A stretch of 64,000 nt of DNA from Sipunculus nudus (Eukaryota > Annelida > Sipuncula > Golfingiida > Sipunculidae): contig CM049321.1 of the NCBI GenBank assembly GCA_026874595.1, forward strand, positions 2,788,479-2,852,478, in the 5' to 3' direction. Numbering within the stretch: the stretch's first letter is position 1; each line of letters opens with the position of its first letter. Made by a program: the position numbers and the translations under genes. Shown here piece after piece: positions 1 to 64,000 of the stretch. The notes below the pieces were generated by a model. That model was not told the origin of the DNA, searched no databases, and saw only the letters and a program-made list of their open reading frames with translations.

Positions 1-1347
1 TCAATTCCATGTCCTTTGTATTTGAAGCAATGTATTCTTGAGGTGAAGGTACACGACAGTTGAGCAAAAGTTTAAGGCTCCTGTGACCGATGATTTGGGA
101 CACGACTCATTAAAATGAACATGAAACTGAAAAAATGGGAAGGGATGATTCTTCCAGCACACAGTTCAGAATAACACTTAATATAATTTCCAATTTATAA
201 CAGAGCAATGAACTCCCAAATCAGAATCAATTCCATGTCCTTTGTATTTGAAGCAATGTATTCTTGAGGTGAAGGTACACGATAGTTGAACAAAAGTTTA
301 AGGCTCCTGTGACCGATGATTTGGGACACGACTCATTAAAATGAACATGAAACTGAAAAATGGGAAGGGATGATTCTCCCAGCACACAGTTCAGAATAAC
401 ACTTAATATAATTTCCAATTGATAATAGAGCAATGAACTCCCAAATCAGAATCAATTCTATGTCCTTTGTCTTTGAAGCAATGTATTCTTCAGGTGAAGG
501 TACACGACAGTTGTACAAAAGTTTAAGGCTCCTGTGACCGATGATTTGGGACACGACTCATTAAAATGAACATGAAACTGAAAAATGGGAAGGTATAATC
601 TTCCCAGCACACAGTCAGAATATCACTTAATATAATTTCCAATTTATAATAGAGCAATGAACTCCCAAATCAGAATCAATTCCATGTCCTTTGTATTTAA
701 AGCAATGTATTCTTGAGGTGAAGGTACACGACAGTTGAGCAAAAGTTTAAGGCTCCTGTGACCGATGATTTGGGACACGACTCTTAAAATGAACATGAAA
801 CTGAAAAATGGGAAGGGATAATCCTCCCAGCACACAGTCAGAATATCACTTAATATAATTTCCAATTTATAATAGAGCAATGAAATCTCAAATCAGAATC
901 AATTCTATGTCCTTTGTATTTGAAGCAATGTATTCTTGAGGTGAAGGTACACGACAGTTGATCAAAAGTTTAAGGCTCCTGTGACCGATGATTTGGGACA
1001 CGACTCATTAATATGAACATGAAACTGAAAAATGGGAAGGGATGATTCTCCCAGCACACAGTCAGAAAAACACTTAATATAATTTCCAATTTATAATAGA
1101 GCAATGAACTCCCAAATCAGAATCAATTCCATGTCCTTTGTATTTGAAGCAATGTATTCTGGAGGTGAAGGAACACGATAGTTGAGCAAAAGTTTAAGGC
1201 TCCTGTGACCGATGATTTGGGACACGACTCATTAAAATGAACATGAAACTGAAAAATGGGAAGGGATGATCCTCCCAGCACTCAGTCAGAATAACACTTA
1301 ATATAATTTTCCAATTTATAAAAGAGCAATGAACTCTCAAATCAGAA

Positions 1348-4300
1348 TCAATTCTATGTCCTTTGTATTTGAAGCAATGTATTCTTGAGGTGAAGGTACA
1401 CGACAGTTGAGCAAAAGTTTAAGGCTCCTGTGACCGATGATTTGGGACACGTCTCATTAAAATAAACATGTAACTGAAAAATGGGAAGGGATGATTCTTC
1501 CAGCACACAGTCAGAATAACACTTAATATAATTTTCCAATTTATAATAGAGCAATAAACTCCCAAATCAGAATCAATTCCATGTCCTTTGTATTTGAAGC
1601 AATGTATTCTTGAGGTGAAGGTACACGACAGTTGAACAAAAGTTTAAGGCTCCTGTGACCGATGATTTGGGACACGACTCATTAAAATGAACATGAAACT
1701 GAAAAATGGGAAGGGATGATTCTCCCAGCACACAGTTCAGAATAACACTTAATATAATTTTCCAATTTATAAAAGAGCAATGAACTCCCAAATCAGAATC
1801 AATTCTATGTCCTTTGTATTTGAAGCAATGTATTCTTGAGGTGAAGGTACACGACAGTTGAGCAAAAGTTTAAGGCTCCTATGACTGATGATTTGGGACA
1901 CGACTCATTAAAAAGAACATGAAACTGAAAAATGGGAAGGGATAATCCTCCCAGCACACAGTCAGAATATCACTTAATATAATTTCCAATTTATAATAGA
2001 GCAATGAAATCTCAAACCAGAATCAATTTTATGTCCTTTGTATTTGAAGCAATGTATTCTTGAGGTGAAGGTACACGATAGTTGAGCAAAAGTTTAAGGC
2101 TCCTGTGACCGATGATTAGGGACACGACTCATTAAAATGAACCTGAAACTAAAAAATGGGAAGGGATGATCCTCCAAGCACACAGTTCAGAATAACACTT
2201 AATATAATTTCCAATTTATAATAGAGCAATGAACTCCCAAATCAGAATCAATTCTATGTCCTTTGTCTTTGAAGCAATGTATTCTTCAGGTGAAGGTACA
2301 CGACAGTTGAACAAAAGTTTAAGGCTCCTGTGACCGATGATTTGGGACACGACTCATTAAAATGAACATGTAACTGAAAAATTGGAAGGGATGATTCTCC
2401 CAGCACACAGTCAGAATATCACTTAATATAATTTCCAATTTATATAAGAGCAATGAACTCCCAAATTAGAATCAATTCTATGTCCTTTGTATTTGAAGCA
2501 ATGTAATCTTGAGGTAAAGGTACACGACAGTCGAGCAAAAGTTTAAGGCTCCTGTGACCGATGATTTGGGACACGACTCATTAAAATAAACCTGTAACTC
2601 AAAAATGGGAAGGGATGATTCTCCCAGCACACAGTCAGAAAAACACTTAATATAATTTTCCAATTTATAAAAGAGCAATGAACTCCCAAATCAGAATCAA
2701 TTCTATGTCCTTTGTATTTGAAGCAATGTATTCTTGAGGTGAAGGTACACGACAGTTGAGCAAAAGTTTAAGGCCCCTGTGACTGATGATTTGGGACACG
2801 ACTCATTAAAAAGAACATGAAACTGAAAAATGGGAAGGGATAATCCTCCCAGCACACAGTCAGAATATCACTTAATATAATTTCCAATTTATAATAGAGC
2901 AATGAAATCTCAAATCAGAATCAATTCTATGTCCTTTGTATTTGAAGCAATGTATTCTTGAGGTGAAGGTACACGACAGTTGATCAAAAGTTTAAGGCTC
3001 CTGTGACCGATGATTTGGGACACGACTCATTAATATGAACATGAAACTGAAAAATGGGAAGGGATGATTCTCCCAGCACACAGTCAGAAAAACACTTAAT
3101 ATAATTTCCAATTTATAATAGAGCAATGAACTCCCAAATCAGAATCAATTCCATGTCCTTTGTATTTGAAGCAATGTATTCTTGAGGTGAAGGAACACGA
3201 TAGTTGAGCAAAGGTTTAAGGCTCCTGTGACCGATGATTTGGGACACGACTCATTAAAATGAACATGAAACTGAAAAATGGGAAGGGATGATCCTCCCAG
3301 CACTCAGTCAGAATAACACTTAATATAATTTTCCAATTTATAAAAGAGCAATGAACTCTCAAATCAGAATCAATTCTATGTCCTTTGTATTTGAAGCAAT
3401 GTATTCTTGAGGTGAAGGTACACGACAGTTGAGCAAAAGTTTAAGGCTCCTGTGACCGATGATTTGGGACACGTCTCATTAAAATAAACATGTAACTGAA
3501 AAATGGGAAGGGATGATTCTTCCAGCACACAGTCAGAATAACACTTAATATAATTTTCCAATTTATAATAGAGCAATAAACTCCCAAATCAGAATCAATT
3601 CCATGTCCTTTGTATTTGAAGCAATGTATTCTTGAGGTGAAGGTACACGACAGTTGAACAAAAGTTTAAGGCTCCTGTGACCGATGATTTGGGACACGAC
3701 TCATTAAAATGAACATGAAACTGAAAAATGGGAAGGGATGATTCTCCCAGCACACAGTTCAGAATAACACTTAATATAATTTTCCAATTTATAAAAGAGC
3801 AATGAACTCCCAAATCAGAATCAATTCTATGTCCTTTGTATTTGAAGCAATGTATTCTTGAGGTGAAGGTACACGACAGTTGAGCAAAAGTTTAAGGCTC
3901 CTATGACTGATGATTTGGGACACGACTCATTAAAAAGAACATGAAACTGAAAAATGGGAAGGGATAATCCTCCCAGCACACAGTCAGAATATCACTTAAT
4001 ATAATTTCCAATTTATAATAGAGCAATGAAATCTCAAACCAGAATCAATTTTATGTCCTTTGTATTTGAAGCAATGTATTCTTGAGGTGAAGGTACACGA
4101 TAGTTGAGCAAAAGTTTAAGGCTCCTGTGACCGATGATTAGGGACACGACTCATTAAAATGAACCTGAAACTAAAAAATGGGAAGGGATGATCCTCCAAG
4201 CACACAGTTCAGAATAACACTTAATATAATTTCCAATTTATAATAGAGCAATGAACTCCCAAATCAGAATCAATTCTATGTCCTTTGTCTTTGAAGCAAT

Positions 4301-6232
4301 GTATTCTTCAGGTGAAGGTACACGACAGTTGAACAAAAGTTTAAGGCTCCTGTGACCGATGATTTGGGACACGACTCATTAAAATGAACATGTAACTGAA
4401 AAATTGGAAGGGATGATTCTCCCAGCACACAGTCAGAATATCACTTAATATAATTTCCAATTTATATAAGAGCAATGAACTCCCAAATTAGAATCAATTC
4501 TATGTCCTTTGTATTTGAAGCAATGTAATCTTGAGGTAAAGGTACACGACAGTCGAGCAAAAGTTTAAGGCTCCTGTGACCGATGATTTGGGACACGACT
4601 CATTAAAATAAACCTGTAACTCAAAAATGGGAAGGGATGATTCTCCCAGCACACAGTCAGAAAAACACTTAATATAATTTTCCAATTTATAAAAGAGCAA
4701 TGAACTCCCAAATCAGAATCAATTCTATGTCCTTTGTATTTGAAGCAATGTATTCTTGAGGTGAAGGTACACGACAGTTGAGCAAAAGTTTAAGGCCCCT
4801 GTGACTGATGATTTGGGACACGACTCATTAAAAAGAACATGAAACTGAAAAATGGGAAGGGATAATCCTCCCAGCACACAGTCAGAATATCACTTAATAT
4901 AATTTCCAATTTATAATAGAGCAATGAAATCTCAAATCAGAATCAATTCTATGTCCTTTGTATTTGAAGCAATGTATTCTTGAGGTGAAGGTACACGACA
5001 GTTGATCAAAAGTTTAAGGCTCCTGTGACCGATGATTTGGGACACGACTCATTAATATGAACATGAAACTGAAAAATGGGAAGGGATGATTCTCCCAGCA
5101 CACAGTCAGAAAAACACTTAATATAATTTCCAATTTATAATAGAGCAATGAACTCCCAAATCAGAATCAATTCCATGTCCTTTGTATTTGAAGCAATGTA
5201 TTCTTGAGGTGAAGGAACACGATAGTTGAGCAAAGGTTTAAGGCTCCTGTGACCGATGATTTGGGACACGACTCATTAAAATGAACATGAAACTGAAAAA
5301 TGGGAAGGGATGATCCTCCCAGCACTCAGTCAGAATAACACTTAATATAATTTTCCAATTTATAAAAGAGCAATGAACTCTCAAATCAGAATCAATTCTA
5401 TGTCCTTTGTATTTGAAGCAATGTATTCTTGAGGTGAAGGTACACGACAGTTGAGCAAAAGTTTAAGGCTCCTGTGACCGATGATTTGGGACACGTCTCA
5501 TTAAAATAAACATGTAACTGAAAAATGGGAAGGGATGATTCTTCCAGCACACAGTCAGAATAACACTTAATATAATTTTCCAATTTATAATAGAGCAATA
5601 AACTCCCAAATCAGAATCAATTCCATGTCCTTTGTATTTGAAGCAATGTATTCTTGAGGTGAAGGTACACGACAGTTGAACAAAAGTTTAAGGCTCCTGT
5701 GACCGATGATTTGGGACACGACTCATTCAAATGAACATGAAACTGAAAAATGGGAAGGGATGATTCTCCCAGCACACAGTTCAGAATAACACTTAATATA
5801 ATTTTCCAATTTATAAAAGAGCAATGAACTCCCAAATCAGAATCAATTCTATGTCCTTTGTATTTGAAGCAATGTATTCTTGAGGTGAAGGTACACGACA
5901 GTTGAGCAAAAGTTTAAGGCTCCTATGACTGGTGATTTGGGACACGACTCATTAAAAAGAACATGAAACTGAAAAATGGGAAGGGATAATCCTCCCAGCA
6001 CACAGTCAGAATATCACTTAATATAATTTCCAATTTATAATAGAGCAATGAAATCTCAAACCAGAATCAATTCTATGTCCTTTGTCTTTGAAGCAATGTA
6101 TTCTTCAGGTGAAGGTACACGACAGTTGAACAAAAGTTTAAGGCTCCTGTGACCGATGATTTGGGACACGACTCATTAAAATGAACATGTAACTGAAAAA
6201 TTGGAAGGGATGATTCTCCCAGCACACAGTCA
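1348..6232. repeat. satellite super-block 1 (9-mer higher-order repeat, copies 1-3)
   Basis: A diagnostic monomer carrying CACGTCTCATTAAAATAAAC recurs at 1348, 3370 and 5392, exactly 2022 bp apart, so nine monomers make one higher-order unit. The two full units (1348-3369 and 3370-5391) are almost identical. The third starts the same way, then carries CATTCAAATG and ACTGGTGATTT variants and a fused monomer near 6067 that skips one repeat. From position 1 to about 6232 the sequence matches 10773 to about 17004 with a constant 10772-bp offset; the first clear mismatch is AACAC versus ATCAC near 6233. Confidence 0.9.
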
Positions 6233-7979
6233 GAATAACACTTAATATAATTTTCCAATTTATATAGGAGCAATGAACTCCCAAATCAGAATCAATTCTA
6301 TGTCCTTTGTATTTGAAGCAATGTATTCTTCAGGTGAAGGTACACGACAGTTGAGCAAAAGTTTAAGGCTCCTGTGACCGATGATTTGGGACACGACTCA
6401 TTAAAATGAACATGTAACTGAAAAATGGGTAGGGATGATCCTCCCAGCAAACAGTTCAGAATAACACTTTATATAATTTCCAATTTGTAATAGAGCAATG
6501 AACTCTCAAATCAGAATCAATTCTATGTCCATTGTATTTGAAGCAATGTATTCTTGAAATGAAGGCACACGACAGTTGAGCAAAAGTTTAAGGCTCCTGT
6601 GACCGATGATTCGGGACACGACTCATTAAAATGAACATGAAACTGAAAAATGGGAAGGGATGATCCTCCCAGCACACAGTTCAGAATAACACTTAATATA
6701 ATTTCTAATTTATAATAGAGCAATGAACTCTCAAATCAGAATAAATTCTACGTCCTTTGTATTTGAAGCAATGTATTCTTGAGGTGAAGGTACACGACAG
6801 TTAAGCAAAACTTTAAGGCTCCTTTGACCGATGATTCGGGACACGACTCATTAAAATGAACATGAAACTAAAAAATGGGAAGGGATGATCCTCCAAGCAC
6901 ACAGTTCAGAATAACACTTAATATAATTTCCAATTTATAATAGAGCAATGAACTCCCAAATCAGAATCAATTCTATGTCCTTTGTCTTTGAAGCAATGTA
7001 TTCTTCAGGTCAAGGTACACGACAGTTAAGCAAAAGTTTAAGGCTCCTGTGACCGATGATTTGGGACACCACTCATTAAAATGAACATGTAACTGAAAAA
7101 TGGGAAGGGATGATTCTCCCAGCACACAGTCAAAATAACACTTAATATAATTTTCCAATTTATATAAGAGCAATGAACTCCCAAATCAGAATCACTTCTA
7201 AGTCCTTTGTATTTGAAACAATGTATTCTTGAGGTGAAGGTACACGACAGTTGAGCAAAAGTTTAAGGCTCCTGTGACCGATGATTTGGGACACGACTCA
7301 TTGAAATGAACATGTAACTGAAAAATGGGAAGGGATGGTTCTCCCAGCACACAGAATAACACTTAATATAATTTCCAATTTATAATAGAGCAATGAACTC
7401 CCAAATCAGAATCAATTCCATGTCCTTTCTATTTGAAGCAATGTATTCTTGAGGTGAAGGTACACGACAGTTGAGCAAAAGTTTAAGGCTCCTGTGACCG
7501 ATGATTTGGGACACGACTCTTAAAATGAACATGAAACTGAAAAATGGGAAGTTATGATCCTCCCAGCACACAGTTCAGAATAACACTTAATATAATTTCC
7601 AATTTATAATAGAGCAGTGAACTCTTAAATCAGAATCAATTCTATGTCCTTTGTATTTGAAGCAATGTATTCTTGAGGTGAAGGTACACGACAGTTGAGC
7701 AAAAGTTTAAGGCTCCTGTGACCGATGATTTGGGACACGACTCATTAAAATGAACATGAAACTGAAAAATGGGAAGGGATGATCCTCCCAGCAAACAGTT
7801 CAGAATAACACTTAATATAATTTCCAATTTATAATAGAGCAATGAACTCCCAAATCAGAATCAATTCCATGTCCTTTGTCTTTGAAGCAATGTATTCTTC
7901 AGGTCAAGGTACACGACAGTTGAGCAAAAGTTTAAGGCTCCTGTGACCGATGATTTGGGACACGACTCATTAAAATGAA
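6233..7979. repeat. satellite monomers without clear higher-order order
   Basis: About eight monomers follow super-block 1 and do not match the tail that follows super-blocks 2 and 3. They are more heterogeneous than the rest of the array, with private changes such as a monomer beginning GTCCATTGTATTT near 6530, CGGGACACG variants, and a shortened monomer near 7350 that lacks the usual CAGTCAG spacing. This stretch looks like an older part of the array, less affected by recent homogenisation. Confidence 0.7.
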
Positions 7980-10900
7980 CATGAAACTGAAAAATGGGAA
8001 GGGATGATCCTCCCAGCAAACAGTTCAGAATAACACTTAATATAATTTCCAATTTATAATAGAGCAATGGACTCCCAAATCAGGATCAATTCCATGTCCT
8101 TTGTCTTTGAAGCAATGTATTCTTAAGGTCAAGGTACACGACAGTTGAGCAAAAGTTTAAGGCTCCTGTGACCGATGATTTGGGACACGACTCATTAAAA
8201 TGAACATGACACTGAAAAATGGGAAGTTATGATCCTCCCAGCACACAGTTCAGAATAACACTTAATATAATTTCCAATTTATAATAGAGAAGTGAACTCT
8301 TAAATCAGAATGAATTCTATGTCCTTTGTATTTGAAGCAATGTATTCTTGAGGTGAAGGTACACGACAGTTGAGCAAAAGTTTAAGGCTCCTGTGACCGA
8401 TGATTTGGGACACGACTCATTAAAATGAACATGAAACTGAAAAATGGGAAGGGATGATCCTCCCAGCACACAGTCAGAATATCACTTAATATAATTTCCA
8501 ATTTATAATAGAGCAATGAAATCTCAAACCAGAATCAATTTTATGTCCTTTGTATTTGAAGCAATGTATTCTTGAGGTGAAGGTACACTACAGTTGATCA
8601 AAAGTTTAAGGCTCCTGTGACCGATGATTTGGGACACGACTCATTAAAATGAACATGAAACTGAAAAATGGGAAGGGATGATCCTCCCAGCACACAGTCA
8701 GAATAACACCTAATATGATTTTTCAATTTATAATAGAGCAATGAACTGTCAAATCAGAATCAATTCTATGTCCTTTGTATTTGAAGCAATGTATTCTTGA
8801 GGAGAAGGTACACGACAGTTGATCCAAAGTTTAAGGCTCCTGTGACCGATGATTTGGGACACGACTCATTAAAATAAACATGTAACTGAAAAATGGGAAG
8901 GGATGATTCTCCCAGCACACAGAATAACACTTAATATAATTTCCAATTTATAATAGAGCAATGAACTCCCAAATCAGAATCAATTCCATGTCCTTTGTAT
9001 TTGAAGCAATGTATTCTTGAGGTGAAGGTACACGACAGTTGAGCAAAAGTTTAAGGCTCCTGTGACCGATGATTTGGGACACGACTCATTAAAATGAACA
9101 TGAAACTGAAAAAATGGGAAGGGATGATTCTTCCAGCACACAGTTCAGAATAACACTTAATATAATTTCCAATTTATAACAGAGCAATGAACTCCCAAAT
9201 CAGAATCAATTCCATGTCCTTTGTATTTGAAGCAATGTATTCTTGAGGTGAAGGTACACGATAGTTGAACAAAAGTTTAAGGCTCCTGTGACCGATGATT
9301 TGGGACACGACTCATTAAAATGAACATGAAACTGAAAAATGGGAAGGGATGATTCTCCCAGCACACAGTTCAGAATAACACTTAATATAATTTCCAATTG
9401 ATAATAGAGCAATGAACTCCCAAATCAGAATCAATTCTATGTCCTTTGTCTTTGAAGCAATGTATTCTTCAGGTGAAGGTACACGACAGTTGTACAAAAG
9501 TTTAAGGCTCCTGTGACCGATGATTTGGGACACGACTCATTAAAATGAACATGAAACTGAAAAATGGGAAGGTATAATCTTCCCAGCACACAGTCAGAAT
9601 ATCACTTAATATAATTTCCAATTTATAATAGAGCAATGAACTCCCAAATCAGAATCAATTCCATGTCCTTTGTATTTAAAGCAATGTATTCTTGAGGTGA
9701 AGGTACACGACAGTTGAGCAAAAGTTTAAGGCTCCTGTGACCGATGATTTGGGACACGACTCTTAAAATGAACATGAAACTGAAAAATGGGAAGGGATGA
9801 TCCTCCCAGCAAACAGTTCAGAATAACACTTAATATAATTTCCAATTTATAATAGAGCAATGGACTCCCAAATCAGGATCAATTCCATGTCCTTTGTCTT
9901 TGAAGCAATGTATTCTTAAGGTCAAGGTACACGACAGTTGAGCAAAAGTTTAAGGCTCCTGTGACCGATGATTTGGGACACGACTCATTAAAATGAACAT
10001 GACACTGAAAAATGGGAAGTTATGATCCTCCCAGCACACAGTTCAGAATAACACTTAATATAATTTCCAATTTATAATAGAGAAGTGAACTCTTAAATCA
10101 GAATGAATTCTATGTCCTTTGTATTTGAAGCAATGTATTCTTGAGGTGAAGGTACACGACAGTTGAGCAAAAGTTTAAGGCTCCTGTGACCGATGATTTG
10201 GGACACGACTCATTAAAATGAACATGAAACTGAAAAATGGGAAGGGATGATCCTCCCAGCACACAGTCAGAATATCACTTAATATAATTTCCAATTTATA
10301 ATAGAGCAATGAAATCTCAAACCAGAATCAATTTTATGTCCTTTGTATTTGAAGCAATGTATTCTTGAGGTGAAGGTACACTACAGTTGATCAAAAGTTT
10401 AAGGCTCCTGTGACCGATGATTTGGGACACGACTCATTAAAATGAACATGAAACTGAAAAATGGGAAGGGATGATCCTCCCAGCACACAGTCAGAATAAC
10501 ACCTAATATGATTTTTCAATTTATAATAGAGCAATGAACTGTCAAATCAGAATCAATTCTATGTCCTTTGTATTTGAAGCAATGTATTCTTGAGGAGAAG
10601 GTACACGACAGTTGATCCAAAGTTTAAGGCTCCTGTGACCGATGATTTGGGACACGACTCATTAAAATAAACATGTAACTGAAAAATGGGAAGGGATGAT
10701 TCTCCCAGCACACAGAATAACACTTAATATAATTTCCAATTTATAATAGAGCAATGAACTCCCAAATCAGAATCAATTCCATGTCCTTTGTATTTGAAGC
10801 AATGTATTCTTGAGGTGAAGGTACACGACAGTTGAGCAAAAGTTTAAGGCTCCTGTGACCGATGATTTGGGACACGACTCATTAAAATGAACATGAAACT

Positions 10901-11565
10901 GAAAAAATGGGAAGGGATGATTCTTCCAGCACACAGTTCAGAATAACACTTAATATAATTTCCAATTTATAACAGAGCAATGAACTCCCAAATCAGAATC
11001 AATTCCATGTCCTTTGTATTTGAAGCAATGTATTCTTGAGGTGAAGGTACACGATAGTTGAACAAAAGTTTAAGGCTCCTGTGACCGATGATTTGGGACA
11101 CGACTCATTAAAATGAACATGAAACTGAAAAATGGGAAGGGATGATTCTCCCAGCACACAGTTCAGAATAACACTTAATATAATTTCCAATTGATAATAG
11201 AGCAATGAACTCCCAAATCAGAATCAATTCTATGTCCTTTGTCTTTGAAGCAATGTATTCTTCAGGTGAAGGTACACGACAGTTGTACAAAAGTTTAAGG
11301 CTCCTGTGACCGATGATTTGGGACACGACTCATTAAAATGAACATGAAACTGAAAAATGGGAAGGTATAATCTTCCCAGCACACAGTCAGAATATCACTT
11401 AATATAATTTCCAATTTATAATAGAGCAATGAACTCCCAAATCAGAATCAATTCCATGTCCTTTGTATTTAAAGCAATGTATTCTTGAGGTGAAGGTACA
11501 CGACAGTTGAGCAAAAGTTTAAGGCTCCTGTGACCGATGATTTGGGACACGACTCTTAAAATGAA
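7980..11565. repeat. recent tandem duplication of a 1793-bp eight-monomer block
   Basis: The segment from roughly 7980 to 9772 is repeated from roughly 9773 to 11565 at a fixed 1793-bp offset. The rare string AGAGCAATGGACTCCCAAAT lies at 8061 and again at 9854, and a monomer with a distinctive GATAATAGAGC end lies near 9400 and again near 11190. Breakpoints are placed only to within a few tens of bases because both fall inside similar monomers. Positions 1 to about 780 carry a third copy of part of the same block. Confidence 0.85.
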
Positions 11566-12119
11566 CATGAAACTGAAAAATGGGAAGGGATAATCCTCCC
11601 AGCACACAGTCAGAATATCACTTAATATAATTTCCAATTTATAATAGAGCAATGAAATCTCAAATCAGAATCAATTCTATGTCCTTTGTATTTGAAGCAA
11701 TGTATTCTTGAGGTGAAGGTACACGACAGTTGATCAAAAGTTTAAGGCTCCTGTGACCGATGATTTGGGACACGACTCATTAATATGAACATGAAACTGA
11801 AAAATGGGAAGGGATGATTCTCCCAGCACACAGTCAGAAAAACACTTAATATAATTTCCAATTTATAATAGAGCAATGAACTCCCAAATCAGAATCAATT
11901 CCATGTCCTTTGTATTTGAAGCAATGTATTCTGGAGGTGAAGGAACACGATAGTTGAGCAAAAGTTTAAGGCTCCTGTGACCGATGATTTGGGACACGAC
12001 TCATTAAAATGAACATGAAACTGAAAAATGGGAAGGGATGATCCTCCCAGCACTCAGTCAGAATAACACTTAATATAATTTTCCAATTTATAAAAGAGCA
12101 ATGAACTCTCAAATCAGAA

Positions 12120-15100
12120 TCAATTCTATGTCCTTTGTATTTGAAGCAATGTATTCTTGAGGTGAAGGTACACGACAGTTGAGCAAAAGTTTAAGGCTCC
12201 TGTGACCGATGATTTGGGACACGTCTCATTAAAATAAACATGTAACTGAAAAATGGGAAGGGATGATTCTTCCAGCACACAGTCAGAATAACACTTAATA
12301 TAATTTTCCAATTTATAATAGAGCAATAAACTCCCAAATCAGAATCAATTCCATGTCCTTTGTATTTGAAGCAATGTATTCTTGAGGTGAAGGTACACGA
12401 CAGTTGAACAAAAGTTTAAGGCTCCTGTGACCGATGATTTGGGACACGACTCATTAAAATGAACATGAAACTGAAAAATGGGAAGGGATGATTCTCCCAG
12501 CACACAGTTCAGAATAACACTTAATATAATTTTCCAATTTATAAAAGAGCAATGAACTCCCAAATCAGAATCAATTCTATGTCCTTTGTATTTGAAGCAA
12601 TGTATTCTTGAGGTGAAGGTACACGACAGTTGAGCAAAAGTTTAAGGCTCCTATGACTGATGATTTGGGACACGACTCATTAAAAAGAACATGAAACTGA
12701 AAAATGGGAAGGGATAATCCTCCCAGCACACAGTCAGAATATCACTTAATATAATTTCCAATTTATAATAGAGCAATGAAATCTCAAACCAGAATCAATT
12801 TTATGTCCTTTGTATTTGAAGCAATGTATTCTTGAGGTGAAGGTACACGATAGTTGAGCAAAAGTTTAAGGCTCCTGTGACCGATGATTAGGGACACGAC
12901 TCATTAAAATGAACCTGAAACTAAAAAATGGGAAGGGATGATCCTCCAAGCACACAGTTCAGAATAACACTTAATATAATTTCCAATTTATAATAGAGCA
13001 ATGAACTCCCAAATCAGAATCAATTCTATGTCCTTTGTCTTTGAAGCAATGTATTCTTCAGGTGAAGGTACACGACAGTTGAACAAAAGTTTAAGGCTCC
13101 TGTGACCGATGATTTGGGACACGACTCATTAAAATGAACATGTAACTGAAAAATTGGAAGGGATGATTCTCCCAGCACACAGTCAGAATATCACTTAATA
13201 TAATTTCCAATTTATATAAGAGCAATGAACTCCCAAATTAGAATCAATTCTATGTCCTTTGTATTTGAAGCAATGTAATCTTGAGGTAAAGGTACACGAC
13301 AGTCGAGCAAAAGTTTAAGGCTCCTGTGACCGATGATTTGGGACACGACTCATTAAAATAAACCTGTAACTCAAAAATGGGAAGGGATGATTCTCCCAGC
13401 ACACAGTCAGAAAAACACTTAATATAATTTTCCAATTTATAAAAGAGCAATGAACTCCCAAATCAGAATCAATTCTATGTCCTTTGTATTTGAAGCAATG
13501 TATTCTTGAGGTGAAGGTACACGACAGTTGAGCAAAAGTTTAAGGCCCCTGTGACTGATGATTTGGGACACGACTCATTAAAAAGAACATGAAACTGAAA
13601 AATGGGAAGGGATAATCCTCCCAGCACACAGTCAGAATATCACTTAATATAATTTCCAATTTATAATAGAGCAATGAAATCTCAAATCAGAATCAATTCT
13701 ATGTCCTTTGTATTTGAAGCAATGTATTCTTGAGGTGAAGGTACACGACAGTTGATCAAAAGTTTAAGGCTCCTGTGACCGATGATTTGGGACACGACTC
13801 ATTAATATGAACATGAAACTGAAAAATGGGAAGGGATGATTCTCCCAGCACACAGTCAGAAAAACACTTAATATAATTTCCAATTTATAATAGAGCAATG
13901 AACTCCCAAATCAGAATCAATTCCATGTCCTTTGTATTTGAAGCAATGTATTCTTGAGGTGAAGGAACACGATAGTTGAGCAAAGGTTTAAGGCTCCTGT
14001 GACCGATGATTTGGGACACGACTCATTAAAATGAACATGAAACTGAAAAATGGGAAGGGATGATCCTCCCAGCACTCAGTCAGAATAACACTTAATATAA
14101 TTTTCCAATTTATAAAAGAGCAATGAACTCTCAAATCAGAATCAATTCTATGTCCTTTGTATTTGAAGCAATGTATTCTTGAGGTGAAGGTACACGACAG
14201 TTGAGCAAAAGTTTAAGGCTCCTGTGACCGATGATTTGGGACACGTCTCATTAAAATAAACATGTAACTGAAAAATGGGAAGGGATGATTCTTCCAGCAC
14301 ACAGTCAGAATAACACTTAATATAATTTTCCAATTTATAATAGAGCAATAAACTCCCAAATCAGAATCAATTCCATGTCCTTTGTATTTGAAGCAATGTA
14401 TTCTTGAGGTGAAGGTACACGACAGTTGAACAAAAGTTTAAGGCTCCTGTGACCGATGATTTGGGACACGACTCATTAAAATGAACATGAAACTGAAAAA
14501 TGGGAAGGGATGATTCTCCCAGCACACAGTTCAGAATAACACTTAATATAATTTTCCAATTTATAAAAGAGCAATGAACTCCCAAATCAGAATCAATTCT
14601 ATGTCCTTTGTATTTGAAGCAATGTATTCTTGAGGTGAAGGTACACGACAGTTGAGCAAAAGTTTAAGGCTCCTATGACTGATGATTTGGGACACGACTC
14701 ATTAAAAAGAACATGAAACTGAAAAATGGGAAGGGATAATCCTCCCAGCACACAGTCAGAATATCACTTAATATAATTTCCAATTTATAATAGAGCAATG
14801 AAATCTCAAACCAGAATCAATTTTATGTCCTTTGTATTTGAAGCAATGTATTCTTGAGGTGAAGGTACACGATAGTTGAGCAAAAGTTTAAGGCTCCTGT
14901 GACCGATGATTAGGGACACGACTCATTAAAATGAACCTGAAACTAAAAAATGGGAAGGGATGATCCTCCAAGCACACAGTTCAGAATAACACTTAATATA
15001 ATTTCCAATTTATAATAGAGCAATGAACTCCCAAATCAGAATCAATTCTATGTCCTTTGTCTTTGAAGCAATGTATTCTTCAGGTGAAGGTACACGACAG

Positions 15101-17004
15101 TTGAACAAAAGTTTAAGGCTCCTGTGACCGATGATTTGGGACACGACTCATTAAAATGAACATGTAACTGAAAAATTGGAAGGGATGATTCTCCCAGCAC
15201 ACAGTCAGAATATCACTTAATATAATTTCCAATTTATATAAGAGCAATGAACTCCCAAATTAGAATCAATTCTATGTCCTTTGTATTTGAAGCAATGTAA
15301 TCTTGAGGTAAAGGTACACGACAGTCGAGCAAAAGTTTAAGGCTCCTGTGACCGATGATTTGGGACACGACTCATTAAAATAAACCTGTAACTCAAAAAT
15401 GGGAAGGGATGATTCTCCCAGCACACAGTCAGAAAAACACTTAATATAATTTTCCAATTTATAAAAGAGCAATGAACTCCCAAATCAGAATCAATTCTAT
15501 GTCCTTTGTATTTGAAGCAATGTATTCTTGAGGTGAAGGTACACGACAGTTGAGCAAAAGTTTAAGGCCCCTGTGACTGATGATTTGGGACACGACTCAT
15601 TAAAAAGAACATGAAACTGAAAAATGGGAAGGGATAATCCTCCCAGCACACAGTCAGAATATCACTTAATATAATTTCCAATTTATAATAGAGCAATGAA
15701 ATCTCAAATCAGAATCAATTCTATGTCCTTTGTATTTGAAGCAATGTATTCTTGAGGTGAAGGTACACGACAGTTGATCAAAAGTTTAAGGCTCCTGTGA
15801 CCGATGATTTGGGACACGACTCATTAATATGAACATGAAACTGAAAAATGGGAAGGGATGATTCTCCCAGCACACAGTCAGAAAAACACTTAATATAATT
15901 TCCAATTTATAATAGAGCAATGAACTCCCAAATCAGAATCAATTCCATGTCCTTTGTATTTGAAGCAATGTATTCTTGAGGTGAAGGAACACGATAGTTG
16001 AGCAAAGGTTTAAGGCTCCTGTGACCGATGATTTGGGACACGACTCATTAAAATGAACATGAAACTGAAAAATGGGAAGGGATGATCCTCCCAGCACTCA
16101 GTCAGAATAACACTTAATATAATTTTCCAATTTATAAAAGAGCAATGAACTCTCAAATCAGAATCAATTCTATGTCCTTTGTATTTGAAGCAATGTATTC
16201 TTGAGGTGAAGGTACACGACAGTTGAGCAAAAGTTTAAGGCTCCTGTGACCGATGATTTGGGACACGTCTCATTAAAATAAACATGTAACTGAAAAATGG
16301 GAAGGGATGATTCTTCCAGCACACAGTCAGAATAACACTTAATATAATTTTCCAATTTATAATAGAGCAATAAACTCCCAAATCAGAATCAATTCCATGT
16401 CCTTTGTATTTGAAGCAATGTATTCTTGAGGTGAAGGTACACGACAGTTGAACAAAAGTTTAAGGCTCCTGTGACCGATGATTTGGGACACGACTCATTC
16501 AAATGAACATGAAACTGAAAAATGGGAAGGGATGATTCTCCCAGCACACAGTTCAGAATAACACTTAATATAATTTTCCAATTTATAAAAGAGCAATGAA
16601 CTCCCAAATCAGAATCAATTCTATGTCCTTTGTATTTGAAGCAATGTATTCTTGAGGTGAAGGTACACGACAGTTGAGCAAAAGTTTAAGGCTCCTATGA
16701 CTGGTGATTTGGGACACGACTCATTAAAAAGAACATGAAACTGAAAAATGGGAAGGGATAATCCTCCCAGCACACAGTCAGAATATCACTTAATATAATT
16801 TCCAATTTATAATAGAGCAATGAAATCTCAAACCAGAATCAATTCTATGTCCTTTGTCTTTGAAGCAATGTATTCTTCAGGTGAAGGTACACGACAGTTG
16901 AACAAAAGTTTAAGGCTCCTGTGACCGATGATTTGGGACACGACTCATTAAAATGAACATGTAACTGAAAAATTGGAAGGGATGATTCTCCCAGCACACA
17001 GTCA
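12120..17004. repeat. satellite super-block 2 (near-identical to super-block 1)
   Basis: The diagnostic monomer recurs at 12120, 14142 and 16164, again 2022 bp apart. The third copy carries the same CATTCAAATG and ACTGGTGATTT changes and the same fused monomer as in super-block 1. The match with 1348-6232 is collinear at a 10772-bp offset, so both blocks descend from one duplication at least 6.2 kb long. At its right end the block runs into monomers (17005 to about 18570) that also follow super-block 3. Confidence 0.9.
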
Positions 17005-19087
17005 GAATATCACTTAATATAATTTCCAATTTATATAAGAGCAATGAACTCCCAAATTAGAATCAATTCTATGTCCTTTGTATTTGAAGCAATGTAATCT
17101 TGAGGTGAAGGTACACGACAGTCGAGCAAAAGTTTAAGGCTCCTGTGACCGATGATTTGGGACACGACTCATTAAAATGAACATGAAACTGAAAAATGGG
17201 AAGGGATGATCCTCCCAGCACACAGTCAGAATAACACTTAATATAATTTTCCAATTTATAATAGAGCAATGAACTCTCGAATCAGAATCAATTCTATGTC
17301 CTTTGTATTTGAAGCAATGTATTTCTTGAGGTGAAGGTACACGACAGTTGAGCAAAAGTTTAAGGCTCCTTTGACCGATGATTTGGGACACGACTCATTA
17401 AAATAAACCTGTAACTCAAAAATGGGAAGGGATGATTCTCCCAGCACACAGTCAGAAAAACACTTAATATAATTTTCCAATTTATAAAAGAGCAATGAAC
17501 TCCCAAATCAGAATCAATTCTATGTCCTTTGTATTTGAAGCAATGTATTCTTGAGGTGAAGGTACACGACAGTTGAGCAAAAGTTTAAGGCCCCTGTGAC
17601 TGATGATTTGGGACACGACTCATTAAAAAGAACATGAAACTGAAAAATGGGAAGGGAGGATCCTCCCAGCACACAGTCAGAATAACACTTAATATAATTT
17701 CCAATTTATAATAGAGCAATGAACTCTCAAATCAGAATCAATTCTATGTCCTTTGTATTTGAAGCAATGTATTCTTCAGGTCAAGGTACACGACAGTTGA
17801 GCAAAAGTTTAAGGCTCCTGTGACCGATGATTTGGGACACGACTCATTAAAATGAACATGAAACTGAAAAATGGGAAGGGATGATTCTCCCAGCACACAG
17901 TCAGAATAACACTTAATATAATTTTCCAATTTATAATAGAGCAATGAACTCTCAAATCAGAATCAATTCTATGTCATTTGTATTTGAAGCAATGTATTCT
18001 TCAGGTCAAGGTACACGACAGTTGAGCAAAAGTTTAAGGCTCCTGTGACCGATGATTTGGGACACGACTCATTAAAATGAACATGTAACTGAAAAATGGG
18101 AAGGGATGATCCTCCCAGCAAACAGTTCAGAATAACACTTAATATAATTTCCAATTTATAATAGAGCAATGAACTCTCAAATCAGAATCAATTCTATGTC
18201 CTTTGTATTTGAAGCGATGTATTCTTGAGGTGAAGGTACACGACAGTTGAGCAAAAGTTTAAGGCTCCTGTGACTGAAGATTTGGGACACGACTCATTAA
18301 AATGAATATGTAACTGAAAAATGGGAAGGGATGATCCTCCCAGCAAACAGTTCAGAATAACACTTAATATAATTTCCAATTTATAATAGAGCAATGAACT
18401 CCCAAATCAGAATCAATTCTATGTCCTTTGTAATTGAAGCAATGTATTCTTGAGGTGAAGGTACACTACAGTTGATCAAAAGTTTAAGGCTCCTGTGACC
18501 GATGATTTGGGACACGACTCATTAAAATGAACATGAAACTGAAAAATGGGAAGGGATGATCCTCCCAGCACACAGTCAGAATAACACTTTATATAATTTT
18601 CCAATTTATAATAGAGCAATGAACTCTCAAATCAGAATCAATTCTATGTCCTTTGTATTTGAAGCAATGTATTCTTGAGGTGAAGGTACACGACAGTTGA
18701 GCAAAAGTTTAAGGCTCCTGTGACCGATGATTTGGGACACGACTCATTAAAATAAACATGTAACTGAAAAATGGGAAGGGATGATTCTCCCAGCACACAG
18801 TCAGAATAACACTTAATATAATTTTCCAATTTATATAAGAGCAATGAACTCCCAAATCAGAATCAATTCTATGTCCTTTGTATTTGAAGCAATGTATTCT
18901 TGAGGTGAAGGTACACGACAGTTGAGCAAAAGTTTAAGGCTCCTGTGACCGATGATTTGGGACACGACTCATTAAAATGAACATGAAACTGAAAAATGGG
19001 AAGGGATGATCCTCCCAGCACTCAGTCAGAATAACACTTAATATAATTTTCCAATTTATAAAAGAGCAATGAACTCTCAAATCAGAA

Positions 19088-22000
19088 TCAATTCTATGTC
19101 CTTTGTATTTGAAGCAATGTATTCTTGAGGTGAAGGTACACGACAGTTGAGCAAAAGTTTAAGGCTCCTGTGACCGATGATTTGGGACACGTCTCATTAA
19201 AATAAACATGTAACTGAAAAATGGGAAGGGATGATTCTTCCAGCACACAGTCAGAATAACACTTAATATAATTTTCCAATTTATAATAGAGCAATAAACT
19301 CCCAAATCAGAATCAATTCCATGTCCTTTGTATTTGAAGCAATGTATTCTTGAGGTGAAGGTACACGACAGTTGAACAAAAGTTTAAGGCTCCTGTGACC
19401 GATGATTTGGGACACGACTCATTAAAATGAACATGAAACTGAAAAATGGGAAGGGATGATTCTCCCAGCACACAGTTCAGAATAACACTTAATATAATTT
19501 TCCAATTTATAAAAGAGCAATGAACTCCCAAATCAGAATCAATTCTATGTCCTTTGTATTTGAAGCAATGTATTCTTGAGGTGAAGGTACACGACAGTTG
19601 AGCAAAAGTTTAAGGCTCCTATGACTGATGATTTGGGACACGACTCATTAAAAAGAACATGAAACTGAAAAATGGGAAGGGATAATCCTCCCAGCACACA
19701 GTCAGAATATCACTTAATATAATTTCCAATTTATAATAGAGCAATGAAATCTCAAACCAGAATCAATTTTATGTCCTTTGTATTTGAAGCAATGTATTCT
19801 TGAGGTGAAGGTACACGATAGTTGAGCAAAAGTTTAAGGCTCCTGTGACCGATGATTAGGGACACGACTCATTAAAATGAACCTGAAACTAAAAAATGGG
19901 AAGGGATGATCCTCCAAGCACACAGTTCAGAATAACACTTAATATAATTTCCAATTTATAATAGAGCAATGAACTCCCAAATCAGAATCAATTCTATGTC
20001 CTTTGTCTTTGAAGCAATGTATTCTTCAGGTGAAGGTACACGACAGTTGAACAAAAGTTTAAGGCTCCTGTGACCGATGATTTGGGACACGACTCATTAA
20101 AATGAACATGTAACTGAAAAATTGGAAGGGATGATTCTCCCAGCACACAGTCAGAATATCACTTAATATAATTTCCAATTTATATAAGAGCAATGAACTC
20201 CCAAATTAGAATCAATTCTATGTCCTTTGTATTTGAAGCAATGTAATCTTGAGGTGAAGGTACACGACAGTCGAGCAAAAGTTTAAGGCTCCTGTGACCG
20301 ATGATTTGGGACACGACTCATTAAAATAAACCTGTAACTCAAAAATGGGAAGGGATGATTCTCCCAGCACACAGTCAGAAAAACACTTAATATAATTTTC
20401 CAATTTATAAAAGAGCAATGAACTCCCAAATCAGAATCAATTCTATGTCCTTTGTATTTGAAGCAATGTATTCTTGAGGTGAAGGTACACGACAGTTGAG
20501 CAAAAGTTTAAGGCCCCTGTGACTGATGATTTGGGACACGACTCATTAAAAAGAACATGAAACTGAAAAATGGGAAGGGATAATCCTCCCAGCACACAGT
20601 CAGAATATCACTTAATATAATTTCCAATTTATAATAGAGCAATGAAATCTCAAATCAGAATCAATTCTATGTCCTTTGTATTTGAAGCAATGTATTCTTG
20701 AGGTGAAGGTACACGACAGTTGATCAAAAGTTTAAGGCTCCTGTGACCGATGATTTGGGACACGACTCATTAATATGAACATGAAACTGAAAAATGGGAA
20801 GGGATGATTCTCCCAGCACACAGTCAGAAAAACACTTAATATAATTTCCAATTTATAATAGAGCAATGAACTCCCAAATCAGAATCAATTCCATGTCCTT
20901 TGTATTTGAAGCAATGTATTCTTGAGGTGAAGGAACACGATAATTGAGCAAAAGTTTAAGGCTCCTGTGACCGATGATTTGGGACACGACTCATTAAAAT
21001 GAACATGAAACTGAAAAATGGGAAGGGATGATCCTCCCAGCACTCAGTCAGAATAACACTTAATATAATTTTCCAATTTATAAAAGAGCAATGAACTCTC
21101 AAATCAGAATCAATTCTATGTCCTTTGTATTTGAAGCAATGTATTCTTGAGGTGAAGGTACACGACAGTTGAGCAAAAGTTTAAGGCTCCTGTGACCGAT
21201 GATTTGGGACACGTCTCATTAAAATAAACATGTAACTGAAAAATGGGAAGGGATGATTCTTCCAGCACACAGTCAGAATAACACTTAATATAATTTTCCA
21301 ATTTATAATAGAGCAATAAACTCCCAAATCAGAATCAATTCCATGTCCTTTGTATTTGAAGCAATGTATTCTTGAGGTGAAGGTACACGACAGTTGAACA
21401 AAAGTTTAAGGCTCCTGTGACCGATGATTTGGGACACGACTCATTAAAATGAACATGAAACTGAAAAATGGGAAGGGATGATTCTCCCAGCACACAGTTC
21501 AGAATAACACTTAATATAATTTTCCAATTTATAAAAGAGCAATGAACTCCCAAATCAGAATCAATTCTATGTCCTTTGTATTTGAAGCAATGTATTCTTG
21601 AGGTGAAGGTACACGACAGTTGAGCAAAAGTTTAAGGCTCCTATGACTGATGATTTGGGACACGACTCATTAAAAAGAACATGAAACTGAAAAATGGGAA
21701 GGGATAATCCTCCCAGCACACAGTCAGAATATCACTTAATATAATTTCCAATTTATAATAGAGCAATGAAATCTCAAACCAGAATCAATTTTATGTCCTT
21801 TGTATTTGAAGCAATGTATTCTTGAGGTGAAGGTACACGATAGTTGAGCAAAAGTTTAAGGCTCCTGTGACCGATGATTAGGGACACGACTCATTAAAAG
21901 AACCTGAAACTAAAAAATGGGAAGGGATGATCCTCCAAGCACACAGTTCAGAATAACACTTAATATAATTTCCAATTTATAATAGAGCAATGAACTCCCA

Positions 22001-25000
22001 AATCAGAATCAATTCTATGTCCTTTGTCTTTGAAGCAATGTATTCTTCAGGTGAAGGTACACGACAGTTGAACAAAAGTTTAAGGCTCCTGTGACCGATG
22101 ATTTGGGACACGACTCATTAAAATGAACATGTAACTGAAAAATTGGAAGGGATGATTCTCCCAGCACACAGTCAGAATATCACTTAATATAATTTCCAAT
22201 TTATATAAGAGCAATGAACTCCCAAATTAGAATCAATTCTATGTCCTTTGTATTTGAAGCAATGTAATCTTGAGGTGAAGGTACACGACAGTCGAGCAAA
22301 AGTTTAAGGCTCCTGTGACCGATGATTTGGGACACGACTCATTAAAATAAACCTGTAACTCAAAAATGGGAAGGGATGATTCTCCCAGCACACAGTCAGA
22401 AAAACACTTAATATAATTTTCCAATTTATAAAAGAGCAATGAACTCCCAAATCAGAATCAATTCTATGTCCTTTGTATTTGAAGCAATGTATTCTTGAGG
22501 TGAAGGTACACGACAGTTGATCAAAAGTTTAAGGCTCCTGTGACCGATGATTTGGGACACGACTCATTAATATGAACATGAAACTGAAAAATGGGAAGGG
22601 ATGATTCTCCCAGCACACAGTCAGAAAAACACTTAATATAATTTCCAATTTATAATAGAGCAATGAACTCCCAAATCAGAATCAATTCCATGTCCTTTGT
22701 ATTTGAAGCAATGTATTCTTGAGGTGAAGGAACACGATAATTGAGCAAAAGTTTAAGGCTCCTGTGACCGATGATTTGGGACACGACTCATTAAAATGAA
22801 CATGAAACTGAAAAATGGGAAGGGATGATCCTCCCAGCACTCAGTCAGAATAACACTTAATATAATTTTCCAATTTATAAAAGAGCAATGAACTCTCAAA
22901 TCAGAATCAATTCTATGTCCTTTGTATTTGAAGCAATGTATTCTTGAGGTGAAGGTACACGACAGTTGAGCAAAAGTTTAAGGCTCCTGTGACCGATGAT
23001 TTGGGACACGTCTCATTAAAATAAACATGTAACTGAAAAATGGGAAGGGATGATTCTTCCAGCACACAGTCAGAATAACACTTAATATAATTTTCCAATT
23101 TATAATAGAGCAATAAACTCCCAAATCAGAATCAATTCCATGTCCTTTGTATTTGAAGCAATGTATTCTTGAGGTGAAGGTACACGACAGTTGAACAAAA
23201 GTTTAAGGCTCCTGTGACCGATGATTTGGGACACGACTCATTAAAATGAACATGAAACTGAAAAATGGGAAGGGATGATTCTCCCAGCACACAGTTCAGA
23301 ATAACACTTAATATAATTTTCCAATTTATAAAAGAGCAATGAACTCCCAAATCAGAATCAATTCTATGTCCTTTGTATTTGAAGCAATGTATTCTTGAGG
23401 TGAAGGTACACGACAGTTGAGCAAAAGTTTAAGGCTCCTATGACTGATGATTTGGGACACGACTCATTAAAAAGAACATGAAACTGAAAAATGGGAAGGG
23501 ATAATCCTCCCAGCACACAGTCAGAATATCACTTAATATAATTTCCAATTTATAATAGAGCAATGAAATCTCAAACCAGAATCAATTTTATGTCCTTTGT
23601 ATTTGAAGCAATGTATTCTTGAGGTGAAGGTACACGATAGTTGAGCAAAAGTTTAAGGCTCCTGTGACCGATGATTAGGGACACGACTCATTAAAAGAAC
23701 CTGAAACTAAAAAAATGGGAAGGGATGATCCTCCAAGCACACAGTTCAGAATAACACTTAATATAATTTCCAATTTATAATAGAGCAATGAACTCCCAAA
23801 TCAGAATCAATTCTATGTCCTTTGTCTTTGAAGCAATGTATTCTTCAGGTGAAGGTACACGACAGTTGAACAAAAGTTTAAGGCTCCTGTGACCGATGAT
23901 TTGGGACACGACTCATTAAAATGAACATGTAACTGAAAAATTGGAAGGGATGATTCTCCCAGCACACAGTCAGAATATCACTTAATATAATTTCCAATTT
24001 ATATAAGAGCAATGAACTCCCAAATTAGAATCAATTCTATGTCCTTTGTATTTGAAGCAATGTAATCTTGAGGTGAAGGTACACGACAGTCGAGCAAAAG
24101 TTTAAGGCTCCTGTGACCGATGATTTGGGACACGACTCATTAAAATAAACCTGTAACTCAAAAATGGGAAGGGATGATTCTCCCAGCACACAGTCAGAAA
24201 AACACTTAATATAATTTTCCAATTTATAAAAGAGCAATGAACTCCCAAATCAGAATCAATTCTATGTCCTTTGTATTTGAAGCAATGTATTCTTGAGGTG
24301 AAGGTACACGACAGTTGATCAAAAGTTTAAGGCTCCTGTGACCGATGATTTGGGACACGACTCATTAATATGAACATGAAACTGAAAAATGGGAAGGGAT
24401 GATTCTCCCAGCACACAGTCAGAAAAACACTTAATATAATTTCCAATTTATAATAGAGCAATGAACTCCCAAATCAGAATCAATTCCATGTCCTTTGTAT
24501 TTGAAGCAATGTATTCTTGAGGTGAAGGAACACGATAGTTGAGCAAAAGTTTAAGGCTCCTGTGACCGATGATTTGGGACACGACTCATTAAAATGAACA
24601 TGAAACTGAAAAATGGGAAGGGATGATCATCCCAGCACTCAGTCAGAATAACACTTAATATAATTTTCCAATTTATAAAAGAGCAATGAACTCTCAAATC
24701 AGAATCAATTCTATGTCCTTTGTATTTGAAGCAATGTATTCTTGAGGTGAAGGTACACGACCGTTGAGCAAAAGTTTAAGGCTCCTGTGACCGATGATTT
24801 GGGACACGTCTCATTAAAATAAACATGTAACTGAAAAATGGGAAGGGATGATTCTTCCAGCACACAGTCAGAATAACACTTAATATAATTTTCCAATTTA
24901 TAATAGAGCAATAAACTCCCAAATCAGAATCAATTCCATGTCCTTTGTATTTGAAGCAATGTATTCTTGAGGTGAAGGTACACGACAGTTGAACAAAAGT

Positions 25001-25600
25001 TTAAGGCTCCTGTGACCGATGATTTGGGACACGACTCATTCAAATGAACATGAAACTGAAAAATGGGAAGGGATGATTCTCCCAGCACACAGTTCAGAAT
25101 AACACTTAATATAATTTTCCAATTTATAAAAGAGCAATGAACTCCCAAATCAGAATCAATTCTATGTCCTTTGTATTTGAAGCAATGTATTCTTGAGGTG
25201 AAGGTACACGACAGTTGAGCAAAAGTTTAAGGCTCCTATGACTGGTGATTTGGGACACGACTCATTAAAAAGAACATGAAACTGAAAAATGGGAAGGGAT
25301 AATCCTCCCAGCACACAGTCAGAATATCACTTAATATAATTTCCAATTTATAATAGAGCAATGAAATCTCAAACCAGAATCAATTCTATGTCCTTTGTCT
25401 TTGAAGCAATGTATTCTTCAGGTGAAGGTACACGACAGTTGAACAAAAGTTTAAGGCTCCTGTGACCGATGATTTGGGACACGACTCATTAAAATGAACA
25501 TGTAACTGAAAAATTGGAAGGGATGATTCTCCCAGCACACAGTCAGAATATCACTTAATATAATTTCCAATTTATATAAGAGCAATGAACTCCCAAATTA
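19088..25600. repeat. satellite super-block 3 with two contracted 8-mer units
   Basis: The diagnostic monomer lies at 19088, 21110, 22907 and 24705. Intervals are 2022, 1797 and 1798 bp, so the second and third units lost one monomer, the type with AAGGCCCCTGTGACTG. Both contracted units also share a 2-bp deletion (ATTAAAAGAACCTG, near 21894 and 23692), so the 8-mer arose once and was then copied. The last unit carries the same variant changes that end super-blocks 1 and 2. Confidence 0.88.
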
Positions 25601-27115
25601 GAATCAATTCTATGTCCTTTGTATTTGAAGCAATGTATTCTTGAGGTGAAGGTACACGACAGTCGAGCAAAAGTTTAAGGCTCCTGTGACCGATGATTTG
25701 GGACACGACTCATTAAAATGAACATGAAACTGAAAAATGGGAAGGGATGATCCTCCCAGCACACAGTCAGAATAACACTTAATATAATTTTCCAATTTAT
25801 AATAGAGCAATGAACTCTCGAATCAGAATCAATTCTATGTCCTTTGTATTTGAAGCAATATATTTCTTGAGGTGAAGGTACACGACAGTTGAGCAAAAGT
25901 TTAAGGCTCCTTTGACCGATGATTTGGGACACGACTCATTAAAATAAACCTGTAACTCAAAAATGGGAAGGGATGATTCTCCCAGCACACAGTCAGAAAA
26001 ACACTTAATATAATTTTCCAATTTATAAAAGAGCAATGAACTCCCAAATCAGAATCAATTCTATGTCCTTTGTATTTGAAGCAATGTATTCTTGAGGTGA
26101 AGGTACACGACAGTTGAGCAAAAGTTTAAGGCCCCTGTGACTGATGATTTGGGACACGACTCATTAAAAAGAACATGAAACTGAAAAATGGGAAGGGAGG
26201 ATCCTCCCAGCACACAGTCAGAATAACACTTAATATAATTTCCAATTTATAATAGAGCAATGAACTCCCAAATCAGAATCAATTCTATGTCCTTTGTATT
26301 TGAAGCAATGTATTCTTCAGGTCAAGGTACACGACAGTTGAGCAAAAGTTTAAGGCTCCTGTGACCGATGATTTAGGACACGACTCATTAAAATGAACAT
26401 GAAACTGAAAAATGGGAAGGGATGATTCTCCCAGCACACAGTCAGAATAACACTTAATATAATTTTCCAATTTATAATAGAGCAATGAACTCTCAAATCA
26501 GAATCAATTCTATGTCCTTTGTATTTGAAGCAATGTATTCTTCAGGTCAAGGTACACGACAGTTGAGCAAAAGTTTAAGGCTCCTGTGACCGATGATTTG
26601 GGACACGACTCATTAAAATGAACATGTAACTGAAAAATGGGAAGGGATGATCCTCCCAGCAAACAGTTCAGAATAACACTTAATATAATTTCCAATTTAT
26701 AATAGAGCAATGAACTCTCAAATCAGAATCAATTCTATGTCCTTTGTATTTGAAGCGATGTATTCTTGAGGTGAAGGTACACGACAGTTGAGCAAAAGTT
26801 TAAGGCTCCTGTGACTGAAGATTTGGGACACGACTCATTAAAATGAATATGTAACTGAAAAATGGGAAGGGATGATCCTCCCAGCAAACAGTTCAGAATA
26901 ACACTTAATATAATTTCCAATTTATAATAGAGCAATGAACTCCCAAATCAGAATCAATTCTATGTCCTTTGTAATTGAAGCAATGTATTCTTGAGGTGAA
27001 GGTACACTACAGTTGATCAAAAGTTTAAGGCTCCTGTGACCGATGATTTGGGACACGACTCATTAAAATGAACATGAAACTGAAAAATGGGAAGGGATGA
27101 TCCTCCCAGCACACA
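24640..27115. repeat. duplicate of satellite segment ~16100-18574
   Basis: From about 24640 to the right edge of the array the sequence follows about 16100-18574 at an 8541-bp offset, including the shared monomers with CTCGAATCAG and GTGACTGAAGATTTGG. Only scattered single-base differences are visible, for example AAAAG versus AAAGG upstream of the block and CATTTG versus CCTTTG at 17973. The copies separate again near the array end, where CAGTTCAG replaces CAGTCAG. Confidence 0.82.
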
Positions 27116-27133
27116 GTTCAGAATAACACTTAC

Positions 27134-27230
27134 AAGGGTAAGGTTCATTAGAAGAAGTTTGCAAAGCTTTTTATAAGTGTGATCGTCGACACTATGAATT
27201 TTATATACCCCCTTAAGATGAACATTCAGC
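27134..27230 (-). CDS. possible internal exon abutting the satellite edge
   Basis: Read on the minus strand, a pyrimidine-rich tract ending TATCTTTTCCAG is followed by 97 bases that stay open for 32 codons and then meet the donor sequence GTAAGT. One base completes the first codon and the exon ends in phase 0. The peptide begins LNVHLKGVYKIHSVDDH and ends KLCKLLLMNLTL. I do not recognise a family. The donor is unusual: its G (27133) is unique DNA, while its T and the following AAGT come from the last satellite monomer, so any intron would run straight into the 27-kb array. There is faint similarity between this segment and the satellite's own minus-strand reading (PIF..VH), so it could instead be a decayed edge monomer. 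No second exon of the same gene was identified. Confidence 0.35.
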
Positions 27231-28393
27231 CTGGAAAAGATAGGGGCCGGGGGTAAGAAACAAATAAAACATTCCAAATTATCATGCATAAACAATAAAA
27301 GTTCAAAGAAAAAAATGATAAAACATGTACCAACACTATTCCAAGGGACACAACCTAGAGCAGCATCACCCTAAATGGTCAATAGTCAACATAATCTTCT
27401 GCCTACAGAAAGACATATTGACTTATGATTAAGCAATCTAGTCAAATTAAACTTAGCCATGGTCGGACTCGGGTTTTAAGTGTCTAACTTACACTTCCAA
27501 CTCTCTCATTCATTAAAAAGTATAACTAGCAGGAACCCTATCTGTATACCGCTTTTATTTTTAATGTAACCGTTTTAGGAATGACAAGTCCTGTTTATAT
27601 GATTGAATAACATTTATCCACTAATAACTAGAAAGGTTGACCAATTATGGCAAAGCAAAAGTAAGTCTTCCTGGATAGAAACGGGACCAGGGAAAGGGGG
27701 CCCCGTACCGCTGCAAACTTTTTTAAGGGATTCAGGGATTTGTGGTCAGCGCTCGAGCGTGTCCCTTCTAGTTTGAGTGCGACATATAAAGATTTGAACA
27801 CTACGAATCCTTATTGTAAATTACAATGAGGAAAAGTTCACAGAACTTACTTATTTTAGGAATATAGACATACAAGACAATTTTGTCTGCCTCTGTATGC
27901 CAGCATTCCCATAATTTCACTCTCTCAGTTTACTTGCGCGCCTATATCGAAATACTTCTGAAAGAAGAGCTGATTTAATGTCATATTTCAGTGTTCCGTT
28001 ACATTGCTTGTACTCAGTACAATAGGTTGGAATTATGTGTGGTCTTTTCATTTTCTGAGTAAGTTGTAATTTGTGTATGGGCGGAATTTATTTTAATTTC
28101 TTTGCCTGTGAAATGTTTAAATTGTACGCCTTAAGGCTTCGCCCAGTGCAAATTCTATCTTCTGACAAATACATATAAACATTAACCCAATCCCTTAAAA
28201 TCTAAATAAGTTTACCACTAAGTGTTCTTTTATTTACTTGACGAATTATGAAAGCTGCAAGATGGTTATAATCTTACCAACAATTACCAATAATAATTTT
28301 AATTCTTATTTGTGGAATCACATGTACAACTGCAGAATTCCATTTCTGTTTCGGACTACATGACAAGGTAGTATTACACGCTTCCTGTCATTT
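27231..28393. other. no convincing gene; one short open frame
   Basis: Mixed unique-looking DNA right of the satellite. A minus-strand frame at 27628-27810 stays open for 60 codons over a GC-richer patch but has no ATG and no clear splice borders. Nothing else was recognised. Confidence 0.5.
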
Positions 28394-28526
28394 TTATATT
28401 CTGGCGCAAACCAGGCCAAGTGACTTCTGCACCTTCAGGTCCTGAATGCGTGATCGTCCCCAATACTTGTTCATTTCACCCATAATCCCCGAAACCCAGC
28501 ACACTGTTGGTGACCATACTAGCAAA
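28394..28526 (-). CDS. weak terminal-exon candidate
   Basis: On the minus strand TTTATCTTTCTATAG is a fair splice acceptor, followed by 43 open codons to TAA at 28394-28396. The peptide contains WSPTVCWVSGIMGEM and SRIQDLKVQKSLGL. It would enter in phase 2. No homologue is recognised and no partner exon was found, so this may be chance or part of a dispersed repeat. Confidence 0.18.
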
Positions 28527-31159
28527 CTATAGAAAGATAAAACTAGATGGTCATTTATTTACTTCACATTACAATATAAAATGTCAATATATTCGACCTG
28601 AAGTGTTAAAAATATAAAATGAGGGTTGATGATTCAACCAAAATGAAATTACTCTAAACTATAGACTGTACATGAAGGTATTTTAAGAAAAAAGTTTGGA
28701 TGTTATTGCGAGCAACATAAGTCTTTAATTTAAGCTTTAACGGCAAGTGTTTATTAAAAACCACACCGCACAGAATTGGACTCACGAAGAACAACTCGGC
28801 TGGTAAGGTCAAAATCCACCACCCACAATACATTCGGGCTTTCAAATATACCAACGGCGTCCGTATAAATGCATTCCGTTTAAAAGTTGGATAAGAATGA
28901 TGTTGTGGCAAATTAAATAATCATGGGTGTTTTTTATGGTAAGGAATTCCCAAAATATTTTTTTTTGTAATTATACGCATTTGAAAGGTACACAAATGTG
29001 TTTCCTTGAAAAGTAACGAATTTTATTTTATTTTTAAATTTTGATAATTGAGAAAAGTAGTCTCTGGCCGTCTCACATTGCCTAAATGGGGAAGGTTCGT
29101 TTTCATTTGAAACAGGATCTTGCGGAAGGCCGATTTACAACCAGCAGTACCGCCGCTGAAACGGCGACATATAGACAAAGAGCGAGATCTTAAACTAATT
29201 TTCCACATTTGCTTATCTCTTAGACTTTTTTTGTTAAATTACCTTTTGGTAGCAACTTCTTTTATAGTACACCTGCATATGATCAGCTGACTGTACATAG
29301 ATATGGAGGATGACAAACCAAAATACCGACTACGATATTTGCTTCATATGTGAGTGTGAGCGTGTGAAACTTTAATCAATCTACCTCATACTTTCTAAGA
29401 AACAGCTAACTTTACGACGAATCATTATTCTAACTTAAGAAAGACAAATCAAAATACCGACTATGATGTTTGGTTCCCCTGTGCATGGCAGTGTTCTTAA
29501 CTTGTCAGGCAACGCGTGTACGTGTGTTCTACTCACCGCTCTCACTTCACCTCCCGTGCTTCTTCACAACCAGCTGGAGCAGAGGGTTTATATACTTTCT
29601 TAACCTGCAGGTGTGCAAATTGTAACAAGGTGGTTTGTAATGAACAAGACCTAATGATGTTCTTTATTTTTGGTTATTGGGCACACAGGTGCGTCTTGGC
29701 TTGAACAAACCTCTCATGCAGATTGGTAACGAAACACAATGAACCATGGTTGTGTCTGATTGCAAAATGATTACCCCCAACTTACAAACAAACAAGTAGC
29801 AAAAATGTATAATATTTTCTTAACTATCTTGGGTACCCTGCAATGCACAACGATAAAATTCACGACAAATAATTATATTTTCCAAATGCATATGACGGTT
29901 TCAAAAATGCGAGTTTTATTACTGTGTCTCGTAAAATGACAAATGGAGCACATCTTAAAGCCAACTAAATACAGGACTCGTACCATATTATGGAAAATGG
30001 TTAAAAGATGTCGAGCTGCATCGGAACGTCATCTCGTCATCAGGGATTCGAATGGAAATCCAATATCGTATGAAGTCCTCTGGAGACCGTTGAGCTCTTA
30101 ATGCGATTTAAATTGACTCTGTTATAATTTTATGTAATATTATATTTTATGGCACAAGAGGGCAGCGTTTAATGTAGGTCATAACCCATTCATATGATTG
30201 TTGACTCACCTGCTTGTTTTGTACAGTATTTTCATCATATTCTAGAAGACTCCTTCGACGCACAATATTGATTTGATATTAAGTGCCTTCCTCGGTCCAA
30301 GGTGTGGCTTGGATGCAATTTGTTATGATTCTCATAAGCGTATAGTGAATATACTCAACGTGATGATGTGTCAGCACACGTGACAAATACATATTTTGCA
30401 ACTTAATAAAGTCTCACGCTACAACTATACTATCCGGACTTCACACACTTTATAATTATAAACAATCGACTGCACCAAATGTTTGAAATATATAATGATA
30501 TTAATAAAGTCAGTTTCATTGTCCGTCTGGTTATGCTTTCGTTTTCCCCCTTAGTCCACAATTCATAAAGATTTGAAGTTGTTGTCCGCCGTGTTCTTGT
30601 TCATTCATATCAACGTTTACACTTGGAGGGCTTGGATGGTGTGCGATATCATCCCCCTTCTGATATTTTATTTTATCACCGTTTCTATACTCCCTCCATA
30701 TATTATAATATATGAAAATAATTTGTGTTTCCAATGTTATATTTTCCATAACTTACCTTTGATTCAATCATTCAAAAACACAGACTGGCGTCTTTATCTA
30801 TCTAATAAGTCAACTGGCATATGAAATATCAAACGTATGGAAGGTTTTTCAGAACAAAAGTTTTTTTTTAAGAAAATATATGTATGACAAAACTATAAAA
30901 TAATTGACAGAAATACCTGAAATGTAAATATCTTTTGTGCCCCCATCCATAAAAAGATATGAAGTCATGTCTCGCTGTCCCTCGGCAATCCCTCCACCGA
31001 CGAAATCCCCTATACTAAGCACATGATCTGTTACAGATCAACCAAATCTATCACTAGAAAACTGCATTCTAAGGAATGCAAGCCTCCACGACATGTCTAG
31101 GGGTCCATGTCGTAGGATGCTCCAAACACCGTGCTTGAATTCATATCAACGGCCCTTAA
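28527..31159. other. intergenic DNA, no gene recognised
   Basis: Low-GC sequence with only short, unsupported open frames. A related motif (GACAAA.CAAAATACCGACTA) occurs twice, at about 29312 and 29443, suggesting a small local duplication. A GC-richer patch at 29060-29170 reads open on the minus strand but lacks a recognisable domain. Confidence 0.5.
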
Positions 31160-31385
31160 ACAGGTTCATTGAGTATAAGTGACTGTACATTCGGTAATAT
31201 TCCTTGGTGACGTTCAATTCGGATCATGTGTTGGATCCAAACAACAATTCAACCAATTATTCATATAGCCATTCCTGACATAATCTCAAATTTCATGAGG
31301 TTCCTTTTGAGACTGCGTGAGTTAGGTCGAACTTACATACAAACATACGAACGGAGATGAAAGTATACCCTCCTGGCGGAGACAA
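31160..31385 (+). mobile_element. dispersed-element 3' end (retroposon-like), copy 1
   Basis: The segment starts near CAGGTTCATTGAGTATAAG, passes through CAAATTTCATGAGGTTCC and ends with short ACATACAAACATACGAACGG repeats and CCTCCTGGCGGAGACAA. The same order of motifs is found at about 62798-63063. AATTTCATGA..TCC followed by ACA-rich repeats and a GG.GGAG-type end is typical of non-autonomous retroposon tails seen in many invertebrate genomes. No coding part is present and the exact family is not assigned. Confidence 0.5.
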
Positions 31386-31535
31386 CGAGACCGAGGAAAT
31401 TTGGCAGTCTCAAAAATTGTTTTAAGTATTTTTTATTCTTTTTTCTTCCAGCATATATTAAAGAAACCCTTTGGCGCATGTTGCATCATTCATATTGTAG
31501 TCCTATTGAATCATGATAGCCAAGCATTATAAACC

Positions 31536-31538
<3 letters not shown>

Positions 31539-31590
<52 letters not shown>
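31539..31590. repeat. (TA)n microsatellite
   Basis: A pure alternating TA tract of about 50 bp. Similar tracts recur across the non-satellite half of the window. Tyr-Ile runs in translated frames here are artefacts of this tract. Confidence 0.95.
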
Positions 31591-31594
<4 letters not shown>

Positions 31595-31987
31595 TGTGTG
31601 TGTATAATTATACAATTATAAATTAGATTACATTTTTTACTACTAAGATGTTTCGTGCAATTTTTTGTTGCACTCATCAGGTGAGTGCATGCAGTTTTAA
31701 AAACAGAGACAAAATTGGATTTCTCTATATTTGCGAAATAATATACAGGTCTGTTGTTATACCATAGAGCCCCATAGCTGTTGTTTAAAACAGAAAACCA
31801 GTCGAATAATTCATATAGATGTAAGACCAGAAGTGAAATCTTAACCTGGGATGGTAAGCTAGTAAATACTTGAAGAACAAGCGGGTTTCTTTTTCCGTAC
31901 TGCTAAGTACATACGGAAACGTGGGCGTTTGCCAATATGATGACATCACTTGTTACAGCGGGCCAAGTGAAGCGCCGGAATGATAAG

Positions 31988-32000
31988 AGGTCAAAGGTCA
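31988..32000 (+). promoter_or_regulatory. perfect DR1 nuclear-receptor half-site pair
   Basis: AGGTCAAAGGTCA is an exact direct repeat of AGGTCA with one-base spacing, the consensus bound by RXR/HNF4-type receptors. It sits 40-50 bp from a CRE-like ATGACATCA at about 31939. No gene start is visible nearby, so regulatory activity is only a possibility; AGGTCA runs also occur in mollusc repeats. Confidence 0.3.
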
Positions 32001-32174
32001 AAGAAAAGCATTGACCTAACATTTACTGAAGTCTAATCCGTGGAGTAAGTTAATAAGTCATCTCTCATGTGTTTCATATTTATTAGAGTAGTTTGTGTTC
32101 GATGTGTGCTTATGTGTTCGTGTTAAACTTTAATATATACATTAACTATATTTTCAAGAAAATGATACACCAAT

Positions 32175-32176
<2 letters not shown>

Positions 32177-32217
<41 letters not shown>

Positions 32218-32330
32218 ATATTTATGTCTATATATATATATTTGAAATTGTGTATGTATGTATGTATGTATGACTCGACAGATCCATAGATGTACGTGTG
32301 TGTCAAATTTTATATGTGTGTACGTGTTTC

Positions 32331-32379
<49 letters not shown>
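32177..32379. repeat. clustered (TA)n and (GTAT)n microsatellites
   Basis: Two TA tracts (about 32177-32211 and 32335-32379) flank TATATATATA and GTATGTATGTATGTATG stretches. Confidence 0.95.
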
Positions 32380-32382
<3 letters not shown>

Positions 32383-34250
32383 TCAATATAACATTAAATG
32401 TCAATTCATCACAGTAAAAAATATGTTATAAAACTTATTTTTTCTTCAAAATATATGATTACATAGGAGACAGGGAAAAGTGATAAAAACTTGTGTTGAA
32501 AATTTTAAATCCGGTGAACCTAATTACATTATTTGGAGGATTATTACCATATTTGGTTTTCCGGTATTTAAATCTACTAAAAATATATTAAAAATTTGTT
32601 TACACTCAGTTTTAAACAGCTTGTATATAAAAAAGCGCATGCATGCATCGATCTTTTTATGAGAGAATTTCAAGATAATATTTATATAGAGTTCGTTTTT
32701 ATATGCTCAGAGTTGCCAAAAATCATGTTAAATGTTATATATAAAGCAGGTTAATAGCCGCCTTTAAAAATTGATTCTCCGGAAAGATTGAATATGACGC
32801 CATGGTTGTTCTGATTTATAAGTGAGAAAGGGTTTACGTAGAATCTCTCATGTTTTTTATTTGTAATATATTACATCTAATTACCTTGAATGAAACCATA
32901 CCTTGCAAATAATTTTAGAAAAGCGATAAAAACAATGCATGAAAGAGCAAGTCAATTTTCTCCAACATATCAGTCTCACTGATGAAGTTTAAGGTCAGTG
33001 ATCACATGACGACTGCTTGTTAAGTGATAGTGATATATTTATTTATGGGCTTGTCAGGCTGGATGCTAGGGGGCAATAGTAGTTTGCCTGCAGTTTTACA
33101 ACACACGAGAGTGTCAGTATTTGCGATAATCCGTATTGAGCGTTCACACGACACTTTTAAATTAGCGGAGCGGATGAAAAAATTGCTTTCATACACTTTG
33201 AAACCACCTCATGAGTTTGACCCGAAACGTTTACGCCACCACTGTTTGAAACCGGTTTGCAATGGCCCCGAGAACGTAGTATAAGACGCAAAATTTGCGG
33301 AATTTGCCTTGGCGGGAACTTAAACGTCCAAATGTTGTTCTATATAATAAACAGGATTTCTGCAATATTAATTCAGGGAGTTCAGGGAATTTTTAAATCG
33401 TTTCTTTTGTTCGTAAAAGATGTACGAGTTGCATGGAATATAATAACATTAACATCTGAAACATTGGAAGAAACATAAAAAACACACTATTGAATCGAAA
33501 TACATAACTTCTCTCAATTTGTAGCTCTACAAAAATAAAGCATTTATCTAAGCACCCAATAATTAAAAAAAAATACATGACATCAATAAGATAACACAAA
33601 TCATTCATAATTCGTTATTTTTTTACTTTATTAACATTCTTCTAGATTTTTTAATCCATAGCTGCTGAAGAAGAAGTGATGTCACGTGACCACGTCGGGC
33701 CAGGCATGCACCAAGCACCCACTATCTCAACTCAATTTGTTCATTAGAGCCAAGTCTCTGTAGCAGATGTGCGCATTAGCCCAAACAAGACATAAATATC
33801 ATAACGCAAGCAAATATGTTTTCGCATAGGCTCGACCACAAATTCCATGGTTTATTCGACAGATATATATGGACATTCACCTTCTTATTGGCGTTTAATA
33901 TAATCAGATATTTAATATTGTGTTTCATCATTGCATATTGTATGAGAGGAGTTGATCTTACCCACTCGCACCAATTTAATTAAATTCATATTTCAACACA
34001 TGTCATATGTATACTTGTCTTCATTGTCTTTCCTTAAATGTTACTTTTCTGAAATCTTACAGGCTCAGATGGAATTGAATAACAGTTGTTTCAGCTTATA
34101 TAAATATATTTTATATATGAGTGCAAGAGTTATCGCCATTTCCCTCAGGTTTTAGTGATGGATGCAGACAAAAGCGTTTGCAAATTGCTGACTTCATGAG
34201 CCACACACATTCATATTGACATTTATACTAAGATCATGTATTTTAAGCTC
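32380..34250. other. intergenic DNA, no gene recognised
   Basis: AT-rich sequence with several open frames of 60-86 codons that lack ATG context, domains or splice support. A frame at 33024-33284 includes a GC-richer patch near 33200-33290 but matches nothing I know. A cluster of CRE/E-box-like motifs (GATGTCACGTGACCACGTCG) lies at about 33678. Confidence 0.5.
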
Positions 34251-34351
34251 GGTTTATAACTGAGATGGTATCATTCCCGGCACAAGCTCACACAACACCA
34301 TTACCAGGGCGTTCCGCTAGCTCCCACGTCGTTAGTCATTCTCCACACATG

Positions 34352-34382
34352 AGATCTATCTTTGAAGTTCAAGGATAGATCT
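34352..34382. repeat. 31-bp hairpin, 15-bp arms
   Basis: AGATCTATCTTTGAA is followed by a single G and then TTCAAGGATAGATCT, its reverse complement except for one mismatch. It would extrude or fold as a very tight hairpin. No element boundaries were found around it. Confidence 0.8.
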
Positions 34383-34703
34383 TATGCACACTAATGGGCC
34401 GAAACCGAGACAGTTCGGCTGAGAAGCGTAAATTACGAAAATTAAGGAAATGGAGCAAATAAAGAGTCTGCCTCGACAACATCCGTTCCAAATTTAATAA
34501 AAAAAGGTATTTGTCCGTGAAACATTATTATACATTGATATAGTCCGTTGACTGGAGGGACACACCTTAATTGATTTCATCTTATTGCTATGTGGCTATA
34601 CTTTTATTTTAAGGATGTAAACATTGAATAAACTGGGATTTACCAGTGGTTCTAGGCTGTTTTTTTTTTTTTTTTTACACTGACAACTGAAGATTTTGTC
34701 ACC

Positions 34704-35345
34704 CTTTTTAGGGGATAGGCAATTAAAATGATCATAACACCATAACTATTCAACCCAGAATAACAAAGTACCCATTAACTTGTTGTGTTAACAAGCCTCT
34801 TTACATGATTTATTACATATGCAAATAAGGTCATTTTTCAGGACAATACAGGTCAACAGAGCATGAGATTTTCCCAATGCCCAAAATCTGGTAACTGACG
34901 ACTCAATATTCCTCTGCATGGAGGAATGAGATCAAATGGTCAATTTATGACCTGATGTTGGTTTACATCACAAACATGAATGTTTTGGCTCACACATGTT
35001 CAAGGATTACTTAAAATAGAAGTACCTGAACTAATTACATTTATAAAACCTGTATTAAGGGTAGGGTAAATATTAAAATAACCATAACTCCATCAATGGT
35101 TAACCTAGAACAATAAAGTACCCAGCATATGGTTGCATGCCGGTTAAGATTATATAATATATATGCAAATAAGGCCAAAATAGAGGTCAAAAGGTCATGA
35201 CTTATAGCATCGGGAAATATAAACGAACTCGGCGACTCATAGTTATTCTGTGTGATTGAATAGATCAAATGATCAAATAATGGCCTGGAATGGCTTCTGA
35301 AGTACATATGTATTAGGATAGCTAAAAAGGAAATGAATGTTATCA
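34704..35345. repeat. two diverged tandem copies of a ~330-bp dispersed repeat
   Basis: Copies at about 34704-35027 and 35050-35345 share, in the same order, an A-rich start with CATAACNCCATAACT, a segment with ACAAAGTACCCA or ATAAAGTACCCA, ATATGCAAATAAGG, and a block with GAT.AAATG.TCAA. They are strongly diverged but collinear. No terminal inverted repeat or coding capacity was seen. Confidence 0.6.
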
Positions 35346-37557
35346 AACGATATTGACGTGGTGCGACGTTAAATATTTTTTTCGAGAAACGACTAGATAG
35401 TTGTCGGGTTAATTAGAATCATCGTGACTCTAAAAGTCTATGACAAAAATTAATAGTGAAATAATTATGTTTTTTTTTTTTTTGGTCATGTCAGTTCAGC
35501 TGATATATGAGATATTATTTATTAATATGAAATATATGAAGTATTATGTCAGTACTGAGTTCAGCAGGGGCAAACGGCCATGGAATGATGGCATCGGGGG
35601 AAAAACTGAAGCTAAGCAAATATATTCATCAGTGCTTTGTATGTTGTCAATAGGTTAGAGGAATAATTATAAGGGGCTTATGAACTCCCCCGGGCTAAAC
35701 AAAAGAATCTTTTGTGTACCCTAAATGTCCTTTAACACATTTTAAATGTAAAGGAAAGTGGTGCATGGGATCGTGCTTTGGAAAATCCAAAATAGACACG
35801 ATAAATTTACTCAAAGGTCCATATATATTATATAGTAATAGATACCCCAGCAATATTAATGGTAATAGTAATAGATACCCCAGTAATATTAATGGTAATA
35901 GTAATAGATGGTAAAACGTAGTAAAAGTAATAGCAATATCAGAAAAAAAATAACTGTTCTAGACCCAATGTCTGATATATAACAGGTCATAGCTTATATC
36001 AAAGTGTCAGTATCAGGAGGCCTACGACTAATATTTTCCGTTTCTTGTGAAAAAAAATACAAATAAATGGTCTTCATTATAACGCCTACCGGGCGGTAAA
36101 GTAATTTCCTTTTACAACAACAGGTGAGACATGAGGGGATGAAATGGACTATAGTGCCCAATACTTTCACGAGGTGTCAGTAGTAGTAGCCGCCCTGGCT
36201 TGTGCCCCGAGTTCATACAGCTTTAGCGATCTGTATCACAAAAGATCTGTAATGTTGGGTAATGATATAGCTCTGTACATATCCGTCAGGGCCTTCAGTA
36301 CAACTGGGGCCAAGTGTATCCGTTTACTCTGGGTCAGTATTTTCAAATATCAAATTAACTCAAAATTTTATAAAATTAAAATTTGTTGAAAAAAAATTCT
36401 GTGATCAAAAGTGTGTTTTTTTTTCTTGTTGTATTAATATATTAGACTATTTTCTTTCTTCAGCCTGTAGATAATATATGGACTGTGGTACAGCTTATCA
36501 TCATAATACAAAAAATACAAAAAAATACAGTTGATTCGTTATATACCACGGAATAAACATTATAAAAGTGTTAACATTAGGTGTAAGTACAAATTCTATG
36601 CCGAACGCTCCTGGGCTAATTCACACCTGACTGGCATTCACACCCTCCATTGACGGATTATAAGACGTTTGTGACTGTATTGTACAATCGTCTGGTGCAT
36701 GATCTTGTGGTCTCAAGCCTTGTCAGTGGCCAGGGCTGAGAATTGTGGACCCCACTTGGCACACATTGAAATCCTGACAATGCTGGCATTTAAAATGGGT
36801 TCAGTAATTGTTTCCTGGTCACTGTACATGATCTCTTCATAAATAATAAAGACTTGATCTTACTATATGAACCATTTCTGATCTCAAACATTGGAAAGTT
36901 TAATTGTGGTAATTCTAAATTAAATTGGAATCGAATTGTAATTGAATGGAAAATTGATTGAATTGTAAATAACAAAAAAATGTAAATGAAATGAATTGGA
37001 ATTAAAGTTTACATGCTTCATTGAATTTATTTGAATTGATTAACCAAACTCAAGCTCATATTTGCAACAGTGTTGCTCATTGAAATATGCTCAGGGTCAG
37101 TTTAAAAATCAGCCATGCAGGATTTGGTTAAGGCCAAACACAAATCCTCTCATAGGAGACACATGTGGCATGATAACAGCTTAAATGCTATTTAATCACT
37201 GTTCCTGATTTTTTTGCATCAGCAATTGCAGCACACTAGAAATTAGGGGGGGGGGGCTTTAAGATGATATATATTAATAGAAATGTTAAGCTTTTCTAAG
37301 TTATGGTAATATAATAAATATAAAATAGGGCTGTAAAAGTAATGGTAACAAAAGGTAAAGGATAAGAGTAAAATGTATTACTTTCTATTGCTTTCCATTT
37401 CCTGCTGTGCCATAAAGCATGTGATCATATAACACTGAACTGCCTTGTTCCGGTCCAGTGACTTTTCTAGGATATACATGTTGTTATAATATTCTATGTG
37501 CCTGGAGCTGCTCTGTTGACCTATCTGGTGTCCATGGAATAGCTATTATTTGTGTAT
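35346..37557. other. intergenic DNA with minor repeats, no gene recognised
   Basis: It contains a 33-bp unit repeated about two and a half times at 35834-35925 (AGTAATAGATACCCCAG core), a GAATTG-rich low-complexity stretch at about 36890-37040 and an 11-G run near 37247. The downstream end includes the expected 3' UTR of the minus-strand TspO-like gene; the nearest AATAAA on that strand that I noticed is near 37030, so the 3' end is not fixed. Confidence 0.5.
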
Positions 37558-38369
37558 TCACCAGTGGCTCTGATTTCTTCTTGCCAAACTGAAAAAAATC
37601 GGTCTGTAGAAATGTCGCCAGATCGACAGGACCAGCTTTACCATGGTTAGTGCACACCCGATCCCCAGCAAAACCACAGTGAACACGAAGTTCCTGGCCC
37701 CGGGGTTCCAGTTTCCGGTCAGACTCCCGACCAGCGCTACGATGACCACGATGTAGGGGGTGTAGGTGTAACGCGTGTACCGGTCTAGGACAATGTTATC
37801 AAGAGTCCAGTACAGCAAAATCTCAAATGTCAGGATTCCCAGGGCCACCGTACTGGCCGTTTCTGATGATACACCCCCGTTGTACACCAGTACAATATTA
37901 AAATTCAGCAAAGTTGCTATGGTTACCCAGGTAGCGTATATGGCGAGCCCGTTGTGGACTATCCCTCTGACAAGCCACGGTTCGTAACGGTTCCCGGCAG
38001 CCACGAGCTCAGAAGAGTATTTGATCACAGCGCGCATGGACAAGAACAAGCAGATATAGAGAGAAAACGGGAGGAGCGCGATAAGTACAAGGGCCGCGAT
38101 CATCTGCTGACGGTCCCAGGCAAACAACCAGGAGATGTTAATAGCCATGTTGAAGATGTAGATTATGTAGATGGCAGGGGGATTGATCATCGGGTCGTAA
38201 TAGATGTAGCCTTTTTTAGGCCCTTGTCGGCAGGTAGTAGAAAAGGCGTACACCAGGAATACCGCCTGGTAGGCGTAGATAAACCCCCATATGGAGAACG
38301 TCCACCCGGCAGGCGTGATCTCTGTTCTAAACTTGTCAGACACATCGCCGGTGGCGTTAAGGAATACAC
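37558..38369 (-). CDS. TspO/MBR-superfamily membrane protein, terminal coding exon
   Basis: This exon encodes residues 37-306 of a predicted 306-residue protein (with the exon at 39701-39816). Visible TspO/MBR hallmarks, in family order, are PAGWTFSIWGFIY (residues 56-68, the GW.F..W...Y motif), NMAINISWLF (110-119, the N..W motif) and YATWVTIATLLNF (181-193, the W...ATLLN motif). TspO family proteins bind porphyrins, sterols and drugs in membranes; the five-helix prototype has about 150-170 residues. This one is nearly twice as long, with about eight hydrophobic segments, the extra ones following the TspO core. The exon begins after TATATTTTCAG and is open well upstream of its first GTG, so it does not start a protein by itself: the codons for VFLNATGD precede it. 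N41-A-T is a possible glycosylation sequon. The stop is TGA at 37558-37560. Function is inferred from family only. Confidence 0.88.
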
Positions 38370-39700
38370 CTGAAAATATACAAAACCATATACTTCAATG
38401 AAAAAAGTATTTATCCCTGGACGAACAGCCGATGACAGGTGCTAATTAGTGGGTACCGAGCAAAATACCGTTTTACAAATTCTATATATTAATCAGAATA
38501 TATAGGATATACGGTCATCATGCCGGTAGTTTTGATTTGGGAGGACCGTTTTTTTTTAATAAATTTATTTGTTCACTTAATCGAAATAAGCGATCAATAT
38601 ACTAGACAGGATAAAACGTCATCATATTGGTTCTCTGATAGGATCTTTTTTCGGATAAACAGTGTTTGAATAATTTGCGCCCGACTTTACACTGTTTAAT
38701 ATATTTATAACACATGAGGTGCTCAGAACTGTGTGCTCGACACCTTAGGTTACAAATACTAGTCGATGAAAACAGATTTTGCTTGCTAAGCTTTTAACAG
38801 GTCCTGTCGAGATGTTTAGTTTTAACTTTTCGGGTTACATTTTGCATTTTGAACCGATGGCCAGGAAAAAAAAGGACAAGGAAGCATCACGTTTGTTTCG
38901 CAAACTCAGCTGAGCTTACAGTTGAACTGTGATCACAGCTGTTTGGTTATATTTTGAAAAAAAGGTTACGATTAGTCACGGTCATTCACTAGTGATTGCA
39001 TACATAAAGTATATAGTATTCGGAATGTATCTTGACGAAGCCCTCTTTCAGGAATTTGACACCTTCGTTTAACATTACAGCATTTGCATACCAAATCCTT
39101 TATACATAACCCAACCTACGCTCCTTATAGACAGTGCTTCTCCTTCGCTAGAGCCGCTGGTTTGTATAGACCGGGTTTCACCAGCAGTCCTAAGTGCTCA
39201 GAGTTTAAATCAAACCTATGAGGTTGAAGTCGAATGCAAATTGCGATGTTCTTCTGTCATTAGTTTGAAAACAATTCTTGGCCCTGTGCCAAACCTCAGG
39301 TGAGGCCGGAAAATGTGGAACAGCATCGATAACAGTGTAAATATAGTTAGACATATACAGTTGCTGCAGTAACAATGTATTTATTGAAATATTAACGGTT
39401 GTGAAAACTTGCCAGGATTTCACATAACTATAATGTATGGAAAAAGGGATTTTATGAATCTTCTTTTATGAATTTTCTTAGGAATCTAGTCACCAAGGCA
39501 AAGTACCATTACTGCCAGTTATTTGCTCTAAATGATAACCTAATTCGATGGTACAAAAACGCTGATACGCAATTAAAATAAAAACACAAACAAACTTAAC
39601 CTTCTTACCCCTAACCAACAGTGAGGGGGCTCAATTTAAAAAAGTGTCATGGATATTTAATTGTTGCCATTTTATATGTAAGAGTTAAGTCGATACATAC
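38370..39700 (-). other. intron of the TspO-like gene (1331 bp)
   Basis: The donor is CAGGCGG|GTATGT and the acceptor TATATTTTCAG|GTGTATTCC, read on the minus strand. One base on the donor side and two on the acceptor side make a GGT glycine codon (phase 1), which keeps the frame. No other coding sequence was noticed inside it. Confidence 0.8.
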
Positions 39701-39816
39701 CCGCCTGAACACCAATACTTCCGGAGAGGGCATTAAATATGACCGTGACGACGAACATGACAGCCGCAGCTACAATACACACGATGTAAACCGGCTTGTG
39801 CTCCCCCATGGCCAGT
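39701..39816 (-). CDS. TspO/MBR-superfamily membrane protein, first coding exon
   Basis: On the minus strand GTTTCTTTCAG is followed by ACTGGCCATGG; the ATG (39809-39807) is in a strong Kozak context (GCCATGG). It starts MGEHKPVYIVCIVAAAVMF, a short hydrophilic lead into a first transmembrane segment that ends FNALSGSIGVQA. The exon supplies residues 1-36 plus the first base of Gly37 and ends at a GTATGT donor. The acceptor only seven bases before the ATG implies a separate 5' UTR exon further upstream, not identified. The chosen start is supported by the signal-anchor-like N terminus and by the exact phase match to the next exon. No internal ATG alternative in this exon gives a better context. 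Confidence 0.85.
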
Positions 39817-40177
39817 CTGAAAGAAACGTCAATACTGGTATAATGAGGATTGTAAAGAAGAATATAATGGCTAATATGTTGTAAAAATATAGACTGACTC
39901 AGATATGGTTTTTATTGCACTACTTACATATTTTGCAAGGTATGGCTTTAGTTTCATTATAGTTAATCAATCCTATGTTTCATTCCTTCATTACAGCATA
40001 CCATTCAGAATTTACCTGTAAGTTTATGAAAATATTGCCATATTACAATGGGCACCCCACCGTGGATCAGACTATAAAACAGAATTCATAGTCATACAAA
40101 GTGGTCACCATTTCGACGTAGGGTCTTTGGACATTATTTATAAATGATGAAACACACACACACACACACACACACTA

Positions 40178-40214
<37 letters not shown>

Positions 40215-40385
40215 CTTAACGACCAGTTTTGGGTTGTTCACAACGACAGAAAATGAATGTCAAACCGAATAAAAACAGACTAAAAAAATGCATTCCCGAC
40301 TTGTACAAAGTACACGAGTAAAGGTAGCTAGAAACAGCGCTCGGAGACCCCATACATCCGCAAGCTTTTGGGTAATTAGTTTCGT
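39817..40385. other. intergenic DNA with a (CA)n(TA)n microsatellite
   Basis: About 40150-40208 is a compound CA then TA microsatellite. Otherwise nothing recognised; the upstream UTR exon of the TspO-like gene may lie here or beyond. Confidence 0.6.
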
Positions 40386-40560
40386 GATAGGGGGCCTACA
40401 CAGATGAACGGTAAAACGTTCGGCCTTCTCCGATAGCAACCCGGGTTCGATCGCAAGTGCTGCCATGAAAGTAGGTTGTAGTGGCCCGTCCAGGGTCGGT
40501 GGTTCTCTCTGGGTTTTCCAGTTTCCTCCACCTCTCTCAAAACGATCATCAACTTTATCA
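40386..40560 (+). mobile_element. tRNA-derived SINE with conserved central domain
   Basis: An A-box-like GATGAACGGTAAAACGTTCGG is followed after about 40 bp by a near-perfect B box, CGGGTTCGATCGC (consensus GGTTCGANNCC). Downstream comes TGGCCCGTCCAGGGTCGGTG, then GGTTCTCTCTGGGTTTTCCAG and TTTCCTCCACC, a block I recognise as a central domain shared by SINEs of many molluscs and other invertebrates. The head has decayed from a functional tRNA. Target-site duplications were not identified, so the ends are approximate. Confidence 0.7.
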
Positions 40561-42582
40561 GTATCTTCTATTTTCGCCTTAAATATCTGATTGTATACCG
40601 ATTCAATCTGTCAAACTTTGTCGTTGCTGTGGAGTCAGTGTTTGCCGTGATATTGTCAGGTTCGTTACCAGACGTTAGCGTGTACTACCCACGCACAAGA
40701 AATTAGTTACACCTGGCAAGTTCTGTGAACAAGAACAAAGTCAGCTCCAACTAGATCACACCTGTACATACTGTGGTCACCAAGGGTGACTGAAATGTTA
40801 AATTTATCTGAGAGTACATTTTGAATGGGATTCTAAGCTCGCCACGATCAGTGCGTGTAAAAGGGGGAACCACATAATTATTCCAGGTGACCCATTTTAT
40901 TTACAAAGAGCTCAGTTATTATAATCTAATTGCATAAATTCCAAGTTTAAATAGATGCATATCGGTTTTCACACGGGAAAAGTACACGAAGCAATGTCGC
41001 CGCTACAAACACGTTCTCACAGCCTCTGTCATGGCGGTTTTATATACGGTTTGGCCCGTGTCTTCTTTTACCAAATCTATAATATAATTCTGGAAGTCTG
41101 TGCCGTTGTCCTTCGTATGCACGCCTTCCTGGAAGGTCCGCCACGCTTATTTCCAGCTTCCACTCTCCGGACGGTTTTAGCCTCGATCCCGCTTTTACCT
41201 CTGCTCTTCACGACCGCATATACGTAAAAAAAACCATAATAATTCACCACGGATAGGCTTTACAACATCAGTTCGGCTCAGTCAAAAGAAGGAGGCTCTG
41301 TTGAGTGCAGTCAATGTGTCTGCGATTACCTGGGCGGGCTCTATAACCTTTACCTCAGACCACATTTAGGTCATACAAAAATATCGTGTAACGGGCTCTT
41401 GGAACATGATATACGGTGTATGTCTGCAGGCCACATCACGAAATCTGCACACAACACTCAGGCCACACAAAGAAAAAATATTATTTAACGGACTCTGTAA
41501 AAAATATATATATATGCTGTGTGTCGGACTTCAATTTTTAAAATTCTGTGTGTATTTAACACTTAATTTGGTGCATATATTAAATTCTATACCTTTAAGA
41601 ATTCCGTTTTGATATATAAAAACGAAATATAAGGCATATATAGAACAATTTTTTTTATTCACTCTACATTTATTTCTCTTTCCTAACCTTCCTGACCGTT
41701 GAAGATTATTTTTTCTAAAAAAAAGATCATTTGACAGAGCCAAAGTTCTCACAAACGAAGATATTTGCCTGCATGCAGTCTCCCCTGAGATAAATTGTAA
41801 TTTCTTCTGATAAATTATTTATCAATACGTCAATAAAGAACAGAATTTATACCCCTCATATCTGTATATTCTGGTTTTGATTTGAGCGAGCTGACTCTTA
41901 CACCGGGCAACGCAGATTACCTCTGCTAGTATACAAAAACTGGAGTAAGATGCACTTTGTTACTAATAAGTTGCAGTTGTGTTAGACATCAGATACTTAT
42001 ACCACGGTTTAAAAAAAGTAATGTCACACCATCAGCGAAACTAATATTAAAGTCCCCTTTTCTAGAAAATACGATCGCACGGTGTACAAAAACCCACCTG
42101 GCTCTACATATGTAGAGAATACGGAACGATCGCTAATGGTATATTGGACGTTTCGTCGCTACTATTGATAGTGGATATTATAGTATTTGCACGCGGAGGG
42201 ACTCTATTGAAGTTTCCCAATACCAGTGAAAGGCGACGGTCTCTCCCTCGTCAAGCGCAAACTTATCACTTCATCTTACATTGGTAAATTATCCTAAAAC
42301 CTAAATACATTGTGATAATTCAGGTCACAGTGTACCTCAAAACCAGGGGGGGGGGCGCTGTAATATCTCTGATTCAATCCATATCTTTTCCCATTTATTC
42401 AAGATGTATTTAATTTTTTCAGATTTCGGTGATATTCTGGAGAAATATACAGGTTATCCACAGTTTACTCCTTTCTTATGGTAGAAAATTAGATACTAAT
42501 GAACAGCTGTCTGAATTGATCGTTAAGATACACAAAAGAGAGGGAGTCTTTCCGTTATTTCACTGCATCATAACATACACTA

Positions 42583-42645
<63 letters not shown>

Positions 42646-42919
42646 ACATGACCTAAACAAAATGCACAATTCAAAAACTTAGATTTCGTATTACCCATCA
42701 ACCGCCAACCCAGCATGAGTGCCCCCCGTTCTTGAATTTCTGTATCCGCTACTAGGACTGTTCCTGAAGTATTGCCTTTCCCAACCCTCCCCCCCCCCCC
42801 CCCCCCCCCCCCACCATTTACACCATTCCGTTCAATTCTCTTTTAGTAAAGCCACCAAACAAAACCAGCAAATGGTGGTCAAAACAGATGATTACAATTC
42901 TGCAAATCGGCCATATATA

Positions 42920-42973
<54 letters not shown>

Positions 42974-45300
42974 GAGTTAATTAGTTTCTCTATTCAGTTT
43001 CTCTACTATTACAGGTTTATACAGGTAGCTTTGCGGGTTATCACCAGGACCTGTCAGAACATCAAGTATATGTTTCAGGTTTACAACTGAACGGTCGGCT
43101 TGTATGAAGGAAGATATTAAAACATATATCTCTCAACAAAAATAGTAATCGGTTGAGCTAAATCAGTGTATATAAAGAAACCCCTTAAAAGTGAAGAGCT
43201 TAATTATTAGCAATGTCATCTATCGAACGCATTTAAACAAATATAATCCAAAAGTTGCCAGACTTACTCTGAATTATGATCTATCCTTAATGCCGGTTTC
43301 TTGTCAGAGGAAGAAAAAGCTGTGTTTTGAAGCTTTTCCTGACGCGACTTCCCTTTCTAGGTGCGCCCTGCGTGTCCACAAATTCGCGGCAATGATAATT
43401 GATACATGGGCCACCCGGCGAAACGTGTACAGGCACTCAGTCAAGCCAACGAGATAACGCAACTGTGAGACCAGTACATAAAAGCGACACAACTTTAACC
43501 ATGGTACAAGTACTTGAAATGCCCCGTTGACACGAAGCGTCGATCTTTACAGCCATCGTAAATGCCGCTGTAAATGTGTATACAGCGTACTTGATACAAT
43601 ATTTATGGTTTGAGCGGGAGGATTCAGGCATACTGATTATAAAAACACCACTGCCAGCGCACCTGCACAAGGGCAGGGTGTGTGTGTCGGGGAGGGGGGG
43701 GGGGGAATGTTTACCGAAGGCCTTATTTGCTGGAACGTTCACATTGATGATCATATTACAACAAAGTATTTATTGTCTACAGTAAATAATAGTAAATTTA
43801 AATTGCATCCGAAGGTATCGCGGTTAAATCCTTTGATAGAATGCAAATTTGTTCCACCCAAGTATGATTGGGTACTGGTCATTTGCTTAAGACAAATGTT
43901 GAAATTCTAACCATCCAGGGTATATTTAAGAAATTAGAAAATATATGTATGCAATTTGTCGGATCGGCGTAACCCCAACCCCCTCCCCCACAGACACACA
44001 CATCATCCCACACACATCCTCTCACACACATCTATACACATTACACGTCACGTTCACCCGTTCGTATTTCATTACACGGCTTGTGTATGAAAAGGTCCAC
44101 CAAAACAAAAACTTGTATAAGAATTAAGGTAGTTTACATGGTATATCCAATTTGATGTAATCTGAGTATCAAAGAAACGTTAGTTTAAATAAAGACACTG
44201 GAGATCGTGATGGGTGACCGGGTCTGTATGAGTTCTTCTGCATTGGTGTAAATGCACTATACACGTTAGCGTTTTATTTATATTTTTTGGTGTTATATAA
44301 GCATTTGTTTTTTTACAAAACACCACCAGGTCATAACGTTACTGACCTAGGCCTACTTAAAGTACACAAGTACCGGCATACAGAGTAAAAACACTTTTGT
44401 GTAAAAGGTGATAAAAGAGGACTATGAGTTTACCTTGGCACGCCTGGCTGCCCTCGCACGTTGTTGACCTGTATTATCGTGGGTCTGTACTTACATGTAA
44501 TGGCGTGGGGACTTGTAACTCAAAGACAGAGCAGCGATGAAAATTTACCCGATAATCTGGTGTATCCTGGGATAAATTCATATATTTTATTTATAGTGTC
44601 TTAATGAACAAATAAACATCATCGCTGTTGCTAAACGTAACCGCTTTACGACCAACAAGGCAACATCATTAATATGTACAACAAGCCAATGACATCGTCA
44701 AAAACGCATGTTTAAGGGCATCATGGTATATGTGTTTACATGGTAAACGTATTATTTTACAAACATATATGGCTATTAGAAAAAGAGGAGAACACAAATG
44801 TTGGTAATTGAAACCAATGAAGCCAATTTATTAATCTGAGAAACGATACGATTACAATGAAAAACTGCATCAGTATCACCAGTAAAATCTGACCCATCGT
44901 GTTCGTGTTAGCACATTCATTTCACTTTTAATATTACATTTATGACATTCATTCTCAATAAGTATTAAGAAAATAAATAAGATATGAAGGGCTTCCGTGC
45001 ATAACAGCTTTGTCATTTGATATGAACACAAGAAAGCACAGTAAAATAACCGATTCGGTAAGAAAACCGTTCTTTTTAATAATGATCCTTTGTGACCTGA
45101 TTCAGTTGTTTTATTTATCCTTGTGGCCTGGCATTCGGAGTGATGTTACATTTGAACCATGTATCTCCCGTCCCTTTGCAAGCTTTTCTGATTGACTGCG
45201 CACATCCAAACTTAAAATTATGGATTTTTGAAAGCTTTTAAAAGTTGAGTATGAAGTTCAGTGTAAAGTGATGAATCACTAAAAAAATAAAAACAAAACT
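40561..45300. other. intergenic DNA with microsatellites, no gene recognised
   Basis: Tracts include (TA)n at about 42583-42641 and 42915-42970, a run of about 24 C at about 42788-42811, G-runs near 42346 and 43692, and CA-rich DNA near 43990-44040. A perfect 16-bp palindrome (CTCTACATATGTAGAG) lies at 42102-42117. A minus-strand TATATAAAA at 41046-41038 lies in a GC-richer patch about 1.2 kb upstream of the TspO-like gene, but no transcript start can be assigned. Open frames over the TA and C tracts are artefacts. Confidence 0.5.
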
Positions 45301-48000
45301 ACAGTTTTAATCTGTATTGGTTTTACATGGACAAGGACATAAGTAATTTTACCTGGAGGGGACCTCAAGTAGCCCGCCTCATCACGTCATGAAGTTTTAG
45401 TATGTATTGGTTTTACATGGACACGGACATAAGTAATTTTACCTGGAGGGGACCTCAAGTAGCCCGCGTCATCACGTCATGAAGTTTTAATCTGTATTGG
45501 TTTTACATGGACACGGACATAAGTAATTTTACCTGGAGGGGACCTCAAGCAGCCCGCCTCATCACGTCATGAAGTTTTAGTATGTATTGGTTTTACATGG
45601 ACACGGACATAAGTAATTTTACCTGGAGGGGACCTCAAGTAGCCCGCGTCATCACGTCATGAAGTTTTAGTATGTATTGGTTTTACATGGACACGGACAT
45701 AAGTAATTTTACCTGGAGGGGACCTCAAGTAGCCCACGTCATCACGTCATGAAGTTTTAATCTGTATTGGTTTTACATGGACACGGACAAAGGTAATTTT
45801 ACCTGGAGGGGACCTCAAGCAGCCCGCGTCATCACGTCATGAAGTTTTAGTATGTATTAGTTTTACATGGACACGGACATAAGTAATTTTACCTGGAGGG
45901 GACCTCAAGTAGCCCGCGTCATCACGTCATGAAGTTTTAGTATGTATTGGTTTTACATGGACACGGACATAAGTAATTTTACCTGGAGGGGACCTCAAGT
46001 AGCCCGCGTCATCACGTCATGAAGTATTAATCTGTATTGGTTTAACATGGACACGGACATAAGTAATTTTACCTGGAGGGGACCTCAAGCAGCCCGCCTC
46101 ATCACGTCATGAAGTTTTAGTATGTATTGGTTTTACATGGACACGGACATAAGTAATTTTACCTGGAGGGGACCTCAAGTAGCCCGCGTCATCACGTCAT
46201 GAAGTTTAAGTATGTATTGGTTTTACATGGACACGGACATAAGTAATTTTACCTGGAGGGGACCTCAAGTAGCCCGCGTCATCACGTCATGAAGTTTTAA
46301 TCTGTATTGGTTTTACATGGACACGGACATAAGTAATTTTACCTGGAGGGGATCTCAAGTAGCCCGCCTCATCACGTCATGAAGTTTTAGTATGTATTGG
46401 TTTTACATGGACACGGACATAAGTAATTTTACCTGGAGGGGACCTCAAGTAGCCCGCGTCATCACGTCATGAAGTTTTAATCTGTATTGGTTTTACATGG
46501 ACACGGACATAAGTAATTTTAGCCGGAGGGGACCTCAAGCAGCCCGCGTCATCACGTCATGAAGTTTTAGTATGTATTGGTTTTACATGGACACGGACAT
46601 AAGTAATTTTACCTGGAGGGGACCTCAAGTAGCCCGCGTCATTACGTCATGAAGTTTTAGTATGTATTGGTTTTACATGGACACGGACATAAGTAATTTT
46701 ACCTGGAGGGGACCTCAAGTAGCCCGCGTCATCACGTCATGAAGTTTTAATCTGTATTGGTTTTACATGGACACGGACATAAGTAATTTTACCTGGAGGG
46801 GACCTCGAGCAGCCCGCGTCATCACGTCATGAAGTTTTAGTATGTATTGGTTTTACATGGACACGGACACAAGTAATTTTACCTGGAGGGGATCTCAAGT
46901 AGCCCGCCTCATCACGTCATGAAGTTTTAGTATGTATTGGTTTTACATGGACACGGACATAAGTAATTTTACCTGGAGGGGACCTCAAGTAGCCCGCGTC
47001 ATCACGTCATGAAGTTTTAATCTGTATTGGTTTTACATGGACACGGACATAAGTAATTTTAGCCGGAGGGGACCTCAAGCAGCCCGCGTCATCACGTCAT
47101 GAAGTTTTAGTATGTATTGGTTTTACATGGACACGGACATAAGTAATTTTACCTGGAGGGGACCTCAAGTAGCCCGCGTCATCACGTCATGAAGTTTTAG
47201 TATGTATTGGTTTTACATGGACACGGACATAAGTAATTTTACCTGGAGGGGACCTCATGTAGCCCGCGTCATCACGTCATGAAGTTTTAATCTGTATTGG
47301 TTTTACATGGACACGGACATAAATAATTTTACCTGGAGGGGACCTCGAGCAGCCCGCGTCATCACGTCATGAAGTTTTAGTATGTATTAGTTTTACATGG
47401 ACACGGACATAAGTAATTTTACATGGAGGGGACCTCAAGTAGCCCGCGTCAACACGTCATGAAGTTTTAGTATGTATTGGTTTTACATGGACACGGACAT
47501 AAGTAATTTTACCTGGAGGGGACCCCAAGTAGCCCGCGTCATCACGTCATGAAGTCTTAATCTGTATTGGTTTTACATGGACACGGACATAAGTAATTTT
47601 ACCTGGAGGGGACCTCAAGCAGCCCGCGTCATCACGTCATGAAGTTTTAGTATGTATTGGTTTTACATGGACACGGACATAAGTAATTTTACCTGGAGGG
47701 GACCTCAAGTAGCCCGCGTCATCACGTCATGAAGTTTTAGTATGTATTGGTTTTACATGGACACGGACATAAGTAATTTTACCTAGAGGGGACCTCAAGT
47801 AGCCCGCGTCATCACGTCATGAAGTTTTAGTATGTATTGGTTTTACATGGACACGGACATAAGTAATTTTACCTGGAGGGGACCTCAAGTAGCCCGCGTC
47901 ATCACGTCATGAAGTTTTAATCTGTATTGGTTTTTACATGGACACGGACATAAGTAGGGGACCTAAAGGAGCCCGCGTCATCACGTCATGTAGTTTTTAT
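45301..48000. repeat. 90-bp minisatellite, 30 copies, 270-bp higher-order pattern
   Basis: Units start every 90 bp exactly (45301, 45391, 45481 and so on to 47911). Each contains GTATTGGTTTTACATGGACA, GTAATTTTACCTGGAGGGGA and GCGTCATCACGTCATGAAG. Two subtypes alternate: A (TTTTAATCTG, usually CTCAAGC) and B (TTTTAGTATG, CTCAAGT). A units lie at copies 1, 3, 6, 9, 12, 14, 17, 20, 23, 26 and 30, so most of the array is ABB trimers of 270 bp with a few dimers and one ABBB. The last copy has a base insertion and an internal deletion and decays into unique sequence near 48000-48060. There are no spacers of independent sequence, so this is not CRISPR-like. Confidence 0.97.
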
Positions 48001-49205
48001 CTGTGTTGGTTTTACATGGACATGGACATGAGTAAGGTATCCCCGGACATGGAGGGGAACGTCATCATGTCGCTCGTATCTTGATCAATTTGGCAGCTGT
48101 CGTCTGCTTCGCCATCAGTGTTTTTTTTCTCCAGTTTAGCTAGTGGATTCGGAGTCAAAGTATGTACGTCTCTAATTCTGATTTCCTTTCATTTTGCTCA
48201 AAACCATTTTTACCATTGGACTCTGAAGGTCAAAATAAGCCAAGATGTACACTCGTCTTAAAAAACGTGATTTTTTTTTCACTTTGTGACTCCATAATAA
48301 AAGGTTAAATGTTATAACTGCACAAATTAAACTAAACAGTTTGATATGACTTGGAATAATGAGTTCAAGTATATGGTATATATTTTATCCTACGGTTATT
48401 GAACGTACTTGAATCTAGAACACTGAACTCCTGCAGTTCTGCTGTTGTGGACTGGCAGACATGTTTATTGAATTGTTGCCATTTCTATTATTACACCTGT
48501 ATCAGACTTATGTATTAATTATTTTGCCACATTAACTAATGAGACATGCAGACAGAGGACTGCTTTTATGTGAAATAAGATCGATTAAACACGTCGGCCC
48601 TGATGTTAGGATGAGTTATAATTAATAGCTTGTCACAGCAGAGACAACTGGACCAGCTATTAAAGACGAGTCGATCGACTGCAAATTTTGTACATGACTA
48701 ATGCAGGTGTTAGAAGCTCCACATGGCGCACTTTGATTGGTTTAAAATCAGTCACGTGAAGGGTTGGCAATTTCTCTACCTGAGAAGATAAGGTGTATGC
48801 GAGACATCTTGTAAAATGTTTATCATTTGTGACATATAAATTTATGCGTGTATATTGTAATAATAGACATAAAAAATAACTATCATGAGAATATAAGAAC
48901 CAACATTGTTATGGCAAGAGATCGGGGTCGTTTTGGTAATTACAGTATTAACAAAATCTCCGTCATTTGGCGAGTGGTATTATGTTTGCACTACAGAGGC
49001 GTCTTTAGAGGCATGAACATCAATTATCCAGTTATTGTATGCTGAGTCCTTTACCTTTGGACATGAGGCTTAATCGAAAAGCCCTAATACCTTTGTCAGG
49101 TAAAGTATAATGTCAATTATTAAGTATAAAAGTTAATTAATTCTTTACGGTTAATCAAATTTACAAACCCATAAATACTTCATGCAGAACAAATAATAAT
49201 TTATC

Positions 49206-49263
<58 letters not shown>

Positions 49264-49323
49264 TTACAGGTATTATATATTTAACCAGATTTGTGTTCAC
49301 TTTGAAAAATGAACAATATTCAG
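48001..49323. other. upstream region of the lectin gene; no exon assigned
   Basis: A decayed minisatellite edge is followed by AT-rich DNA. A CCAAT-type ATTGG (48736) and an E-box CACGTG (48754) lie close together about 550 bp before the first exon candidate of the lectin gene, which would suit a promoter but is not proof. A pure (TA)n tract covers about 49206-49261. No signal-peptide exon could be supported. Confidence 0.4.
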
Positions 49324-49479
49324 CATTACACGAGAGGAAAAACGGCATACTTACCCCTCAACACGTAGACATATGTAAAGCCCGATGCAAGGATCCAGAA
49401 ATGCAGAAAAATCTGAATACGATCATGAGTCTGATACTGCAGCCAGCCCAGAAATTTCCGCCAGAAGATTTAAACAACA
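49324..49479 (+). CDS. probable upstream exon of the C-type lectin gene
   Basis: A stretch with even codon use encodes about 52 residues, including GILTPQHVDICKARCKDPEM and ending QPAQKFPPEDLNN. It ends at A|GTATAT, leaving one base that joins GC of the exon at 52050 to give AGC (Ser) directly before the PCPEGW start of the lectin domain, so the phases agree. It contains two cysteines and a predicted helix, then a proline-rich linker, which would suit a spacer in front of a lectin domain. The acceptor is uncertain: TATTCAG at 49323 is assumed, but TCTTTACAG at 49269 in the same frame is also possible. No signal peptide was found. The assignment rests on phase and position, not on homology. 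Confidence 0.45.
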
Positions 49480-49625
49480 GTATATATTTTTCTTCCTTAG
49501 TTACGTTGTACATCTGTACTTAATATTTTGATACCTTGTATATGCAGGTATATGCGCAAATACAACATGAGAACATGTAACTATTGTCATAGAATACAAA
49601 CATATAACTGTGTAATAAGCATGTG

Positions 49626-49672
<47 letters not shown>

Positions 49673-50532
49673 GTTAACATATATTTCGGTGTGTTTTAAC
49701 TCAAAGTAGAGGTGTTTTTTTTTTTGCCAGGAAGCACAATATTACGTTTTGTGAACAACACTTCTTCTCAAATATATCCCAACTTAAGTGAAAAAATGTA
49801 CATATAAGGCCCAAAAAAATTAAAGGTATGGTTCTCAGGCACCGCCCGCATCAATTTTAAACCCCCGCATCAAAACTTTTTATTTTGATTTTCAATAAAA
49901 ACTTTCCAATTTTGAGCTGCTGCCGCTTCGACATTTCTTTCAAGAAGATAAAACCATACAATTTCCTTTGTTTAGTAGTGCTTTTACTTATTTAGCAAAA
50001 TAAAACTGTTATTTTCATGCTTTTCCCTTATCATTTGACATTTTTTATCGAAACATACCAATAAATTAAAAATAAAAAAAGCGCCCGCCCGCATTGATTT
50101 CTGAAAAAAAAGTGCCTGAGAACCATGATACCTTTTTTTTATTTTGGCCTAACGGTGTGACTGTTATATTTATAGGGTAACTTGCAAATATAGTTGGGGC
50201 ATGCACATCGTCAAGCTTGCTCTTTAAGTATTATACTTTATGAAAAAGCCAAAAGTCACTTAAATAACACCAACAACGTCAGTATTTCAGAATAATAGAA
50301 AAGGTAAAAACTAATTAAATAATAGGTTTCTACCCTGTTTTTACCTCACATATGCTACCACCAAGCACCTACATAAAACTGACGAGATGAAGCTTAAAAC
50401 ATTAGCCCGTGTTAATGATAATATACGTGTAACCATAAATAAATAACTTGAAACCCGCGTATGCGTATATGCGTGTATGCTTGAAATAAAACTTGACATA
50501 TGATATATTCGATCTCTTGGCTCTTTACACCG

Positions 50533-50615
<83 letters not shown>

Positions 50616-52049
50616 ACGCCGGTGGTTAACATGAGATCACCAGTAACAAGTGGCCAAAAGGCCATATGTGACACCAAGTCTTTTTTTTCACTACAAATGG
50701 CAAGAGCACATATACATAGGACACAGAGCCGAACGTTTCGGTTCATAAGAGGAAATTACTGTCTGAATATCAAGTTAGCACAAAAACAGTTTAATGAGTA
50801 CGAATTGTGACCTGATTATGATCAGATCGATAAATGTCATTCTGAACAAGAGATCCAAGGGTCTTTTATCCTCTGTGTGGAAGCATCTACATGAAAGTGT
50901 GTAACAATGAAGTAATAATGTTAAACTGAAAAAAAAAAAACATTTAACCGAAGGCTCAGAAAATGTGGTAGCGAAGCAGATCCTGCCATATACGGTTACT
51001 GACATTATTATTTATTTATTTATTATTTATGAAAACATCTAAAACTTTCCAAATCCGTGCCAAGTGAAATTGACAGTTAGGCTTGAAGAAACAGGTTAAC
51101 ATAGTTGGCGTTACTCGGAACATGTATACGCATGCCCGTTAACGCTGTGGATTCAAATATATTTGGCAGCACAACTTTTATTAAGTGAGTCCTATTATTT
51201 AATCAAATATTGCAATAAATCCGTCTTTTTTTCAATGCTTCTGGTCCTACCACATAAACGACACTGTATGTCGATCTTGTATATTTCGCCACATGGTAGC
51301 AATTGTTTTGGAAAGTTGGCCTTACCTTTCGAGTACAATTTATTAACTATTGCATAGGATCGGAGTCGGGGGGGGGGGGGGGGGGCAATGGCTGTGCAAC
51401 ATTTAGTTTTTCTGCAGTTTGTAAAGTCCATTATTATGAGATTTTTTGGCTCAAATTGTCATATTAGTCCAGTCATTTTTGTGATTAAGGTAAGCATTGT
51501 GCTATTTGTTTATGCAAGCGATTGAAATATGTTATTACATATTTGTGAGAAATAATGGGAAAATATATATTTAATGTTAAATAGCTGAATTGGTCACCTT
51601 ATATAAGGGTTTACTTTGGAATATAAAAAAATTCAGAGTATAAGACAATGTGTAATTATATTCTTGAAATCGGGTCAGTGTTCCATAAATTGTTCATGTT
51701 TTTATTGATTTGAAAATTAAATCTTAAATTTCATGTAGATGCGAAAATGTTTATCCATTGCCAGTAAGTATATTTGTTTCATGCTTCATCAACCATGCAC
51801 GCCTATGGTTTTGGATAAAATAATTGAGTTTGGGCATATTTTGTGTGATGCGGCATGTGACTAAAATGGCAAAAAAGGTGAAAACACTAATTTAAAATGA
51901 TTTTTTTAAATTTAAATTCTTCAAATTTTCCATTACGTGTGAGGGGGTACAACCTCTCACACCCGGCCCGTCTCACTGTACCCCCACCCCCAGGGGCAGT
52001 TTCAAAATCGCTCTAAAGTTTAAGTATTGTAACATTTACATTTTTACAG
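49480..52049 (+). other. putative 2.6-kb intron of the lectin gene
   Basis: It contains (TA)n tracts at about 49629-49669 and 50536-50613, the MITE at 49805-50152, an 18-G run at 51368-51385 and AT-rich DNA. An open frame at 50617-50807 has no recognisable domain. Confidence 0.4.
49805..50152. mobile_element. MITE with ~38-bp terminal inverted repeats
   Basis: The left end reads TAAGGCCCAAAAAAATTAAA then GGTATGGTTCTCAGGCAC. The right end, reverse complemented, reads TTAGGCCAAAATAAAAAAAA then GGTATCATGGTTCTCAGGCAC. The element is about 348 bp and has no coding capacity. Inside each end a CGCCCGCAT motif lies in the same direction (about 49843 and 50082), giving a mixed inverted/direct structure. 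Flanking TA on both sides would suit a TA target-site duplication of Tc1/mariner-type elements, but the outer boundary is uncertain by a few bases. Confidence 0.75.
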
Positions 52050-52666
52050 GCCCTTGTCCCGAAGGATGGAAAACTCCATTCATTTCGAAGAGGAAGCTAG
52101 TCCGGTCTTGCTACAGGATCATAAGCATGCATTTATCGTGGGGAGACTCGCGTGACAGATGAAGAACATATGGCGGTGACATCATCAGCGTAGAGACAAG
52201 AGAAGAAAACGAACACCTCCAGAAACATCGTTAGTTTACAGAAATAAACAATTACATTAATTGCTTATAACCTATAAAGTTTTCCGATCATTTGTTTTAG
52301 GATAATTATACAAAGTATTGTTCGTAGGTTGCTTCAATTTCATATTTGGAATTGAGAATAAAACTTTCTCAATATAGAACAAATACCGCGACAGTTCTGA
52401 TATGCGTATTTACCTCAATTTCAGTAATATGGCATTATATGTTCTGGACCAGCGGAAAGTATGACATGTTTGCACGGAAATGGTCATGGGCGGCCACTGG
52501 GATGGAATTTCAATACGAGAATTTGGAAGAAATTTGTCATTCGTCTGTTGGATTGCTTGGTCGTCACGTTTATCTTGACGGGTGGACTGATCGCCGCTGG
52601 GGATGTACATGGAAAACGCATGCAATGCTTGGAGTCTGTGAAAAGTCTACAGAAAAAGAAGACTGA
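52050..52666 (+). pseudogene. C-type lectin domain gene with TGA at an invariant cysteine
   Basis: Two exons form a near-complete C-type lectin-like domain. Exon 52050-52229 follows TTTTTACAG, reads PCPEGWKTPF, then SCYRIISMHLSWGDSRDR, an in-frame TGA (52160-52162), then RTYGGDIISVETREENEHLQ, and ends at C|GTTAGT. Exon 52425-52666 follows CTCAATTTCAG; the split codon C+TA gives Leu, so phase 1 matches. It reads YMFWTSG (the WIGL position), KWSWAATG, EEIC, GWTDRRWGC and MLGVCEK, with TGA stop at 52664. Of six expected cysteines five are present; the sixth, which normally disulfide-bonds the final Cys, is the TGA. The Ca2+ loop (EPN/QPD) is absent, so sugar binding by the classical site is unlikely. 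The rest is intact, so this is a very young pseudogene, an allele, a sequencing error, or recoding. Confidence 0.78.
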
Positions 52667-52927
52667 TCAATTCATTAACAATTTTGTCAGTGGTATATAT
52701 ATATATATTGTATGCTCGTTGTGTCATTTGCAAGCATTATAATCAAACAGATTAGCACAAATTGATACTAAACATGGATAGAGTGTTGCCTTACGTATCA
52801 ATTAATTACTACTTGTGAAACTTGTATTTTATTCTATATACGGATTACAAGGCTTACCGTTCCAAACACTCACTGTGTTAGTTTGCAGCATACTGATATC
52901 AATGTTTGAAACAATCAGAAATCTTAC

Positions 52928-53004
52928 CTTATCTCCATAAAGTAACCAAACCTGGAAATGGGTTACACTAAGCAGTAGTGGCACCACAATGAGGGCAGAT
53001 TTAT
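52928..53004 (-). CDS. isolated exon candidate encoding a hydrophobic helix
   Basis: On the minus strand CCTTTTCATTGTTGTATAG is a good acceptor and AGATAAG|GTAAGA a strong donor. The 77 bp between them are open for 25 codons: KSALIVVPLLLSVTH then FQVWLLYGDK, which would make one transmembrane segment. It enters in phase 1 and leaves in phase 0. It lies 260 bp beyond the plus-strand lectin gene in the opposite orientation. No partner exon or family was recognised; it could be a fragment. Confidence 0.33.
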
Positions 53005-53954
53005 CTATACAACAATGAAAAGGTGGACAACTTAAGCTTAAATGGGTTCATAGTGAGAAACAACAGTAACAAGTAAACCGAGGCAGCCGGCTCAGAGTAG
53101 CTGGTAGACTGAAAGCGTCTTCGCCTAGATATGTGATCTAGCGCCCAGTTAACATTCCACAGAAGAGTTGTATCTCGTACCTAATCGTCCAACACTGTCA
53201 TGAGGAAACCAGGGACGAGGTACGAAAATCAATATCCTACGCTCTAAAGAATACTGGATCATTCGATGTAGTTCAGTTGTATCATCGTGAATATTTAGGT
53301 GCGAACGTTGTAGAAAACTGAAAGACCATGCTCAGTGTCAACAGATGACTGATTTACCAGCAGAGAAATTAGAGCCTTCGACACCATTTACATACCTCTC
53401 AGCCCTCGCGATTTCGTCGGAAGCCTCCCGATTTTTGAGGTCATCTCCCGACCTCCCGATCAGGAAAGATTAACTCCCGATATGGACGTGATTTTTTTAT
53501 ACGCCCGTAATATGACGGGAGTATTATGGTATACCCATCGCCCGTCCGTTACCTTTTAGTGTCGCCGCGAAAACTCACCGCGGCTTCGACGAATTTTCAC
53601 CAAACTCTACATAACTATTCTGACCAAAAGATTATCTCGCCTGAGCTCGATCAAAGGCAAAATCGACTCATATTGAACAAGGTCTACGGATCACTATAGG
53701 CCACTTTGTGGTGTCGCCACGATAACCTTCGAACAATATGACGGATTTCGATCAAACTCATCACAAATGTTAATCATTAAAACACCACACTTTAAAGGCA
53801 CTGTGGTGACTTTAAAAAAATCCTATGGTTTTTATGAAGCTTATTATACATATTTACATTTTCTCACCTGAATTATATTCTCATTAAAATTTATACAGAT
53901 TTAATTAAATAAGAGGTCACCAGATACACGACAGGCGTATTATGCACGAGTTAT
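53005..53954. other. repeat-derived intergenic DNA
   Basis: Around 53085-53160 is a very decayed tRNA-like stretch (GTAGCTGGTAGACTGAAAG then AGTTAACATTCC). From about 53560 two diverged copies of a segment with GTGTCGCC.CGA.AAC and TTTCGATCAAACTCATCAC-like DNA follow each other at roughly 150 bp, with a CTCCCGA-rich region before them (53400-53480). No gene was recognised. Confidence 0.45.
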
Positions 53955-54680
53955 GAAGACAAATTGCTCAGGGGAAATACTGGGCCGATCCTGAAATCGG
54001 ACCCATGTCGGTGGCGCCCCTGTCCGGCGTTCCAACCCATCGCTAGAAAAGCAGGCTTCTCTAGCGAGAGACAATTCGGTCCGCTTTTGTCACCCCGTAA
54101 AACACCCCGTCTTAGGAGCGTTCTGATGCTATCAGAACAAGACTAATCATCCCAGGAGTCACACTTGTTGAGCCTATTCCCTGGGCCACAATGTTTACCG
54201 TCACGTTGGACGAGCCCACATTTTTTTTACGAAGACAAATTATTAAGGGGGAAATAATGGGCCGATCCCGGAGTCGAACCCATGTCGGTGGCGCACAAGT
54301 CCGGCGTGCCAACCACTTCGCTGGCAAAGCAAACTTCACTAGCGAGGGAGTTCGGTCCGCTTTTATGCCATCCCATAACACACCCCCTCTTAAGAGCGTT
54401 CTTCTATCAGAAGAATACTAATTATTCCAGGAGTCACACTTTGGTGAGCATATTCCCTGGGCCACAAAGTTTTACCGTCACGCTGGACGATTCTCCATTT
54501 TGTTACGAACACAAATTGCTCAGGGGAAAACACTGGGCTGATCCGGGTTTCGGACACATGTGGGTGGCGCACAAGTCAGGCGTACCAACCGCTTCGCTAG
54601 AAAATCAAGCTTCTCTAGCGAGACAGTTCGGTCCGCTTTTATGTCACCCCGTAACAGCACGTTTGCGGTGCGCTTGTTTA
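53955..54680 (-). mobile_element. three tandem tRNA-derived SINE-like units of 276 bp
   Basis: Units begin at 53955, 54231 and 54507, exactly 276 bp apart; the third is cut short near 54665. On the minus strand each has an A-box-like AGCGAAGTGGTTGG, a region CCGGACTTGTGCGCCACCGA, and a B box. The middle unit has a perfect box (GGGTTCGACTCC); the outer two have lost it. Upstream on that strand units 1 and 3 carry an inverted repeat (CGCTAGAGAAGC and GCTTTTCTAGCG) that would fold beside the tRNA-like part. Tandem trimers of a whole SINE unit are unusual and suggest a compound element or local tandem duplication. The tRNA of origin is not assigned. Confidence 0.72.
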
Positions 54681-55705
54681 ATATTTAAGGAAATCAACAT
54701 ATTACGAGTTATCATAACATTTTGGTACGCCATCTTGTAGTAAATATCCTTTGGTTTCAGAATATGTATCAGGTGATCCCAGATCAAGAATTTAGGGAAT
54801 ATAAATGATAACAGCAACAATATTAAAATAGACTCGGGGCCATTTCTGAAATGGTGATGTTAAGGGAATACAAAATTAGGTAATTTTGTCTTTGAGGCAC
54901 TGATGGGGAATGAACCAGGTATACTGTCATCTCGGAAATCAACTCCTGGTCCATCAGGGTACATCCTTCCCTAACCCGGTCATCCATATTTTATTAAATA
55001 CTTCATAATTTTTGAGACGATGATCAATTAACCTGTGAACTATATATAAATAAACAGCGATATATCGGCGGCCATTTTTCCGTCCGCTGTTAATATGTTA
55101 TAATACCTTAACAATGGCTCATCGGATACAGAAAATATATGTAATAAATGTTCATTCTGGACCAAGTGAGCTGTAGTTTTGGTTAGTGTATTATGTGCGT
55201 TTTTGAGTGCTGAGCGTCTGTTAGAAAGTGTACATTTTTTTTAAATGTGGTATGTTATATCATCTTGTTAAAAGCAATTAAAAGTAATAAAAATGAACGC
55301 CTAGGCCATATCATAATATATGTCCCTTTCATAATACAGATTTGAAGAAAACAGTCTACACATATATTTCTCACAACTATGCAGACATTTATTGGTAGAT
55401 TTGATTGGCCTAGATTTGGAACTATTTGAAATCATGCAGGTCAAACTAATAGCCTTTTCAGGCAAAAAAAAGTCTGTAAAGTACTTGTCCGAATTGTCAC
55501 ATTCCAGAATATCCTATCCGAATGGAATAGAAAAACTCTTGTTTCTATTACTATAGTATCTTCGAACAGGTAATATTCACACGAGAGCTTTTGGTCCTCT
55601 GGCCCTTATTTAATCTTATAGTGTGTTTAAATATCAATTTGCATACCTGTACATTAATAACATGTGAACACAATGAAAATATACTTTATGTAGATTTTTA
55701 CTCAC
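54681..55705. other. intergenic DNA, no gene recognised
   Basis: Mostly AT-rich. At about 54906-54957 CTGATGG and CCATCAG enclose about 45 bp in a tRNA-sized inverted arrangement, but no T-arm or anticodon arm is supported. Confidence 0.5.
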
Positions 55706-55964
55706 CGGTGTTAATTGAATTAATTTGAAGCTTGCAATGTGTAACGGAGTTACATGGGTATTGCATACGTTCTGAATACGTTCTACATCGTATGATTTCC
55801 CTCCGATGGCGCCTCCTGGTGGAGGGTACGGATAACAGATTGTAACGGGGATACCCTTTTTTTGATTAATTTTAAGAAGGCGAAAGTTAAGTGGAAAACC
55901 GACACGTGTGTTCATAGTGACAACTACGACAATTACGAGGCGTAATTTGAAGATATTTATATGT
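55706..55964 (-). CDS. isolated exon candidate
   Basis: On the minus strand GGTCCCCCTACAG is an acceptor and AACACCG|GTGAGTAAAA a textbook donor; the 259 bp between are open throughout. The peptide has a hydrophobic patch (LRLVIVVVVTM), then GIPVTICYPYPPPGGAIGGK and two further cysteines (NVCNTH later on). It enters in phase 2 and leaves in phase 0. No family was recognised and it cannot be joined in phase to the exon candidate at 52928-53004. Confidence 0.33.
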
Positions 55965-56790
55965 CTGTAGGGGGACCAGATAAGCACTATTTTGCAGCGT
56001 TATGTAAGTAACATATTATAATAAGTCATATTTGAAAATACGATACTCAAAATGTTGTTTATATTGTATAATTTGTTATGAAAGCATATGTAGGTAATGA
56101 ATTACTGACCCGTTTCCATATTATGACCAGCCCATTCCTGTGTAGTAGTATGAACAAGGTAAAAATTCCTGATGGGTTGTATGAATACTTTAGAATACTT
56201 TAATAGGCTGCCAAGATATGCTTAATGTCTTTAGGAAGTACGTTTATATAGAAATACAGTTTCAACATATGTTAATTTCTTTCAGGCATATTCATTTTAT
56301 TTGTACACACTGAATTTGTGACATATGTATGTTAATACTGTTTCATGTATAACAGTGGTCAATATGTTTGATTAACGTCACAGTAATTATCAATATTTGT
56401 TCATTGTATATGTCATTATCAGTTTTATGCTATTTCAATTCCCAAGGGAACTTTACTTATATGTTTACATAGAATATTTTAGAAAGCTTAATATTTTATT
56501 TAATAATTTTTTTTCTGTTTCAGTGAACCTCTAGCGTGTGGTTAAAGCCGATATTGTGCAATTAAAGAAAATAAAACGTCAGAGAGTTCAATCCGCTTAT
56601 ACTAGTGTGTGTGTGGTCATCCCCCACACAATGAGTCACGTCTATCGTAACGAGAGACCCATGGGTCATGACGCTCAGCTAACTGGGAAGAGATTTGCAA
56701 AAGTAAATCTATCATCTGAATGGTAGTATATAACCATTGAACTGAAGCATCAAACAGATTAACCAACAGGCTGAGATTGTGTCTGTATTA
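55965..56790. other. intergenic DNA, no gene recognised
   Basis: A strong acceptor-like TTTTTTTCTGTTTCAG at 56523 (plus strand) is followed by a frame open to 56726, but an in-frame TAG lies nine bases after the acceptor, so no exon is called. Confidence 0.5.
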
Positions 56791-58388
56791 ATATATCTCA
56801 AAAATAGAGAAAAAATGCGTAAACCTTAAAAAAATACAGGTGGCTCCACCAGTCTGCAGAAACTAATAAAAACACTTAATGGTCAATATCCATGCACAGA
56901 AGCATGGTGGTCTGTGGATAAGTTGTTCAGATAATTCAGCTTTTGTATAAGATCTTCCTTTATTCTGAGGGATATTTAGCTTGAAGGATATGGGTAACAG
57001 AGACCTCATTTCAGGTTTCCACAGACACTTTTCATGGGCCTCCTTGCATGACAAGAATGAAGATTCTAGGTCCAGTTGTTACAATTTGTACCCTGTTGAC
57101 AGATAACCACATCTTTAAAGGTCTCGAAAATAGAGAAAATAATTCGTAAAAATTTGAAAAAAATAGAGGTGGCGCACCCAGTCTGCTGAAACTGATGGAA
57201 CACCTCATGATCAATATGTATGCCAAAAATCATGAGCGTCAGTATTGTAGTTATTGAGATACTGGAGTTTTTGTATCAAATTTTTCATTATTCTGGGAGG
57301 TACTTTGGAGCCATACAGCTCAAAGAATATGGGTAACAGAGACCTTATTTCAGGTTTCCATGGAGATTTTTCATGGGTCTCCCTGTGTGTAAAGAATGAA
57401 GATTCTAGGTCCAGTTGTTATGATTTGTGCCCTGTTAACAGATGTTCATATCTTTAAAGGTCTCAAAAATAGAGAAAAAAAATAAAAAAAAGCCCGAACA
57501 AATGCATGTGGTGCCACCAGGCAGCAGAAACTGATGAAACACTCCATGACCAATATCCATACAAACAATTATGGTGATCTCTGCAATAGTTGTTCAGATA
57601 CTTCAGCTTTTGTATCAAATTTTCCATTAATCTGAGCTGCACTTGGGAGTGCCACAGCTCAAAGGATATGGGTAACAGAGACCTAATTTCATGTTTCCAT
57701 GGAGACTTTACATGGGTCGCCCTGTGTGTCAAGAATGAAGATTCTAGGTCCCGTCGTTACAATTTGAACCCTGTTGACAGATAACTACATCCTTAAAGGT
57801 CTCAAAAATAGAGAAAAAAAATTGTAAAAATTTGAAAAGTACAGGTGGCGCCGCCAGTCTGCAGAAACTGTTGAAACATCTCATGATCAATAGGTATTCC
57901 AAAAATCATGACCATCAGTGATGTAGTTAATCAGATATTGAAGTGTTTTTATGAAATTGTTGACTATTCTGGGGGGGGGGGGGGTACTTTGGGGCCTCAT
58001 AGCTCAAAGAATATTGGTAACAGAGACCTAATTTCTGGTTTCCATGGAGACTTTTCATAGGTCTCTCAGAATTTTAAGAATGAAGATTCTAGGTCCAGTT
58101 GTTATGATTTGTGCCCTGTTAACAAATGTTCCCATTTTTAAAGGTCTCAAAAATAGAGAAAACAATTCGTAAAAAATCGAAAAATACAGGTGGCGCCACC
58201 AGTTTGCAGAAACTAATGAAACATCTCATGATCAATATGTATACCAAAAATCATGACCATCAGTGATGTAGTTAATGAGATATTGAAGTTTTTGTATGAA
58301 ATTTTTCACTATTCTGGGGGGGGGGGGGTACTTTGGGGCCCCATAGCTCAAAGGATATGGGTAACAGAGACCTAATTTCTGCTTTCTG
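56791..58388. repeat. five tandem units of a ~340-bp repeat with G-run expansions
   Basis: Units begin at a TCTCAAAAATAGAGAAAA motif at about 56794, 57121, 57461, 57800 and 58144 (spacing 327-344 bp); the last is cut at about 58388. Each contains GTGGCGCCACCAGTCTGCAG-like DNA, a segment ending GGATATGGGTAACAGAGACC and AAGAATGAAGATTCTAGGTC. A site reading CTGGGAGGTACTTTGG in unit 2 has become runs of 14 G (57971) and about 13 G (58316) in units 4 and 5. Open frames across these units are not genes. Divergence between units is moderate. Confidence 0.85.
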
Positions 58389-58790
58389 TCAGTCGCGGAT
58401 GTCTCTTTGTCTGTCTGTCTGTCTGTTCTCTCTCTACATGTCGCAATTTTGCAGCATTCGCTTTCAAACTTACACAGTTGATGGAAAAATTAAAAATGAC
58501 TGGAGCGTATTGTGTTTCGTCAATATAGGTCAAAGGTCAAGGTCAAGGTCATCAAAAATTCTCAAAACAGTTTTTTCTTCATATCTTTGTTACTCTTAGC
58601 CGTATCTACTTCACCTGTAGCTTATTTTAATGGGCATTCCAAGGCCTTTCTTCTGGTGTGTAGCTGCCTCAAATTTTCTGGAACCATGGTTACGCATTTT
58701 GGGGTAAAATTCATAATATTCGAATATAACGGGTGTTATTTTTCAAATTTTGTCAGTTTTAAAGCTAGAGTGGTCTAGTTTTTTTTTGCA
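58389..58790 (+). mobile_element. dispersed repeat with GTCT microsatellite and AGGTCA run
   Basis: It starts near GTCTGTCTGTCTGTCTG (58405) and includes AGGTCAAAGGTCAAGGTCAA at 58527, a motif combination common in mollusc dispersed repeats. A related stretch (TCTACATG..GCAATCGCT..CA.TTGA.GGAAAA) recurs near 59888. No coding capacity was seen. Confidence 0.5.
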
Positions 58791-59900
58791 TCAGGTAGCA
58801 TACAAGAAGTGTTCTTTGGTTATACTAGAAGCCTTGCAAAATCTCGTACAATATATCTTCAAACGAGATAATTCGAGATATCGCTTAGTGATAGCCTAGA
58901 GTCCACAAGTATGCAGGAATCATTTTAAAATTGATAAAAGTTATGTCTTACACTAATATCTCGAAACTGATTATTCATTTTCCGAATATGCCCGCTAGGA
59001 CGCGCTCTACTTGAACCACTTCAACAAATCATTTTTTGGTGATATCTCTGGAGGTATAAACTTTGATTACATAAAAGTTAGCTTATTTTCTTCCTCCTGG
59101 TCTTTTTCATAACCTGGTCAAGTCATCTGGTTTCAGTATTGTCTCACCTTGTCAGTATGTCTGTCCGTTTGTCAGTTGTCATCAAATTCGCCTGCTTGCT
59201 GGTTCTTTCGTCTCACATATCGCATTCTACAAGCTACAATTTTGTAGGAATCCTTTAGAAACTGTTACACCTATTGTCTTACACTAATATCTCAAAACGT
59301 ATTTGTCATTTTCAAGATATGGCCGCTAGGGGGCCCTTGAACTTGAACCTACCCAACATATCATTTTTTAACATATCTCAAAACTATTAACTCAAATTAC
59401 ACAAACTATAGCTTATTTTCTTCCTCGGAGTCTTCTACATAACCTGGTTAAAACATCTGGTCTCAATCTTTTGTCACTTTGTTAGTATATCTGCCTGTTT
59501 GTCAGTTGTCCTCAAATTCGCCTGCTTGCTGGTTCTTGCGTCTCACATATGGCATTGTACAGACCACAGTTTTACAGGAATCCTTTAGAAACTGGTACAG
59601 CTGATGTCATACACTATTATCTCGAAAGTATTTTTTCATTCTCGGGATATGGCTGCTAGGGGGCTTTGCACTCGAACTACTGCATCCTTTCAGTTTTTGG
59701 CCATACCTCCAAACCTGGGAACCTTAGCTGCATAAACTATAATATTTTTGTTTCTAAATACCTTCTTCATATGATTATCTAGTCATCTTTCTATCTCAAA
59801 TGTGTCAGTCTGTCAGTATATCTGTCCGTCTGTCGGTTATTCTCAGCTTTGTCTGCTTTCATGTTATTTTATTGTGATATATGTCATTCTACATGACCCG
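58791..59900. repeat. three tandem units of a ~325-bp repeat
   Basis: The motif TAATATCTCGAAA..TTTTCATTTTC followed by ATGGCCGCTAGGGGGC-type DNA lies at about 58968, 59290 and 59619. Between copies are a TGTCTGTCCGTTTGTCAGTT segment and a block ending TAGGAATCCTTTAGAAACTG. Units are strongly diverged in places. Confidence 0.75.
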
Positions 59901-60839
59901 ATTTCTCAGCAATCGCTCCCAGGGTCACTCAATTGAAGGAAAACCGACACTTTGTATCGTCTATCCGTCTGTCGGTCATTTTAACTTCCGGCAAGCGCTC
60001 GACCATTGGTCGTCTAGTTTTACATATTTACCAGCTGGTATAAATACTAACGCCCTGGCAGGGCTACATTCTGCCGACCATAATTTCCAATATCATGAAA
60101 CCATGTACATGTACATCTTGATGAAACAATAAAAGACTTCGTCAGCAAATTCTAATAAACCTGTTTCCTATAGGCGCTCGGACGTGTCCAGATGTGTCCG
60201 TAGGTACATATGACATACAAATGAGGAAATTTAGATATAGGCATGCCCGTCGTAATGTGTACTAACATTAACCTAAATAAGACGGGAACATTCTTAAACA
60301 CGTATCATTAATTCTGTACACTGGCGGTAGATACCTTATAGCCTTTTAATGAGCTTCCGTTAGGCGGGTCGCCAGATCTCAGACACTTGAAATGAAAAAC
60401 AACTACTTCGTGATATTATGGAAGAGCATCCATGCATATAAGAATAAACGCTGGTGTGATCAAGCTTTATGCTGCAATCCTTTCAGGCCAAACCATACAA
60501 ATGACTTATCTCCTGAGACGAAAAATTGACCCTGGGAGCAGATCATATAGGACGATCGAGCGATTTCTAAAATTCATTTACTTACCGGTCGACACATATT
60601 TCTTGGATTTTAAAAAAGGTTGTCAGGAAAAATGCTAACCTTTGAAGTTGATAGTTGTATATAATCTACATCAAATTAAGACAATTTGAAATACCTTAAG
60701 AATTCTTTTGGGGAATCAAGACAAGAGCAAAAGGTAGCAACAGTAGAAAACATAATGTTACTTAATAAAAAAAAAGACAATTTATTTGTTTTTGTGGCTT
60801 TGAGACATTTTCCGGGCAAGGTGGTTATCTCATTTTCAA
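59901..60839. other. intergenic DNA, no gene recognised
   Basis: The start still carries fragments of the neighbouring repeats (to about 59960). Nothing else was identified. Confidence 0.5.
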
Positions 60840-61535
60840 AGATATCTCCGCCTCGCTTTAAAAGATACCACCACCTCACTTTCAAATATACCACCATCTT
60901 ATTATAAGGGATACCACCTGACTGTAAAAGGTACAATCGCATCACGTTTAAATATACCACCACCTCACATTAAAAGATACCACCACCTCACTTTAAAATA
61001 TACCACCACCTCACTTTCCATCGCCACACTTTAAAGGGTACCATCGACTCGCTATAAAATATACTACTACCTCACTTTAAAGGGTACCATCGCCTCACTA
61101 TAAAAGATACCACCACCTCACTATAAAGGGTACCATTGCCTCACTTTGAAAGATACCACCACCTCACTTTAAAGGGTACCATCGCCTCACTTTAAAAGAT
61201 ACCACCACCTCACTTTATAGGGTACCATCGCCTCACTATAAAAGATACCACCACCTCGGTTTAGAGGGTACCATTGCCTCACTTTGAAAGATACCACCAC
61301 CTCACTTTAAAGGGAACCATCGCCTCACTTTAAAAGATACCACCACCTCACTTTAAAGGGGACCATTGCCTCACTTTAAAAGATACCACCACCTCACTTA
61401 AAAAGCTATCATCGCCTCACCTTAAAAGGTACCTTCGACTCACTATAAAATATACCACCACCTCACTTTAAAGGGTACCATCGCCTCACTTTAAAAGAAA
61501 CCACCACCTCACTTTAAAGAGTTCCATCGCCTCAA
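60840..61535. repeat. minisatellite, ~23-24-bp unit in a ~47-bp dimer
   Basis: CTCACTTTAAAAGATACCACCAC alternates with CTCACTTTAAAGGGTACCATCG. The alternation is regular from about 61020 to 61500 and more degenerate before that. Minus-strand frames here read VVYL/WWYL runs and are not genes. Confidence 0.92.
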
Positions 61536-62177
61536 ATTTAAATCAATTGTTCACATCATATTTTTTGACTGACTGGCATCAAGGCGCGCATAGCTTTACA
61601 ATTAAAAAAATGTAAACAAAGAATTATTGGTTATCAAACGACAAAATATTGTGACCCCATTTTAACTAAATGAGAAAACCGTACAAATATCTACATAAGT
61701 GTTTGGAAGTCTGGGACAAGCTTAAGAACTACACGCTCCTCACACAGCAGTTATACACTAGAGTCTGTAGCCTAGCTCTGTAAAACAAGAGCAGACATTT
61801 ATAATCAGATAAATTATAGCGTGGTATACCGCATTGTGCATCCAGCTTAAGTTCTTGTTGGCATGGTAATACATGTTCCCGCTCAGGACAAAATTCAGAC
61901 CAGCGAGAGCGGGTGTCGCATGTTTAAAATTTGGAGCTGGATGAACCATCCGACATCATGCTCTCATTGGTCTGGTAACAACTGTTTGCTCTGAGGCCAC
62001 CCTGGTGGTCAAACCAAGAGAACCTTTTCAGACAGGCAGCGGTAACGGAAAAGAAAGCAGTATAACCGCTGCGCGAGAAGCGTATAGGACTGTAACGAAA
62101 TAAAAAAAAGTTTACTTAGTAGCTTTCAATCCTCTGAATGGAAGAAAGCCAAATAGCTGACATCAATATCATATTAC
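61536..62177. other. intergenic DNA, no gene recognised
   Basis: A palindromic GGCCACCCTGGTGGTC lies near 62000 in otherwise undistinguished sequence. Confidence 0.5.
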
Positions 62178-62292
62178 CTGTGCAACGGCACGACCATCGG
62201 CCCGCCCATCCAAGCGTGGAGCTGAGCGGAAAACTAGGCAACATCCCGTGGCAGTGTCATATAGGCGGATATCTCTCATGGGGATAACCATA
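62178..62292 (-). CDS. isolated 38-codon exon candidate
   Basis: On the minus strand GTTTCTGCTCTCCTCAG is a near-ideal acceptor, and GCACAG|GTAATATG is a donor. In the frame starting at ATG 62291 the exon is open for 38 codons: MVIPMRDIRLYDTATGCCLV and on to DGRADGRAVAQ, ending in phase 0. GC content is clearly above the surroundings. The other two frames contain stops. It could be a first coding exon or part of a non-coding RNA; no family was recognised and no downstream exon found. Confidence 0.35.
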
Positions 62293-62797
62293 CTGAGGAG
62301 AGCAGAAACAATAATAAACATCCACAACGTCAGCAAAAGTAGGTTCAATACATTTACGTTACTTAGCTAAATAATTATGTCATATATGTGGTACGTGCTC
62401 ACAATAAATGGTGTATTCCTGATATAAACGAGATTAATATTATTTTGGCTGACATACGTGTTTGCGTTCCCATGTCACAGGTATTTCTGAATTGTTCTGC
62501 CCCGTACATTCTTGATTTTTTGCACCTCCTGTATCTGCTCACCGTTTTCTCCACGTATTTTTGGAGAAGACATTTATATTAAAAAAAAGTATTTATAAAA
62601 AATAAAAAAAATATTATGATTATTATTCTTATCATTATTATTATTATCATTATAATAATGATAGTAATAATTATATTAATAATATGATTAGAAATCTGCA
62701 ATCTAATGAATGATTACCTGAACCATGCGGGGTCCCCGTTGTGGAATGCTCTTAAAACTGTGTGATCGTTTCCACTTATTTGGCCAATTACCAGGTT
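62293..62797. other. intergenic DNA, no gene recognised
   Basis: It contains an ATT/AAT-rich low-complexity stretch at about 62583-62690. Confidence 0.5.
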
Positions 62798-63029
62798 CAT
62801 TGGTGAATAAAGTATTAAATATTTGTGAATATCCCTTGCCCACATTCGTGAATCCGGACCATGATCAGGATCCACACAAAGTCCAATCCATTAAGCAATG
62901 GCTCCTACCCGAAATGCCCTGAAAATTTCATGAGATTCCGTTCATGATTTAAGTTCATGATTATAAATTCACAAACACACACACACAGACACACAAACAG
63001 GGATGAACGCATATCCTACTGGCTTAGGC

Positions 63030-63063
<34 letters not shown>
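62798..63063 (+). mobile_element. dispersed-element 3' end (retroposon-like), copy 2
   Basis: It shares with 31160-31385, in the same order, CAGGTTCATTG, a segment ending GGATCCA.ACAA, AATTTCATGAGATTCC, an ACA-rich stretch (here ACACACACACAGACACACAA), AGGGATGAACGCATAT and CCT.CTGGC. It ends in an (AAT)n tract of about 35 bp, the usual tail of a SINE or short LINE. Confidence 0.55.
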
Positions 63064-63064
<1 letters not shown>

Positions 63065-64000
63065 AATAATACACTTATTAAACATTCCAGGCTGTTGCAC
63101 AAGCCAAAGCAGTTTTTAACCTGTTGTGGGCATCTTAAATTCTTTCTTATACACGGATCCTGATACTCCTGGAACCTAAAAAACTCACGAGCATTTTTTT
63201 AAATTAGCATATTCCATTACTTCGCATTTGAAGAGCATTTAAATTCCAAATATGACAAATGACACTACTACTGGTAGTGTTACTGGTTCAAAATCAATGG
63301 TATATGGCACTCGGACAGACCCTTCGTGAAATAGTATCAGATTCCTGAGAATTCGTATGAATTTATGGGAACTGACTGTCTTAGAAAATGCTTGACATCT
63401 GTCCTTGAATTGTGAGACCGAGAAACGGGCATTCCCTAGGTTTGGCTCCAGAGGAGTTGCGCGATAAAAACAGAGAGGCACCACCGCTAGTTGTATTTTT
63501 TATTCAGATTGATCTTATAAAGGTGTCTCAACTGAAACAAATATGTACAAATGTCATTTGTTTAAAGGATTAATAATTATAATTTGTTCGAAATACTGGA
63601 ATATCAATACGAATCGATGCTTTACGCCAATAGAGCGAGCCATATGTATCTAAGTGAAGAGACACATTGACCATTAGAAACATACATTATGTTTGCTTTA
63701 CGTATGTACACGTCCTTGTCTGGTTCAGGGGCGGATCCAGGATTAGGATGACAGGAGAACTCCAACCCGGGAAGACTAATAACAAAAACTAGGGACCCAT
63801 CGATCTGGACGCTCAGCTGAATTTGTTTATAAGGCTATGCTAAGAGCTTTTTTTATAATATGGGTCCTGTGATCAGTTTGAAGCCAACCTGTCCACCCAA
63901 ACTGGCGTCATCTTCTGGAAACGAATATGTGGATATATCGCCCCGTGACCTTGACCTTTGATTCTGTGACCCCAAAATCCGTTTGTTTCTTCCACAATTA
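63064..64000. other. intergenic DNA with dispersed-repeat pieces
   Basis: CAGGGGCGGATCCAGGATT at 63726 resembles the terminal motif of a widespread invertebrate DNA transposon class (hAT-like ends begin CAGGG); its other end is not in the window. The last 60 bp carry GTGACCTTGACCTTTGATTC and TGTGACCCCAAAATCC, another common mollusc repeat motif. No gene was recognised. Confidence 0.4.

Follow-up and report, generated by a model that had tools for sequence, protein, structure and literature searches.

The 225-bp satellite at this locus is, in our reading, a young array confined to one place in the genome. A fragment of an old dispersed repeat would have been duplicated and would then have grown by in-register exchange and block copying, with no cellular role needed; we put the probability of this at about 0.8. 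It is probably an ordinary local expansion. Beyond this, we lean slightly towards a stronger proposal: that this is a satellite near its birth, whose nested higher-order repeat (HOR) architecture was built at a single, non-centromeric locus out of one old-repeat fragment by in-register exchange alone, while the unexpanded ancestor persists at paralogous loci. If that proposal is true, nested HOR architecture is by itself no mark of centromere function, and the locus cautions against taking higher-order order as the sign of a centromere when a new genome is examined. The array is complete and bounded, and the sequence it started from seems to persist, unexpanded, elsewhere in this genome, so that the path from a single copy to a nested HOR can be traced.

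Monomers and nested higher-order units

The window is the whole stretch of 64,000 nucleotides that was analysed (C16:2,788,479-2,852,478). Together with the 200 kb to its left, which carry negative positions here, it gives 264 kb of local sequence; the assembly as a whole comprises 1.43 Gb in 153 contigs. Tandem Repeats Finder reports a period of 225 at window positions 1-27132 (120.8 copies, 94% matches), and this is the in-window part, on the plus strand, of a single array of ~225-bp monomers. These are the limits given in the preliminary description, and they are correct for the window; the array begins ~12.8 kb further left. It runs from about -12831 to 27133 (C16:2,775,647-2,815,611), is bounded on both sides and lies 2.8 Mb into the 63.5-Mb contig C16. 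Its length of ~39.97 kb rests on one assembly, as does the perfect 7,247-bp repeat described below.

Monomer splitting gave 178 monomers, all on the plus strand, 121 of which start within the window. Their lengths are 225 bp (92 monomers), 224 bp (53), 226 bp (19), 220 bp (7), 223 bp (5) and 228 bp (1). The last monomer, at the right edge, is cut to 180 bp, and each of the 177 others falls between 220 and 228 bp. The mean pairwise difference is 5.9%, or 5.7% when the cut monomer is excluded, and an exact twin is present for 115 of the 178.

Clustered at 1.35%, the 178 monomers fall into 64 classes, 39 of which have more than one member. The class that begins at 1348 has exactly ten members (1348, 3370, 5392, 12120, 14142, 16164, 19088, 21110, 22907 and 24705) and no others, precisely the positions that the preliminary description had listed for one diagnostic monomer. 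Steps of 2,022 bp connect 1348-3370-5392, 12120-14142-16164 and 19088-21110. The final two steps, 21110-22907-24705, are 8-mers of 1,797 and 1,798 bp.

The 9-mer of 2,022 bp is confirmed as a higher-order unit, since similarity between its copies far exceeds that among the monomers inside it. Monomers within one 9-mer show a mean pairwise difference of 5.64%, whereas copies of the unit are nearly or fully identical: nine of nine monomers are identical between the 9-mers at 1348 and 3370, and seven of nine between those at 1348 and 19088, the remaining two being 0.4 and 0.9% apart. The four full 9-mers (at 1348, 3370, 12120 and 14142) are 0.0% apart over 54 monomer comparisons, although these copies are not independent, because those at 12120 and 14142 sit in the 10.8-kb duplicate of those at 1348 and 3370.

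As the unit of the array the 9-mer holds only in part: its steps fill three blocks, and 8-mers and other orders interrupt them. Block 1 (899..6066, plus strand) consists of 23 monomers (61-83) of classes YZ abcdefg in 2,022-bp steps, and block 2 (11671..16838, plus strand; monomers 109-131) is its duplicate. Block 3 (19088..27132, plus strand) takes one 9-mer step and then proceeds in 8-mers; it ends with classes abcehijklm, which are shared with the sequence from 16164 onward at an offset of 8,541 bp. A second higher-order unit, an 8-mer of classes RSTEUVW plus one, occupies 8086..9878 (plus strand), recurs from 9879 at an offset of 1,793 bp and is found at -893 as well. The leftmost 53 of the 178 monomers follow a different order from the 9-mer, including a 12-monomer step of 2,691 bp that links -6802 and -4111.

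The all-against-all comparison, which had been suggested at the outset, recovers 40 runs of at least three like monomers at constant offset, the longest of 31; in 200 shuffles of monomer order the longest run is 2 or 3, with a mean of 0.3 runs of at least three. The preliminary description had allowed that monomers might cluster without a 9-mer period; that period is found in the clusters.

The level above the 9-mer, which had likewise been claimed, is confirmed by the longest perfect repeat. Positions -1009..6237 (1..6237 within the window) are identical to 9763..17009, both on the plus strand, with differences at 0 of 7,247 sites and an offset of 10,772 bp. Super-block offsets are irregular (10,772, 8,541 and 6,968 bp). 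Two 9-mer steps have 4 differences in 3,147 bp. Because the 10.8-kb super-block copies are less diverged than these steps (0 in 7,247 bp), the comparison suggests that the 9-mer formed first and that the 10.8-kb duplication then carried 9-mer steps along. The array can fairly be called a homogenised locus over most of its length, less so at its left: the average distance to the nearest twin is 2.0% for the leftmost 20 monomers, against 0.3% both for monomers 20-169 and for the last seven whole ones. An older appearance is thus limited to the left end, the right end matching the middle in uniformity.

Probable parent repeat and proposed mode of growth

The sequence on the right of the array (27134..30433, plus strand) continues an old dispersed repeat. 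Within 10-kb stretches, two other loci on the same contig, L040 (C16:3.73 Mb, inverted) and L041 (C16:6.62 Mb), have the same order as the array locus, with a single monomer-like unit between the left-flank and right-flank sequences; the main pieces of the right flank are 73-80% identical. The L041 unit is incomplete through loss of sequence, and at each of the two loci ~280-330 extra bases precede the point where the right flank resumes. A further locus, L042 (C16:3.81 Mb), has right-flank sequence without the unit. The 1.4-kb single-unit stretch of L040 has at least 54 matches, spread over 14 contigs; identity is 63-77% for 45 of them, and the 54 count L040 as well as parts of the array and of its flanks. 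Distant copies on C9, C8 and C1 (63% identity), when aligned, cross the monomer site without expansion and with a shortened unit. Thus all five other copies that read across the site (two on C16 and one each on C9, C8 and C1) lack an array and carry no more than one unit, which may be whole or shortened. The monomer is homologous to an internal piece of the dispersed copies, with matching flanks, and from these alignments we take the repeat unit to be such a piece of an old dispersed repeat; growth is known for this copy alone. In principle, a locus that shows one unit might be an array that was collapsed.

Close relatives of the monomer are confined to the array. In the 1.43-Gb assembly a monomer 35-mer, searched on both strands with at most three mismatches, gives a complete count of 174 matches (the reversed control has 0), at a tolerance that leaves out 4 of the 178 monomers and that arrays more than three mismatches away would escape. 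The same pattern has 174 matches in the 264 kb of local sequence, from C16:2,775,735 to 2,815,484 and all between the array edges. The two counts are equal, and therefore every 35-mer match lies inside the array. A genome similarity search, which like other such searches gives lower bounds, returned faint single monomer matches on C16, C15 and C14, in surroundings that resemble the flanks of the array.

Translated matches between the flanks and the paralogous loci fall on both strands, many with stops and some short ones stop-free, and no continuous reading frame stood out among them in the dispersed repeat. A gene in the flanks was rejected because the translated matches are on both strands and many contain stops, and we read the flanks as non-coding. 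Nine of the longest open reading frames of the paralogous loci match no Pfam family above cut-off. A 294-codon frame at L042:8794-9675 (minus strand), outside the shared part, has weak phage-integrase SAM-like matches below Pfam cut-offs; a search for solved structural relatives of this frame found none, and it is perhaps part of a tyrosine-recombinase mobile element. The window holds no Rfam family at gathering score and no tRNA. The flanking DNA also contains old duplications at 65-70% identity at -18510..-13442 (3.1-3.5 kb apart), with matching stretches on the right at 29678-30442.

We propose that a ~224-bp stretch inside one copy of the dispersed repeat, which looks non-coding, would have been duplicated in tandem, as the single-unit loci suggest. 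The pattern of the array points to two further steps: misaligned but in-register exchange between adjacent units would have lengthened it, and runs of 8, 9, 12 and up to ~48 units would have been copied together. Repeated block copying of this kind would give the nested order, with the 9-mer first and the 10.8-kb duplication later. The block duplications kept register, because all 177 uncut monomers are near full length; this accords better with exchange between aligned repeats than with joining at random. We infer unequal exchange as the mechanism; homology-guided slippage or conversion would look alike. No clear direct repeat stood out as the seed of the first duplication: L040 has three shared 6-mers against 1.1 expected and none of 7, and L041 has none of 6.

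Alternative explanations and surrounding sequence

Strong homogenisation and nested HOR order resemble primate centromeres, and it had been suggested that the array may mark a centromere or another homogenised locus. That it is a chromosome-specific centromere or neocentromere of C16, homogenised by CENP-A chromatin, nevertheless strikes us as barely credible. A centromeric satellite should occur on several chromosomes or be very long on one, whereas this array is only 40 kb long and sits at a single genomic locus; the search of the rest of the genome that had been suggested placed all 174 matches here and lends a centromere no support. Gene-like sequence lies near both edges (VWD exons ~12.7 kb to the left, a gene-like reading frame ~10.4 kb to the right). 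A core pattern that we take to be that of the CENP-B box has no exact occurrence on either strand of the array, and the monomer consensus misses at least three of its fixed bases. Moreover, a Crassostrea gigas study reports no centromere-specific repeat from centromere ChIP, a result that may not carry over to the present species (PMC8268682). With one locus, 40 kb and gene-like sequence near by, we set the centromere aside as unsupported.

The perfect 7,247-bp repeat is an outcome expected of some assembly errors, and an artefact might consist of a falsely duplicated 10.8-kb super-block or a collapsed array. We consider this unlikely: a 3.5-kb spacer separates the two 7,247-bp copies, whose surroundings in the array are not alike; differences of 0.1-0.4% are seen in several smaller nested duplications; and an artefact of this sort would not create the 9-mer itself. 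It is more improbable still that the satellite is borne by a mobile element of the Helitron/Helentron type known from oysters, many copies of which would then hold arrays. The derivation of the monomer from an old dispersed repeat would suit such an origin, but an array is seen in none of the five other copies that read across the site, and the 35-mer search of the assembly (at most three mismatches) placed close monomers nowhere else. Nor do the nine frames from the paralogous loci point to such an element, the one weak recombinase-like N-terminal domain, in L042, falling outside the shared part. Local growth of a young satellite at a single locus is the explanation that we retain.

Nothing found in the array calls for a function, and its 10-bp A/T periodicity is not raised (0.39 versus about 1.07 in the flanks). 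Two further candidates were rejected. As coding sequence, the array offers a longest stop-free stretch of 123 codons on the minus strand and of 43-50 codons on the plus frames, and some of its monomers have lengths not divisible by three. As a structured element, a single monomer folds as DNA no better than shuffled sequence (z = +1.09; equalled or bettered by 168 of 200 shuffles).

The VWD and C8 domain exons to the left lie on the minus strand at -36449..-25551, with Pfam matches in four of seven translations, one just under cut-off; tblastn finds further copies. The frame to the right, of 278 codons at 37562-38395 (minus strand), matches no Pfam family. By eye it looks like a multi-span membrane protein, and it has a 93% copy at -57634..-56828 and a 40-48% copy near -83 kb. 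Plus-strand frames from -25162 to -23366 appear reverse-transcriptase-like by eye, a putative assignment, and two of them gave no Pfam family. Tandem Repeats Finder reports a second array at 45303-48035 (90-bp unit, 30.5 copies, 94% matches), and the 2-kb bin 46001-48000 has a G+C content of 0.437, above its neighbours. A 276-bp repeat (2.6 copies, 53950-54656) has a 77-82% relative ~88 kb away at -33546..-33356.

Comparison with known satellites

Like the HORs of primate alpha satellite, the present array orders its tandem monomers into multi-monomer units with nested levels, and copies of a unit resemble one another far more closely than the monomers do among themselves. Unlike those HORs, it is 40 kb long, occurs at one locus, has monomers only ~6% apart and does not support a centromere; each block holds one or two uniform 9-mer steps, and 8-, 9- and 12-mers are mixed. 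Human macrosatellites and large single-locus VNTRs are large tandem arrays, each at one locus and likely to be variable in copy number. The present array resembles them in being large, in occupying one locus and in a predicted tendency to vary in copy number, and differs in its shorter unit and in the higher-order blocks within it.

Higher-order satellites outside primates are already in print. The statement in the preliminary description that well-ordered HORs are best known from primates is fair, but a 2017 review also records regular, mostly dimeric HORs in beetles and complex HORs in several other mammals and other insects (PMC5615363), and HOR units are mentioned in the discussion of an Antarctic scallop paper (PMC5874043); a search for HORs in PMC12692304 gave none. 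To place the animal itself, three muscle-myosin exons from C2 were compared with solved structures, where 3i5f is squid, 1dfk scallop and myosin-6 vertebrate. For the first exon squid 3i5f scores highest (194.1 bits), with myosin-6 entries (193.0) and scallop (192.8) only just behind; for the second, two myosin-6 entries share the top score (89.1), ahead of squid (87.5); for the third, scallop entries lead (86.3), then squid (85.4), the top non-mollusc reaching 75.9. The apparent mollusc of the preliminary description is plausible on these scores, and the animal may also be another spiralian. CgiSat01 of C. gigas is similar in array length: its longest stand-alone array, which contains an assembly gap, has 232 monomers and spans about 40 kb. 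Its monomers, too, are one to two hundred bases long (PMC8268682). Unlike the present monomer, which was found at one locus, CgiSat01 is reported there from centromeric regions on several chromosomes and from interspersed sites on chromosome arms. Satellites that arose from pieces of transposable elements or other repeats differ from ours in that the present parent repeat is unclassified and only one of its copies is known to have expanded; what they share with it, as the 2017 review describes them, is that an internal segment of a dispersed repeat grew in tandem (PMC5615363).
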